Source of the DNA: Flavobacterium limnophilum | GTDB taxonomy: Bacteria > Bacteroidota > Bacteroidia > Flavobacteriales > Flavobacteriaceae | Direction of reading: 5' to 3' | Assembly: GCF_027111315.2 (NCBI RefSeq) | Contig: NZ_CP114289.2 | Span: forward strand, 3,720,001-3,784,000 | Length of the DNA: 64,000 bases | Part shown: piece by piece, positions 1 through 64,000 of the stretch | Position numbering within the stretch: position 1 is the stretch's first letter | How the letters are laid out: each line of letters begins with the position of its first letter | Translations under genes and position numbers: made by a program | The notes under the pieces: generated by a model | Database searches by the model: none | What the model saw: the letters and a program-made list of their open reading frames with translations, nothing else | Told to the model about the DNA's origin: nothing

Positions 1-185
1 AGAATAGCAATAAAGGATATGGGATAGGATATAATTTTTTGCATTATGTGATTTTTTTGGCAAAAATAGGAAATATATTTTTGTTTGGTACTGTTCCCAA
101 AAAGCCTAAGAAATTATTAACACGACACTTTTTAATTTTGGAAACATCTTCTGTAAAAAAACTAAGTCTTTTTATGTTCCAGAAA

Positions 186-920
186 TTAGATTTTTATTCC
201 TTGAACAATGGTTTTCTCTGTCTTTTCCATTATTTCGTCAAAAGTAAAGTCACTGACTTTAAATGATTTATGAACCGAAAACTGAATATGATGTCCAAAA
301 CTTAAAGGAAAATATCCATATTGATACACTTTCCAGGAATTGTTGATGGTTATGGGAACAATATGGGCCGAAGGTGCATATTTACACAAAATTTTCAGAC
401 CACTTTGGGCAAATTCCAAAGGCACTCCTGTTTTGCTTCGGGTTCCTTCCGGGAAAATAACCGCCGAACGTTTTTCTTTTTCGATGTGTTCTGCCAGGGA
501 TTTTATTTTGGGGATGGCTTGTTTTGGATTGCTTCTATCAATAAGCACGTATTTGCTTTGACGCAAATTATAGGAAATCGCCGGAATACCTTGGCCCAAT
601 TCTTTTTTGGTCACGAAAGCCACGTGAAACTTCCTCAAATACCAAATAATTCCAGCCGTATCCAACAAACTTTGATGATTGGCCACAAAAATTATGGGGA
701 CGTTTTTGGGGATTGATTCCCGGTTTTCAAAAGTGTATCTCGTGCCCAAAATATGGGTGCATTTCATTGTAAAATAAGCGATGTAATCAAAGCATATTTC
801 GAGTCCTTTGTCTCCAAAAATTTTATAAACTACCCACTGGACGACGTGAATAGTACACAAAACCACCAAATAAGAAAAATAATAGAGTAGCGTTATGGGG
901 TATAATAAAATTTTCTTCAT
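186..920 (-). CDS. 1-acyl-sn-glycerol-3-phosphate acyltransferase (PlsC family)
   Basis: Membrane acyltransferase that would add the second acyl chain to lysophosphatidic acid in phospholipid synthesis. The PlsC/LPLAT signature is intact: an NHxSxxD block (H82 and D87, the H-x4-D catalytic dyad) and an FPEGTRS block for substrate binding. A hydrophobic N-terminal segment (about residues 3-28) should anchor it in the inner membrane. The frame stays open upstream to an ATG at 974, but I chose the ATG at 920 (MKKILLYPITLL) because a TACTTTTG promoter element lies between the two, so the longer start would not be transcribed from it. About 244 residues, normal for the family. A second, divergent paralogue lies at about 61 kb. 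Function is family-level; acyl-chain and lysolipid preference cannot be read from the sequence. Confidence 0.88.
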   Translation of the reverse strand: MKKILLYPITLLYYFSYLVVLCTIHVVQWVVYKIFGDKGLEICFDYIAYFTMKCTHILGTRYTFENRESIPKNVPIIFVANHQSLLDTAGIIWYLRKFHVAFVTKKELGQGIPAISYNLRQSKYVLIDRSNPKQAIPKIKSLAEHIEKEKRSAVIFPEGTRSKTGVPLEFAQSGLKILCKYAPSAHIVPITINNSWKVYQYGYFPLSFGHHIQFSVHKSFKVSDFTFDEIMEKTEKTIVQGIKI

Positions 921-938
921 TCTTTTTAAAATTATACG

Positions 939-946
939 CAAAAGTA
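939..946 (-). promoter_or_regulatory. -7 promoter element of the acyltransferase gene
   Basis: On the minus strand this reads TACTTTTG, an exact match to the Bacteroidota -7 consensus TAnnTTTG. It lies 18 bases upstream of the chosen ATG at 920. No TTG at the usual -33 spacing was found, so the call rests on the -7 box alone. Confidence 0.4.
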
Positions 947-1115
947 ATGATTTTTGGCGTTCGATTTTAATCAAGAATAATTATGCTGTTTGGGGTTTAA
1001 TTGTACCTCTACTTAAATTATAATTCTCAAACAATTCAAAATTATAAAAAATAATATCGATAGGCAAAGGAAGGATTTACTGAATTCTCAATCTACCAGA
1101 TTTTAAAATATTTTA

Positions 1116-1123
1116 TATCTTTG
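1116..1123 (+). promoter_or_regulatory. -7 promoter element of the toxin-antitoxin pair
   Basis: TATCTTTG matches TAnnTTTG exactly and lies 20 bases before the antitoxin ATG. A -33 TTG is not visible. The short leader is consistent with an autoregulated toxin-antitoxin promoter. Confidence 0.42.
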
Positions 1124-1143
1124 TACTATTAAAAATTACTACT

Positions 1144-1335
1144 ATGGCAACAATAACATTATCTTATGACGCTCGTAACGTTATCGCAAAAAAAACAGTT
1201 GCTTATATACTTTCGTTGGGCGTTTTTAAAACCATCAATAAAACAGCAATAGATTTATCTTTGGAAGATGTGAAAAAAGGGCATGTTACTACTCATAAAA
1301 GTGCAGCAGACTATTTCAAAAACCTTAAAGATTAA
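1144..1335 (+). CDS. Antitoxin of a RelB/DinJ-YafQ-type pair
   Basis: A 63-residue protein just upstream of a clear YafQ-like toxin. Its first residues (MATITLSYDARN) look like the beta-strand start of ribbon-helix-helix antitoxins that bind their own promoter. The rest is basic and should wrap the toxin. Its stop codon overlaps the toxin start by one base (TAATG), so the two are translationally coupled. Family assignment rests on size, position and partner more than on its own sequence, which is short and divergent. Confidence 0.72.
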   Translation: MATITLSYDARNVIAKKTVAYILSLGVFKTINKTAIDLSLEDVKKGHVTTHKSAADYFKNLKD

Positions 1336-1607
1336 TGTACGTTGTAAAAACAACTAGACAATTTGACAAAGAAGTAAAACTTTGTAAAAAAAGAGGTTAC
1401 GATCTTTCTAAACTAGAAAATGTAGTTTCTATTTTGGAAAAAACAGGAACACTACCCCAAAAATACAAACCACATAAATTATCCGGGAATTATGAGGATT
1501 GCTGGGAATGTCACATAAAAGGCGATTGGCTTTTAGTTTGGCTACAAAACGACAATGAACTTACCCTTTTATTTATCAACACGGGAACGCATAGCGACTT
1601 ATTTTAG
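1335..1607 (+). CDS. YafQ/RelE-family mRNA interferase toxin
   Basis: A 90-residue ribosome-dependent endoribonuclease toxin. It has the YafQ pattern: a central HKLSG block, CHIKGDW and a C-terminal TGTHSDLF. His47, His60, Asp64, Trp65 and His86 match in spacing the active-site residues known for E. coli YafQ (two central His, Asp, Trp and a C-terminal His). No key residue is missing, so it is probably active. It forms an operon with the antitoxin immediately upstream. It is the only type II pair with a ribonuclease toxin that appears intact here. Confidence 0.88.
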   Translation: MYVVKTTRQFDKEVKLCKKRGYDLSKLENVVSILEKTGTLPQKYKPHKLSGNYEDCWECHIKGDWLLVWLQNDNELTLLFINTGTHSDLF

Positions 1608-1730
1608 ACCATCTCTCGAAAAAATTAAAGTAGAAGATTGGCACATATTCCGCCAACTATCTGATATACAAAATAAGTAAAAATTCCCCATCAGTATATT
1701 TCACATTCCAAGCTGTTACCGTTTTAATCG

Positions 1731-1738
1731 TACCTTTG
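1731..1738 (+). promoter_or_regulatory. -7 promoter element of rnpA
   Basis: TACCTTTG matches TAnnTTTG exactly. It lies 34 bases before the ATG at 1773 and so close to the alternative TTG at 1752 that it favours the ATG start. Confidence 0.42.
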
Positions 1739-1772
1739 CCCCCTAAAATCTTTGCTATCTTTTAAAATAAAA

Positions 1773-2165
1773 ATGAACTTCACTTACCCCAAATCCGAAA
1801 AGCTTAAAAGTAAAATCACGATAGATTTGCTTTTTTCCAAAGGCAAATCCGTGTCCAAATATCCTTTGAGACTGGTTTTTGTGGAAAGCGATTACGGCAT
1901 TGCCGAAGGTTCAGACCAAAAGTTGAAAATGGGCGTTTCGGTTTCCAAGAAATACTTCAAACACGCCGTGGATCGCAATTATTTCAAGCGCGTGCTTCGC
2001 GAAACCTATCGATTGAACAAACATTTGCTGGTGGATCATCTGGACAAGCCTTATGCCATGATGTTTTTTTACCAAACCAAGGATCGATTGACTTACGAAG
2101 AAATCAACACCAAGACCATTCAATTGTTTGAAAAGTTTGTCCACCAGATGAAAAAAGAAGAATAA
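1773..2165 (+). CDS. rnpA: Ribonuclease P protein component
   Basis: Small basic protein subunit of RNase P, which helps the catalytic RNA process tRNA 5' ends. The family's RNR signature is present in the block VSKKYFKHAVDRNYFKRVLR (RxRN-like core with DRN and KR). About 130 residues, normal for Bacteroidota. The ATG at 1773 (MNFTYPKSEKLK) was preferred to an in-frame TTG at 1752 because the promoter element at 1731-1738 would leave almost no leader for the TTG. The usual upstream neighbour rpmH is absent. Instead the S41 protease gene follows 78 bases downstream. Confidence 0.94.
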   Translation: MNFTYPKSEKLKSKITIDLLFSKGKSVSKYPLRLVFVESDYGIAEGSDQKLKMGVSVSKKYFKHAVDRNYFKRVLRETYRLNKHLLVDHLDKPYAMMFFYQTKDRLTYEEINTKTIQLFEKFVHQMKKEE

Positions 2166-2243
2166 CTGCGTTTCCTTTGCGTACAAATTTTTTATTGGCG
2201 ATTAATTCTTATTTTAGTGGTCTAAAACTAAGCCAATCTTAAT

Positions 2244-3881
2244 ATGACTTCCCCTTTCAAAAAAAAATTCATTCTTCCCGTTCTAGCTTCGGCATTTTTG
2301 TTTGTAGGCGTTAGTTTCAAAGACGATTTTTTTGAAATTGCCAAGCAAGTAGAAATATTCACGACCCTTTTCAAGGAATTGAACAAGAATTATGTGGACG
2401 AAACCAATCCTGGCGATTTAATAGACAAAGCCATCAAGGGAATGTTGACCAGTCTCGATCCGTACACCGTTTATTTCAACGAGCAGGATGTTGTCAAATT
2501 CAAAATCAACAACACGGGCGAATACACCGGAATTGGCGCAATGATTACCCGAAAAAATGATAAATTAATAATCAAGGAGCCGTACAAAAACTTTCCTGCC
2601 GACAAGGCTGGGTTGAAAGCCGGTGACGAGGTGATTCAAATAGGCGACGTGCTTTTGTCTGATTTCAAGGACGATGCCTCGCAACTTTTCAGGGGTGCCA
2701 AAAACACCAAAATCGATGTCAAATACATTCGCCAAGGCAAGACAAACACCACCCAAATCGTCCTTGACGAAGTGGAAATCAAATCGGTGCCGTTCTATGG
2801 AAAAATAGACGAGAAAACCGGCTACATTGTTTTGGCGCGTTTCAACCAAAAAGCTTCACTCGAAACCAAGCAAGCATTGGAACAATTAAAAAAAGAGGGT
2901 GCCGAGAGAATTATCCTTGATTTAAGAGAAAATCCCGGTGGACTTTTGAACGAAGCCGTGAATATTTGTAATTTATTTGTCCCGAAAAACGAAATAATCG
3001 TTACCACAAAATCAAAGATAGAGAAACACAACAACACCTATAAAACCTCCAAAGAACCTGTGGACACCGAGATTCCATTGGCTATTTTGGTCAACGGAAA
3101 AAGTGCTTCGGCTTCGGAAATTGTTTCGGGAGCTTTGCAGGACTTGGATCGAGCCGTGGTTATTGGCAGCCGAAGTTTTGGAAAAGGATTGGTGCAAAGA
3201 CCCGTGGACTTGACTTATGGAACGCAGTTGAAAGTGACCATTTCCCGTTATTACACGCCTTCCGGAAGATGCATCCAAGCTTTGAATTATTCGAATAAAG
3301 ACAAAAACGGAATCGCCACAAAAACCGAAGCCAAGAATTACAACGCCTTCAAAACCCGCAAAGGCAGAACGGTTTATGATGGCGGCGGCATCCAGCCCGA
3401 CATCGAACTGGAAGAAACCAAGATGAGTCCAATAACCGAAGCCTTGGTGAAAAACGACGGAATTTTTAATTATGCAACGGCTTATTATTACAAAAACCCC
3501 AATTTAGGCAACCAAATTCCAAACTTTTCTGATGCCGATTTCCTAGATTTCAAACAGTTCCTGAAAACCCAGAAATTCGCTTTTGACACTGAAACGGAAC
3601 TAGCCCTGAAAAATACTTTGGCCGTGGCCAAAAAAGAAAAAGTGGACGAAAGCATTAGTGCAGAATACCAGCAATTACTGGCTGCGCTCCAAAAAAGTGA
3701 AGAAAAATTATTGGATAAAAACCAAAAGGAAATCAAGAATTTAATCACGGACGAAATCATCAAACGCTATCAATACCAGGAAGGTTTGTATCAATATTAC
3801 CTCAAAAACAACTCCGAAATCAAGAAAGCGGTGAGCGTCCTGAACAACGTTGCCGAATATAAAAGCATTTTGAAAATGTGA
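2244..3881 (+). CDS. S41 family C-terminal processing peptidase with PDZ domain
   Basis: Exported serine protease of the CtpA/Tsp family that trims or degrades envelope proteins from their C-terminus. Order: signal or anchor segment at about residues 8-25; an N-terminal helical region; a PDZ domain at about 90-175 (carboxylate-binding region TGIGAMI); then the S41 core. Ser289 in the SASASEI block and Lys314 in SFGKGLVQ are 25 residues apart, the same spacing as the Ser/Lys dyad of plant D1 protease and E. coli Tsp, so it should be catalytic. The charged helical C-terminus (about 440-545) is typical of Bacteroidota members. The next gene starts at the A of its TGA stop, indicating a two-gene operon with the OmpA-like protein. 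Confidence 0.93.
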   Translation: MTSPFKKKFILPVLASAFLFVGVSFKDDFFEIAKQVEIFTTLFKELNKNYVDETNPGDLIDKAIKGMLTSLDPYTVYFNEQDVVKFKINNTGEYTGIGAMITRKNDKLIIKEPYKNFPADKAGLKAGDEVIQIGDVLLSDFKDDASQLFRGAKNTKIDVKYIRQGKTNTTQIVLDEVEIKSVPFYGKIDEKTGYIVLARFNQKASLETKQALEQLKKEGAERIILDLRENPGGLLNEAVNICNLFVPKNEIIVTTKSKIEKHNNTYKTSKEPVDTEIPLAILVNGKSASASEIVSGALQDLDRAVVIGSRSFGKGLVQRPVDLTYGTQLKVTISRYYTPSGRCIQALNYSNKDKNGIATKTEAKNYNAFKTRKGRTVYDGGGIQPDIELEETKMSPITEALVKNDGIFNYATAYYYKNPNLGNQIPNFSDADFLDFKQFLKTQKFAFDTETELALKNTLAVAKKEKVDESISAEYQQLLAALQKSEEKLLDKNQKEIKNLITDEIIKRYQYQEGLYQYYLKNNSEIKKAVSVLNNVAEYKSILKM

Positions 3882-4672
3882 TGAAAAGAGGATTTCAAAT
3901 AGCACTTTTTTTAACTTTTGGTTTTCTTTCAGCTCAAGAAAATACTTTTAAATCCGTGTATTTTGAATTTGACAAATTCGATTTGGACAAAAATGAAATA
4001 AATACAATTATAAGCATAATCAACTCTCCTAATTTTTCCCAATTTGAAGCCATTCAAATTTATGGCTATTGTGACGACAGGGGAAGCGAGGATTATAATG
4101 ATAAATTATCTAAAAAAAGAGTGGCCACCGTTCAGGAAATCTTGCTTTCCAACGGCATTTCACAAAACAAGATTTTTATTTTCGAAGGCAAAGGACGAGT
4201 GAATCTGGACAAAGACAAGGTGAAAAATTTGGAAAAAACACGCTATAAAAACAGGCGTGTTGATCTGGTTTTTCTCAAAAAATCGGTTTATGCTTTCATT
4301 CCTGCCAACCCAAAAGTGGGCGACCTCATCGTTTTGCAAAAGATTACCTTTGAAATGGGTTCCAGCATTCTTTCTATTGCAGCCAAAAAAGAATTGGACA
4401 GAACCATTGTTGCATTGGAAAAGCACAAGTCGCTTCGATTTGAAATTAAAGGCCACGTATGTTGCACCTCAAGAAAAAATTCGGATGCTATTGACGAAAA
4501 GACCCAAGACAGGAATCTTTCGTTAAATAGAGCCAAAAACGTGTTTGCCTATCTTCGATCCAAAGGGATAAGTCCGTATCGAATGTCTTATAGAGGGTAT
4601 GGAAACCAGTTTCCGTTGGGAAAAGGGGATGCGCTTGACAGAAGGGTGGAATTTTTGGTTACTAAAATATAA
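3881..4672 (+). CDS. Secreted OmpA-family protein with two OmpA-like domains
   Basis: Signal peptide (MKRGFQIALFLTFGFLSAQ) followed by two successive OmpA/MotB-type peptidoglycan-binding modules. The first (about 25-131) opens with VYFEFDKFDLDKNE and ends in NRRVDLVF. The second (about 150-263) opens with ITFEMGSSILS and ends in DRRVEFLV. Each retains the helix-strand layout and the terminal RRV motif that contacts diaminopimelate. The likely role is anchoring to peptidoglycan from the periplasm. The start was set at the ATG at 3881, which overlaps the protease stop by one base; an in-frame GTG at 3878 adds one residue. The pair probably works together at the cell wall. Confidence 0.8.
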   Translation: MKRGFQIALFLTFGFLSAQENTFKSVYFEFDKFDLDKNEINTIISIINSPNFSQFEAIQIYGYCDDRGSEDYNDKLSKKRVATVQEILLSNGISQNKIFIFEGKGRVNLDKDKVKNLEKTRYKNRRVDLVFLKKSVYAFIPANPKVGDLIVLQKITFEMGSSILSIAAKKELDRTIVALEKHKSLRFEIKGHVCCTSRKNSDAIDEKTQDRNLSLNRAKNVFAYLRSKGISPYRMSYRGYGNQFPLGKGDALDRRVEFLVTKI

Positions 4673-5119
4673 TTACTCCCTTTTCATCTCGATATGCGGA
4701 ATATCGTCTTCCAAATACATTTCGCTGGTTTGGACAAATCCGTGACTTTCGTAGAACTTTTTCAAATATAATTGCGCTCCAATGGTGATTTTGCTTTCGC
4801 CAAAATGATTCTTGATTCCGGCAATGGCTTCCCGCATCAAGTCGTGACCCCATTTTCTGTCTCGATAATTGGCATCTACAACCACTCTGCCAATTGAGGC
4901 ATTCTCAAAAGATATTCCTGGCTTGAAAAGACGTGAATACGCCACTATTTTGTCTTCGAATTCGCCAAAAAGATGCAGCGCCAGTTTGTCTTTTCCGTCA
5001 AGATCAAGATAAACGCAATTTTGTTCCAGTACGAATATCTCGCTTCTTAACCTCAGCATATCATAAAGTTCACCAACAGAAAGGTACTCGAAAGATTTAA
5101 TTGTCCACTGTATTTCCAT
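4673..5119 (-). CDS. GNAT N-acetyltransferase, ElaA-like
   Basis: A 148-residue acetyl-CoA-dependent acyltransferase. The ElaA pattern is visible: LYDMLRLRSEIFVLEQNC early on, then the LDGKD loop, then the acetyl-CoA site with a degenerate Q/RxxGxG/A loop (RDRKWGHDLM). Substrate unknown. Its stop abuts the stop of the convergent OmpA-like gene with no spacer, and its ATG directly follows the stop of the upstream lipoprotein gene (TAA then ATG). It is therefore cotranscribed with that lipoprotein. Confidence 0.85.
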   Translation of the reverse strand: MEIQWTIKSFEYLSVGELYDMLRLRSEIFVLEQNCVYLDLDGKDKLALHLFGEFEDKIVAYSRLFKPGISFENASIGRVVVDANYRDRKWGHDLMREAIAGIKNHFGESKITIGAQLYLKKFYESHGFVQTSEMYLEDDIPHIEMKRE

Positions 5120-6097
5120 TTATTTCAAAATAACAATTGATTTTATGATTGATTCCAATTCGTGCATCAAATCGCGTTCTTCTTTTGAGGGCGAATAACA
5201 AAACCCTTCCAAAACCAGTATTCTATTATGCTCTTTGTCCACAATGGCGTAATTGACAAAAGGACCGGACATGAAATCGTTTTTAAGTTCCCATGTTCCC
5301 CTGGTTTCGTAGGTTTCTTTGTCGTTGAGTTTGGTTTTAAAAAGATAGGGAGCATAACCGTCTTCGGTAATCATGTGGGTGTCCAGTTCTGTTCCTCGAA
5401 TGTATAAATTGCCTATGGAATCCCGCATTTTAATGATGTTTGCAATCTGGTTGGGAGCTTTTTTGATGGAACTTATTGGAACCTGATAAATCAAAATACT
5501 GGTATTGCCGCTGGTAATTTCTTTTTTCAACCAAAGAAATTTACTGTTTTGATGTGCATACAAATAGCCGGAAGGAACTTGTAAAGAAATCTGGAATTTG
5601 TTCTTGATAATTATCGGATTCAGCAAGGACTGGGCGTTGATTCTTTGGTTCTCGGCAATTTCGGTTTCCTTTATGATTTGAATTATTTTTGGCGCGTTTT
5701 TTTCAATGATTTCCAGAATGGCGGTATTTGTTTTTCCCGAAACATGAAACACGTTTTGAGGCGAAGCATATTGATTTTTCTTTATTACAAATTCGTTTTT
5801 ATTCTCTTTTTTAACCACGATAATCGTCCTGCTGTCCGTCATGAATCCTTCCATTAATTTGGCTGGATATTGGTTTATCGTGAAAAGGGGCTCTTCTTGC
5901 GGCAGTCCGATAACGGGCGATGCAAACTTGTTTCGAATGCGGTCGCCCACCTCTCCATTCCAAAGCTGGTCGTCGATTATGACCGAAATAGTGTTGATTT
6001 TGCCTGTGGCTTTTCTTGGCATATCTTCCTCTTGTTTTTTGCAAGAAAAAAACAAAAGCGAGAAAATGGGCAGTAATAAAAAAAGGTTTTTGTTCAT
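5120..6097 (-). CDS. DUF4837 family lipoprotein
   Basis: A 325-residue envelope lipoprotein of unknown function, of a family common in Flavobacteriia (DUF4837). The lipobox (LLFFSC) puts the lipidated cysteine at about residue 19, followed by a charged KKQEED stretch. The body is a mixed alpha/beta protein with no catalytic motif I can name. It is the first gene of a pair with the GNAT enzyme (zero spacing). No function is inferred. Confidence 0.82.
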   Translation of the reverse strand: MNKNLFLLLPIFSLLFFSCKKQEEDMPRKATGKINTISVIIDDQLWNGEVGDRIRNKFASPVIGLPQEEPLFTINQYPAKLMEGFMTDSRTIIVVKKENKNEFVIKKNQYASPQNVFHVSGKTNTAILEIIEKNAPKIIQIIKETEIAENQRINAQSLLNPIIIKNKFQISLQVPSGYLYAHQNSKFLWLKKEITSGNTSILIYQVPISSIKKAPNQIANIIKMRDSIGNLYIRGTELDTHMITEDGYAPYLFKTKLNDKETYETRGTWELKNDFMSGPFVNYAIVDKEHNRILVLEGFCYSPSKEERDLMHELESIIKSIVILK

Positions 6098-6154
6098 TGA
6101 TTCTGTAATTAATTATCAAAGAAAGAGAAAAAAGCCTTTGGAAGAATATTAGTT

Positions 6155-6829
6155 CTACTCTTTCGAAATGTTTTTCAGCTGAATGTTTCTAAAATCAATT
6201 GGCGAACCTTCATAATTTAAGGATATTTTGCCTTCGACCGAAGAAGCTTCCACACATTCGTTGACCAATTTTCCGTTCAAATATTGGGTAATTTTCCCGT
6301 TGAATGATTTGATGACAATGGTGTTCCATTCGCCATAAGGGTTCTCGTTGGCACTGAATTTTGGAGAAGTGACACTTGCCCCGGCTTCAATTAATTTTCC
6401 GTTCACTTTTGCAGTTACTTTGTCCAGAAAGATGAAATCGCCGGTGGTATTTTCTTTTATTTGAAATTGGATTCCTTTTGGCCAGATGTTGTCGGGCGAA
6501 TCTACCGGTATGTTGTACATCACGCCGCTATTTTTCTTGCCATTGCCTCGATTGAATTTTTCTTCAATGTTCCATCGAAATTCCAAACTTAATTCGAAAT
6601 TTTTATGGCTTTTTTTGGTCATCAGATAACCAATGTTTTCGCCGTGCATTCGAATCATTCCATCGGCGAATTCATATATTTTTGAAGGGTCTAATTTTTC
6701 GGAACTGGTTTTGGTAAAAGCGTACCAATCATTCATTGACAGGCTTTTTTGTTGAACGGCACAAGAATTTAAAAGGAAAAGGAAAAGGAAAGCAAAAGCA
6801 ACAGTGATTTTTTTGAACATTGGTGTCAT
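6155..6829 (-). CDS. Lipoprotein with DUF1080 (3-keto-disaccharide hydrolase-like) domain
   Basis: A 224-residue lipoprotein (lipobox LLNSC) with one DUF1080 domain: a concanavalin-like beta-sandwich now often named 3-keto-disaccharide hydrolase. Signature stretches are NFELSLEFRWN, NSGVMYNI, GIQFQIKEN and GEWNTIVIKSFNGK. Probable role: binding or hydrolysing sugar derivatives at the outer membrane. Translation can start at 6829 or at the ATG three codons later (6820). It has its own promoter candidate upstream and is separated from the transglycosylase by a long hairpin. Confidence 0.82.
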   Translation of the reverse strand: MTPMFKKITVAFAFLFLFLLNSCAVQQKSLSMNDWYAFTKTSSEKLDPSKIYEFADGMIRMHGENIGYLMTKKSHKNFELSLEFRWNIEEKFNRGNGKKNSGVMYNIPVDSPDNIWPKGIQFQIKENTTGDFIFLDKVTAKVNGKLIEAGASVTSPKFSANENPYGEWNTIVIKSFNGKITQYLNGKLVNECVEASSVEGKISLNYEGSPIDFRNIQLKNISKE

Positions 6830-6860
6830 TTTATATAAAACGAAGGATTTAAGATTTAAG

Positions 6861-6886
6861 CAAATTTACAGCAAAAATTAATACAA
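6861..6886 (-). promoter_or_regulatory. Promoter candidate of the DUF1080 lipoprotein gene
   Basis: Minus strand: TTG, 15 bases, then TAAATTTG (6861-6868), an exact -7 box. The spacer is shorter than the usual 17 to 23, so the -33 assignment is doubtful. Confidence 0.38.
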
Positions 6887-6940
6887 CTATCTATATCTAA
6901 ACAATTAGATTCTAGCGAAAATGATGGGGTACTTTAAACC

Positions 6941-7000
6941 ATTAAGCGAATTAAGAAAGTTAAGAACACTACAAATCTTAATTTTCTTAATTCGCTTAAT
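6941..7000. repeat. 24-bp inverted repeat (long hairpin) downstream of the transglycosylase gene
   Basis: Left arm 6941-6964 and right arm 6977-7000 are complementary over 24 bases, with one G-T wobble and a 12-base loop. The arms carry the words AAGCGAATTAAG and CTTAATTCGCTT. It sits between the stop of the lytic transglycosylase and the next lipoprotein promoter. It could stabilise or end the upstream transcript, or be a dispersed palindromic repeat. It lacks a U-run on the minus strand, so it is not a standard intrinsic terminator. Confidence 0.7.
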
Positions 7001-7064
7001 GTCTAAATGTTTCTGTCTTTTACACAAACACCTATATAAATTTTGAAATCTAAAATTCCTTTAA

Positions 7065-9089
7065 CTATCCGTTTATTTTTAATTTCATTCCAGGTTTAAG
7101 CTCTTCCCCACTGATATTGTTCCATTTTTTTATATCAGCTATTGTAACTCCTGGGTATTTTTTTGAAATGCTGTATAAAGAATCTCCTTTTTGGACCAAA
7201 TAATCATAGTTCTTGCTTTTTGAAGACGAAGCCAAATTTTTCTTGTATGATTCGGCAACGGCTTTGCTTTCAACAGCCATTTCACTTTTGGCAACAATCA
7301 AACTTTTCCCTAAAGCTATGTTGTTGTCGGATAAATTATTCCATTGTTTCAAATCGTCAACAGAGCTACCGTATTTTTTGGCTATACTTCCCAGATTGTC
7401 TCCTTTTTTAACAATGTATTCCACGTTTTCCATCTTCGGAGCCACGGCCAATTCTTCTTTGGCATTCTCCTCAATTTTAGCAACCTGCAATGAAGTTCCT
7501 AATTGGATTGAAGCATTGGAAAGCTTGTTCCATTCTTTTATTTCTTCGACCGAAACGTTGTATTTCTTGGCGATGTTGCTCAAATTATCTCCTTTTTGAA
7601 CAACGTAATAAGTAGCAACAGCTGTAGATAATGTGTCGGATTTTATACCTTTCTTGGCTTTGTCTTCTTTGTTTATTTTAGCATCTGAAGCCGCAATTTG
7701 TTGATTGTCTGCTTTTGGTTCTTTTTTAACTGTTTGAACCACACTTTCGTTGGTAATGATTTTCAAGCTTTTGCCGCGAGACACCGTGCTGCTTTTCAGT
7801 CTATTCCATTTTTTGATGTCGGCAACGGTAACGTTATATTTATCGGCTATTTCGCCCAAATTATCACCGCGTTTTACGGTATAATATTTTGTTTTGGCAA
7901 GAGTTACTCGCTGTTGGGAATTCAAAGTATCTGTTGCTGCAATGGCTTTAGTAACCTGAAATGGTCTTTCACGAAAATCCAGTTCACGCTTTACGTAGGC
8001 ATAAATTTTGTCCTCGTTTGAAGCAAAAATGGAGATTTTCCCTGTTGGCAATCTTAAATAATGGGGTTGGTCTTGATAAAACGGAACAACATTCATTTTG
8101 TAAGACGGATTCAATAATTGTAATTGTGCTACGGGAACGTCCAATAAATCAGAAATTTGTTTGAACGACATTTCTCTTTTAATCAATATGGTATCCGTTG
8201 CAAAATGTGGTATTGCTGCTCTGCTAGGTTTTATTCCGTGTTCTTTGTGGTATTCGTAGATGTACATTGTGGCAAGAAACGCTGGTACATAACCTTGGGT
8301 TTCTTGGGGCAAGTGTTTTTTAATGTTCCAAAAGTTTTGCTGTCCACCTGATCGACGAATCGCTTTGGCAACATTCCCCGGACCTGAATTATAAGAGGCC
8401 AAAACCAAGTCCCAATCGCCAAAAATAGCATACATATTGCTCATGTATTGGGCTGCGGCTTCGCTGGCTTTCAGTGGATCGCTACGATCATCTACATAAG
8501 AATCAATCTTGAGGTTGTATTGTTTTCCGGTTTGGTACATAAACTGCCAAAGTCCCGTTGCGCCCATTCTGGAAACTGCTTTTGGGTTCAAGGCCGATTC
8601 CACGACTGCCAAATATTTTATCTCCAGCGGCACATTTTGTTTGGCCAAAGCTTCTTCGAAAAGGGGGAAATAATATTCTGAAATGGCCATTAGGCGTTCA
8701 AAAGATTTTTTTCTGTTCTTGAGAAATGACTTGATGATGTTTTCCAGACCTGGATTGTATTCGATGTTGAATGGGGATTTGGCATCCATTTCCGCCAATC
8801 TTGATTTTAGCAATTCCGTTGACAACTCATAATCAACCTTTTCGTTGATATTGATGTTTTTGATGTCATTGGAAATATCATTGTATAAATCCAAATTGGT
8901 CAATTCCTTCATCCAGAGACTGTCAACACATGAAGCCAAGTCGTCTTTTATGAAAGTTTTTTTGATGGAATCTAAATAGAAATTATTGGTTTCTTTTTTG
9001 ACAATCCCTTTGTTTTCGCCATACTTCTGCGAAAACAAAGACATTGACAATAATAGAAAAAACGATATTGAGGTGTTTTTTATATTCAT
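7065..9089 (-). CDS. Membrane-bound lytic murein transglycosylase D-like, four LysM domains
   Basis: Exported muramidase that would cleave peptidoglycan glycan strands. Signal peptide (residues 1-21), a charged N-terminal region, then an SLT domain at about 140-265. The catalytic Glu164 lies in the AVVESALNPK block, followed by GATGLWQFM and SYNSGPGNV, the MltD landmarks. Four LysM cell-wall-binding domains follow at about 402-444, 494-536, 557-599 and 629-672, each starting with a [QK/R]GDxL motif. Four is more than the two of E. coli MltD but common in Flavobacteriia. It has its own promoter element upstream. Confidence 0.93.
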   Translation of the reverse strand: MNIKNTSISFFLLLSMSLFSQKYGENKGIVKKETNNFYLDSIKKTFIKDDLASCVDSLWMKELTNLDLYNDISNDIKNININEKVDYELSTELLKSRLAEMDAKSPFNIEYNPGLENIIKSFLKNRKKSFERLMAISEYYFPLFEEALAKQNVPLEIKYLAVVESALNPKAVSRMGATGLWQFMYQTGKQYNLKIDSYVDDRSDPLKASEAAAQYMSNMYAIFGDWDLVLASYNSGPGNVAKAIRRSGGQQNFWNIKKHLPQETQGYVPAFLATMYIYEYHKEHGIKPSRAAIPHFATDTILIKREMSFKQISDLLDVPVAQLQLLNPSYKMNVVPFYQDQPHYLRLPTGKISIFASNEDKIYAYVKRELDFRERPFQVTKAIAATDTLNSQQRVTLAKTKYYTVKRGDNLGEIADKYNVTVADIKKWNRLKSSTVSRGKSLKIITNESVVQTVKKEPKADNQQIAASDAKINKEDKAKKGIKSDTLSTAVATYYVVQKGDNLSNIAKKYNVSVEEIKEWNKLSNASIQLGTSLQVAKIEENAKEELAVAPKMENVEYIVKKGDNLGSIAKKYGSSVDDLKQWNNLSDNNIALGKSLIVAKSEMAVESKAVAESYKKNLASSSKSKNYDYLVQKGDSLYSISKKYPGVTIADIKKWNNISGEELKPGMKLKING

Positions 9090-9142
9090 ACTTTTTTAAT
9101 CAACGTACTATACTCAAACGATTAAAAAGAAATCGTTATTTA

Positions 9143-9150
9143 CAAACTTA
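9143..9150 (-). promoter_or_regulatory. -7 promoter element of the transglycosylase gene
   Basis: TAAGTTTG on the minus strand, an exact TAnnTTTG match, 54 bases upstream of the ATG. No -33 TTG at suitable spacing. The same 100-base gap also holds a weak AT-only hairpin at the pgk stop (9176-9200), too weak to call a terminator. Confidence 0.38.
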
Positions 9151-9198
9151 ATACGTTATAACTAAAAATTTCAGTAAAAATTGTTAAAAATGCAATTT

Positions 9199-10386
9199 TT
9201 AGTCCAAAATAGCTGCAATTCCGGGTAAAATCCTACCTTCAAGCATTTCAAGCATCGCTCCACCACCAGTTGAAACATAACTTACTTTGTCCTCGAAACC
9301 AAATTGTTTTACTGCCGCAACCGAGTCACCTCCACCAACAAGTGAAAACGCACCGTTTACTGTTGATTCTGCAATAAAGTTACCCAATTCGATGGTTCCG
9401 TTAGCGAAACTCTCCATTTCAAAAACTCCCAATGGTCCATTCCAAAGGATGGTTTTTGACTCCAGAATTACTTTTTTGAAGTTTTCCAATGATTTTGGTC
9501 CTGCATCCAAACCTTGCCATCCATCAGGAATTTCACGAACATCGACAATTTTGGTATTGGCATCATTCGAAAAAGCATCGGCAGCAACAACATCAACTGG
9601 AATGTGGATTTGAACGCCTTTTTCTTTGGCCAATCTCAAAATTTCCAATGCCAATTCTTGTTTGTCGTCTTCGCAAATAGAATCTCCTACTTTTCCGCCC
9701 AAAGCTTTCACGAAAGTAAAAGTCATTCCGCCACCAATAATCATGTGATCCACTTTATCCAAAATATTTTCGATAACCGTGATTTTTGAAGATACTTTTG
9801 AACCTCCAAGAACTGCCGTTACTGGTTTTACTGAATCTTTCAAAACCTTGTTCAAGCTTTCGATTTCTCTTGCCAACAACAATCCGAAACATTTGTCTTT
9901 TGGGAAAAATTGTGCAATTATGGTTGTTGAAGCATGGGCTCTGTGGGCTGTTCCAAAAGCGTCGTTTACATAAATATCGCCATGAGAAGCCAATTCTTTT
10001 GCGAAAGCAACATCTCCTGCTTCTTCTTCAGCATAAAAACGTAGATTTTCCAACAACAAAATTTGTCCAGGCTGCAAATTGCTTACTGCTTTCTCGGCTT
10101 CACTTCCGATGCAGTCAGGCGCAAAATAAACGGTTTGACCCAAAATTTCCGAAGCTTTTTTTACAATGTGTCCCAATGAATATTTTTCTTCTTTTCCTTT
10201 TGGTCGTCCTAAATGTGACATTAAAATCACGCTTCCGCCATCGGCAAGAATTTTGTCGATCGTAGGTTTTGCGGCTTCGATACGAGTAGCATCCGTTACA
10301 TTGAAATTTTCATCTAAAGGCACATTAAAATCAACTCTGATTATGGCTTTTTTGTCTTTGAAATTGAAATCGTTTATAGTTTTCAT
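9199..10386 (-). CDS. pgk: Phosphoglycerate kinase
   Basis: Glycolytic enzyme that transfers phosphate between 1,3-bisphosphoglycerate and ADP. 395 residues, the standard bacterial length. Landmarks: VDFNVPLD near the N-terminus; MSHLGRPKG for substrate binding; VLLENLRF-like (LLLENLRFY); a GGSKVSSK loop; and the C-terminal nucleotide-site GGGDSVAAV. All expected residues appear present. It stands alone on the minus strand with its own promoter element, not in an operon with gap. Confidence 0.98.
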
Positions 10387-10420
10387 TGTGTATTATTTTT
10401 TTAATTTTTTGAAAGAATAA

Positions 10421-10428
10421 CAAATATA
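10421..10428 (-). promoter_or_regulatory. -7 promoter element of pgk
   Basis: TATATTTG on the minus strand, an exact TAnnTTTG match, 34 bases before the pgk ATG. A -33 TTG was not seen. Confidence 0.4.
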
Positions 10429-10618
10429 GAACTTTTCAGGAACTTAAAAATAAGAATAGTTCTAAAATCATGGCAATCCGCTAACGAAAACGTTATAATG
10501 CAATGAAATAATCGGTTTTTTAAATTTAATTTAAAAAATTGTACCTTTATTTTCCTAATTTTTTTTGGAGCTCATTCAAAAAAACAAATCAGCAAGAAAC
10601 CAACAAAAACCATAACCC

Positions 10619-11386
10619 ATGATACATTCTCTATTATTTGATTTAGACGCCTTGCATATTGTCATTATTTTGTTTTTTTCGATGCTCGCCGCCGTTTGGA
10701 TTGGCTACAAAATAGCTGGCAAAAACACGAAAGTCAATTCAATGGCTACCGAACTTTTGTCGCCTTTGTTGGGATTATTGGCTTTGTTGATGGCCTTTAC
10801 TTTCGGGATGTCCAATTCTCGCTACGATGACCGAAAAAACAATTTGATTGACGAAGCCAACTGTATTGGAACCGCCATTTTGAGGGCAGATATTTATCCC
10901 GATAGTTTAAAAATGGAGTTTAAAAAAGATTTTAAATCGTACCTGGATTCCAGAAGAGACTTTTATACTTTGGAAAACGATGAAGCCAAAATCAATGCTT
11001 CCTTGAAAAAATCGGCCCAGATGAGTGATAAGTTGTGGAATCGCGCCAGTTTTTTTGCCAAAGACAAAGATTATTTCATCCAATCGAACATGATGTTGCC
11101 CGCCTTGAACGACATGTTTGACAGCGCATCAAAGTCAAACATTGTTTTTAATTCGAAGGTGCCTGAAACCATTGTCTATTTGTTGTTGATTTTTTCGGTC
11201 ATCATTTCATTATATATTGGCTACAAATCAGGACTGGAGAAAAAAATAGAACGGAATTTCATTTTGGGTTTTTGCCTTCTTATCTGTGTCGTGATTTTTA
11301 TCACATTGGATTTGGATCGTTCCCGTCGAGGTTTAATTAAAATCGACGCCGAAATTGAAATTATGCAAAAACTGAATCAAAAATAA
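10619..11386 (+). CDS. DUF4239-like (bestrophin-like) integral membrane protein
   Basis: A 255-residue inner-membrane protein with four likely membrane segments: about 12-32, 45-65, 183-203 and 213-230. They enclose a charged soluble middle (70-180). Pattern and length fit the DUF4239/bestrophin-like family, for which no firm function is known. The conserved part is the stretch ELLSPLLGLLALLMAFTFGM followed by SRYDDR. The gene is monocistronic; a near-consensus TACCTTTA lies at 10542-10549, but it misses one conserved base. Confidence 0.75.
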   Translation: MIHSLLFDLDALHIVIILFFSMLAAVWIGYKIAGKNTKVNSMATELLSPLLGLLALLMAFTFGMSNSRYDDRKNNLIDEANCIGTAILRADIYPDSLKMEFKKDFKSYLDSRRDFYTLENDEAKINASLKKSAQMSDKLWNRASFFAKDKDYFIQSNMMLPALNDMFDSASKSNIVFNSKVPETIVYLLLIFSVIISLYIGYKSGLEKKIERNFILGFCLLICVVIFITLDLDRSRRGLIKIDAEIEIMQKLNQK

Positions 11387-11407
11387 AAAAGCATAAGTAT
11401 CCATTCC

Positions 11408-12286
11408 TTATTTCAAATGGCTGTTTTGATGGCGGTATTCTCCTGGAGTCAGGCTCACAATTTGCTTGAATATTTTTGAAAAGTGGGGCAAACTGGAAAA
11501 TCCCGTGTCTACGGTGATGTCCAGGAATGTTTTATCGGTGGTGGCAATGAGGTATTGTGCCCTTTCTATCTTTTTTTCGTGAATATAATTCAGTGGTCTT
11601 TGCCCAGTATGGATCAGAAATTGTTTCGAAAAATAATCTTGATTCTGGTTGACTCTTTTCGCTAATTGGGCTACGGTAAGGTTTTTGTCCAAATGAAGTT
11701 GCACATAACTCATCGTATCAAGAATTTTCGAAGGTACCGATTGGGAATCATTTGACTTGAAACCATTTGAACCCAGAAATCTCGAAATCAGCTGAAACAG
11801 GATTCCTTGATTTTCAAACTTGAGGTGTGTTTTAATTTCATCATTAAGCGACTGATATTCTTTGTAATAAGATTCTTTTTCATATACTTTCGGATTGTCT
11901 GATCGATTAATTCCTCTACCCGGATTCCCTTGTAGCAATCTTTTGACAAGTATTAAGTCAATTTCCGTAGCCGCTATTTTCATCACCGCCCTATTATTGG
12001 TAAACAAAGAGATTCCGTCGGGAGATTCTTCAAAAAACTGGATAAAATACTGGCTCAAAAAAGCATCGCAATTCAAATTACAAATCGTAAAACTAGGGAT
12101 AAGATACAAATAACCCGGTTCTAAAATTAATCTATTGGAACTATCCGAAATAGATCCAATACCCTCATCAATATAATACAGTCGATAATACGGACTGATC
12201 ACATTATTAAAATTCCAATTATGATTCAGTTTCACATAATCTACGTGCAATAAGGAGAACGAATATTTAAAAATACTTTTGGACAT
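11408..12286 (-). CDS. AraC family transcriptional regulator, probable regulator of the fucose locus
   Basis: A 292-residue regulator with an N-terminal cupin-like sensor domain (about 20-170) and a C-terminal AraC DNA-binding domain with two helix-turn-helix motifs at about 205-224 and 254-273 (ITVDTGFSSLPHFSKIFK, the typical second recognition region). It is divergent from the fucosidase genes and shares a 243-base intergenic region with them. That region contains a 12-base direct repeat at two-turn spacing. The likely role is a sugar-responsive activator of the adjacent fucose genes. This is inferred from position; the ligand cannot be seen. Confidence 0.87.
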   Translation of the reverse strand: MSKSIFKYSFSLLHVDYVKLNHNWNFNNVISPYYRLYYIDEGIGSISDSSNRLILEPGYLYLIPSFTICNLNCDAFLSQYFIQFFEESPDGISLFTNNRAVMKIAATEIDLILVKRLLQGNPGRGINRSDNPKVYEKESYYKEYQSLNDEIKTHLKFENQGILFQLISRFLGSNGFKSNDSQSVPSKILDTMSYVQLHLDKNLTVAQLAKRVNQNQDYFSKQFLIHTGQRPLNYIHEKKIERAQYLIATTDKTFLDITVDTGFSSLPHFSKIFKQIVSLTPGEYRHQNSHLK

Positions 12287-12296
12287 AATAATTGTG

Positions 12297-12329
12297 AAAA
12301 TCGTTTTTAAATAATAAAAAATCGTTTTT
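12297..12329. promoter_or_regulatory. 12-bp direct repeat, candidate AraC-type operator
   Basis: AAAATCGTTTTT occurs at 12297-12308 and again at 12318-12329, exactly 21 bases apart (two helical turns, same face). AraC-family proteins typically bind direct half-sites at this spacing. It lies 11 bases upstream of the regulator gene and about 200 bases upstream of the fucosidase gene. It may therefore serve autoregulation as well. Confidence 0.45.
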
Positions 12330-12529
12330 GTGTAAAATAAAATTACTGAATCTCGGCTACATTTGTTTTGTTAATTCAAAAATAATGGATTAAAAAAATT
12401 AATAATCAAATTTATATATAAAATATGTGCCATAATAAAAGTTTGTAAGCCTGTTTTACCATTAAATTAAAACAGGAAATAAACCAACAAAGTCGGAAAT
12501 ATATAAATTACATTCCAAATCATGAAAAG

Positions 12530-14173
12530 ATGAACAGAAGAAATGCTTTAAAATTAGGCGTATCAGCGCTGGCCGGACTTTACTTATCTCCTTTATTGGG
12601 TCAGTCCCGTATTCTAGAAACTCCCGCTTTCAAAGGAACGTTTGAGCCTACTTGGGATTCTTTAAGTAAATATCAAGTACCAGATTGGTTTCGAGATGCC
12701 AAATTTGGAATGTGGGCACATTGGGGACCTCAATGCGAACCCGAAGCCGGAGATTGGTATGGCAGAGGAATGTATCAGGAAGATTCACGCCAATATAAAT
12801 TTCATTTAGAAAAATACGGTCATCCTTCAAAATTTGGCTTTAAAGACGTCATCAATGTTTGGAAAGCCGAGAATTGGAATCCAGAAGAATTGGTGAATTT
12901 ATACAAAGATTCGGGTGCCAAATATTTTATGGCCATGGCCAATCATCATGATAATCTGGATTTGTATGACAGCAAATACCAGCCTAACTGGAATTCGACC
13001 AAAGTAGGCCCCAAAAAAGACATTATAGCCGGATGGGAAAAAGCGGCCCGTAAAGCGGGATTGCCTTTTGCGGTAAGTGTTCACGCTGCCCACGCTTGGA
13101 ATTGGTTTGATACTTCTCAAGGCGCTGATAAAAACGGCGCTTTTGCGGGAGTGCCTTATGATGGAAAACGGACTAAAACTGACGGAAAAGGAACTTGGTG
13201 GGAAGGTATGGATCCCCAAGATTTGTACGCACAAAATCACCCATTAAGTGTGAAATCTTCAAATAAGTCATCTGTTCACAGTCAATGGGATTGGGCAGAT
13301 GGTGCTTCAATACCTTCCTCAGCCTATTCTGAAAAATTTCATGACAGAACAATTGATTTGATCGATAAATACAATCCCGACATGATTTATTTTGACGATA
13401 CAGCATTGCCATTATGGCCTGTTAGCGATGCAGGTTTGCGAATAGCGGCACACATGTACAATAAAAGCCTCCAAAAAAACAAAACCGTTCAGGCAGTAAT
13501 TACAGGCAAAATACTCAATGAACAGCAACGCAAAGCCATCGTTTGGGATATCGAAAAAGGACAAAGCAACAACATTGAACCTTTGCCTTGGCAAACAGAT
13601 ACTTGCATAGGAAATTGGCATTATGACCGTGGCGTATATAACAATAAACGCTACAAATCGGCCAAAACAGTGATTCATACTTTAATTGATGTGGTGAGCA
13701 AAAACGGAAATTTGATGCTCAATATTCCAGTTAGAGGAGACGGAAGCATCGACGAATTGGAACGCGAAATTGTGAAGGAAATAGGCGTTTGGATGAAACT
13801 AAACAGCAAAAGTATTTATGGCACCCGACCTTGGAAAGTATTTGGCGAAGGCCCACAACAAGGAAGTGCCGGAGCTTTAACCGCCCAAGGATTTAACGAA
13901 GGAAAAGGAAAACCCTATACAGCCGAAGACATCCGTTTTGCTCAAAAAGACAAAACGCTTTATGCCACTGTAATGGCTTGGCCAGAAAATGGTACTGCAA
14001 TTATCAAGAGTTTAGGCAGTGAATCTCCTCATCATACTGACAAAATAAAACAAATCAGATTAGTAAGTACAGGCGAGAAACTGAAGTTCAAACAGACTGA
14101 ACAAGGTCTTGAAGTGTATTTTCCAAATCAAAAGCCAGAAGCTTCCTATGCTAATGTTTTAGAGATTATTTAA
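12530..14173 (+). CDS. Alpha-L-fucosidase, GH29 family, with Tat-like signal
   Basis: Retaining exo-fucosidase that would release terminal L-fucose from glycans. N-terminus MNRRNALKLGVSALAGL has a twin-arginine motif and hydrophobic core, so export is probably by Tat as a folded protein. GH29 landmarks: WFRDAKFGMWAHWGP at about 53-67, KYFMAMANHHDN at about 131-142, and YNPDMIYFDD at about 281-290, in which Asp289 aligns with the catalytic nucleophile. NGNLMLNIPVRGDG closes the barrel. The C-terminal 120 residues form the usual beta-sandwich. 547 residues, normal for the family. It is followed after 11 bases by the mutarotase gene, so it heads an operon for fucose release and conversion. Confidence 0.94.
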   Translation: MNRRNALKLGVSALAGLYLSPLLGQSRILETPAFKGTFEPTWDSLSKYQVPDWFRDAKFGMWAHWGPQCEPEAGDWYGRGMYQEDSRQYKFHLEKYGHPSKFGFKDVINVWKAENWNPEELVNLYKDSGAKYFMAMANHHDNLDLYDSKYQPNWNSTKVGPKKDIIAGWEKAARKAGLPFAVSVHAAHAWNWFDTSQGADKNGAFAGVPYDGKRTKTDGKGTWWEGMDPQDLYAQNHPLSVKSSNKSSVHSQWDWADGASIPSSAYSEKFHDRTIDLIDKYNPDMIYFDDTALPLWPVSDAGLRIAAHMYNKSLQKNKTVQAVITGKILNEQQRKAIVWDIEKGQSNNIEPLPWQTDTCIGNWHYDRGVYNNKRYKSAKTVIHTLIDVVSKNGNLMLNIPVRGDGSIDELEREIVKEIGVWMKLNSKSIYGTRPWKVFGEGPQQGSAGALTAQGFNEGKGKPYTAEDIRFAQKDKTLYATVMAWPENGTAIIKSLGSESPHHTDKIKQIRLVSTGEKLKFKQTEQGLEVYFPNQKPEASYANVLEII

Positions 14174-14184
14174 AATAAAAAAGT

Positions 14185-14529
14185 ATGGTATTCAAAAAGC
14201 TATGTTATGCCTGCGATTTAGTTGATAATCCAGAGTTAATAGAACAGTACAAAAGCTATCATTCTAAAGAAAACGCTTGGCCCGAAATCACTAAAAGCAT
14301 CAAAGATTCTGGAATTATTGATATGGAAATTTATTTACTTTCCAACCGATTGTTTATGATTATGGAAGTCGATGAAACTTTTACACCAGAACGCAAACAA
14401 ATGATGGATGCCGCCAACCCAAAAGTTCAGGAATGGGAAAAATTAATGTGGCAATTTCAACAAGCGCCTCCAGGAGCCAAAAATGGTGAAAAATGGTTGG
14501 AAATGGAACGGATATATAAATTGGAATGA
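14185..14529 (+). CDS. L-rhamnose mutarotase family protein, probably an L-fucose mutarotase
   Basis: A 114-residue dimeric alpha/beta-barrel protein of the RhaM/DUF718 family, which interconverts the alpha and beta anomers of 6-deoxyhexoses. Visible landmarks are the central IDMEIYLLSNRLFMIMEVD strand pair and the C-terminal WEKLMWQFQQAPPGA block. Members linked to fucosidases are known to act on L-fucose. The position between two fucosidases makes L-fucose the likely substrate here. No export signal, so it is cytoplasmic. Confidence 0.87.
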   Translation: MVFKKLCYACDLVDNPELIEQYKSYHSKENAWPEITKSIKDSGIIDMEIYLLSNRLFMIMEVDETFTPERKQMMDAANPKVQEWEKLMWQFQQAPPGAKNGEKWLEMERIYKLE

Positions 14530-14611
14530 GTTTTTGAGTTTTATTGAATAAATTAAAAAAGTAGCATAATTCTTGATAACAATGGTTTTAAATTAATCAA
14601 AATCACTTTAA

Positions 14612-17600
14612 ATGAAATCCTTTTTGAATCGTTTTCTAAGCTTAGCCTTTATCCTTCTTGTCACAAACATCACTTTCGCCCAAGCATCAAAAGAAAACAA
14701 ATGTGCCGTTCTTGGAGTAATTTTAGAAGGCGGATTGACCAACTTGCAAGAAGCCAAAGGAATCCTGGGAATCCAATTTAAAAATCTAAAATCCGACAAT
14801 TGGTCGGAAACTGCACTTATTCTTGAAGCTTTTGGCAACAAGGGAAAACAGATTAATCAATTCAAAACAGATATAGATTTCAGTAAACTTCCCGAAGGTT
14901 ATCAATTTATTCCTTTTGAAAAACAAATAGATTTGGCTCAAGCCGAATTTTTACGTGTTACAATTCTATCAAAATCAGGAAAAAGCCTTTTCACGGCTGA
15001 TTTCAAAAATGGAAGTTACAAAGGAATTCCAAACTATTCCAACTGGATTACGCATCCAAAATATGGAAATGGCCCAGGAGTTATGAACCCGGAAAAAGTT
15101 CCCGCCGGCATTGATCCTGCCGTTGTGAATACCAAAAATCTTAATGTAAATTATCTTTATGATGATTCGTATCAAATTGGGAAACAAGATAATGTATTGT
15201 GGTATAAAACCGGAGCTTATGACCCAAATGCAACTATTTATGACCGTGACGGAAAAGATTGGGAAGAACAAGCTTTGCCCATTGGCAACGGTTATTTGGG
15301 CGCAATGCTTTTTGGGATGCCCGGAAAAGATCATATCCAATTTAACGAAGAAACTTTTTGGGCTGCAGGTTATCGAGGTGTGCAGGAAAAAGTGGCTTCG
15401 GATTATATCAACCGAAAAATGGGCGAAGGCATAAACGGCTTCATGAATAGCGGGAAAATTTTTGTTGATTTTAATCTACCGCAAAATCCAGAAATTCTGA
15501 ATTATTACAGAGATTTGGATTTGAATACCGCCGTTTCATCTGTTCGTTATCAATACAAAAAGATGAATTATAAAAGGGAATATTTCGCTAGTTATCCTGC
15601 CCAAGTCATAGTTTTGCGATATACCGCCGATGAAGCAAAAGCATTAAATTTCAGCGTAAAACCGGTATCGGCGCATCCCGGAAACATTCAAGTGAATAAT
15701 GGAATTATTGCCATAACTGGCAAACTAAAAGACTCCGAGCCATATACCGGTGGCGGAAAAGCGACTTATAATCAAACGTCTGATTTAGAATATTGTACCA
15801 AAATAAAAGTGATTGCCGATGATGGAGAAACTTTAGACCATTATGGCAATGTTGAAGTTAAAAATGCAACGGGAGTAACCATAATTATTACATCTGCAAC
15901 CGACTATGACCCGAATGCTTTTAGCATCAATGCTGATGGAAAAGTAAATTTAGAAATATCTCAATTCAAGCACAAAGACGGCTTACAATTTGCAATTCAA
16001 AAGGCGGAAAACCGACTTTCGAATACCGATGGAAAGACCTATGAAATATTAAAAAAAGAACACATCGCCGATTATCAGCCAATATTTAATCGCGTGAGTT
16101 TTGATTTGGGTAAAAAAGAAACTTCAAAAGCAATTCCTACTAATGAGCGAGTTGCGGCTTACGCCAAAGTGGTTAAAGGAATAAAAGCGGGCGAAAGCAT
16201 TTCTTATCCAAAAGCGGAATATGATGCTTTAGATAAAAACTTGGAAAGTTTGTTTTACCAATATGCACGCTATTTGATGATTGCTTCTTCTCGTGAAAAG
16301 ACCTTACCGTCGACTTTGCAAGGAAAATGGAATCAATCCGTTGCCGAGATTTGGGGATCGACTTATTGCATCAACATTAATTTAGAGATGAATTATTGGT
16401 TTGCTGGAGGCGCCAATCTTGTTGACAGTGGAAAAGCATTGGCAAACTGGATTGAATCGCAAATACCTGCGGGTTCGTTGACGGCTCGCAATATGTACAA
16501 TATAAATTCTTCGGCTTATCATTTAGACAAACAAAAAAATATTGTTTTTGAACCTTCCAAAAATGAAGCGGTAGATGGTGTTTTCGTGATGCATACCAAA
16601 CAATCCATCAACGGACAAACGGATTTAACGGGTTCGACAAATATTCAGTCGCCAGGAAATACCGCCTTTTTAATGTATAATGTCTGGGATCTTTTTCAGC
16701 GCAGTCAGGATAAAAAATGGTTGGCTGAACAATTGTATCCAATATTAAGAAAATCGGCCAATTTTTATGCCGCTTATCTCAACAGCAATAAGGTAAAAAC
16801 GGACGATTTGAAACAATACCCGAAGGGCTATTTTTATACCACAGGAAAAGGAAGGTCGCCGGAACACGGCCCATATCAAACAGGCGTGAAATATGATTTG
16901 CAATTGATTGCAGGACTTTTGGATTATACTTTGGAAGCGGCAAAAATCTTGAATATTGATGTTGAAAAACAACAAGTTTGGAACGAATTAAGAAACAATA
17001 TCGAAAAACCTGTTGAACTTGGAACCGACGGTCAAATTAAAGAATGGATACAAGAAACAAAGTATAATAAAGACAATAACGGAAAAGATTTGGGAGATCC
17101 GCATCACCGTCATATTTCGCATTTAGTGGGATTGTATCCCGGAAATTTAATCAACCCGCAAACTCCGGAATTTCAAAAAGGAGCGCAAATGGTGTTGCAA
17201 AAACGTGGTGATGACGCCACAGGTTGGTCTATTGCCAATAAGTTTTTGATGTGGACTCAAGTGCAGCAAGGCGACAAAGCTTTAGAATTATTGCGATATC
17301 AACTGGCACAACGTACCTATTCCAATTTATTTGATTTTCACGCACCTTTTCAAATAGATGGAAATTTTGGCGCAGCAGCTGGTATTCAAGAACTACTTTT
17401 GCAAAGCAATAATTCAGATATTTATCTTTTGCCTGCTTTACCATCGCTTTGGACAGAAGGAACCATCAAAGGAATTATTGCAAAAAATGGAACTCAAATC
17501 GAAATGACTTGGAAAAATGGAACATTAGAAACCGCCAACATTATAAATTTGACGGGAAAAACGATGTATATCCATTATGCTAAAGCCAAAAAAATACAAT

Positions 17601-17698
17601 TGGATATTGATGGCAAATCTATGGTTTTGAAAGCGTCTGAAGGGCGTTTTAAACTCCCTAATAGTTATCCGGGACAAACCTTTGTTTTGAAATTTTAA
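14612..17698 (+). CDS. Alpha-L-fucosidase, GH95 family, with long N-terminal extension
   Basis: Inverting fucosidase (family known for 1,2-alpha-L-fucosidase activity). Signal peptide at about 1-25 (FILLVTNITFAQ). The GH95 N-terminal sandwich starts near residue 212 with ALPIGNGYLGAMLFG. The (alpha/alpha)6 barrel carries the paired asparagines in the block CININLEMNYW (Asn588, Asn590) and Asp916 in FQIDGNFGAAAG, matching the base apparatus of Bifidobacterium AfcA. 1,028 residues, longer than typical members because of about 180 extra residues after the signal. These look like a beta-rich accessory module of unknown function. It is 82 bases downstream of the mutarotase gene, probably in the same operon. 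Confidence 0.92.
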   Translation: MKSFLNRFLSLAFILLVTNITFAQASKENKCAVLGVILEGGLTNLQEAKGILGIQFKNLKSDNWSETALILEAFGNKGKQINQFKTDIDFSKLPEGYQFIPFEKQIDLAQAEFLRVTILSKSGKSLFTADFKNGSYKGIPNYSNWITHPKYGNGPGVMNPEKVPAGIDPAVVNTKNLNVNYLYDDSYQIGKQDNVLWYKTGAYDPNATIYDRDGKDWEEQALPIGNGYLGAMLFGMPGKDHIQFNEETFWAAGYRGVQEKVASDYINRKMGEGINGFMNSGKIFVDFNLPQNPEILNYYRDLDLNTAVSSVRYQYKKMNYKREYFASYPAQVIVLRYTADEAKALNFSVKPVSAHPGNIQVNNGIIAITGKLKDSEPYTGGGKATYNQTSDLEYCTKIKVIADDGETLDHYGNVEVKNATGVTIIITSATDYDPNAFSINADGKVNLEISQFKHKDGLQFAIQKAENRLSNTDGKTYEILKKEHIADYQPIFNRVSFDLGKKETSKAIPTNERVAAYAKVVKGIKAGESISYPKAEYDALDKNLESLFYQYARYLMIASSREKTLPSTLQGKWNQSVAEIWGSTYCININLEMNYWFAGGANLVDSGKALANWIESQIPAGSLTARNMYNINSSAYHLDKQKNIVFEPSKNEAVDGVFVMHTKQSINGQTDLTGSTNIQSPGNTAFLMYNVWDLFQRSQDKKWLAEQLYPILRKSANFYAAYLNSNKVKTDDLKQYPKGYFYTTGKGRSPEHGPYQTGVKYDLQLIAGLLDYTLEAAKILNIDVEKQQVWNELRNNIEKPVELGTDGQIKEWIQETKYNKDNNGKDLGDPHHRHISHLVGLYPGNLINPQTPEFQKGAQMVLQKRGDDATGWSIANKFLMWTQVQQGDKALELLRYQLAQRTYSNLFDFHAPFQIDGNFGAAAGIQELLLQSNNSDIYLLPALPSLWTEGTIKGIIAKNGTQIEMTWKNGTLETANIINLTGKTMYIHYAKAKKIQLDIDGKSMVLKASEGRFKLPNSYPGQTFVLKF

Positions 17699-17722
17699 AT
17701 TCGTTATACGCAACAAAAAAAT

Positions 17723-18688
17723 TTAATCGTGAATCGGACTTTGGGTACAAGGACAATCACTGATCCCTTGAAGGAAGTCCAATCCAACGGTAATCATGTG
17801 CGTGCCGGAATTAAAGGCCGTCATTTCATTGAAAGTCATTTGGTAAGAATAGCCAAAATAGAAAACGGATTTCTTGAAGCCCGCCATTGGTCCCAAATTT
17901 AAAGGCTTTAATACCTGGTCATTCAGAAAACGATAAGACATCCCTACCCAATAGTAATCGTTGTTATTGTTGTATTTTCGATACTTGGCGTTCAAATCGG
18001 TGCTGGAACGTCCGTCACTGGCGAAGTATTGAAAATAGACCGAAGGCTCAATCTCGGCATAATTATTAGTTTTAATCACGTAACCTGTATAAGTTTGAAA
18101 ATTGAGGAGCAAATTGGGTTCAATTTTATATCCGGAAAATTGGTCGATGTCTTTATTCAAAATATTGTTGGCATTCAAACTCAAATAAAAATCACCCCTG
18201 CGATACAGAAATCCAACATCAAAATTATTGTTTGAAAATTTTCTGTCGTCTGTAATGGCATAATCGGGATTGGTGGGGCTTAAATTGGAGATGTCGATAC
18301 TAAAAGTGTTGACGTTGTAGGACATACCAAACGACAAATATTGTTTGGAATAATAATCCAATATCAAATGATGGGCAAAAGAGAATTTGGCTCCCGCTTG
18401 ATTGGTATTTCCATTTTTGTCATTGTAGAAAGAAAACCCAACTCCGGAACGATCGGCAATTCTAAAATCTCCATATAGGGATTGATTGTCGGGTGCGTCT
18501 TTTATCCCTACCCATTGGGTTAGTCCGTTGGCCCTGATTCTAAGATTATCGCCAATTCCGGCATAAGTGGGAGAAATCACGAAGGGATTATCGGCTAAAT
18601 ATTGAGTGAAAACCGGTAGATTTAACTCTTGACCGTAACCCGAAGTTACAGTCAAGAGCAAAAAAGACAGTATTGCTATTTTTTTCAT
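17723..18688 (-). CDS. sprF: PorP/SprF family T9SS outer-membrane protein
   Basis: A 321-residue outer-membrane beta-barrel of the PorP/SprF family (TIGR03519). In Flavobacterium johnsoniae SprF is needed for secretion of the giant adhesin SprB through T9SS. Signal peptide MKKIAILSFLLLTVTSGYGQ; early landmark LPVFTQYLADNPFVISPTYAG, then alternating barrel strands and the family's C-terminal GLDFLQG. It lies 47 bases after the giant adhesin, the same order as sprB-sprF in F. johnsoniae, so the symbol rests on both family and synteny. Convergent with the GH95 gene, 24 bases between stops, with no clear terminator. Confidence 0.88.
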   Translation of the reverse strand: MKKIAILSFLLLTVTSGYGQELNLPVFTQYLADNPFVISPTYAGIGDNLRIRANGLTQWVGIKDAPDNQSLYGDFRIADRSGVGFSFYNDKNGNTNQAGAKFSFAHHLILDYYSKQYLSFGMSYNVNTFSIDISNLSPTNPDYAITDDRKFSNNNFDVGFLYRRGDFYLSLNANNILNKDIDQFSGYKIEPNLLLNFQTYTGYVIKTNNYAEIEPSVYFQYFASDGRSSTDLNAKYRKYNNNNDYYWVGMSYRFLNDQVLKPLNLGPMAGFKKSVFYFGYSYQMTFNEMTAFNSGTHMITVGLDFLQGISDCPCTQSPIHD

Positions 18689-18735
18689 TTGAATTCTTTT
18701 TATGATCGGAACGCTGTCGTTTCCGGCTTTTATAA

Positions 18736-21700
18736 TTATCTGTACAAGGTGAAATGACCAACAAACTCGCGGGAATCCTGTTCATTTCGTAGTTTTAAAA
18801 CATACCAGTAATCTCCTGTCGGCAATTCTTTGCCGTTGTATTTACCATCCCAAAACTGTCCTTCTCTGTAGGTGCCTACTTTTCGTCCGTAGCGGTCAAA
18901 AATATGGAAAACCAAATCTGGATAATTCATTGTGTTTGTCGGCGTCCATCCATCGTTGTCTCCGTCACCGTTAGGCGTGAACACATTTGGAATTTTGATG
19001 TCGATGAATTCATAATATCTCGTAGCGGTTGCCACGCATCCATTGGCATCGGTAACCGTAACGGTATAATCACCGGATTTGTAATAGATGAATTTGCTTT
19101 GACCACCCATTGGCTCACCATTTAGGGTGTATTGGTATCCACCGGCACCGCCTGTCACGGTGGCCACAATTTCGTTTAATCCTCCATCCGACAAGACTAG
19201 TGTTAACGGATCGATTTGCAAAATCTCGAAATCTAGTGTATTGACTTCGCAACCGTTGCTGTGTCGTGCCGTAATCTGATGTATGCCCGGGGCAACGTTT
19301 TCAAATACATTGCTCAATTGGAACACATTGGTAGCTGCATAAGGCACGCCGTCCAATGCATAATCTACATCGGCAGGATTTGTAATGCTGGCATCTAGGG
19401 TCACCGTAACGGTTAAACTAGGCGAATTGTTCAAACAACCATAATCAACAATGGCTTTGGGATCCAATTTTACCGATTCCGGCAAAGGAACCATAATTTC
19501 GGTGTTACATAAATTGGCATCGCGGATATACACCGTATGATTTCCTCCTGCCAAGCCTGTAAAATCAAACTGGGTTTGGGTGGCAGTACCGGAAGTAAAT
19601 GGCCCGTTGATCTTGTCCAAACTCACACTGTAAGGCAGTGTTCCTCCGGTAATGTCGACAATAAAGGCACCGTCTTTGTCACCAAAACACATCTCGGGCA
19701 TTATTGACGAAGCAATTACTGATGCAACAATAGGTGTTGGCTCATCAATCACGATTCCTGTTTCGTGTATATAACATCCATTTTGGTCTTGGGCAATGAT
19801 TTCATAGCTTCCCGGCGCCAAATTTTCAAAAACGTTTGAAGTGAAAAATTGGTCTAAACGTGGAGATATGGCATACTTAATGATACCCGTGCCTCCAGAA
19901 GCAGTAATTATTATTGTTCCGTTGTTGGCTCCATTACAGGTTGCATTTATAGGAATTGGGGAGGCAATTAACGGCAATAGTGGTTGTGTTATGGTCACTG
20001 TTGCCGATGTTGCATTACAATCACCGCTAACCACGCCAACTTTATAAGTACCGGCACCCAATTGGGTAAAATTGCCCGGTGTTGCTTGAACCGCACCTGC
20101 AACAGGCAAGTTTGTGGCACCATCAAGCAAGGTATAAACATAATTGCCTAAACCTCCATTGGCCACGGCGACAATAACCCCTGTTGTTTCCCCTGTACAA
20201 TTGACAGATGTGGTAACATAATCCAAGGAAACAGTCAATGTCGGCAATGGTTCAATCTTGACGTCATTGGACACATAACCGTTACATCCGTTGGCATCAC
20301 GAACATAATAACGATAGGTGCCAACCGGTACTGATATCGCTACCGATGAATTGAATGTTGCAGGATTATAGGTAATTCCGTCTGCACTGTAAGTGTATGG
20401 TGCTGTTCCTCCTGTTGCCGCAAGCGTCAAGGTTGATTGTGTCAGACAAGTTTGTGAAGTTGTCAAAACTAAGCTGGCTTCAACGATGGTAGGCTCGGCA
20501 ATGGTTATGGTCGATGAAGTGGTCGCACTACATCCCCAACCATCGGTCACGCTCACGGAATAGGTTCCTGCTGCCAACCCTGCAAACACATTCGAGGTTT
20601 GAGGCCCGGAAGTGATTATTGGCGTGGCAGACATGGTATTCAAGGTGTACAAATAATTCGAACCTTGACCTCCTGTGGTAGTGTTTACCGTAATCACTCC
20701 AGTAGTATCTCCATGACAAGACAAGATCGCTGTATTTGCAGTGGCATTAATAACTATTGGAACAGGATTGCTTAAAACAACAGGTGTTGAATCTACACAT
20801 CCTTTACTGTCTCTTACGTTTACTGTATAACTTCCTGCAATTAATCCCGTGAATTCAGGATTTGTAGAATAAGCCACATTTACCGGCCCAACCAATTCGT
20901 ACTCATAACCACCCGGCCATCCACCAGAAGCAGTTGCCGAAATGGTACCGTCGTTATTTCCTGTCGCACAAGTGATTTCGGTATGGGTTGCTGTACCATT
21001 CAATCCCGCTGTTGGCCCTGCAATGGTAAAGTTTTTGGCAACCGTGCAGAAAGGCGTATTGGTTAATGTAGCAGTAATGGTGTAAACACCAGCTCCTAAA
21101 CCGGTCAAGGTTGTTGCAACGGTAGCTGATGAACCTCCAGGCAAACTATTGCCCAAGGAATCCACCAAGGTATAAGTAAACGCTCCCGCACGACTTGGCG
21201 TTGACGAGTCAACTATCGTGACATTGGCACTACCATTGGTACCTCCAAAACAAGTTACATCGACAATATTGGCAACAACAAGATCAAAAGTATTCGGTTT
21301 CGAAACATAATGCACCTCTTGAATGCTGCATCCTGTTGCTGGATTGCTGGCGGTAATTATGTAATTGCCCACGGTCAATCCGGTAAAAATTCCGGTCGCG
21401 TTTGGCGCAAATACAAGAGTTCCCGAAACATCCACCAAGGCATATTGTATTCCGGCTATTGCAGTTCCCGAAGCATCGACAGCCGTAGCCGTGATAGTTT
21501 CTGGATTGTTGCAGGTGATGGCTGGATTGACAACCACATCCACATGGTCTAAAGCAATGTAGGGTGCAATGGTAATTGGAGCAGTAGTCGTTCCAATACA
21601 GCCATTGGAGTCAAATACGTTTACAATATAAGAACCACCCCTGAGGTCTGCTTCTGTATAAACAGTGCTGGAACTGAACTGTACTCGTGTATTTGGCGTT

Positions 21701-24700
21701 CCCACTTTGATGAACTCATAGTTTAAATAAGTGTTAGATCCTCCCGTTACTCCAGTAACGCTAATAGTTGCCAAGTTTCGTACATTGCCTGAGGTGCAAC
21801 CAAATGGTGCTACAACTGGGGCAGGAACGGCAATAAGGACTGGTTCATCTACACGAATGTTAGCCGTTGCTCGACAGCCTCTTCCCGAAATAACATCAAC
21901 GGTATAATTTCCAGCTGTTAATCCTGTGAATAAATTAGAAGATTGAAGTGTGCCTCCGTTCAAACTGTACATATACACCGGATTGTCATTTACGCCTACA
22001 ACTGGTATGGCCATGGTGGACGTAATGGTACCATCGTTGCCTCCGTTACAACTAACATCCGTTTTCGAAAGCGCAAAATCGGTGACAATAGTGGCCCGTT
22101 CGATTGTAAAATCAATTGATTTAACACAACCTGTTCCTAAATCTCTAACATAAAACGTATAAGGCAGCACATTTGGAGCTAACCCCGTAAATACATTATT
22201 TGACCCATAAGTTGATCCATCCCTACTGTATTCATAAGTTGAAGGAATTGTTCCGCCAGTGGCCGTTAAAGTAACTGCACCATCAGCATCGTTACAATTA
22301 GGAATAGCAGTAATTGAGGCTGTTAAGGTTAATGGCTCCAAAATAGTTACGGGATAGGTCGCAGAAGGACAGCCATTGGCGTCTTTCACCACAACATTAT
22401 AGCTTCCTGGCGCATTAACCGTAAGGATGTTGCTGTTGTGGAAACTACCATCCACGCTGTATTGTAATGCAGCACTAAATCCTGCCGCCGTTACCGTAAT
22501 GTCATAAGTGCCAGTTGCACTTGGACATTGGGTAGCTACAGCAGTAGCAATAGTTGGATTGGCATCCAAAAGAATCGTTTGTGGTTTGTTGAGAGGACAA
22601 CCATTGGTGTCCATTACGTAAACCACCCAGTTCATCACCGTTCCGTTATTGGTATCCACTGCAAGTTGGTTACTCAATACATAATCAGTCAATGCTGGTG
22701 CAAGTGCACTGGCAGAAACCACCGCATATTTATAAGTTCCTGTTCCGCCTATTGCAGTAACGGTTATAGTGGCATTATCGTTGGAACAATTGATGTTCGT
22801 GGCGGTCGCCGTGAAATCAATCGCAGGTAGTTGACTCACTGCAAAATCAACTACATCGTCAACACATCCCGAAACGTCATCGGTAACCGTGAAGGTATAA
22901 GTGCCCGCCGGTAAATTGGTGTAACGAATCACGTCACCATTCACGGTTGGCGGAACTACTGGTGCTGGCACTAAACCATAGGTATAACTACCCGCGGTAA
23001 TATAATTGGCCACGGTAAATTCAATTACACCGCTGCTGTCACCGTTGCAATACACATCGTTTATCAAACGGGCGGTAACCGAAATCTTGTCGGCTTCTTC
23101 TACCACAATTGGTTTTGTGGTACTACAACCATTGGCATCCGTCACTTGGATAGTATAGGTATCTGGCGCCAAGTTGGCGAAACTAATAGTATTGACAGGA
23201 GCACTTGGAGCTGTTGCTGCTGTCCCCGGTGCAATTATCTGGAAGACATAAGGTCCAACGCCGCCAGTAACACTATTAACCGTAACTGTTGCCTCGGCTG
23301 GTGTGGTACTGCAATAAATTGGCGTGGCAGTAATATCCATATCAGTTGGTGGCGTGTAGGGAAGAACATCAGCTGAACCACTTACACTACAACCGTTGGC
23401 ATCACGAACCACATAAAGAATCGTTTGGGCACTGTTGACAGGGAAGGAAGCCGAAGCTTGCCAATTGGCTCCATTATCAAAACTATAAGTGTATCCTGGC
23501 GTTCCGTCTGCGGCTGTAATGGTTACGATGGCATCCTGTGGCGCATTGGCAGTATCACAACCAAATGGCGTTACCGCATGCGTTGCGGTAACCGCAGTAG
23601 GTTGACCAACACTAACCGGAATGGCAGCAGAAACACACATTTTGGCATCTCTAACGAATAGTGTGTAAGAACCAAATCCTAAACCGTTAAACACATTCGA
23701 ATCTTGATAATTAACCCCATCTGTACTGTATTGGTAAGGAAGAATTCCTCCAGACGGTGTCAATGTTATCGTTCCATCAAGCGACCCTATGCAACTAACG
23801 TTCGTTGATGCCGGAATAGCCGTTGGTGTTGTTTTTGGAGTGACAATCACGTCTTGCGATTCGGCTTGACAACCTTGTGTATCGGTTACCCTGAATTTGT
23901 AGGTGCCTGCTGTATTGGTGGTGTAAGGAGACCCAGCAATTGGATTGTAACCAGCATTATTGATATTTACCTCATACCCAACGTAAGAAGTTGTTCCTCC
24001 TCCAGGCACCAAGGTTATGCTGGCATTAAGCGCACAAGTCAAGTCTTGCGTCATGTTGGCTTGCAAAGTCAATGGCGGTTGAACTATATAATCCACCATA
24101 TTGGACGGACAACCATTGGCATCCACGACACTCAATTGGTAAGTGCCCGCGGCGGTAATGGCATAAATCGGATTCGTTGTGTTGGAACCGTTTATAGTGT
24201 AATATTTAACCGGACCTACCGGAACTGTGGTCACCCCAGCAAGATCAATCGTAAAGGACGTTCCATCAAAACACTGCGGAGCTGGCAATGCGATTGTTGG
24301 CGAAGCATCCATGGCAACACTTATGTCTAGTTTGAAAGTACAATTGTTATTGTCTTTTACCCAAACATCATAATTGTTTGGAGCAGGCAATACGGCACTG
24401 GCACTTGGTTTATAATCCGTAAGCAATGGTGTGGCAGTGTCTGCTACAAAAGCATAGGTGTAATTAGGTGTTCCACCGTTGGCAAGCACCGTAACTTTGG
24501 CACCCGAATCACAATTGGCATTGACTCTGGCACTGACCACTTCGGTAAGAGTTAATGGATCAGTCGGTTGATTAACAACCACTAGCGTTGTTGCTTTACA
24601 ACCTGTTGTAACATCAACAACTTCAATTTCATAAGTATCGGCAACTAAATCAGTAAGCGTTACCGCATTAGCACTCTTAACTATTGTTCCTGCAGATCCT

Positions 24701-27700
24701 TGCAATAAACTATAAGTAAATGCTCCGGCAACTTTTACATTTTCTACCGTAAACGTAACCGCTCCATTATTAACTGCTGGAGTATAATTACAACTCACGT
24801 CATTGATCAATTGGCCAGAAACGGTAATATTGGTTACTGGGGCAATGGTGTGCGAATCCTCGAAAGAACAGCCGTTGGCATCGGTTACTTTGAACAAATA
24901 AGTACCTGGAGACAAGGCCGAGAATGTTGGATTATTTAAATTATCGACAGCATCAGCAATTGGCGAAACAATTTCATATTTCACAATAGGATAACCTCCA
25001 GTTACTGCAACGGTAAGATCTGTTTTAGGATCGTTACAAGTTATATCGGCAGCTGTAAAACCTAAACCTGTTATTTTTTGATAGGCTGGCACAGCTACAG
25101 TATCATCAAATAGACAACCATTGGCATCTTTTACATAATAATGAATCGTTTGTAGACTTGTGCTAACGTCAACAAGCAAGGTATTGGCATCGTAATAAGT
25201 AGTCGAACCGTCAAAATTGTATTTGTAAGGTCCCGTTCCAGTTGGCACTCCCAATACGCTAGTCACGTTTACGGTTACCAATGCGGGTTGTGCAGTATTG
25301 CTGGCGTTGCAAACATAAGGAGCTACCGTGGCCGTTGCTGCCAATTCTAAAGGTTCTGTAATGGTAACCGGAATAGCAACTGACAGACACTCTTTGGCAT
25401 CTTTTACCACAACAGAATAAGTTCCTGCAATTAAGCCTGTATATACACCTGTGGCATCTCCAGAATTGTTTGAACCCGTTCCCGTTAATGTAAAAGTGTA
25501 CGGTAGGATTCCTCCGGATGGTGTCAACGTGATGGTTCCGTCTGCTCCACCATTACAACTAACATTGGTTTGGGCTGGAGTAGCCGTTGGAGTTGTTTTT
25601 GGTGTTACAACAACAGCTGTCGAAAGCGCTGGACAAGACGGTACTTGATTGTCTGTAACCCTGAATACATAACTTCCATCTACAAAAGCTGTATAAGGAT
25701 TTGATGCCGGAACAAAAGGATCTCCGTTAAAAGATACTTCAAAACCATTATACGTTCCTGTTCCTCCTCCAGGTACCAAGGTTATGCTGGCATCATCCGC
25801 ACAAGTCAAGTCTTGCGTCATGTTGGCTTGCAAAGTCAATGGCGGTTGAACTATATAATCCACCACATTGGACGGACAACCATTGGCATCCACGACACTC
25901 AATTGGTAAGTGCCCGCGGCGGTAATGGCATAAATCGGATTCGTTGTGTTGGAACCGTTTATGGTGTAATATTTAACCGGGCCTACCGGAACTGTAGTCA
26001 CCGCAGCAAGATCAATCGTAAAGGACGTTCCATCAAAACAATGTGGAGCTGGCAATGCGATTGTTGGCGAAGCATCCATGGCAACACTTATGTCTAGTTT
26101 GAAAGTACAATTGTTATTGTCTTTTACCCAAACATCATAATTGTTTGGAGTTGGAAGAGTGACCGGCAATACGGCACTGGCACTTGTGGTATAATCCGTA
26201 AGCGCTGGTGTGGCATTGTCTGCCACAAATGCGTAGGTGTAATTGGGTGTTCCGCCGTTGGCAAGCACCGTAACTTTGGCACCCGAATCACAATTGGCAT
26301 TGACTCTGGCACTGACCACTTCGGTAAGAGTTAATGGATCAGTCGGTTGATTAACAACCACTAGCGTTGTTGCTTTACAACCTGTTGTAACATCAACAAC
26401 TTCAATTTCATAAGTATCGGCAACTAAATCAGTAAGCGTTACCGCATTAGCACTCTTAACTATTGTTCCTGCAGATCCTTGCAATAAACTATAAGTAAAT
26501 GCTCCGGCAACTTTTACATTTTCTACCGTAAACGTAACCGCTCCATTATTAACTGCTGGAGTATAATTACAACTCACGTCATTGATCAATTGGCCAGAAA
26601 CGGTAATATTGGTTACTGGGGCAATGGTGTGCGAATCCTCGAAAGAACAGCCGTTGGCATCGGTTACTTTGAACAAATAAGTACCTGGAGACAAGGCCGA
26701 GAATGTTGGATTATTTAAATTATCGACAGCATCAGCAATTGGCGAAACAATTTCATATTTCACAATAGGATAACCTCCAGTTACTGCAACGGTAAGATCT
26801 GTTTTAGGATCGTTACAAGTTATATCGGCAGCTGTAAAACCTAAACCTGTTATTTTTTGATAGGCTGGCACATCTACAGTATCATCAAATAGACAACCAT
26901 TGGCATCTTTTACATAATAATGAATCGTTTGTAGACTTGTGCTAACGTCAACAAGCAAGGTATTGGCATCGTAATAAGCAGTCGAACCGTCAAAATTGTA
27001 TTTGTAAGGTCCCGTTCCGGTTGGCACTCCCAATACGCTAGTCACGTTTACGGTTACCAATGCGGGTTGCGCACTATTGCTGGCGTTGCAAACATAAGGA
27101 GCTACCGTGGCCGTTGCTGCCAATGCTAGAGGTTGAGTGATGCTAACCGGAATGGCAGCAGAAACACACATTTTGGCATCTCTAACGAATAGTGTGTAAG
27201 AACCAAATCCCAAACCGTTAAACACATTCGAATCTTGATAATTAACCCCATCAATACTGTATTGGTAAGGAAGAATTCCTCCAGACGGTGTCAATGTTAT
27301 GGTTCCATCAAGCGACCCTATGCAACTAACATTTGTTGATGTCGGAATAGCCGTTGGTGTTGTTTTTGGAGTGACAATCACGTCTTGCGATTCGGCTTGA
27401 CAACCTTGTGTATCGGTTACCCTGAATTTGTAGGTGCCTGCTGTATTGGTGGTGTAAGGAGACCCAGCAATTGGATTGTAACCAGCATTATTGATATTTA
27501 CCTCATACCCAACGTAAGAAGTTGTTCCTCCTCCAGGTACCAAGGTTATGCTGGCATTAAGCGCACAAGTCAAGTCTTGCGTCATGTTGGCTTGCAAAGT
27601 CAATGGCGGTTGAACTATATAATCCACCATATTGGACGGACAACCATTGGCATCCACGACACTCAATTGGTAAGTGCCCGCGGCGGTAATGGCATAAATC

Positions 27701-30700
27701 GGATTCGTTGTGTTGGAACCGTTTATGGTGTAATATTTAACCGGGCCTACCGGAACTGTAGTCACCGCAGCAAGATCAATCGTAAAGGACGTTCCATCAA
27801 AACAATGTGGAGCTGGCAATGCGATTGTTGGCGGAACATCTTTGGTTATAGTCACCGTGGTAACATCAGTACAGTCGTTAGCGTCTTTTACATACACATC
27901 AACCGCCCAAGTCGTTACTACACCTACGGTTACATCATTGGTCAGGATTGCGGTATCTACATTGGTATTGTTGCTAAATACTGGTATTGCAGTAGAACCT
28001 GCTTCTAAAAAAGCATATTGATAAGTGGCTTTTCCTCCCGTAGGATTCACCGTAATGACACTGCTGCTATTGTTGCAATTTACATTCGAAGCCGAAGCCG
28101 TGATGTCTAATACAGCTGGCGGTTGTGTAATGGTTACTGATTTAGTTATGTCACATTGGGTAATATTGTCCTTCACTGTCACTGAATAAGTTCCTTGTGA
28201 AAGACCGGTTAACGTAATCACGTCTCCCACCACGGATTTCGTATAAGGCAATAAAGGTGGAGTGGTTGCTTCTGTTACCGTATAATTTCCTGATATGCTA
28301 AACCCGGTTACGATGAATTTTGCACTACCTGTGGCACCACCAAAACAATTCACGTTGGCAGTAACTTCTTCTTGCAGTTGTATCTTAATTCCTGGAAGAA
28401 CGTTGACCAATTTTTCATCGATACAACCATTGCCATCCGTCACGCGGAATAAATAATCGCCCGCAGCTAAAGAAAGAAACACATCATCATTAGTTTGAGA
28501 AGCAATAGCGGTTCCATTAGAATTGTATTCAACAGAATACGTGAATGGCGCTACACCACCTGTTATATTCAAATCTACGGTACTAGTAGTATTGGCACAA
28601 TCAATAACCGACATGGTTGGTGCCATGGTTGGCGGCACTAATGGAGCTACTGTTGCGGGTTGCATTACCGAAGTACAATTATTGGCATCTCTTACGATAA
28701 TGTTATAGGGACCGGCAATAGTAGTCTTGTAAAAATTATCACTGGAATAATTTGCTCCGTTATCAAAACTGTATTCAAGTGCGCCTGTTCCGCCTGAGGC
28801 TGTAACGGTAATAGTGGCTTCTTGTGCGCTATTGCTGGCACCGCAAGTTAATGGAGCAACAGCAATATTTGATATTACTATTGGAGCTGGGTCAGTAAGC
28901 GTGGCATCAATAGTTTGTTCACAGTTTTTGGAATCTTTTACATAATAAGTAACAGCCCCTTCTAAAGCGGTTTGGCTAAAGACATTGATAGCACTATAGG
29001 TACCTGCAAGACCCTTTTTATATTGATATATACCCGTTCCTCCGGTAGCCGTAACCACTACTTGGCCGCTAGCACCCACACAAAGAGGATTCGTTGGGGC
29101 AACGGCAGGCACGATCGGTACCAAAGCATCGATGGTTATGGTATTGGTTGCAGTACAGACACCATCACTTACTTGGAAAGTATAATTACCGGCATCCAAG
29201 TCCGTAAACACGCCAGATGCTACACCTGTTGCGTTATTGGTAGTCCCTGCCGCAATTGAGTAGGTGTAAGACGCAGTATTTCCGCCAGCTGCCGTAACGG
29301 TCACGATTGCATTTGGCCCAGCGGTAATACAATCTAACCCTTCGGTCAAGGTTGGAGTAATCGTTAATTGGTCTTTTATTTCATAAGGTGTTGAAGCCAC
29401 GCAGCCATTACCGTCTTTTAGGTTCAAGGTATAACTGCCGGATGACAGGCTAAAATTGGCCGAACTTTGGTAAGCACCCAATACCGCACCATTATCTACA
29501 CTATACGTTACTGGTCCTACAATAGAACCCGTATTTCCAGTGATGGTTACTGCTATTGGACTTCCGGTATAACAAACTACCGCTGCAGGCGCAACAATGG
29601 TTGGTGCAGTGTCCAAAAGAACAGTGACATCCGCTTTTTTAATACAACCATACGCATCTTTTACATAAACATCATAGTCGCCAGCATCTTTGTTAAAAGT
29701 ATTGGAAGCGGCAAAAACAGTTGGTGCTGTTGCACCATCTGGTTCAATGGCATATTCATAAGGCCCAGTACCATTTTTGGCAACCGCAGTGATGATTCCG
29801 GCATTGGTAGTACAAGTATTGTCGTTTTTAGTACTGCTGGCTGTTAGGCTCAAATCAATGGCCGATTCTGTAATATCGAATGGTGCCGATGAAATACTAC
29901 ATCCATCATTTGTTGCTCCTGCAGTTTCAGTTACCAATACAAAATAGTTACCAAATGGTAATGCACCAAAATTATTTACTACCAATGAACCACTTGCAGG
30001 AATAGTTGCCGCAACAGCTGACCCAACTGGAATTACTGATTGTGAATTATAAATTTGGTAAGTTACTGGAGTAGCAGCACCATAAGTATGATTTATGGTG
30101 AAAGTCACACTTCCATCATCAGCACCTTTACAAGTGATATTATTAGCCGTTATTGGGTTAACAGTTATGTTAGAATTTGTTGGTACGGGTTGCGTAGCTG
30201 TTTCAAAATAGTAACATCCAGTACCTGCATCGTGAACAATAAATGTATAAGTAACTCCTGGGATTAGATTTGGAATTATGGCTTTTTTACTATTTGGCCC
30301 ATCTTCATCATACCATGGTAAGGTAGTTGGACCAGTGTAAGTTAATCCAGGACTGTAAACCGCAAAATGAAATGGCCCAGTGCCTGTTATTGTACCTCCA
30401 GTTCCTGAGCTTCCAATTGCAACTTCAGCAGAACTTAATCCAACACAAGTTGGAGCTCCTAGAGCCACATTAATATCTAAATCATCTGGTGGCGAAAATA
30501 TAGAAATATTATTCTCATAGGCGGAACACCCATTGGCATCCGTTATGATTATTTGATACAATCCAAAATCAACAACATCAAAAACAGCAGTTGTTCCGGT
30601 TTGGTTAATGAATTTCTTGTCATATAATCCATTAACTCCCGTAACGTGATAAGTATAATTTGGAGTTCCTCCAGATACGGAGTTTATTGTTATTGATCCT

Positions 30701-33700
30701 AATGACACTCCTGTTAAACTATTACAAGTTATTGGAGTAATAGATTTAGTGAAAGTTATTGCTGTCGGTTCCGCAATAGTAATATCTTCTGTTTTAAAAC
30801 AACCTTTTGCATCGGTAAGAGTGACTACATAAAAACCGGCTGGCAATCCAGAGGTTTGTGTTCCAAAATCCTTTACAAATGACAAATGCGCAATATCGGA
30901 ATATTGTTTCACGTTGATTACAAAAGGTGCCGTACCTTGTGTATTATCATAAGTTACTTTTATTTCGGCAGTAGATTCTCCATTACATAAAATAGGTTTA
31001 TCAAGTGTAACTGTTTGTAAAACCACTGGCACGGGGTCTGTAACTGCTATAACATTGGTAGTGACGCTACATATTTTACTGTCGGTAATCTCAAAACTAT
31101 AATTCCCCGCGCTTGCAAACGTTTCCTGGAAGCTTGGCGTAGCACTGGTTTTTGGAGCACCAACCGGAATGCCTCCGTCTAATATTTGATACGTAAAAGG
31201 AGCAAATCCATCAGTGATGGTTACGTTTATGGTTGCAGCTACCGGCAGTGAACAAGTGATATCTTTTCCTAAAGCGGCTCCGGCTTTTATTGGTTTGTCC
31301 ACGATATAACTCACAGTTACAGGACAATTATTGGCATCTATCACACCAAGTACATACGTGCCTGCCGCAGTGACAGTATAGGTATTTCCAACAATGCTGG
31401 CGCCATTTACGGTGTACTTTAGTGGAGCAATTCCACCACTTCCCACTAGAGTAATAGGGAAAGGAGAGCCGGTAAAACAGTGTGCAGCAGGCAGGGCAAT
31501 GGTTGGCAAAGCATCTTTCGCAACGGCCACATCCAATATTTGTTTGCTGCAATTATTGGCATCAAGTACATATACATCCCAATTGACAGTGGCTGGATCT
31601 AAATTGCCTATGTTGCTGGCGGTGTAATCTCCGACAACTGGTGATACACCATCTGCTACAAAAGCATATTGATAAGGTGCTTTTCCACCATTGGCGGCTA
31701 CTGTAACTGTAGCAGTTGGTGTTATACAGTTGGCATTTATATTGGTCGAAGATGCCAATACCAAGTCGGAATTTTGCGTAATGGTGAAGGCTACATCTTT
31801 AAAACAAGAGGTGTTGCCATCGGTAATTCGTAAAACGTAAGGACCAGCTACTAATACGCTTACATCCACGGTATTTCCAGTAATACCAATTGATCCCGAA
31901 CCAGTAGTCAAGACAGCGGTATAAGTACTGAAATTAGTCACGTTTATTTTCGCACTTCCTGTATTGTTGCCAAAGCACAACACATTGACTTGAGATTGCA
32001 AGGTAGCATTGATGTCAACTCTTGCAGGGATGTTAAGCATTTCGGTATCACTACAGCCATTGGCATCGGTGACTTTGAAAACATAAGTACCGGCAGTCAA
32101 TCCGGTAAAAATACCATTACCGGCACCTGAGGTATTGCTGGTTGGGCCAGTCACTATGGTATAAACAGGTGTTCCTGTACCATTAGTTGTGGTTATTGTT
32201 GCAGTACTGGTTGTCTCTCCTGTCTTACAAGTGATGATGGATGCCCCAATCCCAGTGATTACCGGAGGGTTTAGGGTATTTACGACAACATTTGCCAAAG
32301 CAACACTACAATTGTTGCCATCACGCATGCTGATTGTTACAGGACCTGAGGCACTGGTAGTATAAGAGGTATTGGCGGTATAAGCCCCACCATTATAACT
32401 GTATTCGTAAGATCCATTTCCTCCAGACGGAGCAGTAACGGTTATGGTTGCCGCTTGTGGCGCATTTCCAGTCCCACAGGATAAGGCGGTACCTAATGCT
32501 GTCGTGGCTGTTAAAACATCAGGCTCTGTAATAGTCGCAGTTATGGTACCGGTACATCCTTTGCTGTCTTTTACATAAAAAGTATAAGGTGTCGCTGATG
32601 CCGTTAATCCAGAGAACAAACTTGTTGGTACAAAAGTAACATTGTCATCACTATACGTATAACCTCCTGAACCTCCTGCTCCTGCCAATTGCACGGAACC
32701 ATTATTTCCACCATGACAAGTAACGTGGGTTGGTGTTGCCGTTACGCTAGGATCGGCGATTGGGCTTACGGCTACAATGCTTGTTGCAGTACATCCAGGG
32801 GTATTTGCGTCAGTAACGGTTACGGTATAGGTATCCGCAGCAACTCCCGTATAGGTGAATGTTGGCCCTGCAACTCCGGTTCCCGAAGCCACTGAAGCCC
32901 CTAAACTATTGGTGATTACATAACTATAAGGTGCTTTTCCTCCAGTTATCGTGGTAGTTATTGTAGCATTTGGTCCCGCTGTATTACAATCCAATGTTTT
33001 GGTAACTTGTGCCAATGCCGTCAATTGGGGGTAAACCGTTGTTGGGGCGGCAGAAGCCGGACATCCATTGGCATCTTTTACCCAAACGATGTAAGTTCCT
33101 GATGCCACTGTAAAAGTAGGGCTGGATTGGAATGCTCCCGTTACTCCATTAATGCCATAAGTTAATGGCGTTAAGCTTGCAACAGAAGGTGTGGCCGTAA
33201 TGGTAAAATTACTTCCCGTGGCGGTACATTGCCCTCCAACTGTAACAGCAGTTACTGATGGCATTGGATCAGTGGTTACAGCTACATTTACAAAATCAAC
33301 ACAACCATTGGCGTCTTTAACCCAAACATCCCAAGATGGTGTCGCTGGATTTAAATTAGCAACGCTGCTTGCAGAATAAGCCCCAGGAGCATTCCCGGCA
33401 GCAACAAAGGCATAAGTATAAGTTCCAGTTCCGCCTGTGGCAGTAACAGTAACTTGGGCTGTGGTTACATTACAATTGGCATTTACATTTGAAACCAAAC
33501 TTATATCCAAAGGATTTGTTGGCTCACTAATAGTTACCGATTTAGTATCCGTACAACCTGTTGTTTTATCCGTGACACTAAAATTATAGATACCTTCAAC
33601 AAGATCACCAAGGGTGTGAACATCCCCAACATTAGTAGGCGTGAAAGGCAATCCTGCTGGCATGGAAGTTACGGAAATGGTGTAATTTTCTGTAGCGCTG

Positions 33701-36700
33701 AATCCCGTTACGTTAAATCTTGCACTACCGGTTGAACCATCTTTACACAATACATCGCTAAGCTTGGTGGCCGTTACCGCAATAGGGGTTACTACGGGAA
33801 CATGATGGGAATCAATGGCAAAACAACCATTGGCATCCGTGACTTGGAAGGTATAAGTAATTCCGCCTGCCAAATTGGTGAATATTCCCGATGAAGCACC
33901 ACTGATGTTTGTGGTAGCCGAAGCTGGAGCAGTAATTTTATAGCTAAGTGTTCCCACACCCGTTCCTGGTGTTCTGGTAACGGTCACTGTACTTGTGGTG
34001 GCCAAAGGGGAACAATAGATATCAGTATGTGAAATACTGGCTATGGTTGGCGGATTTAATGGTGCTAAATCTATTTGTTGCATTGCAGATGGACAACCAT
34101 TGGCATCTTTTACGATAATTTTAAAAGATTGCGTGCTGCCATTGTCATCTACTGTCAAACTATTGCTTGGGCCAAATGATCCTCCGTCATTGAAACTGTA
34201 GGTATAAGAAGTCCCTGTTCCTCCAAATGCAGCTACAGTAATAGTGGCTGCTTGTTTGGTGTTTGTTAGACTACAACTAAAAGGAGTTGGTGTCGCTGTA
34301 AAATTCACTAGGCTAGGCTCTGTAATGGTCGCAGTTATGCTACCGGTACATCCTTTGCTGTCTTTTACATAAAAAGTATAAGGTGTGACCGATGCCGCTA
34401 ATGCTGTAAATAATGAAGTCGTCGTGAATCCAGTCGTTGCATTGGTGCTATACGTATAACCTCCTGAACCTCCTGCTCCTGCCAATTGCACGGAACCATT
34501 ATTTCCGCCATGACAAGTAACGTGGGTTGGTGTTGCCGTTACGCTAGGAGGGGTGATTGGGTTTACGGTTACAATGCTTGTTGCAGGACATCCATTATCA
34601 TCAGTAACGGTTACGGTATAGGTATCCGCAGCAACTCCCGTATAGGTAAATGTTGGCCCTGCTTCTCCAGTTCCCGTAGCCACTTGGGTACCTCCGCTAT
34701 TGGTAATTACATAACTATAAGGTGCTTTTCCTCCAGTTATCGTGGTAGTTATTGTAGCATTTGGTCCCGCTGTATTACAATCCAATGTTTTGGTAACTTG
34801 TGCCAATGCCGTCAATTGCGGGTAAACCGTTGTTGGGGCGGCAGAAGCTGGACATCCATTGGCATCTTTTACCCAAACGATGTAAGTGCCTGATGCCACG
34901 GTAAAAGTAGGGCTGGATTGGAATGCTCCCGTTACTCCATTAATGCCATAAGTTACTGGCATTACACTTGTAGCAGAAGGTGTAGCCGTAATGGTAAAAT
35001 TACTGCCTGTTCCTGCACATTGGTTGCCCACTGCTGCAGTTACTGATGGCATAGGATCGCTAACAACTGTAACGGTAGTTTGTGTAGTACAATCATTGGC
35101 GTCTTTTACATAAACATCCCAAATTAAATCGACACCAGAATTCGTATCCACTGTTAAAACAGCGCCACTTCCATAAGTCGATGTTGGAATTGTCGATGGG
35201 TTTTTTGCAAAAGCATACGTATAATTTGGCGTTCCTCCACCATTGGTACTAATTGTAATTTGTGAATTATCATTGTTGCAATTGACGTGCGTTGCCGTTG
35301 CGCTGCTAATCGCCAATGCTGCCGCTGGTTGTGTAATAGTTACCGATTTAGTATCCGTACAACCTGTTGTTTTATCCGTGACACTAAAATTATAGGTACC
35401 TTCAACAAGATCACTAAGGGTATGAACATCCCCAACATTAGTCGGCGTGAAGGGCAATCCTGCTGGAATGGAAGTTACGGCAATGGTGTAATTTTCTGTA
35501 GCGCTGAATCCCGTTACGTTAAATCTTGCACTACCGGTTGAACCATCTTTACACAATACATCGCTCAACTTGGTGGCCGTTACCGCTATGGGTGTTACTA
35601 CGGGAACATGGTGTGAATCAATGACAAAACAACCATTGGCATCCGTGACTTGGAAGGTATAAGTAATTCCGCCTGCCAAACCGGTGAATATTCCCGATGA
35701 AGCACCACTGATGTTTGAGGCAGCCGAAGCTGGAGCCGTAATTTTATAGCTAAGTGTTCCCACACCCGTTCCTGGTGTTCTGGTAACGGTCACTGTACTT
35801 GTGGTGGCCAAAGGGGAACAATAGATATCAGTATGTGAAATACTGGCTATGGTTGGTGCGTTTAATGGTGCTAAATCTATTTGTTGCATTGCAGATGGAC
35901 AACCACTGGCATCCTTTACGATAATTTTAAAAGATTGCGTGCTGCCATTGTCATCTACTGTCAAACTATTGCTTGGGCCAAATGATGCTCCGTCATTGAA
36001 ACTGTAGGTATAAGAAGTCCCTGTTCCTCCAGATGCAGCTACAGTAATAGTGGCTGCTTGTTTGGTGTTTGTTAGACTACAACTAAAAGGAGTTGGTGTC
36101 GCTGTAAAATTCACTAGGCTAGGCTCTGTAATGGTCGCAGTTATGGTACCGGTACATCCTTTGCTGTCTTTTACATAAAAAGTATAAGGTGTCGCTGATG
36201 CCGCTAATGCTGTAAATAATGAAGTCGTCGTGAATCCAGTCGTTGCATTGGTGCTATAAGTATAACCTCCTGAACCTCCTGAACCGGCTAATTGCACGGA
36301 ACCATTATTTCCGCCATGACAAGTAACGTGGGTTGGTGTTGCCGTTACGCTAGGATCGGCGATTGGGCTTACGGTTACTTTGCTAGTTGCGGTACAACCA
36401 GGAGTGTTCGCGTCAGTAACGGTTACGGTATAAGTTTCCGCTGCAACTCCTGTATAGGTAATTGTTAGCCCTGCAACTGTTCCCGAAGCCACTGAAGCGC
36501 CTAAACTATTCGTAATTACATAACTATAAGGTGCTTTTCCTCCAGTTATCGTGGTAGTTATTGTAGCATTTGGTCCCGCTGTATTACAATCCAATGTTTT
36601 GGTAACTTGTGCCAATGCCGTCAATTGGGGGTAAACCGTTGTTGGGGCGGCAGAAGCTGGACATCCATTGGCATCTTTTACCCAAACGATGTAAGTGCCT

Positions 36701-39700
36701 GATGCCACGGTAAAAGTAGGGCTGGATTGGAATGCTCCCGTTACTCCATTAATGCCATAAGTTAATGCACCCGTACCTCCCGTACCTGTAGCCGTAATGG
36801 TAAAATTACTGCCCGTTCCTGCACATTGGTTGCTCACTGCTGCAGTTACTGATGGTGTTGGATCACTGACAACTACTACCGGTGTTGTTGTTTTTGTGGT
36901 ACAATCATTGGCGTCTTTTACATAAACATCCCAAGATAATACTGTGCTCGAATTGGTATCTACGGTTATAACAGGGTTGGGTAAATATACCGGCGTGGCT
37001 GTACTGCCGGCGGGTAATGCCGCATAGGTATAATTTGGCGTTCCTCCTGTGGCGGTTACCGTGATTTGGGAATTGTCGTTGTTGCAATTGACAGACGTTG
37101 CAACTGCTGTGGCAATGGCCAATGCTGCTGCTGGTTGATTGAGTGTAACGGTGTAATCGTCTGTACATTTTGTTTTTCTGTCGGTTACGGTAATCGTGTA
37201 AACTCCTGCAGGTTGTGCAGCAGGAACATTGATAATAGTAACTGCATTAAGTGTCGGACTTAGGTTACTGCCACTTAGGATAGTGGTTCCTCCGGCGTTT
37301 TTAATTATATAATCGTATTTTTCTTTTACGCCATTCACTGTAAATTGAATAGTACCCGTACCTCCAAAACACTTGATTGGACTAAGGACACTTCCTCCGG
37401 CTACTATGTCGGGTGCGCCATTAACGGTATAGGGTTTTGTAAGTGAACATTTCGTTTTGGTGTCTGTCGCTTGAAATACGTAATTCCCCGGTGCCAAGGA
37501 TTTGAATTCTCCATCAGAGCTGATAGATGCGTCATATCCTGGAGGCCCAGAAATAATTTGGAAACGAATTGGGGCAGATACTCCGCTAGCGGCAATATTT
37601 ACGTGTCCTCCCGGTGGACTTGTGGCACAATCATAGCCGCTATCGGTAATGGTGATGGATGAAATTTGGTCAAAAGCCGCAATGGTTACAGGCAACGGCC
37701 CCATTTGACAGCCATTGGCATCTCTTATATAGGCATTTACTATTCCTGCTGCTGAAGTAGAATACGTATTGCTCGTTGTAAAATTAGTGGTAGAGTTGAA
37801 ACTGTACTGATAAGGGGCAGTTCCTCCTGCTCCGTTTACGGTAACCACGGCTGGCACTGTACCAGTAGCACTACATTGTATGTCAGTGGCACTAATGGTT
37901 CCGGTAACAACACCTGGATTCACGATGGTAACATTGCTCACTAAAGATTCGCAGCCTTTGCTGTCAATTACCTTGATGTTATAGATTCCTGCTGCCAAAC
38001 CGGTAAATTGATTGGTTGCCTGGGTCGAATAAGTAGTTGCTGAACTTGGTTTAATGGCATACGTATAAGTAGTGGTAAAACCATTGCTTGCCGTAACCGT
38101 TATCGTTCCATTATTGGCATTATTACAAGTAATATCGGTTTTGTTAAAAGTTAAAGTTGGCGTAGTCTTGGCAGTAACCGTTATAGTATTGCTGGTGGCT
38201 GGACAACTTTTGCTATCAGTAACCGTAAACACATAAGTTCCATCTGTAGTTGCTGTATAAGGAAACGTCGGTGCAGGCAATGCTACTCCATTACGAGTCA
38301 CTGTATAAGTATAAGGAGCTCCATATCCACCACTAACGGTACTGGTTATTGAAGCATTTACCAAACAAGTCAAATCTTGAGTCAAAGTGGCGGCAATCGT
38401 TAACGGAGTCTTGATATCGATATTGGATATTGGCGCTGTACAATTGTTGCTGTCGGTAACCACTATATTGTGTATTCCCGGACTTACATTAGTGAAAGTA
38501 TTGGTACCTATTGGTGCATTTCCATCCAAGGCATACGTAAATGGCCCTACTCCTCCTGTAACATTCACCGCCAAAGTGGCAGGATTTGCCGTGGTGTAAC
38601 ACCAGTCTGTCGCAGCATCCAACGCCGCGCTTAAAGTGGGTGCAGCCAAGACATTTACCGGAGCACCTACAGCACTAATACATCCATTGGTATCTTTTAC
38701 AAAAACGGTATAATTTCCCGTTGGAACATTGGTGAATACTCCGCCATTATTTACGAAAGCAGTCACTACTGAAGCACCTTGACGCAATTCGTATTGATAG
38801 GCCGGTGTGCCTCCACCTCCAACAGCTGTAATGCTTGCTCCTGTGGTACAAGTCGCCAATGTAGTTACCGAAGCCGTCACGGTTACGGCGGCCGGTGCCG
38901 AAATTTGTTGGGGAAGTGTCAAGGAACAGGCTCCGGTGGCATTAAGGTCATAACGCACCAAAACAGAATAACTCGCTGGACTCAAACCCGTAATCGTGTA
39001 AGGTGATGTCATTGACGTGGACCAATTTGTTCCGCCATTGATGGAATATTGAAATCCGTTTGCAGGATTAAAATTTTGGGCCGATATCGTGATCTCGCCA
39101 TCATTACCTCCTGAACAATTCACGTTTTTGAAACCTGAAATACTGGCGCTAAAGGCTTTGTCTGTGGCAATAGTTATAGGGAAATCTTTTTGGGTAATGC
39201 ACGATTTCGGTATTTGATAAACATAAATATCATCTACTGCTAAATCATTTCCATTAACTACAGTACTGTTGGATAAAATTTGAAAATCTAAAGACGTATT
39301 GTTCCCTGGATTTAATTTAAAAATGGTACCTCCTGCCAAATCGGTACTGGAATGCCATTGTTCATCCCTTGGAATACTTGGCATCACTTGAGAAGCGATT
39401 ACAGTTCCTCCTTTTACTAATTGAATGGTCAATTGAGGAGAAGGAAGATTATTTGTTGTTTTCAACAAATTAAGCATATACAAGGACACGTTAATATCTT
39501 GGTTGGGAAGCACGTCATTGATAGGCTTGCTGTACAAAACGGCTCCAACTGGAATGGTTTTACCAATATTAACTGCTAAAAATCTTCCATCGGTAATCGC
39601 AGGGGTATTATTTAATACTGACGTATGGTCTTTGGGCAAAGTCCAATTAAAATCATTGGCGTGATCGGGAAGCAAGGCTTTGGTAACTACGTATTCACCA

Positions 39701-42700
39701 TCATTTAAAAGCCAAGAATTCCAGCCATCCGCTGCAACACAATCAATAAATGCAGCAGTATTTCCATCTTGCTTTTCCCAACAATAAGCTGAGTTAATAC
39801 CTGGAGACTTGGTGTCTCCACCTCTTCCAAAATCTTCTATCAATAAGTTACTATAAGTACTTGCCGTATTGACATTGTATTGTACACTAATGGTATGCGA
39901 ACCCGATGCAACGTTTGTGAAAACATTGTTGGTAATCGGTGTATTTGGTGTATTATCAATTAAGTATTGATAGGAATAATTAGAAGCACTATTGATTACT
40001 GTTACCGTACTGGTAGCCGTTCCGTTGCAATTAAAAACAGGATCGTCCACTTTTATTGTTGGTTCAGCAGGTATTGGATCCAGAATAATGTTGTAAGGAA
40101 TAGCATATTCGCAACCCAATGCATCTTTTACTTTTAAAATATAGGTTCCCGGCAACACGTCTTTTTCATTGGAGGCTTGCCAAGTAATCCCTCCGTCAAA
40201 ACTATATTCATAACCTGGAGTTCCTCCTTCGGCATTGGTAATCCTTACTTTTCCTCCTTGATTTACTCCTGCTACATCTGGCAAAGTACAACCCGCCAAT
40301 TCAGCAACGCCCGCCGAAGCGGTAACAGCCGAGGTTGGCCCTGTAACCGTGACTATCTGGGCTGGATCGGTACAATATTTTATGGTGGGACTACCCCACT
40401 GAGGTGTGTAGGTTATCCCGTATCGCACCACGACATTGTAATCCCCTGGCGTGAGATTGGAAAAGACGGGATTGGTTTGAAAACTGCCTCCGTTATTGAT
40501 ACTATACGAAAGACTGTATCCATTGGCATTGGTAACATCAACGCTGATTTGCGCATTGTCATCATAACAGTTACTGTTGGTATTGCTTACGGTATAAGTT
40601 GGTTTCGCATTATCGGCAACTGTTATGGAGGTGGTCGTGCTGCAATTTTTAGAATCTACCACCAATATATCATATTTACCCGGTGCCGTAACTATAATTT
40701 CATTGGAGGTCTGGAATGTCGTCGATCCATTTACAAAATAATAATAGGGAGCCCAATTTCCTCCTTGAGCCGTTACAACAATTTTTCCGTCACTGCAAGC
40801 CGTTAGCGGTTCTACCAAAGCTGCCGTAGCTGTTAAGGCTGCGGCCGGTTGATTGATATAAATCCATTGGGACTGGTCGCAACCATCTGGCGTGGTAACT
40901 TGAACTTGGTAGGTTTTCCCCGGTGTCAGGTTTTCAAAAGTATAATCGGCATCATTTATTGGCCCCACGCTATTTACTAAAGTTCCTCCATCATATACAA
41001 AATAATTATATTGGGGTAGTACATCATTGGCTGCCACTTTTATGGATCCTTTTTCTCCAAAACACAAGGGCTGGGTAGCCACTGCGGTAACCGAAAAATT
41101 TCTTTGTCTGATAGGAATATTTGGGATGGTAAAGACACACGGATTAGTGGTTACTCCTACTTGTCTGATATAGGCGGTGTATAATCCTGCAGTGTTGATG
41201 GTGAAACTATTGCTCGATTGATAGTTTGTGCCATTGATACTATATTCATAACCCGAGCCTACTCCTCCTATGGTAATGTTACCGAGTTTAGTACAAACAA
41301 TATCCCTATGGGTTTCGGTCGGATTCAACAAGTTTTGATAGACATTGAAATAAAAACGATTAAAACATCCGCCAGGATAATTCAAGGTAAGCCTGAACTG
41401 TCCAGAAGTATTGGCGGTATAATTTGGCCCTGTTTCAACTTGTGTCCAAGTACAAGTGGTGCCTTCATTGGCACAACTGCTATTGGTTACCGCGGTACAA
41501 CTTGCCTCGTCCAGTTTTTCCCATACAATGGTGGAACCATCTGAAATATTGGTCTTGATTAATTTAGAGGCGCCGGCTCCACACAAAAAGAGAAGTGGCA
41601 ATTTTTTTCCATCATTGGGACAAGTGAGTACTTGATCGGCAAATGGAATTACTGGATTCGCTATGACTCCTCCAAAACGGGTAACTGTTACCTCTTCCGT
41701 TATAGACAAACAAGGGGCAATGGCAGTATTATAAACATAATACGTACCAGGATTGGTTACTGTCAGGGTTTGACTATTACCCAAAATAGTACCCGTGGTA
41801 GTACCCGTATTTGTAAACGGCGCAGTAGACCATTTATAGCTATTGTATCCATTAGAAGCCGTTAGTACTACACTGCTTCCACACAAAACCTCACTTTTAG
41901 TAAATTTGCAATCATCAACACCAACTAAAAAATTAGTGGATTGAGGTGTTCCCAAATTACAAGAAGTAAAGGAAGACAAACTAGGATCGTCTGTTATTTG
42001 TGCTGGATTTATCGTCCCTTTGTAAGTAGCATAAGCAGAATTTTTTATTATATTATCACAAGCATCACTTAACTCGTTACACTGAGCAACGACTCTAACT
42101 TTAAAAATGATGTCATAATGTATAAAAGGCCCTCCGGGTACTACTGCCTTTTTTACCAAATTATTGGGTATAGTAAACAGTATTGTACGAGTTGCTGGAT
42201 CGTAAGTATGAGTAACTCCAGCTGGCACGGAAACAATATCAGCAGGATAATTAAACACAACATTAATAGGAATAATATCTTTTATGGTAAATGAGGTAGC
42301 ATCATCATTTCCTTGGTTTTCAAAACCAATAGTATAATTCAATTGTTGCCCCAAAGTAACATTCGCATTACCTACATTTGCCCCCGAATTATTTTTTACT
42401 ACTTTGGTAAGTAAAATGGTTGGTTCAATAATATCAACTGCAAATGTAGCAAGAAATGCAGCGTAACCATCACCCCCCGAAAGGTCTGTAAAAAGCTGTA
42501 AAGTTCCCTGAGTCGCATCGTTGTGGATAACGGAATTGGCTCCATTGGGAATTTCCATATAGTCAATATCAAAACCTAAATTATTGGTGCTTTTAGGATT
42601 TCTATTGGTAACTTGATTATTATCTTTAGTAATGGACGCATTAAAAAAATTAAAAGGCACTACTGGAGCGTCTGTCCCTGGATTTAAGCCATTGCTAATA

Positions 42701-43683
42701 GGCGTAAAAAAAGAATTAGCTGGTGCGGGTGGAGTAGCGGGTGGAGGTACACCTTCTCGAAAACGTAATCCGTCACCTAATTTGCTAAAATCACCATCTA
42801 AAGCAGATACTCCAATTTTTGCAATTACAGGAAATGGGGCTGGCAATGTCTGAAAACCAATTACTGGAATATTGACTGTTAGTAATCTATCTGCACCCGG
42901 ATCCACATTAGTCATTCGAGCACCATCAAAAATAGAAATAAATTTACTAGGAACCGTTGGGCTTTCATATATTACCACCAAAGTCCATCCTCCTGCACTT
43001 CCACCTTGTCGTAATCCAGTTGTAGCTCTCAAATTCGCTACAGTATAAGTACCATCTGCATTTGCCAACGGGGTCAACAAAGAGGTAACATCCTTGAAAC
43101 AAACATAAACACCATTGTTGAAATCATCAGTGTTGGCTCCTTTAAAAATGACTTCTTTAGGATCCGATTTATTAGCTGTTACAGTAGTATAGGTCGTGGC
43201 ACCAGGCACTTTAAATTGCACCACATTCCAATCGTTTCGGGGTGGTGTCCCGCAATTAAAACAGTTTTTATCTGTACTAGAAGCATTTGGATACATGGCA
43301 GACCAATACAAACCTGCAAACACAATTTTTTTACAGGAATTATTAATCGCCAAATCAGCGCTACTCGAACTGACTGTTGACGCATCGCTATCAACATCAA
43401 GATAAACGGCGTCTAACTCATTATTATTTCCCGCTTTATCAAAAGGCAAAGCCTCGCCTTTTGGTGTCAAAATTGTATTACCCAATAATACTACATCTCC
43501 TTTTACTTTAATATTCCCTCCTGGAAGTCGGGCAGAAAAATCCGTTCCTACAGGTTGCGAAAAACCAGAAAAACTTCCCAACAAAAAGAAAAGTGATAGA
43601 ACGACAGTTGCGCTATATGGCAAAGGAAAAAAAGGCCTTTTTTCTGTTTTCATCCAGCGATTCCCGTTTCCCTTAAAGTTCAT
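18736..43683 (-). CDS. sprB: Giant SprB-like gliding motility adhesin, type B T9SS cargo
   Basis: A cell-surface adhesin of about 8,315 residues, larger than F. johnsoniae SprB (about 6,500), which is moved along the cell to drive gliding. Order: signal peptide ending in GSFSGFSQ; an N-terminal non-repeat domain to about residue 415; a DUF11-like domain (about 418-560, LLTKVVKNN onward); PKD/Ig-like modules; 80-90 SprB repeats each ending in a [VK][TK]DxxGC motif; one inserted jelly-roll domain (about 1274-1501); and a CHU_C sorting domain in the last 95 residues (IPNVFTPNGDGDND, FDRYGRKV). The start is uncertain: the frame is open to 43791. I chose the ATG at 43683 because it precedes the real signal peptide; 43653 is also possible. 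Base composition is visibly less AT-rich than in neighbouring genes. Preceded by sprD, followed by sprF. Confidence 0.93.
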   Translation of the reverse strand: MNFKGNGNRWMKTEKRPFFPLPYSATVVLSLFFLLGSFSGFSQPVGTDFSARLPGGNIKVKGDVVLLGNTILTPKGEALPFDKAGNNNELDAVYLDVDSDASTVSSSSADLAINNSCKKIVFAGLYWSAMYPNASSTDKNCFNCGTPPRNDWNVVQFKVPGATTYTTVTANKSDPKEVIFKGANTDDFNNGVYVCFKDVTSLLTPLANADGTYTVANLRATTGLRQGGSAGGWTLVVIYESPTVPSKFISIFDGARMTNVDPGADRLLTVNIPVIGFQTLPAPFPVIAKIGVSALDGDFSKLGDGLRFREGVPPPATPPAPANSFFTPISNGLNPGTDAPVVPFNFFNASITKDNNQVTNRNPKSTNNLGFDIDYMEIPNGANSVIHNDATQGTLQLFTDLSGGDGYAAFLATFAVDIIEPTILLTKVVKNNSGANVGNANVTLGQQLNYTIGFENQGNDDATSFTIKDIIPINVVFNYPADIVSVPAGVTHTYDPATRTILFTIPNNLVKKAVVPGGPFIHYDIIFKVRVVAQCNELSDACDNIIKNSAYATYKGTINPAQITDDPSLSSFTSCNLGTPQSTNFLVGVDDCKFTKSEVLCGSSVVLTASNGYNSYKWSTAPFTNTGTTTGTILGNSQTLTVTNPGTYYVYNTAIAPCLSITEEVTVTRFGGVIANPVIPFADQVLTCPNDGKKLPLLFLCGAGASKLIKTNISDGSTIVWEKLDEASCTAVTNSSCANEGTTCTWTQVETGPNYTANTSGQFRLTLNYPGGCFNRFYFNVYQNLLNPTETHRDIVCTKLGNITIGGVGSGYEYSINGTNYQSSNSFTINTAGLYTAYIRQVGVTTNPCVFTIPNIPIRQRNFSVTAVATQPLCFGEKGSIKVAANDVLPQYNYFVYDGGTLVNSVGPINDADYTFENLTPGKTYQVQVTTPDGCDQSQWIYINQPAAALTATAALVEPLTACSDGKIVVTAQGGNWAPYYYFVNGSTTFQTSNEIIVTAPGKYDILVVDSKNCSTTTSITVADNAKPTYTVSNTNSNCYDDNAQISVDVTNANGYSLSYSINNGGSFQTNPVFSNLTPGDYNVVVRYGITYTPQWGSPTIKYCTDPAQIVTVTGPTSAVTASAGVAELAGCTLPDVAGVNQGGKVRITNAEGGTPGYEYSFDGGITWQASNEKDVLPGTYILKVKDALGCEYAIPYNIILDPIPAEPTIKVDDPVFNCNGTATSTVTVINSASNYSYQYLIDNTPNTPITNNVFTNVASGSHTISVQYNVNTASTYSNLLIEDFGRGGDTKSPGINSAYCWEKQDGNTAAFIDCVAADGWNSWLLNDGEYVVTKALLPDHANDFNWTLPKDHTSVLNNTPAITDGRFLAVNIGKTIPVGAVLYSKPINDVLPNQDINVSLYMLNLLKTTNNLPSPQLTIQLVKGGTVIASQVMPSIPRDEQWHSSTDLAGGTIFKLNPGNNTSLDFQILSNSTVVNGNDLAVDDIYVYQIPKSCITQKDFPITIATDKAFSASISGFKNVNCSGGNDGEITISAQNFNPANGFQYSINGGTNWSTSMTSPYTITGLSPASYSVLVRYDLNATGACSLTLPQQISAPAAVTVTASVTTLATCTTGASITAVGGGGTPAYQYELRQGASVVTAFVNNGGVFTNVPTGNYTVFVKDTNGCISAVGAPVNVLAAPTLSAALDAATDWCYTTANPATLAVNVTGGVGPFTYALDGNAPIGTNTFTNVSPGIHNIVVTDSNNCTAPISNIDIKTPLTIAATLTQDLTCLVNASITSTVSGGYGAPYTYTVTRNGVALPAPTFPYTATTDGTYVFTVTDSKSCPATSNTITVTAKTTPTLTFNKTDITCNNANNGTITVTASNGFTTTYTYAIKPSSATTYSTQATNQFTGLAAGIYNIKVIDSKGCESLVSNVTIVNPGVVTGTISATDIQCSATGTVPAVVTVNGAGGTAPYQYSFNSTTNFTTSNTYSTSAAGIVNAYIRDANGCQMGPLPVTIAAFDQISSITITDSGYDCATSPPGGHVNIAASGVSAPIRFQIISGPPGYDASISSDGEFKSLAPGNYVFQATDTKTKCSLTKPYTVNGAPDIVAGGSVLSPIKCFGGTGTIQFTVNGVKEKYDYIIKNAGGTTILSGSNLSPTLNAVTIINVPAAQPAGVYTITVTDRKTKCTDDYTVTLNQPAAALAIATAVATSVNCNNDNSQITVTATGGTPNYTYAALPAGSTATPVYLPNPVITVDTNSSTVLSWDVYVKDANDCTTKTTTPVVVVSDPTPSVTAAVSNQCAGTGSNFTITATGTGGTGALTYGINGVTGAFQSSPTFTVASGTYIVWVKDANGCPASAAPTTVYPQLTALAQVTKTLDCNTAGPNATITTTITGGKAPYSYVITNSLGASVASGTVAGLTITYTGVAAETYTVTVTDANTPGCTATSKVTVSPIADPSVTATPTHVTCHGGNNGSVQLAGSGGSGGYTYSTNATTGFTTTSLFTALAASATPYTFYVKDSKGCTGTITATITEPSLVNFTATPTPFSCSLTNTKQAATITVAASGGTGTSYTYSFNDGASFGPSNSLTVDDNGSTQSFKIIVKDASGCPSAMQQIDLAPLNAPTIASISHTDIYCSPLATTSTVTVTRTPGTGVGTLSYKITAPASAASNISGASSGIFTGLAGGITYTFQVTDANGCFVIDSHHVPVVTPIAVTATKLSDVLCKDGSTGSARFNVTGFSATENYTIAVTSIPAGLPFTPTNVGDVHTLSDLVEGTYNFSVTDKTTGCTDTKSVTITQPAAALAISSATATHVNCNNDNSQITISTNGGGTPNYTYAFAKNPSTIPTSTYGSGAVLTVDTNSGVDLIWDVYVKDANDCTTQTTVTVVSDPMPSVTAAVGNQCAGTGSNFTITATPSATSVMPVTYGINGVTGAFQSSPTFTVASGTYIVWVKDANGCPASAAPTTVYPQLTALAQVTKTLDCNTAGPNATITTTITGGKAPYSYVITNSGGTQVATGTGEAGPTFTYTGVAADTYTVTVTDDNGCPATSIVTVNPITPPSVTATPTHVTCHGGNNGSVQLAGAGGSGGYTYSTNATTGFTTTSLFTALAASVTPYTFYVKDSKGCTGSITATITEPSLVNFTATPTPFSCSLTNTKQAATITVAAFGGTGTSYTYSFNDGGSFGPSNSLTVDDNGSTQSFKIIVKDANGCPSAMQQIDLAPLNPPTIASISHTDIYCSPLATTSTVTVTRTPGTGVGTLSYKITAPASATTNISGASSGIFTNLAGGITYTFQVTDANGCFAIDSHHVPVVTPIAVTATKLSDVLCKDGSTGSARFNVTGFSATENYTISVTSMPAGLPFTPTNVGDVHTLGDLVEGIYNFSVTDKTTGCTDTKSVTISEPTNPLDISLVSNVNANCNVTTAQVTVTATGGTGTYTYAFVAAGNAPGAYSASSVANLNPATPSWDVWVKDANGCVDFVNVAVTTDPMPSVTAVTVGGQCTATGSNFTITATPSVASLTPLTYGINGVTGAFQSSPTFTVASGTYIVWVKDANGCPASAAPTTVYPQLTALAQVTKTLDCNTAGPNATITTTITGGKAPYSYVITNSLGASVASGTGVAGPTFTYTGVAADTYTVTVTDANTPGCTATSIVAVSPIADPSVTATPTHVTCHGGNNGSVQLAGAGGSGGYTYSDDNVTFVPTSLFSGLTASATPYTFYVKDSKGCTGTITATITEPDVLTATTALGTALSCGTGNAPQAATITVTAPSGGNGSYEYSYNGGAYTANTSYTTSASGPVTISMRDGNNCSVALANVVVNTLNPPVITGIGASIITCKTGETTSTATITTTNGTGTPVYTIVTGPTSNTSGAGNGIFTGLTAGTYVFKVTDANGCSDTEMLNIPARVDINATLQSQVNVLCFGNNTGSAKINVTNFSTYTAVLTTGSGSIGITGNTVDVSVLVAGPYVLRITDGNTSCFKDVAFTITQNSDLVLASSTNINANCITPTATVTVAANGGKAPYQYAFVADGVSPVVGDYTASNIGNLDPATVNWDVYVLDANNCSKQILDVAVAKDALPTIALPAAHCFTGSPFPITLVGSGGIAPLKYTVNGASIVGNTYTVTAAGTYVLGVIDANNCPVTVSYIVDKPIKAGAALGKDITCSLPVAATINVTITDGFAPFTYQILDGGIPVGAPKTSATPSFQETFASAGNYSFEITDSKICSVTTNVIAVTDPVPVVLQTVTLDKPILCNGESTAEIKVTYDNTQGTAPFVINVKQYSDIAHLSFVKDFGTQTSGLPAGFYVVTLTDAKGCFKTEDITIAEPTAITFTKSITPITCNSLTGVSLGSITINSVSGGTPNYTYHVTGVNGLYDKKFINQTGTTAVFDVVDFGLYQIIITDANGCSAYENNISIFSPPDDLDINVALGAPTCVGLSSAEVAIGSSGTGGTITGTGPFHFAVYSPGLTYTGPTTLPWYDEDGPNSKKAIIPNLIPGVTYTFIVHDAGTGCYYFETATQPVPTNSNITVNPITANNITCKGADDGSVTFTINHTYGAATPVTYQIYNSQSVIPVGSAVAATIPASGSLVVNNFGALPFGNYFVLVTETAGATNDGCSISSAPFDITESAIDLSLTASSTKNDNTCTTNAGIITAVAKNGTGPYEYAIEPDGATAPTVFAASNTFNKDAGDYDVYVKDAYGCIKKADVTVLLDTAPTIVAPAAVVCYTGSPIAVTITGNTGSIVGPVTYSVDNGAVLGAYQSSANFSLSSGSYTLNLKDGNGCVASTPYEIKDQLTITPTLTEGLDCITAGPNAIVTVTAAGGNTASYTYSIAAGTTNNATGVASGVFTDLDAGNYTFQVSDGVCTATNTITIDALVPIVPAVAPTNPLCVGASGQVVVTATGGTGIYQYKKGLAGTYSAINVFSQTALEGAVTYYVKDSKNCEQTIDATLTDPAPIVISNIAVAPLTCGASNSAQEATITVTASGGTGALEYSFDNGANYSSDNFYKTTIAGPYNIIVRDANNCTSVMQPATVAPLVPPTMAPTMSVIDCANTTSTVDLNITGGVAPFTYSVEYNSNGTAIASQTNDDVFLSLAAGDYLFRVTDGNGCIDEKLVNVLPGIKIQLQEEVTANVNCFGGATGSAKFIVTGFSISGNYTVTEATTPPLLPYTKSVVGDVITLTGLSQGTYSVTVKDNITQCDITKSVTITQPPAVLDITASASNVNCNNSSSVITVNPTGGKATYQYAFLEAGSTAIPVFSNNTNVDTAILTNDVTVGVVTTWAVDVYVKDANDCTDVTTVTITKDVPPTIALPAPHCFDGTSFTIDLAAVTTVPVGPVKYYTINGSNTTNPIYAITAAGTYQLSVVDANGCPSNMVDYIVQPPLTLQANMTQDLTCALNASITLVPGGGTTSYVGYEVNINNAGYNPIAGSPYTTNTAGTYKFRVTDTQGCQAESQDVIVTPKTTPTAIPTSTNVSCIGSLDGTITLTPSGGILPYQYSIDGVNYQDSNVFNGLGFGSYTLFVRDAKMCVSAAIPVSITQPLALAATATVAPYVCNASNSAQPALVTVNVTSVLGVPTGTGPYKYNFDGSTAYYDANTLLVDVSTSLQTIHYYVKDANGCLFDDTVDVPAYQKITGLGFTAADITCNDPKTDLTVAVTGGYPIVKYEIVSPIADAVDNLNNPTFSALSPGTYLFKVTDANGCSFEDSHTIAPVTNITVSGQLINDVSCNYTPAVNNGAVTFTVENVKVAGAFTYSLLQGSAGTIVKSANAVTLTDLVADTYEIEVVDVTTGCKATTLVVVNQPTDPLTLTEVVSARVNANCDSGAKVTVLANGGTPNYTYAFVADNATPALTDYTTSASAVLPVTLPTPNNYDVWVKDNNNCTFKLDISVAMDASPTIALPAPHCFDGTSFTIDLAAVTTVPVGPVKYYTINGSNTTNPIYAITAAGTYQLSVVDANGCPSNVVDYIVQPPLTLQANMTQDLTCADDASITLVPGGGTGTYNGFEVSFNGDPFVPASNPYTAFVDGSYVFRVTDNQVPSCPALSTAVVVTPKTTPTATPAQTNVSCNGGADGTITLTPSGGILPYTFTLTGTGSNNSGDATGVYTGLIAGTYSVVVKDAKECLSVAIPVTITEPLELAATATVAPYVCNASNTAQPALVTVNVTSVLGVPTGTGPYKYNFDGSTTYYDANTLLVDVSTSLQTIHYYVKDANGCLFDDTVAVPAYQKITGLGFTAADITCNDPKTDLTVAVTGGYPIVKYEIVSPIADAVDNLNNPTFSALSPGTYLFKVTDANGCSFEDSHTIAPVTNITVSGQLINDVSCNYTPAVNNGAVTFTVENVKVAGAFTYSLLQGSAGTIVKSANAVTLTDLVADTYEIEVVDVTTGCKATTLVVVNQPTDPLTLTEVVSARVNANCDSGAKVTVLANGGTPNYTYAFVADTATPLLTDYKPSASAVLPAPNNYDVWVKDNNNCTFKLDISVAMDASPTIALPAPQCFDGTSFTIDLAGVTTVPVGPVKYYTINGSNTTNPIYAITAAGTYQLSVVDANGCPSNMVDYIVQPPLTLQANMTQDLTCALNASITLVPGGGTTSYVGYEVNINNAGYNPIAGSPYTTNTAGTYKFRVTDTQGCQAESQDVIVTPKTTPTAIPASTNVSCIGSLDGTITLTPSGGILPYQYSTDGVNYQDSNVFNGLGFGSYTLFVRDAKMCVSAAIPVSVGQPTAVTATHAVTPFGCDTANAPQDAIVTITAADGTPGYTYSFDNGANWQASASFPVNSAQTILYVVRDANGCSVSGSADVLPYTPPTDMDITATPIYCSTTPAEATVTVNSVTGGVGPYVFQIIAPGTAATAPSAPVNTISFANLAPDTYTIQVTDANGCSTTKPIVVEEADKISVTARLINDVYCNGDSSGVIEFTVANYITAGSYTYGLVPAPVVPPTVNGDVIRYTNLPAGTYTFTVTDDVSGCVDDVVDFAVSQLPAIDFTATATNINCSNDNATITVTAIGGTGTYKYAVVSASALAPALTDYVLSNQLAVDTNNGTVMNWVVYVMDTNGCPLNKPQTILLDANPTIATAVATQCPSATGTYDITVTAAGFSAALQYSVDGSFHNSNILTVNAPGSYNVVVKDANGCPSATYPVTILEPLTLTASITAIPNCNDADGAVTLTATGGTIPSTYEYSRDGSTYGSNNVFTGLAPNVLPYTFYVRDLGTGCVKSIDFTIERATIVTDFALSKTDVSCNGGNDGTITSTMAIPVVGVNDNPVYMYSLNGGTLQSSNLFTGLTAGNYTVDVISGRGCRATANIRVDEPVLIAVPAPVVAPFGCTSGNVRNLATISVTGVTGGSNTYLNYEFIKVGTPNTRVQFSSSTVYTEADLRGGSYIVNVFDSNGCIGTTTAPITIAPYIALDHVDVVVNPAITCNNPETITATAVDASGTAIAGIQYALVDVSGTLVFAPNATGIFTGLTVGNYIITASNPATGCSIQEVHYVSKPNTFDLVVANIVDVTCFGGTNGSANVTIVDSSTPSRAGAFTYTLVDSLGNSLPGGSSATVATTLTGLGAGVYTITATLTNTPFCTVAKNFTIAGPTAGLNGTATHTEITCATGNNDGTISATASGGWPGGYEYELVGPVNVAYSTNPEFTGLIAGSYTVNVRDSKGCVDSTPVVLSNPVPIVINATANTAILSCHGDTTGVITVNTTTGGQGSNYLYTLNTMSATPIITSGPQTSNVFAGLAAGTYSVSVTDGWGCSATTSSTITIAEPTIVEASLVLTTSQTCLTQSTLTLAATGGTAPYTYSADGITYNPATFNSSVAISVPVGTYRYYVRDANGCNGYVSNDVKIEPLPTLTVSLDYVTTSVNCTGETTGVIVAVANGGLGNYVYTLLDGATNLPVAGAVQATPGNFTQLGAGTYKVGVVSGDCNATSATVTITQPLLPLIASPIPINATCNGANNGTIIITASGGTGIIKYAISPRLDQFFTSNVFENLAPGSYEIIAQDQNGCYIHETGIVIDEPTPIVASVIASSIMPEMCFGDKDGAFIVDITGGTLPYSVSLDKINGPFTSGTATQTQFDFTGLAGGNHTVYIRDANLCNTEIMVPLPESVKLDPKAIVDYGCLNNSPSLTVTVTLDASITNPADVDYALDGVPYAATNVFQLSNVFENVAPGIHQITARHSNGCEVNTLDFEILQIDPLTLVLSDGGLNEIVATVTGGAGGYQYTLNGEPMGGQSKFIYYKSGDYTVTVTDANGCVATATRYYEFIDIKIPNVFTPNGDGDNDGWTPTNTMNYPDLVFHIFDRYGRKVGTYREGQFWDGKYNGKELPTGDYWYVLKLRNEQDSREFVGHFTLYR
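23600..27831 (-). repeat. Near-identical in-register block duplications in the adhesin (zone near the C-terminus)
   Basis: About 24,000-25,340 matches about 25,770-27,115 at an offset of 1,767 bases, which becomes 1,779 after a 12-base insertion. About 23,600-24,300 matches 27,131-27,831 at an offset of 3,531, twice the cycle length. Segments of hundreds of bases differ by only scattered substitutions. Between 25,360 and 25,770 the first comparison breaks, so the copies form a mosaic. Confidence 0.88.
32521..37140 (-). repeat. Near-identical in-register block duplications in the adhesin (central zone)
   Basis: Three copies begin at 32,521, 34,315 and 36,121 (offsets 1,794 and 1,806) with the same AGGCTCTGTAAT word. 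They can be followed nearly base for base over long stretches, for example 33,535 against 35,341. The third copy fades by about 37,140. Each block encodes one turn of the seven-module cycle. Confidence 0.88.
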
Positions 43684-43888
43684 CCTTGTAAGCAAAATAT
43701 CAGAGTAATTCTGTCCTCGTGACAAGAATATTCTGCTGACAATTAAAAAAAAGTCAATTATTAATAGGTAATTTTTCTTCATCGGGGGCATTTTTTTATT
43801 TTAAAAGTCCTTTACAAATCAAGGAAAGGGCATCCCCTTGATTCATAAACTAACGCAACTCTTTATTTTTTATAACTGGTTTATTTTC

Positions 43889-46800
43889 TTAATTCTCTAT
43901 TTTGGCTATGGACATTTTACCGTTGTAAGGAGTGCTTCCTTTAGACTGTAAAGCATTTTTAGCCTCTTCTATATTCTCAAACTTGTCATAATAAATATAA
44001 TATTTACTATTGGAAACATCATAGAAGAAATTGATGCTATTCTCTCCGGCAGCTACTGCCTTTTTCAAAAACGCATCTCTTTTGGCAACATCACTATGAA
44101 CGGCCACCACTAAATAAAAACCGTTATCCACATTTTTAATACTTTTTAAAATTTGCATGTTAGGCTGTTCCTCACCATAATCAAAATCTCCTGATTTTAA
44201 AGGAGCAGCGCTGCGAGGAGTACTTTCCTTTATGCGCGCAAGCGTGGCTTTGTCTTGTGAAAATCGATCGCCTTCATTAACAAAAGAAGCCTTTTTAATT
44301 CTTCTTTTCTTCTCTATTTCGGTGGCAATCTTGATTTTTTCCAAGGAGGAAACTAAATCCTTGTTGGACTGAACTGCCTGTGATTGCTCGGTTTTCAGTG
44401 TTTCAATTGTTTTCAAATAGTATTGGTTCAAGGTCTCGTTTTTGTCTGATACTTTCTTGATTCTTTGATTGTATAAACCTTCCAATTCTTTGATCTTGTC
44501 ATTTTGAACTTTGTTTACCTCTGCTATCTGAAGATTCAAGGCTTCCAATGCAGTGCTTTCTCCCGCAGTGCTCTTGAATGCTTTCGGCTCCTTGAATATG
44601 CCTTGTTCACTTAAATCATTTTCCTCCTTCATGTCCTGAAGATCTTTCTGCTTGGCAGATACGGTAGCATTCAAATTTGTCAATAATTGTTGTTGCGTCT
44701 TTTTGGCATTTTCTAATGACACGGCTATATTATCCATCGATTTTGCAATCTCGTCTTTCTGCGATGCAGCAGCTTTGGCTTTGGCTTCTGCAGCCAGTTT
44801 TTCTTGGGCAAGGGCATCAGCTTTGGCTTTGGCGTCTGCAGCCAGTTTTTCCTGGGCTAGAGCGTCTGCTTTGGCTTTGGCTTCTGCGGCCAGTTTTTCC
44901 TGGGCAAGGGCATCGGCTTTCGCTTTGGCTTCTGCGGCCAGTTTTTCCTGGGCAAGGGCATCGGCTTTCGCTTTGGCTTCTGCAGCCAGTTTTGCTTGGG
45001 CTAGAGCGTCTGCTTTCGCTTTGGCTTCTGCGGCCAGTTTTTCCTGGGCAAGGGCATCGGCTTTCGCTTTGGCGTCTGCGGCCAGTTTTTCCTGGGCAAG
45101 GGCATCGGCTTTCGCTTTGGCGTCTGCGGCCAGTTTTGCTTGGGCAAGGGCATCAGCTTTAGCTTTGGCTTCGGCGGCCAGTTTCTCTTGGGCAAGGGCA
45201 TCGGCTTTAGCTTTGGCGTCTGCGGCCAATTTCTCTTGGGCTAGAGCGTCGGCTTTCGCTTTGGCTTCTGCAGCCAGTTTTGCTTGGGCAAGGGCATCGG
45301 CTTTAGCTTTGGCTTCGGCGGCCAGTTTTGCTTGGGCTAGAGCGTCGGCTTTAGCTTTGGCTTCGGCGGCCAGTTTTTCTTGGGCAAGGGCATCAGCTTT
45401 AGCTTTGGCTTCGGCAGCCAGTTTCTCTTGGGCAAGGGCATCGGCTTTCGCTTTGGCGTCTGCGGCCAGTTTTGCTTGGGCAAGGGCATCAGCTTTAGCT
45501 TTGGCGGCCAGTTTCTCTTGGGCAAGGGCATCGGCTTTAGCTTTGGCGTCTGCGGCCAATTTCTCTTGGGCTAGAGCGTCGGCTTTCGCTTTGGCGTCTG
45601 CGGCCAGTTTTGCTTGGGCAAGGGCATCGGCTTTAGCTTTGGCGTCTGCGGCCAGTTTTTCTTGGGCTAGAGCGTCGGCTTTAGCTTTGGCGTCTGCAGC
45701 CAGTTTTTCTTGGGCAAGGGCATCAGCTTTGGCTTTGGCATCTGCGGCCAGTTTTTCCTGGGCAAGGGCATCGGCTTTAGCTTTGGCGTCTGCGGCCAGT
45801 TTTTCTTGGGCTAGAGCGTCGGCTTTAGCTTTGGCGTCTGCAGCCAGTTTTTCTTGGGCAAGGGCATCAGCTTTGGCTTTGGCGTCTGCGGCCAGTTTTT
45901 CTTGGGCAAGGGCATCAGCTTTGGCTTTGGCATCTGCGGCCAGTTTTTCTTGGGCTAGAGCGTCGGCTTTAGCTTTGGCGTCTGCGGCCAGTTTTGCTTG
46001 GGCAAGGGCATCGGCTTTGGCTTTGGCGTCTGCAGCCAGTTTTTCTTGGGCTAGAGCGTCGGCTTTGGCTTTGGCATCTGCGGCCAGTTTTTCTTGGGCA
46101 AGAGCGTCAGCTTTAGCTTTGGCGTCTGCGACCAGTTTTTCTTGGGCTAGAGCGTCGGCTTTAGCTTTGGCGTCTGCAGCCAGTTTTTCTTGGGCAAGGG
46201 CATCAGCTTTGGCTTTGGCATCTGCGGCCAGTTTTTCCTGGGCAAGGGCATCGGCTTTAGCTTTGGCGTCTGCGGCAAGTTTTTCTTGGGCAAGGGCATC
46301 AGCTTTGGCTTTAGCATCTGCGGCCAGTTTTTCCTGGGCAAGGGCATCGGCTTTAGCTTTGGCGTCTGCGGCCAGTTTTGCTTGGGCAAGGGCATCAGCT
46401 TTCGCTTTGGCGTCTGCGGCCAATTTTGCTTTTGCAAGGGCATCAGCTTTAGCTTTGGCGTCAGCAGCCAGTTTTGCTTGGGCTAGAGCGTCGGCTTTGG
46501 CTTTGGCTTCAGCGGCCAATTTTGATTTTGCAAGTGCATCAGCTTTAGCTTTGGCGTCAGCAGCCAGTTTTTCTTGGGCAAGGGCATCAGCTTTAGCTTT
46601 GGCGTCTGCGGCCAATTTTGCTTTTGCAAGGGCATCAGCTTTAGCTTTGGCGTCAGCGGACAGTTTTGCTTGGGCAAGGGCATCAGCTTTGGCTTTGGCT
46701 TCAGCGGACAGTTTTGCTTGGGCAAGGGCATCAGCTTTCGCTTTGGCGTCTGCGGCTAATTTTGATTTTGCAAGGGCATCAGCTTTGGCGTCAGCGGACA

Positions 46801-47968
46801 GTTTTGCTTGGGCAAGGGCATCAGCTTTCGCTTTGGCGTCTGCAGCCAGTTTGGCTTTTGCAAGAGCATCTGCTTTCGCTTTGGCTTCAGCCGCTAATTT
46901 GGCTTCGGCAACAGCCGCCCTTCTCACCTTGACCTCGGCTGCAAGTTGTTCTTTTTGGGCTTTCTCTTCTGGTGTTAGTTTAGGTGGTGAATAAGCTACT
47001 CTTCTGCTATCGGCAGGAGGAATTACAGCTCCTTCATCGTCCTCGTCAACGTATGAATTATTCTTGCTTTTGAATTTATAAGCTAAACCAATTTCGTGCG
47101 AAGCTCCAAAATTGGACAAATCACCTGTTCCTGTTTCATAATTATATTCAAAAGCGATGTTTTGTGTAACGTTCATGCCTATTCCTCCGGAAATTCCATA
47201 CAGGGTGTTATACCCGGCTTGTGCCCAGATTCCTATAGGCATGCTGAGCATGGCCAATCCTGAAATTATGGTCTTGTCTTTTTTGAACTCGGTCTTGAGT
47301 AAACCTGAAAATTTACTTCTGTCGAAAAAACCATAGCTGTCAATATATCCTGTATGCATAATATGGGCTTCAATGCTTTTTTCAGGATCGTCTTCCACTA
47401 TTTTGGAAGTAGTGAGATTATATAAAACCAAGTTGTTTACCGAAAGACCAAAATCGAGAAAAGCAGTTCCGTAATTTATTCCTGGATTTACGGTGATTAA
47501 AGTATTTGATGGTATGTTTTCCAGTGACGGATCAGGGTAATTTGTAATTATTTTTGATTCATTGAAACCGCTTTTGTAGAATCCTAAATTAACCCCAAAA
47601 GTAAGATTGCCGTCATTTTGAAGTTGAACATTGTGGGCGTAATTGGCTATAGCCCCAAAAGTGGTTAATATGCCGTAATTTTGCTGAAACACGCCAAAAG
47701 CAACGGCTTCATTTTCCCTAAATCTTCCTGAATAACTGAATAAATAAGTTTGTGGCGCATTTTCAAATGGGGTCCATTGTCTTTTATTGTACAAACTGAT
47801 GTACGGATTTTGTTCCCTGACAAAACTAAATGTTGGATTGATAATGTATCTATTGAACTTTAAAGAGTTTCGTATGGGTAGTGTAAACGAAACCACTCCA
47901 TCCTCTTGCGAATAAAGCATTTGCTTGGCAAATAAAAAAAAGAATACAACTACAAAATACTTCTTCAT
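43889..47968 (-). CDS. sprD: SprD-like fusion: PorP/SprF barrel, TolA-like helix, SPOR-like C-terminus
   Basis: A 1,359-residue protein encoded between the SprC-like and SprB-like genes, the position of sprD in F. johnsoniae. Signal peptide (about 1-20), a PorP/SprF-type outer-membrane domain (about 25-303), an acidic and Pro-rich linker, about 45 copies of a 16-residue Ala/Lys repeat (AKLAADAKAKADALAQ, about 354-1068), a Gln/Lys-rich coiled coil (about 1070-1275) and a C-terminal SPOR-like fold (about 1282-1359; GFYLVVAVHSDVAKRDAF onward). The repeat tract resembles the TolA helical domain. Likely job: link an outer-membrane secretion partner to cell wall or surface machinery of gliding. It abuts the sprC stop by one base, so it is cotranscribed. 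The symbol rests on synteny. Confidence 0.82.
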   Translation of the reverse strand: MKKYFVVVFFFLFAKQMLYSQEDGVVSFTLPIRNSLKFNRYIINPTFSFVREQNPYISLYNKRQWTPFENAPQTYLFSYSGRFRENEAVAFGVFQQNYGILTTFGAIANYAHNVQLQNDGNLTFGVNLGFYKSGFNESKIITNYPDPSLENIPSNTLITVNPGINYGTAFLDFGLSVNNLVLYNLTTSKIVEDDPEKSIEAHIMHTGYIDSYGFFDRSKFSGLLKTEFKKDKTIISGLAMLSMPIGIWAQAGYNTLYGISGGIGMNVTQNIAFEYNYETGTGDLSNFGASHEIGLAYKFKSKNNSYVDEDDEGAVIPPADSRRVAYSPPKLTPEEKAQKEQLAAEVKVRRAAVAEAKLAAEAKAKADALAKAKLAADAKAKADALAQAKLSADAKADALAKSKLAADAKAKADALAQAKLSAEAKAKADALAQAKLSADAKAKADALAKAKLAADAKAKADALAQEKLAADAKAKADALAKSKLAAEAKAKADALAQAKLAADAKAKADALAKAKLAADAKAKADALAQAKLAADAKAKADALAQEKLAADAKAKADALAQEKLAADAKAKADALAQEKLAADAKAKADALAQEKLAADAKAKADALAQEKLVADAKAKADALAQEKLAADAKAKADALAQEKLAADAKAKADALAQAKLAADAKAKADALAQEKLAADAKAKADALAQEKLAADAKAKADALAQEKLAADAKAKADALAQEKLAADAKAKADALAQEKLAADAKAKADALAQEKLAADAKAKADALAQEKLAADAKAKADALAQAKLAADAKAKADALAQEKLAADAKAKADALAQEKLAAKAKADALAQAKLAADAKAKADALAQEKLAAEAKAKADALAQEKLAAEAKAKADALAQAKLAAEAKAKADALAQAKLAAEAKAKADALAQEKLAADAKAKADALAQEKLAAEAKAKADALAQAKLAADAKAKADALAQEKLAADAKAKADALAQEKLAAEAKAKADALAQAKLAAEAKAKADALAQEKLAAEAKAKADALAQEKLAAEAKAKADALAQEKLAADAKAKADALAQEKLAAEAKAKAAASQKDEIAKSMDNIAVSLENAKKTQQQLLTNLNATVSAKQKDLQDMKEENDLSEQGIFKEPKAFKSTAGESTALEALNLQIAEVNKVQNDKIKELEGLYNQRIKKVSDKNETLNQYYLKTIETLKTEQSQAVQSNKDLVSSLEKIKIATEIEKKRRIKKASFVNEGDRFSQDKATLARIKESTPRSAAPLKSGDFDYGEEQPNMQILKSIKNVDNGFYLVVAVHSDVAKRDAFLKKAVAAGENSINFFYDVSNSKYYIYYDKFENIEEAKNALQSKGSTPYNGKMSIAKIEN
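44764..46905 (-). repeat. 48-bp tandem repeat tract (about 45 units) inside the sprD-like gene
   Basis: A nearly perfect 48-base period encodes the unit AKLAADAKAKADALAQ with small changes at A/E/S and D/E positions. Two units are 14 residues long (6-base deletions, near 45,500 and 46,780), so the reading frame is preserved. The tract is Ala/Lys-rich and predicted helical. The opposite strand is also open for 780 codons because of the repeat; that is an artefact. Confidence 0.93.
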
Positions 47969-47969
47969 G

Positions 47970-49439
47970 TTATTTCACTAGAGTTATGGATCCTTTTTTT
48001 TCTTTGCCGCCTTGTGTCTTTATGATGTAATAGTAAACGGGGTTTACGCTTTTAAAATCAATGGGGCTTTCGGGCCAATTGTTTAAATAATTGTTGGAGC
48101 TAAATACAACCTCGCCGGTGGCACTCATTATCATTACCTCCGTGTTGCTGCCAGCGCTGTACTCTTGTGGGATTACCCAAGTATCGTTTATTCCGTCACT
48201 ATTGGGGCTAATCAAATTGGGAATGTCGACAACATTGGAATCTACGACCGAGTTTACGTCGAAAAGAATTTCGTCCACAAGGACACATCCTGAATTTTGG
48301 GTAATTGCAACTTTGTAATTTCCTTCACTGGTCACGCCATAAGTATTTCCTTGGATACCTGAAATTAGGATATCGTTTTTATACCATGCAAAAGTGGGAT
48401 TCACGGCATTTGTGGTTACAACAACGTTCTTTGTTTCTCCATCTATAATAACACTGGTTTCGGAGATATTTATGGAACTTGTAATTTCAAAATCTTTCAA
48501 ATCAATAGAATAGGTATTGTTACACCCTCCAAAATCAATGACCACGGAATATAACCCTGGTTGATTTGTCATATAAGTTATGCCGGTTGCTCCATTTATT
48601 TTGACGTTGTCTTTATACCATTGGTGCGAATTTCCGGCCGCTGAACTAAGTGTTGTAAGATTCCCTCCTGAACAAAAAGGGTTTCCCAAACTGGAGGATA
48701 TGGCTCCCGATGTTCCTCCGGCAACTTGAGAAACCGTTACGATATTGGAACGAGAATTAGAATCGGTACAAGAAGCATAATCAATGGCGACATAATAGGT
48801 GCCTGCCGTGTTTACTGATAATGTTGGCCCAGTTTGTCCGGCAATAACAGACGTTCCATTGTACCATTTGTACTTTATGTTCGGATAATTTGCCGGCGAG
48901 GAGTTTTGTATGTTTGGCGTTGGGTTGTCTATTGATAAAGTAACATTTCCGCCCGTGCAAATAGTGGCGGTTGATAGTCTGTTGTTAATATAATAAACGT
49001 CTTCAAATGGCTTGAAATATGCCGGAAAGGAGGACAAAGTGCCGCTCGTGTTATTGGGGTCTTTTATGGAAAAATTACCACTTGCGAATCCCGTGGAACT
49101 TTTGACTCTCAACTTGTAATTTTCCGATCCAACTAAATTTGTGGGCACTGCAAATGTTATCGTTTTTTGGCTAGTCGTTACATCGGTTACGGACAAGGTT
49201 GTCGTACTAACGGGATTGGTGAAACTTCCTAAATTATCTGAAAGCTGGACTTCAAAAGTAGTGGATGCCGGAAAACCTCCATAATTGAATGTGGCATCAA
49301 ATTGATTAAAACTACCCGCACAAATTTTACTGAAAACTAACGTTTGAGGAGCGATGGTTTGACTATGAATTGTTGTGGTTAAAGACAAAACCAAATACAA
49401 AAAACAATAAAAATATTTATTTACAATGGAAATCTTCAT
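47970..49439 (-). CDS. sprC: SprC-like secreted protein with T9SS type B sorting domain
   Basis: A 489-residue exported protein. Signal peptide ends near TIHSQ. Then come several Ig/PKD-like domains with paired cysteines (CAGSF, CTGGNVTLSI, CSGGNLTTLSS, each followed by a GxY strand). The last 85 residues form a CHU_C-type domain (IPNLISPNSDGINDTW, ending KKGSITLVK) that directs T9SS export. The ATG at 49439 was preferred to a TTG one codon upstream. Its position before the SprD-like and SprB-like genes matches sprC, required for spreading in F. johnsoniae; the symbol rests on that order. 99 bases separate it from the beta-helix gene; no promoter was seen there. Confidence 0.8.
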   Translation of the reverse strand: MKISIVNKYFYCFLYLVLSLTTTIHSQTIAPQTLVFSKICAGSFNQFDATFNYGGFPASTTFEVQLSDNLGSFTNPVSTTTLSVTDVTTSQKTITFAVPTNLVGSENYKLRVKSSTGFASGNFSIKDPNNTSGTLSSFPAYFKPFEDVYYINNRLSTATICTGGNVTLSIDNPTPNIQNSSPANYPNIKYKWYNGTSVIAGQTGPTLSVNTAGTYYVAIDYASCTDSNSRSNIVTVSQVAGGTSGAISSSLGNPFCSGGNLTTLSSAAGNSHQWYKDNVKINGATGITYMTNQPGLYSVVIDFGGCNNTYSIDLKDFEITSSINISETSVIIDGETKNVVVTTNAVNPTFAWYKNDILISGIQGNTYGVTSEGNYKVAITQNSGCVLVDEILFDVNSVVDSNVVDIPNLISPNSDGINDTWVIPQEYSAGSNTEVMIMSATGEVVFSSNNYLNNWPESPIDFKSVNPVYYYIIKTQGGKEKKGSITLVK

Positions 49440-49538
49440 CAACTAAAATAGTTACTTAGCCGCAATTTAAATAAATATTTTTTTTATAAAAATTACGGCT
49501 CAATTATTACAAAAACGTTCATCTTTCTTTGTTTTTAT

Positions 49539-50828
49539 TTAATCTTCGCTTGAAACTTGTATTCCACCTATACGTAATCTAAAATCTGGCCTTTTTTCAT
49601 TCATGAAATCAATAAAAGTCACATTGTTCTCGGCTTTGGAATAGACATTGGCAAAAGCGGCATTCCCGTACCAACTTTCTAAATCTTCGTTGTTAGAATT
49701 GTCCGCCACAAAAATATTTCCCTTGCATAAATTGAAATACATATGTTCCAATTTTATTTTCTTTAGATTTTCATCATTAATATAGATTGCTCTATCCAAC
49801 AAGATTGCTGGATTAAAACCAGAGATTACACTTTTCTTGAAATCGATCGAAGCATTTTCGGCAATGTAAACGCCCTCTTTAATTAGGCCTGATTCTGTAT
49901 CGGCTTTGACATTTTCGCTGTTGTTGACCAATGTTAAATTTCTTGCCGTAACAAAAGTTTGCTTTTTGGTAAAATCAACTTCTTCTTTTTTATTATAGGA
50001 AAGCACATTCAAACAACGAGAACCCGCGCTGTTTGTCAAATAAGAAGAACGAATGGCCAATGAATTTTCGATATAGCATTGTGTGCCATAATTAAATTTA
50101 AAATCGTCGCTGCTTGATTTAAAAGAAATCATCTTGTTCAATTTGACATCTCCTCCCAGTATTTCATAAGAATCGCCGGCACATTGACTCACCATTACAT
50201 TCTCAAATATGGTTTTGTTGCCCACTCCTGCCAATAACAAGGCATTAAAATTATCGCCACCTTTTACTTTTGCTCCTGCAAATTCTATTCTCACAAATCT
50301 TAAAATTCCAGAATTACCGGCTAGATTATTCCCTCCATAAGCTGATAAAATAGCATCTGTATCAAAATTTACCGAAGAAATATTCCCAAATTTATTGGTC
50401 GGCCCTTCGCCAAGAATAATTATCCCTCCCCAGTCACCCGATTTTCTAACGGCTTTGTTGGAAGTAAAAACGATCGGGTCAGTTTCGATGCCATCCGCAA
50501 CTATTGAAGCTCCTTTGGTAATAATAAGAGAAGCTTTAGACTCATAATCTCCCATTATCACTGTCCCGGGTTCAATTGTCAAAGTGGCATTGTTTGTTAC
50601 ATAAACATTGCCTTGCAATAGATATACATTTTTTTTATACAACTTGGTGTTTACAATAATGTTACCAGTCAAAATCTGGTTTACCTCATCATAAACAACT
50701 TTATTGGGCTTAAATTCAGTCCAATTGTTTAACCAGCTGTTGAATCCCGTGATTCCTTTTTCTTGTTGTGCATTGATATCACAAACTACCAAAAGAAATA
50801 AAGCTACTATTAGTATTGATTTTTTCAT
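49539..50828 (-). CDS. Secreted right-handed beta-helix protein
   Basis: A 429-residue exported protein (signal peptide MKKSILIVALFLLVVCDINAQ). The N-terminal part has the motif TLTIEPGTVIMGDYESKAS then GDWGGIIILGEG, typical of Bacteroidota beta-helix surface proteins. The middle shows successive short strands (GVYIAENASIDF, VMVSQCAGDSYE) expected of a parallel beta-helix. No catalytic residues could be named, and no T9SS sorting domain is visible at the C-terminus. It is second in the adhesin operon, 73 bases after the small secreted protein. A role in surface assembly is guessed only from position. Confidence 0.78.
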   Translation of the reverse strand: MKKSILIVALFLLVVCDINAQQEKGITGFNSWLNNWTEFKPNKVVYDEVNQILTGNIIVNTKLYKKNVYLLQGNVYVTNNATLTIEPGTVIMGDYESKASLIITKGASIVADGIETDPIVFTSNKAVRKSGDWGGIIILGEGPTNKFGNISSVNFDTDAILSAYGGNNLAGNSGILRFVRIEFAGAKVKGGDNFNALLLAGVGNKTIFENVMVSQCAGDSYEILGGDVKLNKMISFKSSSDDFKFNYGTQCYIENSLAIRSSYLTNSAGSRCLNVLSYNKKEEVDFTKKQTFVTARNLTLVNNSENVKADTESGLIKEGVYIAENASIDFKKSVISGFNPAILLDRAIYINDENLKKIKLEHMYFNLCKGNIFVADNSNNEDLESWYGNAAFANVYSKAENNVTFIDFMNEKRPDFRLRIGGIQVSSED

Positions 50829-50901
50829 AACTTAAAAATTATAATTTTTCAGCATTTATTCTCCAATTTTTCAACCTTAAAAAAATGATATTTTAAACGA
50901 A

Positions 50902-51345
50902 TTACATATCGTCAAATTCGTGCAATGATTTCAAGATGTTTTCATAAAACAGAATCGCTTTTATCAAATCGTCCTTGTCGGCATAAGGCAAAATCTTTTT
51001 CTGGTAATCACTCGTTATTTCGAGATAATTTTTAGTGTTTTCTTCCTGCGATTCATAGGCTTTTCTGTAATCGGAAGTATACGGAATTCCAAAATCAATC
51101 ATGGTAATGCCGGGTTTTGTGGCTAAAGCAATATATGGCAATGTTTTGGCAAGAACTCCTACGCGTTCAACGCACAAATCCAACAAGATGCCTTTTGGCA
51201 GTTCGGACAATTCTTTCTTATCATAATATTTTTTTATGATTGCCGTCCTGCTAATAATACTTTGGGGTGCATTTCTACTTTGAGAAAAAGCTGCTGCGGA
51301 TCCTAATAAAAGGATAATACAGGTAATGGTAATTCTAGATTTCAT
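50902..51345 (-). CDS. Small secreted protein, first gene of the gliding adhesin operon
   Basis: A 147-residue protein with a signal peptide (MKSRITITCIILLLGSAAAFSQ) and no domain I recognise. It is alpha-helical and charged, contains one cysteine after the signal (LLDLCVERVG), and ends in an acidic helix (LKSLHEFDDM). It directly follows the best promoter in the window and is the first gene of a minus-strand run ending with sprF. Function unknown. Confidence 0.72.
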   Translation of the reverse strand: MKSRITITCIILLLGSAAAFSQSRNAPQSIISRTAIIKKYYDKKELSELPKGILLDLCVERVGVLAKTLPYIALATKPGITMIDFGIPYTSDYRKAYESQEENTKNYLEITSDYQKKILPYADKDDLIKAILFYENILKSLHEFDDM

Positions 51346-51368
51346 GGGTTAAGCTTTAATTGGATAAA

Positions 51369-51398
51369 CAAACTTACAAAACAAAATTTAATTTACAA
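51369..51398 (-). promoter_or_regulatory. Near-consensus promoter of the spr operon
   Basis: Minus strand: TTG (51396-51398), a 19-base spacer, then TAAGTTTG (51369-51376). Both boxes and the spacing agree with the Flavobacterium consensus TTG-N17..23-TAnnTTTG. The transcript would start about 17 bases upstream of the first ATG. It is the only site in the window where both boxes are seen at correct spacing. Confidence 0.68.
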
Positions 51399-51789
51399 TT
51401 AATATTATACTTTTGTATGTTAAAAATATTACAAATCATATAAAAAATCACTAAATATCGAATATTTACGCATTTAATCCGAGCTTTTGAGGGCGAAAGA
51501 AAATGATTTAATAAGATTAATAAGCCTAATTAAAATGTGTTAAAAAAATGATGCTCTCATTTTAACATAGTGAAATGATTTAAACTTATTTGAAAAACAA
51601 AAAAAGGGGGTGATGAAATTTGTGTTGCTAAACATAATTATTTCAAAATCAACTTTTAGTACAATCTACCTGACAAAGGTATAATAAAATTAAGTTTTTA
51701 ACCCTAAGGAACCTAAATTTTATTACTGGTTTTAAGAGAAAAACAATTTTGTTTTTTAAAACTAACAAAAATTCGGATTAATATTAGTA
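51399..51789. other. Gene-free AT-rich stretch
   Basis: Nothing recognisable apart from short AT palindromes. No open frame with a plausible start, and no RNA gene seen. It separates the spr operon promoter from a transposase fossil. Confidence 0.6.
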
Positions 51790-52580
51790 TTGGACAGTCA
51801 AATAATTAAAAGTGTAATTGTTCCTTATCTACCGTTGACAAATAGAGGTTTTCAAGCAACAGTCCTTTGGAAGAAATAGTAAATCCAATTCTATATAAGC
51901 TAAAAAAAAGGAGTTCAAGGGTATCGACTTTCCGTAAAATCTTCATTTTATCAAAATCAATTGACTTGGCAATCGTTTTTGGTATCAGCATCGTAAATGG
52001 TGTACGACAGATATTTAGAAGAAAAGTTGGGTAAGTATTTTAGAAAAGAATAAATCAAAATTAGACCTTTCGAGCGTCGATTTGATGCAAGCCATACAGC
52101 AGCAATCAAGATGGCCAAGATGTAAGGCGTCAAGACAGAACGAAACGCAAAAAAATTAACATTTTATTTGAATGATAGACAAAGTTTTCCATTAGCAATT
52201 TCAAACCCTGTGGCGGTAACCATAACGATCTTTATACTATTGAGATTCAGTTTAAATTAGTAACGGATACATTAGAACAAGCAAATATACTCGTTGATGT
52301 TTTTTTTAAATGCTGATGCAGGTTTCGATTCTAAAGTGTTTAGGTTGAATTGTAAGAAAAAAGTCTTTTTTGTTGCAAAAAAATGCCGATTGAGAGGAAT
52401 ATTTTAACCTATTACTTTCTAATGTGCGATATAAAATGGAAACAACAAATGCGTGGAGGGATAACTTCAGATCGTTGCTCAATAGATTTGACACAACGAC
52501 AGTAACTGTTTGGACCTTGAATATCTAGCTTTCATCATGCTCACACAAAAATTCAACAAAATAAAAGTTTCAACAACTTC
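51790..52580 (+). pseudogene. Fossil IS5-type DDE transposase with multiple frameshifts
   Basis: No single frame is open, but reading the three plus frames in turn recovers a transposase. LDSQIIKSVIVPYLPL and NRGFQATVLWK (51,790 on) are followed by GVQGYRLS and LTWQSF; then FDASHTAAIKMAKM with the first catalytic Asp (about 52,085); LNDRQSFPLAISNPVA then GNHNDLYTIEIQF; ADAGFDSKVF with the second Asp (about 52,315); and ETTNAWRDNFRSLLNRFDTT with the catalytic Glu (about 52,440). At least four frameshifts and several stops break it. It is therefore an old, dead insertion of a type common in Bacteroidota. Imperfect terminal words (CAATTTT..AAATTCGG at 51744-51776, its complement at 52666-52699) may be its ends, but this is weak. 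Confidence 0.82.
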
Positions 52581-52758
52581 AAAATTTAAAAATTTTTTAC
52601 CTCCAATGCCTTACAATTCCTAAAAATTAAAAACATCAAAAAAGAGAACCCTTAATCCGATAGACCCGAATTTATTCAAGTGGTGGTTTTCTAAAATTGA
52701 AAATCCTCCATTTCTTAAAACTTTGCAATCTAAATTTCGAGACTAGTCCATTTTCTTT

Positions 52759-52766
52759 TATATTTG
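52759..52766 (+). promoter_or_regulatory. -7 promoter element of holB, leaderless
   Basis: TATATTTG, an exact TAnnTTTG match. Its G lies five bases before the A of the holB ATG, so the transcript should begin at or next to the start codon. Confidence 0.5.
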
Positions 52767-52770
52767 CCTT

Positions 52771-53919
52771 ATGCAGTTTTCAGAAATTTTAGGGCAGGAT
52801 CACATCAAAAATCATTTGACACGAAGTGCCGATTTAGGAAGGATTCCCCACGCACAGTTGTTCGTGGGACCAGAAGGATGCGGCACTTTGCCAATGGCAA
52901 TAGCTTATGCCCAATACATTTTGTGCAACAACCAGAACGGGGAAAACTCGGGTGCCAATGAAAGTTGCAATCTTAAATTCCAAAAAATTTCGCATCCCGA
53001 TTTGCATTTCGTCTATCCAACGGTAAGCACCGAAGACGTGAAAACAAAACCCAAAAGCATTGATTTCATTGGGGATTGGAGACAATTTGTTGCCCAAAAT
53101 CCCTACGGAGGCCTGTTCGATTGGTATTCCGTTTTAGGAGTTCAAAACAAACAAGGCGAAATCCGCGTGGATGATGCCCAGGAAATCCTGAAATCACTTT
53201 CGTTAAAATCCTATGAAGGAGGTTATAAAATCATGATTGTTTGGATGGCCGACAAAATGAATACCGCCGCTTCCAACAAGTTATTGAAACTACTCGAAGA
53301 ACCACCGGAAAAAACCATTTTCCTCCTCATTTCCGAAAATGAGGAAGACATTATTCAAACTATACGTTCTCGTTGTCAAGTCTTGCATTTCATTGGATTA
53401 AGCGAAAAAGTCATTTCCGACGCCTTGATTTCCACCGAAAATATCGACCCAAAACTGGCCACGAAAATAGCCCATCAAGCACAAGGCAATTACAACAAAG
53501 CCCTGCACTTGCTCAAAGACGACAACGACGAATTCCCGTTCGAACAATGGTTCGTGGTTTGGGTTCGTGCAGCTTTCAAAGCCAAAGGAAATGCGGCCGT
53601 AATCGCCGATTTGATTCAATGGAGCGAACAAATTGCCGCTTTGGGAAGAGAAACCCAAAAGAAATTCCTGCAATATTGCATCGATATTTTCCGCCAAGCC
53701 TTGCTGCACAATTATGAAACGCCAAGTTTGGTTTACATCGAACCTACAATCGAGAATTTCACGATAGCCAAATTTGCGCCTTTTGTCAACGGCAACAACA
53801 TCAACGAAATATTCCAGGAATTGTCTGATGCCATTTACCATATCGAGCGCAACGGAAACGCCAAAATTATCCTGACCGATTTATCCATCAAACTCACCCG
53901 TTTAATACACAAAAAATAA
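52771..53919 (+). CDS. holB: DNA polymerase III subunit delta'
   Basis: Clamp-loader subunit that helps load the sliding clamp on DNA. Opens with the typical FSEILGQDHIKNHL and PHAQLFVGPEGCG. The P-loop ends GCGTL instead of GxGKT, so nucleotide binding is probably lost, as in other delta' proteins. The SRC motif (RSRCQVLHF) is preserved, as is LLKLLEEPPEKTIFLLI. The four-cysteine zinc knuckle of proteobacterial delta' is reduced to two cysteines, which is usual for Flavobacteriia. 382 residues. It is followed after four bases by a DoxX gene. Confidence 0.92.
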   Translation: MQFSEILGQDHIKNHLTRSADLGRIPHAQLFVGPEGCGTLPMAIAYAQYILCNNQNGENSGANESCNLKFQKISHPDLHFVYPTVSTEDVKTKPKSIDFIGDWRQFVAQNPYGGLFDWYSVLGVQNKQGEIRVDDAQEILKSLSLKSYEGGYKIMIVWMADKMNTAASNKLLKLLEEPPEKTIFLLISENEEDIIQTIRSRCQVLHFIGLSEKVISDALISTENIDPKLATKIAHQAQGNYNKALHLLKDDNDEFPFEQWFVVWVRAAFKAKGNAAVIADLIQWSEQIAALGRETQKKFLQYCIDIFRQALLHNYETPSLVYIEPTIENFTIAKFAPFVNGNNINEIFQELSDAIYHIERNGNAKIILTDLSIKLTRLIHKK

Positions 53920-53923
53920 GTGC

Positions 53924-54307
53924 ATGAATAACATTGCTTCCATTTTGATATTACTTTTTTTGGCCCTTACTTTCATACATTCGGCTTATGAAAAACTCTT
54001 TGATTGGCAAGAAAATGTCGATTTTTTAAAGGAACATTTTGCCAAAACCCGACTCAAAAATTGGGTCAATTTGGCACTGGTTTATCTTGTGATTTTAGAA
54101 CTGGTTTCAGGAATTTTGAGCATCGTGGGCAGTATTGAACTCCTAGTAAATAACGGCAGAACTTTTGGCCTCTATGGCGCCATTTTTTCCTGTATTACGC
54201 TACTGATGATGCTCTTCGGACAACGATTGGTCAAAGATTATGACGGTGCCAGAACCATCGTTATTTACTTTATTCCTGCCGTGATGGCGGTGTATTGGTT
54301 GAATTAA
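53924..54307 (+). CDS. DoxX family membrane protein
   Basis: A 127-residue inner-membrane protein with four predicted helices, of the DoxX type (first helix SILILLFLALTFIHSAYEKL, then FLKEHFAKTRL in the loop). Function of the family is loosely tied to redox or quinone biology; nothing more can be said. Four bases downstream of holB, so cotranscribed. Confidence 0.78.
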   Translation: MNNIASILILLFLALTFIHSAYEKLFDWQENVDFLKEHFAKTRLKNWVNLALVYLVILELVSGILSIVGSIELLVNNGRTFGLYGAIFSCITLLMMLFGQRLVKDYDGARTIVIYFIPAVMAVYWLN

Positions 54308-54354
54308 AAAAATCAATTTCAATAATAGTGGCAAAAAAAACTATGGGTCGCTAG

Positions 54355-54419
54355 TTTGTCATTCCGTAGGAATCTCAACAAACTCAAGCAACTATCTGAG
54401 ATTCCTGCGGAATGACAAA
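54355..54419. repeat. 23-bp inverted repeat between the DoxX and thioesterase genes
   Basis: Arms 54355-54377 and 54397-54419 are complementary over 23 bases with one mismatch and a 19-base loop (core TCATTCCGTAGGAATCTCA). A strong hairpin in RNA on either strand. It does not end in a U-run long enough for a standard terminator on the plus strand. Its shape is that of a dispersed palindromic element. Confidence 0.8.
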
Positions 54420-54482
54420 AAATAAGAATAAAAACTTTGCGACTTTGTGTCTTCGTGGCAAAACCCTTTACACTGATATATT

Positions 54483-54992
54483 ATGAATCCAAAACATCCA
54501 TCCGAATCCTTGACCATATTGACTGATTTGGTTTTGCCAAGCGAAACCAATGCCTTGAACAATCTTTTTGGCGGCGAATTATTGGCCCGAATGGATCGTG
54601 CGGCCAGCATTTCGGCAGGAAGACATTCCCGAAAAATTGCCGTGACCGTTTCGGTAAACCACGTGGCTTTCAACAAGGCTATTCCCCTGGGAAGCGTTGT
54701 TATCATTGAGGCAAAAGTGTCCAGGGCGTTCAAGACTTCAATGGAAATCTACCTTGACGTTTGGATCGAAGACCGTGAATCGGGCCAAAGAACCAAATCG
54801 AACGAAGCCATTTATACTTTCGTGGCGGTAGATGAATCCGGAAAACCCGTTGAAGTACCGCATATTATTCCCGTTAGCAAACTCGAAAAACACCGTTATG
54901 ATGATGCCTTGAGAAGAAAACAATTGAGTTTGGTCTTGGCTGGAAAATTGAATCCTCACGATGCCACGGAATTGAAGGCGTTGTTTGTATAG
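54483..54992 (+). CDS. Acyl-CoA thioesterase, hotdog fold
   Basis: A 169-residue cytoplasmic hydrolase of acyl-CoA esters (YciA/BACH-like). Landmarks: ALNNLFGGELLARMDRAASI with the catalytic Asp in RMD, then VTVSVNHVAFNKAIPLG and SNEAIYTFVAVDE. The C-terminus LNPHDATELKALFV is notable because its coding DNA is partly copied twice downstream, after each toxin-antitoxin cassette. Confidence 0.92.
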   Translation: MNPKHPSESLTILTDLVLPSETNALNNLFGGELLARMDRAASISAGRHSRKIAVTVSVNHVAFNKAIPLGSVVIIEAKVSRAFKTSMEIYLDVWIEDRESGQRTKSNEAIYTFVAVDESGKPVEVPHIIPVSKLEKHRYDDALRRKQLSLVLAGKLNPHDATELKALFV

Positions 54993-55069
54993 AACAAACC
55001 ATTTTTACGACTTTCTAAAAATTCGAGAAAAATTAACAAAAACACATCCTTTATTGTTCCATAATTAGT

Positions 55070-55077
55070 TAACTTTG
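55070..55077 (+). promoter_or_regulatory. -7 promoter element of the higBA-like pair, leaderless
   Basis: TAACTTTG, an exact TAnnTTTG match, whose G lies five bases before the A of the toxin ATG: the same geometry as at holB and at the second mntA. Confidence 0.48.
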
Positions 55078-55081
55078 CTTG

Positions 55082-55419
55082 ATGGAAAAAATTAGACAAA
55101 TTCATTTTTACAAGAACCACTTCGAGGATTTCTTTGAAAAACAAACCGAAAAAGTGAAAGATAAAATTGATGAAGTCCTTTTTTAATAACTGTAATTGAA
55201 AGAGTTCCCAGAAAATTCCTGAAACACATAGAGGGGACCAATGGTCTTTATGAAGTTAGAGTAGAATTTGGCAGCAATATTTATAGAATATTTTGCTGTT
55301 TTGACGACGGACGCTTGGTGGTATTGTTTAACGGTTTTCAAAAGAAAACACAAAAGACACCAAAATCTGAAATTGACAAAGCAGAAAAATTAAAAAACGA
55401 GTATTTTAATGAAAAATAA
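55082..55419 (+). pseudogene. HigB/RelE-type toxin gene, frameshifted
   Basis: The first 33 codons (MEKIRQIHFYKNHFEDFF onward) are open, then hit a stop after a run of six T at 55179-55184. Adding one T restores a continuous HigB/phage Gp49-like toxin: VIERVPRKFLKHIEGTNGLY, VEFGSNIYRIFCCFDD, then VVLFNGFQKKTQKTP, with the family's conserved Arg/Phe/Lys cluster. So a one-base loss in a homopolymer has broken it (or the sequence has an error there). Overlaps the antitoxin start by 11 bases, the normal toxin-first higBA order. Confidence 0.88.
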
Positions 55420-55723
55420 AATGGAAACAAAGATAAAAAACACCACAACATTCGAAGAACATTTGGACAAGCGTTATGGAGAAGTAGGCTCTATAAAACG
55501 TGCCGAATTTGAAATTAAAGCAAAAGCATTTTCAATTGGCGAAATGATTAAAGAAGAAAGGCTTCTCGCCCATTTAACTCAAGAACAACTTGCTGAAAAA
55601 ACAGGAACTAAAAAAAGTTTCATCTCTAGAATTGAAAACGGACATAGCGATATACAACTTTCAACATTGTATAAACTTTTAGAAATTGGTCTTGGAAAAA
55701 AAGTGACTTTTTCTCTTAAATAA
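55409..55723 (+). CDS. higA: HigA-type antitoxin, XRE family helix-turn-helix
   Basis: A 104-residue antitoxin. The N-terminal half contacts the toxin. The C-terminal half is an XRE/Cro helix-turn-helix ([20 protein letters not shown], then [14 protein letters not shown]). Overlaps the broken toxin gene by 11 bases. It is intact, so a toxin-less antitoxin may persist. Followed by a copy of the thioesterase gene's 3' end. Confidence 0.88.
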
Positions 55724-55733
55724 ACATAGTTTA

Positions 55734-55808
55734 GAACAATTGAGTTCGCTCTTGGCTGGAAAAATAAAACCTGAAGAGGCTACGGAATTGAAGGCATTGT
55801 TTGTGTAG
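55734..55808 (+). repeat. Degenerate second copy of the thioesterase gene 3' end
   Basis: Matches 54918-54992. If translated it would read QLSSLLAGKIKPEEATELKALFV and end at the same stop position (compare QLSLVLAGKLNPHDATELKALFV of the gene). It is not preceded by the rest of the gene. It lies just after higA, so it bounds that cassette on the right as the real gene end bounds it on the left. Confidence 0.85.
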
Positions 55809-55845
55809 TGTCACTAAATTGAAATAGAATCTAACTTATTTTATG

Positions 55846-55853
55846 TATTTTTG
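55846..55853 (+). promoter_or_regulatory. -7 promoter element of mntA (first copy)
   Basis: TATTTTTG matches TAnnTTTG, 19 bases before the mntA ATG. A copy of this segment downstream has TG instead of TA at the key position. Confidence 0.4.
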
Positions 55854-55872
55854 ATAATACATTTTCACTAAA

Positions 55873-56172
55873 ATGAACCTAATAGAAAGACTAAATAAAG
55901 ACATCTTAACTTTATGCAAAACGCATAAGGTCAAATCTTTGTATGCTTTTGGGTCTGTTTTAACGGATAAATTTAACGCTGAAAGTGATGTCGATTTAAT
56001 TGTCGATTTTGAACCCATAGACGTTTTGGAATATGGCGACAATTATTATGATCTTAAATTTTCACTCGAAAATATTCTAAAAAGAAACGTTGATTTATTG
56101 GAAGAAAAAGCCATCAAAAACCCCTATTTTAGAAAAACAGTAAATCAAAATAAAAAATTGATTTATGTATAA
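55873..56172 (+). CDS. mntA: MntA-like nucleotidyltransferase antitoxin (first copy)
   Basis: A 99-residue minimal nucleotidyltransferase. The GSx10DxD signature is complete (Gly27-Ser28, Asp39, Asp41; block GSVLTDKFNAESDVDL). In known MntA-HepT systems it inactivates the HEPN toxin by adding AMP units to a tyrosine. Its stop overlaps the toxin start (ATGTATAA, 8 bases shared). The partner toxin gene here is broken. Confidence 0.87.
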   Translation: MNLIERLNKDILTLCKTHKVKSLYAFGSVLTDKFNAESDVDLIVDFEPIDVLEYGDNYYDLKFSLENILKRNVDLLEEKAIKNPYFRKTVNQNKKLIYV

Positions 56173-56504
56173 TACCATTAAAACTTGGCTTTATGATATT
56201 TTGAGTTCTATAAACGAAATTGAAAGCTATTTTGTTGATACTCCTAAAATTGTTTGAAGTATATCAAAATGATTTAAGAACCAAAAGAGCCATAGAACGA
56301 AATATCGAAATTATTGGCGAAGCAATGAGCCGAATTCTTAAAGAAGACAACCACATTCAAATTTCAAATTCCAGAAAAATTGTTGACGTTCGAAATCGAA
56401 TAATTCACGGTTACGATTCTGTTTCAGATGATGTAATTTGGGGAATTGTGATTAAAAACCTGCCCGTTTTGCAAAAAGAAGTGGAAGACTTGTTAGGAGA
56501 ATAA
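56165..56504 (+). pseudogene. hepT: HepT-like HEPN toxin gene, frameshifted
   Basis: Starts MYNTIKTWLYDILSSINEI and stops at 56255-56257. A +1 shift near 56251-56254 restores FEVYQNDLRTKRAIERN then NIEIIGEAMSRILKED and the RNase motif RNRIIHGY (R-x4-H-x-Y, intact). So the catalytic half survives but not in frame with the start. The downstream half overlaps the third copy of the thioesterase tail. Confidence 0.85.
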
Positions 56505-56545
56505 AACCCGAAGATGCCATGGAATTGAATGCGTTGTTTGTTTAA
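56490..56545 (+). repeat. Degenerate third copy of the thioesterase gene 3' end
   Basis: Aligns base for base, with one gap, to the last part of 55734-55808 (ATAAAACC-GAAGA-GCCA-GGAATTGAA-GC-TTGTTTG). It overlaps the hepT end by 15 bases and runs to TTTAA. Translated it would read RIKPEDAMELNALFV. Confidence 0.82.
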
Positions 56546-56576
56546 AAACCTTCAAATTAAATCACGGTTTAATTTA

Positions 56577-56636
56577 AAATAGAATCCAACTAATTTTATG
56601 TGTTTTTGATAATACATTTATCAAAAATGAACCTAG
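56577..56636 (+). repeat. Degenerate copy of the mntA promoter and start
   Basis: Matches 55822-55885: AATAGAATC-AACT-ATTTTATG-GTTTTTGATAATACATTT, then ATGAACCTAG. The -7 box has become TGTTTTTG and no mntA frame follows. So the mntA-hepT cassette is bracketed by direct repeats of about 150 bases made of thioesterase tail plus promoter. Confidence 0.83.
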
Positions 56637-56653
56637 TTGGTTTAGCTTGGTCA

Positions 56654-56752
56654 AGAGTATGGATAGAGTATGGATAGAGTATGGATGAAGCATATATATA
56701 GTAACTTTATAGTAACTTTATAGTAACTATATAGTAAGTGTATAGTAACCCT
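56654..56752 (+). repeat. Nine 11-bp iterons upstream of recA
   Basis: Three copies of AGAGTATGGAT (56654-56686), one degenerate 11-base spacer (56687-56697) and five copies of ATAGTAACTTT or close variants (56698-56752) form 99 bases with a strict 11-base period. Confidence 0.88.
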
Positions 56753-57361
56753 GCTATACTGCTTACCCAATAGTAAATAAAAGGAACTGCAAAAAAAATT
56801 CTTCGTTTATTGAAATGGTTTCGCTCAATTAAATTAGGAATTCTCGATGTGAATTGGCACAAATTCAACAGCCTAGCGCATCGCAATCCCCTCTACATCA
56901 AACACTTTTATTTGTTTCCAATCACGGATGTATACTCTGGTTCACAATCCATGTAAAGGATATCTTCTAAAAATCTAATATAAAATTTCACTGTGTTTTA
57001 TGCGGAATTGGTCGTTATTAAAATTCAATACATTTAAATTCAGAATAGTGACCAATAACCAATCTTTGCTTTATACTTCAAATAAGTAAACCAACGACCC
57101 ATGCAAAAATTTAATGAATTAATAAAAACAGCATCTTAATTTGCTTTTCAAGTGTTTGAAATTAGTACTGGGAAAGAAAGTATTGAAATTCAATTCCTTT
57201 TTAAAACGCTAAAATATTCCTGTTGTAACTTCCAAAAAAAGAAGTATTTTTACAAAAAGATAAGTACCAAAAATAAATGAAACGCCCAATGCAATTACCA
57301 TCGAAAACGGCAATATTTTTAGGCGTTCCATCCTCCGATAAAAAACAATTATTATAAACAG
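56753..57361. other. Gene-free stretch upstream of recA
   Basis: No supportable gene. A short broken frame near 57,100 (MQKFNELIKTAS then stop) resembles nothing I recognise. No exact TAnnTTTG close to recA; TATTTTTA at about 57,314 is the nearest. No SOS-type palindrome is evident. Confidence 0.5.
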
Positions 57362-58378
57362 ATGAAAGAAAAGATGAGTTCAGAAAAAGAAGCCAAATTA
57401 AAAGCACTACAACTTACCCTTGATAAACTGGATAAAACCTACGGAAAAGGCACCGTAATGAAAATGGGCGACAAAGCCATTGTGGAAGTGGAAACCATTT
57501 CTTCTGGATCTTTGGGAATTGATTTGGCCTTGGGAGTTGGCGGTTATCCTAGAGGAAGAGTGATCGAAATATACGGTCCAGAATCATCTGGAAAAACAAC
57601 TTTAACTTTGCACGCCATTGCCGAAGCCCAAAAAGCCGGAGGAATCGCTGCTTTTATAGATGCAGAACACGCTTTCGACAGAAATTATGCCGAAAAATTG
57701 GGTGTTGACATCGAAAACTTGATCATATCTCAACCGGACAACGGGGAACAAGCTTTGGAAATTGCCGAAAACTTGATTCGTTCTGGCGCGATTGACATTG
57801 TCGTAATTGACTCGGTTGCTGCTTTGACTCCAAAAAGTGAAATCGAAGGCGAAATGGGAGATTCCAAAATGGGTCTTCACGCTCGTTTAATGTCCCAAGC
57901 CTTGAGAAAATTGACAGGAACCATCAGCAAAACCAACTGTACGGTTTTCTTCATCAACCAGTTGAGAGAGAAAATTGGCGTAATGTTCGGAAATCCAGAA
58001 ACGACTACGGGTGGAAATGCCTTGAAATTTTACGCATCTGTTCGTTTGGACATTCGTCGTTCCACACAAATCAAGGATGGCGAAAACGTATTGGGTAACA
58101 GAACGAAAGTTAAAGTGGTGAAAAACAAAGTAGCCCCGCCTTTCAAAACTGCAGAATTTGACATAATGTACGGCGAAGGAATCTCTAAAACAGGAGAAAT
58201 TCTGGATTTGGCCGTTGAATTTGAAATCATCAAAAAAGCGGGTTCTTGGTTCAGTTATGGTGAAACAAAATTAGGACAAGGTCGTGATGCTGTCAAATCA
58301 TTAATCAAGGACAATCCTGAATTGGCCGACGAATTGGAAGAAAAAATCAAGGCCAAGATCAAGGAAAATAATGCTTAA
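57362..58378 (+). CDS. recA: Recombinase RecA
   Basis: DNA strand-exchange protein and SOS coprotease. 338 residues. Walker A GPESSGKT at about 72-79; the family block VVIDSVAAL; loop 1 around [20 protein letters not shown]; signature [36 protein letters not shown]. Lys/Glu-rich C-terminus. The ATG at 57362 ([13 protein letters not shown]) or the ATG at 57374 (MSSEKEAKL) can be the start; the latter is common in relatives. Monocistronic: a strong terminator follows. Confidence 0.98.
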
Positions 58379-58396
58379 TATTTTAAGGAAAATAGT

Positions 58397-58430
58397 AAAT
58401 GCCCAAACGGTTCGTTTGGGCATTTTTTTT
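58397..58430 (+). terminator. Intrinsic terminator of recA
   Basis: Stem AAATGCCCAAACG (58397-58409), loop GTT, matching arm to 58425, then a run of T. It lies 18 bases after the recA stop. Confidence 0.93.
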
Positions 58431-58541
58431 AGAATGAAAAACAAAAAATTGTTATTATACGCAACCTTTTTCAAACAACGCACTCTATACTAAAAAAGCT
58501 CTTGTTGAGTAAAAAATTTAGTAACCCTTAAATCAAAAAAA

Positions 58542-58952
58542 ATGAAAAAAATCGTATTATTTGTAATTCTAATTACCTCTTTTTTAGGTTGTAGTCTTGA
58601 TAATGACAATCCGACTTATACTTATGAAGTTCTTCCTGTTGATAGCTATGTTGTGCCTGCTAGTTTTACTTTAGGAAAAACCTATGAAATAAAATTGAAG
58701 TACCAAAAACCTAGTTCCTGTCATATTTATCAAGGAATTTATTATGACAAAGACTTAAACACCAGAACAATTGCCATTCAAACTGCCGTACAAAACAATC
58801 AGGTTTGTACAGCAGATGTTCCTCCTATCTCAGAAGTTTCATTTAACTTTATAGTCAACAATACTGGCTCCTATATCTTTAAATTTTACAAAGGTAAAGA
58901 TGCTAAAGGAGAAAATATTTTTGAAGAAGTCGAGATTCCTGTAGTTGAGTAA
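58542..58952 (+). CDS. Small lipoprotein of unknown function
   Basis: A 136-residue lipoprotein (MKKIVLFVILITSFLGC, lipidated Cys17). The mature part is beta-rich with two cysteines (about 60 and 89, in SSCHIY and QVCTAD) that may pair. Not recognised further. It lies 12 bases upstream of the ECF sigma gene, so it is probably in one transcript with the sigma/anti-sigma pair. It could be part of an envelope sensing unit; that is inference. Confidence 0.75.
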   Translation: MKKIVLFVILITSFLGCSLDNDNPTYTYEVLPVDSYVVPASFTLGKTYEIKLKYQKPSSCHIYQGIYYDKDLNTRTIAIQTAVQNNQVCTADVPPISEVSFNFIVNNTGSYIFKFYKGKDAKGENIFEEVEIPVVE

Positions 58953-58964
58953 AACAAAAAATCT

Positions 58965-59507
58965 GTGGTATTAGAAAAGCTAATTAGCGAATGTCAAAAA
59001 AACCAACCCAAAGCTCAAGAACAATTGTATCGATTGTTTGAAAAAAAGTTTTTTGGGTTGTGCTTGAAATATTCCTCTAGTTATGCTGATGCCCAAGACA
59101 ATTTTCAAGAAGGATTCTTGATTATATTTCGAAAAATAAATCAATACAGCGGAAAAGGCTCTTTTGAAGGCTGGGCAAAAAGAATACTGATCAATAACGC
59201 ACTCCAAAAATACAAAGGAGTGCGTTTTATGGAAGTATTAACCGATAATATCCCTGATGTTGATATAGAAATTGATGAAGAAGAACTATCGCTAGACTAT
59301 TTAATGCAAATTATTCAGGAACTCCCCGATCAGTACCGAATTGTTTTTAGTTTGTATGTCTTGGATGATTATTCGCATCAAGAAATTAGCGAAATGCTCT
59401 CCATTTCTACTGGTACCACTAAATCGAATTTGCACAGGGCAAGGCTACTCTTGAAGGAAAAAATTGAAAAAAAAACAGTGACGAATCTAAAAAAATCGGC
59501 AAAATGA
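58965..59507 (+). CDS. ECF-type RNA polymerase sigma factor
   Basis: A 180-residue sigma-70 family factor with only regions 2 and 4. Region 2: about 14-82 (FEKKFFGLCLKYSSSYADAQ, then DNFQEGFLIIF). Region 4: about 125-170 (LPDQYRIVFSLYVLDDYSHQ, then EISEMLSISTGTTKSNLHRA). The start is GTG at 58965; no ATG fits. It overlaps the next gene by four bases, a typical sigma/anti-sigma pair. Looks like the Bacteroidota ECF21 type. Confidence 0.93.
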   Translation: MVLEKLISECQKNQPKAQEQLYRLFEKKFFGLCLKYSSSYADAQDNFQEGFLIIFRKINQYSGKGSFEGWAKRILINNALQKYKGVRFMEVLTDNIPDVDIEIDEEELSLDYLMQIIQELPDQYRIVFSLYVLDDYSHQEISEMLSISTGTTKSNLHRARLLLKEKIEKKTVTNLKKSAK

Positions 59508-60928
59508 AAGAGAAAAAAAATATAGACCGATTATTTCAAGAAAAATTAAGGGACTTTGAAGCGACTCCAGACAATCAAGTTTGGCTCAATATCGAAGCGG
59601 AATTAAAAAAGGATAAAAAACGCAGAGTAATTCCGTTATGGTTAAGATACTCGGGAATAGCTGCCGCATTTTTACTTGGTTTATTCATTTTGAACACCAA
59701 TCAAACTTTTTATCCAAAAACAGAAAACCGTATTGTTTTAGACTCTAAAATTTTGAAAGATTCATCTAATAAAAAGCCTATTTATCCCAAAAACAATTCA
59801 AAAAAAAACCAAATTGTTAGCAATTCTAAAGACAAGTACAAAAAAGAAATAATTAATAATAGTTTTTCAAAATCCATTACAAAAGATGAAAAAAACATTA
59901 ACCCTTATGGCTCCTCAAAAGTCCTTGTTTACCAGAAAAAGAATCCTAATAATGCTGAAGTTTTTCTACCAAAAAGTAATTTGTCGTTAAATCAATCGGT
60001 AACAAATGAAAACAATAAAAATCACTCATTAAATGCGGAGAAAAACGGCGTTGTAAATTCAAATGCTTTAGCGAACGCACCAAATCAAACCACAGAAAAA
60101 AAGGATTTCAAAGAGGAAAAAGATTCTAAAAAGTCATTATCTATTGATCCAAAATCGCCAAACGAACTAGAAGAGATTTTAAAAGCCAAATCAGATCAAA
60201 AAAAGGCTGTGGCATCCAATTCTAAAAACAAATGGCAAATCGCTCCCAACGTTGCCCCAGTGTACCTGAATGCCAATTCAGGCGGCTCCCCTATTGATGA
60301 ACAACTATCCGATTATGAAAAAGAATCAGAGAACAACGTTAGTTTTGGTCTAGGCATACGATACGCCGTCAGCAATAAAATAGCGATTAGAACTGGAGTC
60401 AATAAAGTAGTTTTAAGCTACAACAACAGTAACGTGTTGTATTCCACAGGATTGACGGCCAACAACTTGAAAAATATCCAATATCCTTCAGACAATGTGG
60501 TTAAACTTGTAAATCAAGCCAATTACAGTTCATCACCAACATTTGAAAAAGAGATTCAAAAGACAAATACGGGCACTTTAAACCAAAAAATGGGCTATTA
60601 TGAACTGCCGATGGAAGTTTCTTATGCCGTTTTAGACAAAAAATTTGGAATAAATCTAATTGGAGGATTCAGCACTTTGTTCCTGAATGAGAACACAATT
60701 TCATTGGTATCGCCCCAATCAAACATTGAACTTGGCGAAGCAAAAAACTTGAGTCAAGTCCATTTTAGCACCAATGTAGGTTTAGGATTCAAATACCAGA
60801 TTCTAAAATCTTTCCAAATTAATGTGGAGCCAATGGTTAAATACCAATTGAACACCTTTTCAAATAACTCGGGTGACTTTAAACCGCTATTTATCGGATT
60901 GTATTCTGGTGTCAGTTATGGCTTTTAA
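59504..60928 (+). CDS. Probable dual-membrane-spanning anti-sigma factor (Dma-like)
   Basis: A 474-residue protein. A cytosolic N-terminus (1-45, DRLFQEKLRDFEATPDNQVW) resembles an anti-sigma domain. One inner-membrane helix follows at about 46-63 (LRYSGIAAAFLLGLFIL). Then comes a Lys/Asn/Ser-rich linker of about 180 residues and a C-terminal outer-membrane barrel (about 245-474) of alternating strands ending in a terminal Phe (SGVSYGF). This matches the Dma1/Das1 systems of Bacteroides thetaiotaomicron, where the anti-sigma spans both membranes and controls envelope state and vesiculation. The start overlaps the sigma stop by four bases. The signal sensed is unknown. Confidence 0.78.
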   Translation: MKEKKNIDRLFQEKLRDFEATPDNQVWLNIEAELKKDKKRRVIPLWLRYSGIAAAFLLGLFILNTNQTFYPKTENRIVLDSKILKDSSNKKPIYPKNNSKKNQIVSNSKDKYKKEIINNSFSKSITKDEKNINPYGSSKVLVYQKKNPNNAEVFLPKSNLSLNQSVTNENNKNHSLNAEKNGVVNSNALANAPNQTTEKKDFKEEKDSKKSLSIDPKSPNELEEILKAKSDQKKAVASNSKNKWQIAPNVAPVYLNANSGGSPIDEQLSDYEKESENNVSFGLGIRYAVSNKIAIRTGVNKVVLSYNNSNVLYSTGLTANNLKNIQYPSDNVVKLVNQANYSSSPTFEKEIQKTNTGTLNQKMGYYELPMEVSYAVLDKKFGINLIGGFSTLFLNENTISLVSPQSNIELGEAKNLSQVHFSTNVGLGFKYQILKSFQINVEPMVKYQLNTFSNNSGDFKPLFIGLYSGVSYGF

Positions 60929-60973
60929 TTGGGATCTAAACCTGATTTACCGTTTATCGAAATGATTATTTAG

Positions 60974-61720
60974 CTACTTTTTCTTTTGAAACTCTACTAA
61001 TTGTTGGTGGATTATTTTCCAGCATTGCTCTTTAAGACTGTTTTTGTCTGCCATTACTTTTCCTTCCGTTTCGATAAAAGAATGCACTTTTACCCTCATC
61101 AAACCGGGACTTCCACTATGAAAAGTAAAGGAAAAACGTTCTTTATTGTCTCCAAAAGTCATTGGAACAATAGGCAATTGGTGATCAATGGCCAATCGGA
61201 AGGCACCATCCTTGAAATGATCTAAAAGTATCGATTCGTCATCAGGAACGCCCCCTTCGGGAAAAATACAAATGCTGAGCCCTTGATTGATTCTTTTTTG
61301 GGCATGTTCAAAAACACTATGCTTACTTCTGGAACTGGATCTATCCACCAAAATACAAGTGCGTTTGTAGAAAAATCCAAACAAGGGAATTTTGACCAAC
61401 TCTTTTTTACCAACAAAAACAAAGGGTTTGGGTATCGTGACCAGCATCAACATTATGTCAATCATCGAAGTGTGATTGGCGATAAGCATATAGCTTTTGT
61501 CTTTGTCTAATTCCTGTTCCTTTTCGATTTTATAGTAAAATCCCATCCCGAAAAGAATGAATTTTGCCCAAATTCTCGCCATTTTAAAGAAATAAGGATA
61601 GCCGCTTTCGGTCAAAATAGACAACACCAAAAAGGGAAGCATAACCAAAATTGGAATGGTCATCAAAACGTAAAACCAAACCCGCCAAAGCCACCAAAAA
61701 ATAATTTTTATTCCTCTCAT
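60974..61720 (-). CDS. 1-acyl-sn-glycerol-3-phosphate acyltransferase (PlsC family), second copy
   Basis: A 248-residue membrane acyltransferase. The NHTSMID block gives His83 and Asp88. The FPEG block (CIFPEGGVPDD) lacks the usual TRS residues after it. Two hydrophobic N-terminal segments (about 8-36). The ATG at 61720 (MRGIKIIF) was chosen because an upstream TTG at 61729 falls within the promoter element. It differs clearly from the paralogue at the window start and may act on other lysolipids. Divergent from trpS. Confidence 0.87.
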   Translation of the reverse strand: MRGIKIIFWWLWRVWFYVLMTIPILVMLPFLVLSILTESGYPYFFKMARIWAKFILFGMGFYYKIEKEQELDKDKSYMLIANHTSMIDIMLMLVTIPKPFVFVGKKELVKIPLFGFFYKRTCILVDRSSSRSKHSVFEHAQKRINQGLSICIFPEGGVPDDESILLDHFKDGAFRLAIDHQLPIVPMTFGDNKERFSFTFHSGSPGLMRVKVHSFIETEGKVMADKNSLKEQCWKIIHQQLVEFQKKK

Positions 61721-61726
61721 AGTTTT

Positions 61727-61734
61727 CAAAAGTA
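61727..61734 (-). promoter_or_regulatory. -7 promoter element of the second acyltransferase gene
   Basis: TACTTTTG on the minus strand, an exact match, with its G seven bases before the A of the ATG at 61720, so the transcript is nearly leaderless. Confidence 0.45.
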
Positions 61735-61765
61735 AGTAAAACTATGCTATTATTTATAAAAGCAT

Positions 61766-61773
61766 TAAATTTG
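61766..61773 (+). promoter_or_regulatory. -7 promoter element of trpS
   Basis: TAAATTTG, an exact match, 60 bases upstream of the trpS ATG. No suitable -33 TTG. Confidence 0.36.
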
Positions 61774-61833
61774 GAAACTTTTAAGAAATTAAAACAATAA
61801 TCTTTCTAACCTTCGCGGTCAATAAAATTTATA

Positions 61834-62805
61834 ATGGCAAAAATACTCACCGGCGTTCAAAGCACAGGAACACCACATTTAGGAAACTTACTTGGCGCAA
61901 TCATTCCCGCAATCGAATTATCCAATAACCCGGCAAACGAATCCTTTCTTTTCATTGCCGATTTGCATTCGATAACCCAAATAAAAGACGGAAAAACATT
62001 AAGAGAAAACACCTATAGCACAGCAGCAGCTTGGCTTGCCTGTGGTTTGGATGTGAACAAAGTAGTTTTTTACCGCCAGTCCGATGTGCCACAAACAGCC
62101 GAATTGTCTTGGTATTTGAGTTGTTTTTTCCCTTTCCAAAGATTGACATTGGCCCATTCGTTCAAAGACAAAGCCGATAGACTCGAAGACGTCAACGCAG
62201 GGTTATTTTCGTATCCAATGCTAATGGCTGCCGATATTTTGCTGTATGATGCGCAATTTGTTCCCGTTGGAAAAGACCAATTGCAACATTTGGAAATCAC
62301 GCGCGACGTGGCTTCTCGTTTCAATCATCAAATGGGGGAAACCTTCGTGCTTCCCGAAGCCAAAATTCAAGAAGACAGTATGTTGATTCCCGGAACCAAT
62401 GGCGGGAAAATGAGTAAATCGGCCAATAATATTATCAATATTTTCTTGAACGACAAAGCCTTGCGCAAACAAATAATGAGCATCGAAACCGACAGCACGC
62501 CACTCGAAGCTCCCAAAAATACAGATACTTGCAATTGTTTTGCGATCTATTCTTTGTTAGCCAATGAAGAGCAATTGGCACAAATGAGAGTCAATTATTT
62601 GGGTGGAAATTACGGTTACGGTCACGCCAAACAAGCCTTGTTTGAACTGATTGTAGAAAAATTCAAAACCGAAAGAGAGAAATACAATTACTACATCAAC
62701 AACCTCGAAGAAGTGGATGCTTTATTGAAAATTGGTGCCGAAAAAGCAGGAGTTGTTGCCAGTGGGGTTTTGGCCAGGGTAAGAGAAAAATTGGGGTTTG
62801 AGTAA
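61834..62805 (+). CDS. trpS: Tryptophan--tRNA ligase
   Basis: Class I aminoacyl-tRNA synthetase charging tRNA-Trp. HIGH-like motif TPHLGNLLG (His15) and KMSKS at 192-196 (GGKMSKSANN). The block ADLHSITQ and LSWYLSCFFPFQRL are typical. 323 residues, normal. Its own promoter element lies in the divergent region shared with the acyltransferase. Confidence 0.97.
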   Translation: MAKILTGVQSTGTPHLGNLLGAIIPAIELSNNPANESFLFIADLHSITQIKDGKTLRENTYSTAAAWLACGLDVNKVVFYRQSDVPQTAELSWYLSCFFPFQRLTLAHSFKDKADRLEDVNAGLFSYPMLMAADILLYDAQFVPVGKDQLQHLEITRDVASRFNHQMGETFVLPEAKIQEDSMLIPGTNGGKMSKSANNIINIFLNDKALRKQIMSIETDSTPLEAPKNTDTCNCFAIYSLLANEEQLAQMRVNYLGGNYGYGHAKQALFELIVEKFKTEREKYNYYINNLEEVDALLKIGAEKAGVVASGVLARVREKLGFE

Positions 62806-62852
62806 ATCGACAGAAAAGTTATCAGTCTCATTCTAAATACGATAAAAAAGCA

Positions 62853-62860
62853 TAAATTTG
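62853..62860 (+). promoter_or_regulatory. -7 promoter element of mntA (second copy), leaderless
   Basis: TAAATTTG, an exact match, with its G five bases before the A of the mntA ATG. Confidence 0.48.
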
Positions 62861-62864
62861 CAAG

Positions 62865-63152
62865 ATGTTATCCAAAAGACAAATAAACACCATTATCAAG
62901 GTTTTAAAACCTTATAATCCAAAAAGAATTGGGTTGTTTGGCTCTGTGGCAAGAAGTGAGGAAACAGCTTCTAGTGATATTGACATCTTATACAATTTCG
63001 ATTCACCGGTGACTTTATTCAACCTTGTTGAAATTCAAGATAAACTCCAAAAAATTTTAAAAAAAGAGGTAGACTTAGTTTCAGAAAATGCAATACATCC
63101 TAAATTGAAAGATTATATTTTTAATGATTTGAAAGTAATCTATGAAAATTAA
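62865..63152 (+). CDS. mntA: MntA-like nucleotidyltransferase antitoxin (second copy)
   Basis: A 95-residue minimal nucleotidyltransferase with an intact GSx10DxD motif (Gly26-Ser27, Asp38, Asp40; block GSVARSEETASSDIDIL). It should neutralise the HEPN toxin next to it by AMPylation. Overlaps the toxin gene by 11 bases. It is not closely similar to the first copy at 55.9 kb, so it is an independent acquisition rather than a recent duplicate. Confidence 0.9.
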   Translation: MLSKRQINTIIKVLKPYNPKRIGLFGSVARSEETASSDIDILYNFDSPVTLFNLVEIQDKLQKILKKEVDLVSENAIHPKLKDYIFNDLKVIYEN

Positions 63153-63498
63153 CAAAAACATTTTCAGATTAGAGCACATTTTGGAATCAATTGAAAAAAT
63201 TCAATATATAGTTAAAGATTTAGACTATGGGGATTATTTGGAAGATTGGATAAAACAAGATGCAATCGTCAGAAATTTTGAAATTATTGGAGAAGCAATT
63301 GCCAATTTAGATGATGAAATAAAAGTTAAAAACCCAGATGTTGAATGGAAATTGGCAAAAGATATGCGCAACTTTCTAGTTCACGAATATTTCAAAGTAG
63401 ATTTCAAAGCCGTTTGGGACACCATAAATATTCATTTACCAAAGCTAAAAGATCAAATCATAAAGACTCTCGAAGAGACTAAAAACCTTGACTCATAG
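63142..63498 (+). CDS. hepT: HepT-like HEPN domain toxin (RNase)
   Basis: A 118-residue HEPN toxin with the RNase motif R-x4-H-x-Y complete (Arg76, His81, Tyr83 in MRNFLVHEY) and the family block IVRNFEIIGEAIAN. No frame damage. Cotranscribed with mntA. Convergent with dprA, 6 bases between the stops. Confidence 0.91.
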   Translation: MKINKNIFRLEHILESIEKIQYIVKDLDYGDYLEDWIKQDAIVRNFEIIGEAIANLDDEIKVKNPDVEWKLAKDMRNFLVHEYFKVDFKAVWDTINIHLPKLKDQIIKTLEETKNLDS

Positions 63499-63504
63499 CA
63501 TTTT

Positions 63505-64000
63505 TTATATAGCCTCAAACAATTTCCCCGGCAAGGGTCGAATCACTCCCTTCAGCTCCATATTCAGGAGCATTCCCGAGATTTTATAAATGGGGAAATC
63601 ACATCGCAAAGCAATGATATCCATCAATTCCTTTCCGTTTTTTAGGAGATAATCGTATACTTTTTGCTCATCGTTTTCGAGAGTCACAAAGAGTTGTTTT
63701 TGAACGGGTTTTGCTTTGCTCTCGATATCCCAATTCAAGATATAAATCAAATCAGCGGCACTGGTAAGCAGGTTTGCTTTTTGGGTTTTAATCAGATTGT
63801 TGCAGCCTTGACTGTATTTATCGGTTGTTCTTCCTGGAACTGCAAAAACATCACGGTTGTAATCATTGGCAATATTGGCCGTAATCAAGGAACCTCCCCT
63901 ATCGGCAGATTCGATGACAATCGTGGCTTCGGAAATCCCCGCCACAATCCGGTTTCTTCGAACAAAATTCTCCTTTTCGGGATTGGACGAACTCCAAAAT
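63505..64000 (-). CDS. dprA: DNA processing protein DprA (3' part; 5' end beyond the window)
   Basis: The frame is open to the window edge. The visible part holds the end of the Rossmann-like core (VAGISEATIVIESADRGGSL, then TANIANDYNRDVFAVPGRTT, then SQGCNNLI) and a C-terminal winged-helix-like DprA domain (DEQKVYDYLLKNGKELMDII onward). DprA loads RecA on incoming single-stranded DNA in transformation. The start cannot be seen. The first Met inside the window is only an internal residue. Confidence 0.93.
   Translation of the reverse strand, partial: FWSSSNPEKENFVRRNRIVAGISEATIVIESADRGGSLITANIANDYNRDVFAVPGRTTDKYSQGCNNLIKTQKANLLTSAADLIYILNWDIESKAKPVQKQLFVTLENDEQKVYDYLLKNGKELMDIIALRCDFPIYKISGMLLNMELKGVIRPLPGKLFEAI

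Follow-up and report, generated by a model that had tools for sequence, protein, structure and literature searches.

The window analysed here, a stretch of 64,000 nt from Flavobacterium limnophilum (NZ_CP114289.2, positions 3,720,001-3,784,000; GCF_027111315.2), carries on its minus strand an open reading frame (ORF) of 8351 aa (18736..43791) that belongs to the SprB family of gliding adhesins. PF13573 (SprB repeats) matches the N-terminal part of this ORF with an E-value of 1.8e-23 and recurs farther along it, and a type B C-terminal sorting domain (CTD) closes the protein (18739..18999, minus; TIGR04131, E 1.9e-25). The next gene encodes an SprF-like outer-membrane carrier (17723..18688, minus; PF11751, E 4.8e-68; TIGR03519), and upstream on the same strand lie a protein with a PorP/SprF domain and repeats (43889..47968; PF11751) and a protein with a CHU_C domain (47970..49442; PF13585), which we take from operon order to be SprD-like and SprC-like, respectively; this arrangement is the SprB gene order. 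F. johnsoniae SprB likewise combines SprB repeats, a type B CTD and an SprF-family gene next to it, and with SprB repeats, a T9SS type B CTD and an adjacent SprF-family gene the ORF is, judged from its sequence, an SprB orthologue, whose movement along the cell and role in gliding are predicted through that orthology.

The protein begins with a non-repetitive N-terminal domain (41881..43632, minus), which served as the query of the orthologue search and matched, as alignment A1, 127 of 199 genomes of the family at E<=1e-20. It is followed by a head of diverged modules (38926..41364, minus; units 0-7) that gives partial matches to turn HMMs and includes an insert of about 200 aa, carried by unit 6 (39115..39780, minus), which has no match in NCBIfam. 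At the other end, as indicated by the unit split and held-out classes, stands a tail of seven non-cyclic modules, 78-84 (19249..21045, minus).

The seven-module cycle of the adhesin

Cutting the protein at its Cys motifs yielded 86 units, and over units 7-85 mean identity was 0.464 at lag 7, 0.367 at lag 14 and 0.313-0.321 at the multiples of 7 from 21 to 49, against 0.254-0.284 at the remaining lags up to 49, so that a similarity peak stands at each multiple of 7 in this range. For modules 8-77, with pairs from the same near-identical zone removed, the period-7 score difference was 45.8 with a label-shuffle standard deviation of 1.6 (z 27.8), and the signal persisted among pairs below 45% identity (z 29.8) and among modules outside both near-identical zones (z 10.9). 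When periods 2-13 were compared zone by zone, period 7 scored 53.0 and the best other period 8.4. Units 68-85, whose content is little over one turn plus the tail, showed no period 7 when analysed alone (z 0.3). Class profiles built without the tested turn or its entire zone called the class correctly for 67 of 70 modules, where chance would give 10. Lag 7 as a generic trait of such repeat proteins was rejected, being absent in L021, G230 and L193, the last a second SprB-repeat protein of 22 units in the same genome; in L146 (20 units) the lag-7 value of 168 falls inside a high background of 106-176 across lags 1-11.

These results bear out the proposal of the first-pass annotation that seven ordered module classes, a-g, recur along the adhesin and that modules group by class, the clades tracking turn position as well, and they retain the predicted peak at lag 7 and its multiples outside the near-identical zones. 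The DNA offsets between near-identical blocks, given there as 1,767-1,806 and 3,531, were observed at 1764-1809 and 3531. The annotation had counted nine turns between 22090 and 38165; the cycle in fact has ten turns, which extend over 21046-38925, and units 78-85 ahead of the CTD lie outside it.

In a turn tree of 22 hand-chosen proteins, turns sort into six positional types, N1, N2 and M in the first half and C1, C2 and E in the second. On the minus strand of the window, the unit split, held-out classes and turn tree together define turn 1 (N1, modules 8-14, 37165..38925), turns 2 and 3 (N2, modules 15-21, 35359..37164, and 22-28, 33553..35358), turn 6 (C1, modules 43-49, 28153..29898) and turns 7 and 8 (C2, modules 50-56, 26377..28152, and 57-63, 24598..26376). 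Turn 4 (modules 29-35, 31804..33552) is a further N2 turn, with b-d modules similar to those of turns 2-3, and turn 9 (modules 64-70, 22864..24597) a further C2 turn, with a first part similar to turns 7-8. Turn 5 is the midpoint turn M (modules 36-42, 29899..31803) and turn 10 the end turn E (modules 71-77, 21046..22863); the 22 M turns form one group of the tree, as do the 22 E turns. The M turn closes with two exceptionally long modules of the unit split, module 41 or f* (104 aa, 30214..30525, minus) and module 42 or g* (105 aa, 29899..30213, minus), and the boundary between them at aa 4529 is used below as an axis. One near-identical zone lies in the N half (modules 15-32, 32554..37164, minus; measured at aa 2297-3736) and another in the C half (modules 51-67, 23635..27870, minus; measured at aa 5319-6599), the module bounds of both having been set by eye.

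Cycle, turn counts and matched halves across relatives

Profiles trained solely on the adhesin of the window read the a-g order in SprB orthologues from many genera, and poorly in some. Between recognised turns, chosen by class match, 161 of 176 spacings were exactly seven modules, a total that includes the nine of the window and a few genes counted twice; this supports the earlier suggestion that seven modules are the main unit of duplication. F. defluvii and F. panici have ten turns each. Tree clades track both class and turn position and the types cluster by position across species. Copy number varies in N2 and C2, recent amplification has mainly concerned these turns, and the cycle itself is older than had been implied. 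Beyond the family, the N-terminal domain profile was run on 146 genomes drawn from the order, where it found 23, all belonging to this family, and on 296 drawn from the phylum, where it found 30, of which 25 belong to the family and the other five have frames of 722-1641 aa at the match; the 127 SprB lengths were read by eye among the matches listed, frames that appeared cut being excluded. Nine relatives of about 2740 aa are some three modules short on either side (in this comparison L144 was used throughout and L053 in two cases), and in several relatives the tail repeats at lag 3 or lag 1. Both observations speak against treating the heptad as indivisible.

The turn count was even in 74 of 75 counted genes after one tail match each had been removed by hand from L131 and L185, which would otherwise count 7 and 3 turns and bring the odd cases to three of 75; L123, with three matches, was entered as 4 in the tree. 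The 75 were drawn from 90 proteins with a complete CTD by excluding five tail-expanded proteins, the nine of about 2740 aa and one duplicate gene, within a non-random sample deliberately enriched in long frames, one-contig genomes and length outliers. In L163 the CTD pattern failed. Matches starting at residue <=1000 were assigned to the head. To count as a turn, a match had to span 480 profile positions, a limit first set at 520 and relaxed once turns with inserts had come to light. The midpoint turn M sits at n/2 in every one of the 60 even proteins held out in a cross-validation whose training label presumes n/2, which leaves odd proteins out and which has close relatives in both training and test sets. 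Turn number changed at least 28 times on the N-domain tree, each time from one even count to another. An assembly artefact was rejected as the source of evenness, 26 of 27 hand-listed counted proteins coming from one-contig genomes and all being even; the sole protein from a two-contig genome (G921) is even as well, and the hand list held four more outside the 75. The idea that even counts stem from a repeat of 14 modules was likewise rejected, given that lag 14 did not clearly exceed lag 7 in the window or in relatives with a clear cycle, and that turns 1 and 3, or 2 and 4, were not consistently closer than neighbours.

In the proteins counted, the SprB core reads head-N1-N2 x k-M / C1-C2 x k-E-tail, with equal k on both sides; parity, a single midpoint and matched halves go beyond what the first-pass annotation had found. 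The overall correlation of arm lengths, 0.99, arises largely because arms were split at n/2, and at fixed turn number it is weak (r 0.15 and 0.47). In five complete proteins a 1+1 core is accompanied by long additional tails confined to the C side, and L182 shows a lag-7 signal in its tail with no counterpart on the N side. F. johnsoniae SprB, given as 6497 aa in an excerpt of PMC9870892, falls in length between 3+3 and 4+4 and may have seven turns, an exception to evenness.

Within individual proteins, near-identical copies are present in both halves, and the duplication zones of the two halves are roughly mirrored about f* and g*, an axis picked after two of the cases were known. In seven hand-chosen groups, from which L189L190 (eight turns) was omitted as having no clear zones, the inner zone edges fit a mirror, their distances differing by at most 1.8 modules (a maximum reached in one protein). 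Outer edges mirror less, with a mean difference of 2.7 modules and the axis of L165/L150/L178 about 3 off; at a threshold of 0.85, F. panici is 1.3 off. A parallel correspondence of the halves gave mean offsets of about 0-9 modules, compared with 0-1.8 for the mirror, which is preferred because its mean offsets are smaller, and the two are hardly separable in the window, F. defluvii, F. panici, L019L018, L183L184 and L167L168.

Possible arrangements of the chain

Taken together, these patterns may reflect a filament that folds back at its midpoint into paired equal arms, a reading which we put forward tentatively and rate as somewhat short of probable. The type IX system would export the chain, its C-terminal domain on SprF would anchor it at the cell surface, and the chain would reverse within the M turn, where f* meets g*; the N and C arms would then lie antiparallel, with the f*/g* region as filament tip and the N-terminal domain back near the cell surface. 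The two arms would match in a register of seven modules, and turn copies would therefore arise by unequal recombination inside one arm, a one-arm change surviving only once the other arm had matched it. In its strict form, which we hold still more tentatively, SprB would be an obligate hairpin fibre, a single chain with equal antiparallel arms, an f*/g* tip and both ends at the cell, in which modules gained or lost in one arm would have to be matched at the opposite position in its partner. In a search with a model of the apex, a match to RbmA was loose and tied with about 50 unrelated rows, and its skipping of f* is a reading of the first-last range only; another row, 7y6e (107-311), fitted f* and g* in sequence, and GhpA was absent among the first 50 rows listed, an absence that carries no weight against it. 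Filament length gives folding back no clear support, because a review excerpt puts SprB of about 6500 aa at about 150 nm and an extended hook protein of 6596 aa is, in the excerpt that treats it, about 180 nm long.

Among the alternatives, an extended rod, single-file or multimeric as in GhpA, with M acting as hinge, joint or adhesive site that performs best at half length and is therefore kept central by selection, appears unlikely but survives best: it leaves unexplained the mirrored zones about f*/g* and the similar two-sided shortfall of the form of about 2740 aa, and a hinged rod ought to put up with an M that lies one turn off-centre. Less likely again is that seven modules form one putative superhelical turn, selected for helical register with pairing irrelevant. 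Such a turn agrees with a seven-module unit kept across the family and with the helical repeats of 10.8, 17.0 and 8.5 nm that an excerpt of PMC6791848 describes in SprB legs, but parity and midpoint are left without explanation, and the nine relatives about three modules short per side, with the related lag-3 or lag-1 tails, do not suit it. Equal halves and mirror symmetry would be predicted just as well by an SprB dimer whose chains pair N half to C half, and in the same excerpt of PMC6791848 the legs are about 20 nm thick, show helical layer lines and are termed multimeric; both C termini are expected at one membrane, however, which makes an antiparallel dimer awkward, and folding back takes one chain only; this pairing is considered improbable. 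Pure history, meaning amplification of an ancestral heptad with evenness passed on by shared descent and free of constraint, accounts for part of the order, since turn types are inherited by position, but is very improbable in view of the even-to-even changes, the occurrence of near-identical copies in the N and C halves of a protein alike and the even counts of the 26 proteins from one-contig genomes.

Significance and comparison with known systems

SprB powers gliding motility in a large bacterial group, and the literature, in the excerpts consulted, says little on the layout of its chain within the filament or on the portion that makes contact with the surface. If the arms are matched, the tip would lie at a definite, conserved pair of modules with both ends at the cell, and filament geometry would be open to test by a few deletions and labels; turn number would, if this is true, set filament length and provide a ruler across species that can be read from genomes. 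Two distant parts of one gene that shift copy number in step would also represent an unusual evolutionary pattern. No description of the heptad cycle, positional turn types or matched halves was found in the openly licensed SprB literature, as represented by excerpts of PMC12635249, PMC9870892, PMC10994853, PMC12618676, PMC9389320, PMC13104615, PMC13319060, PMC5422565 and PMC6791848, a scope outside which the 2008 SprB paper falls.

The closest relative with a solved structure is GhpA, the grappling hook protein of Aureispira sp. CCB-QB1 (9flp, 9flv, 9fly), which shares tandem beta-sandwich modules of the same fold but belongs to another Bacteroidota family and forms an extended heptamer whose chain spans the filament, an arrangement that, by analogy, counts against folding back of SprB. 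RemZ (8gl8), which ranks second among the PDB matches of the profile (E 4.1e-10), differs in being a chain of 1114 aa with one stretch matched. CdiA-type contact-dependent effectors, whose filaments are said to fold back and to have a distal tip, offer an analogy only, their fold being unrelated and their secretion route different. Finally, the likeness to the higher-order repeats of satellite DNA drawn by the first-pass annotation holds for a multi-monomer unit with monomer classes in fixed order, and breaks down where recent amplification is confined mainly to N2 and C2 and types group by position; in contrast to satellite DNA, the SprB cycle is protein-coding, old and inherited by position, with the number of turns matched between halves.

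The seven-module cycle in the window and its relatives

The ORF of 8351 aa (18736-43791, minus strand) belongs to the SprB family: it contains SprB repeats together with a type B sorting domain of the T9SS. A gene of the PorP/SprF family follows it, and before it lie genes for a further PorP/SprF-domain protein and for a protein with a CHU_C domain, which we take to be SprD and SprC, respectively; this gene order is that of the sprCDBF operon. A long ORF antisense to the SprD-like gene (44652-46994, plus strand) is probably a by-product of repeat composition.

Cutting the protein at its Cys motifs yielded 86 units, with a mean identity of 0.464 at lag 7, 0.313-0.367 at the multiples of seven from lag 14 to lag 49, and 0.254-0.284 at other lags up to 49. 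The lag-7 signal remained when pairs from the same zone (the near-identical duplicated stretch in each half) were removed (z 27.8), and the peak expected by the first-pass annotation persisted among modules outside both zones (z 10.9), while units 68-85 taken alone showed no period of 7 (z 0.3). When the turn under test, or its zone, was withheld from the profiles, 67 of 70 modules were still placed in the right class. The ordered cycle of classes a to g that had been proposed from reading the sequence is thereby confirmed to near certainty, with its nine turns corrected to ten (21046-38925). Modules 8-77 show weak added similarity at lags 3 and 4 (also 10, 11, 17 and 18), as if older halves were shared among the seven classes. 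Before the cycle, a head unit with an insert (39115-39780) has no NCBIfam match; many relatives have gaps at the matching turn position, and L109 and L124 also have one in their first turn.

When the seven class profiles, trained on the window protein alone, were run on whole relatives, head and tail included, the a-g order was found in 349/520 confident neighbouring pairs from 17 proteins of the genus and in 306/586 from 20 proteins of other genera (chance about 1 in 7). Scores were highest in L019L018 (55/58), L011 (42/47) and L022 (33/36), Flavobacterium defluvii and F. panici reached 67/73 and 69/76, respectively, and the lowest were L125 (1/20), L110 (9/34), L025 (1/7), L009 (12/38) and L021 (0/31), with lag-1 arrays in L009 and L021. 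L021, with about forty 71-aa copies, L146 and L139+L140 share the N-terminal domain family and have unrelated repeats. Exactly seven modules separate recognised turn starts in 161 of 176 spacings, a count that takes in nine spacings from the window and a few genes represented twice. The cycle was not seen in L193 (G000:C1:2079500-2087500), a second SprB-repeat protein, about 2300 aa long, encoded in the genome of the window.

Turn number, turn types and the midpoint

A profile of the whole turn, derived from 252 turns in relatives and leaving the window out, gave the window ten full turns and nearly all other proteins 2, 4, 6, 8, 10 or 12. After one tail match each in L131 and L185 was removed by hand, 74 of 75 counted proteins had an even number, the odd one being L123, whose first turn is broken by inserts. 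Most of the 127 frame lengths listed for the genus fall into clusters spaced by about two turns; outliers (3750-3990, 5338, 6744, 7924) include the tail-expanded L175 and L180L181, L009 with its lag-1 tail, and L152L153, a 5+5 array from the single-contig genome G861 that lacks the usual C-terminal sorting domain at the end of its frame. The tree of the N-terminal domain, which was quickly built, leaves 13 forks open and contains some long branches, requires turn number to have changed 28 times or more.

The turn type with long f and g modules, M, lies at half the turn count (n/2). Trained on eight proteins, an initial profile assigned M to this place in 40 of 60 even proteins with at least four turns, seven training proteins among them, missed it in 20, and labelled M nowhere else. 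Broader three-fold cross-validation placed M at n/2 in 60/60 (chance 11.4) and the end turn, E, last in 58/60; since the training label presupposes n/2 and relatives stand in both training and test sets, this shows a real type at n/2 and is not independent proof for each gene. Arm lengths correlate at 0.99 mostly because the split was made at n/2; among proteins of equal turn number the correlation is weak, at 0.15 with four turns and 0.47 with six. When 132 turns taken from 22 chosen proteins were placed in a tree, all 22 M turns fell in one group (100) and all 22 E turns in another (99). The four turn labels can be explained by 5 changes, where shuffling gives a mean of 67; for the regular turns of the N and C halves alone, the figures are 3 and 30. 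Within each half, first and second regular turns tend toward separate groups. The basic layout, we infer, is N1 N2 M C1 C2 E, relative to which 2+2 forms would lack both N2 and C2 and longer forms would multiply both.

Roughly matched duplications and similar gaps on both sides

Duplication occurs in both halves. In the window, turns 2-3 stand at 88% and turn 4 at 62% in the N half, and turns 7-8 at 78% and turn 9 at 61% in the C half; the relative G996 has turns 2-5 at 90-99%, turns 8-10 identical, flanked by turn 7 at 66% and turn 11 at 77%, and L019L018 has 79% in each half. Zone edges were mapped in 12 proteins with at least eight turns, excluding L189L190 with its unclear zones. The axis from inner edges lay within 0.9 module of the boundary between the long f and long g modules in 12/12 (threshold 0.75), a boundary picked after G996 and the shortened form of about 2740 aa had been seen; F. 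panici was 1.3 off at threshold 0.85. Inner-edge distances differed by 0.76 module on average (maximum 1.8) and correlated at 0.89, or 0.91 with one protein per group (133 of 20000 permutations as high). Outer edges differed by a mean of 2.7 modules, and the C zone is shorter in L165, L150 and L178. L178L179 closely resembles L165L166 and L150L151 in array duplication pattern, yet stands apart on the N-domain tree, a hint that array and N-domain may have been recombined.

All nine relatives of about 2740 aa, aligned to L144 and assuming loss rather than gain, have a C-side gap of 245-246 aa and an N-side gap (240 aa in seven; listed as 194 and 207 aa in L043 and L059, with pieces below 60 aa omitted). 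Read from module ends, the missing parts would be head g, M a and M b on the N side and E d, e and f on the C side. Midway between the two gaps lies residue 1825 of L144, flanked by module ends at 1807 and 1835, which are taken as the end of the long f module and the first Cys of the long g module. The nine may form one clade, hence one event. A shortened relative of this length and an orthologue of 4704 aa stand about 15 kb apart in one genome (G204/G269, contig C5; 577105, 592556).

It is very probable that SprB-family halves are matched about a single midpoint. That the chain doubles back between the long f and long g modules, pairing its arms antiparallel, as the cause of these matched halves has slightly under an even chance, rather than evens, because the RbmA match was tied and filament length gives this reading no clear support. 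The reading of the heptad as one superhelical turn is compatible with doubling back, and we consider it unlikely. The literature search, which covered few subscription papers, turned up no description of either the cycle or the matched halves.

Tail expansions and comparison with F. johnsoniae SprB

Five complete proteins (L009, L143, L175, L171L172 and L180L181) are exceptions: they retain a 1+1 core, and only their C side is extended by long additional tails. A three-module repeat, with lag 3 highest, replaces the seven-module cycle in the amplified tails after E of L171L172, L180L181, L143, L191, L023 and L175, and the L009 tail has lag 1. The 2+2 protein L160 has a longer tail with mixed lags, and L182 has a lag-7 tail signal and no recognised C-terminal sorting domain. 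F. johnsoniae SprB, reported as 6497 aa (PMC9870892), falls between the counted 3+3 (5666-6124) and 4+4 (7001-7284) proteins and may be a further exception.
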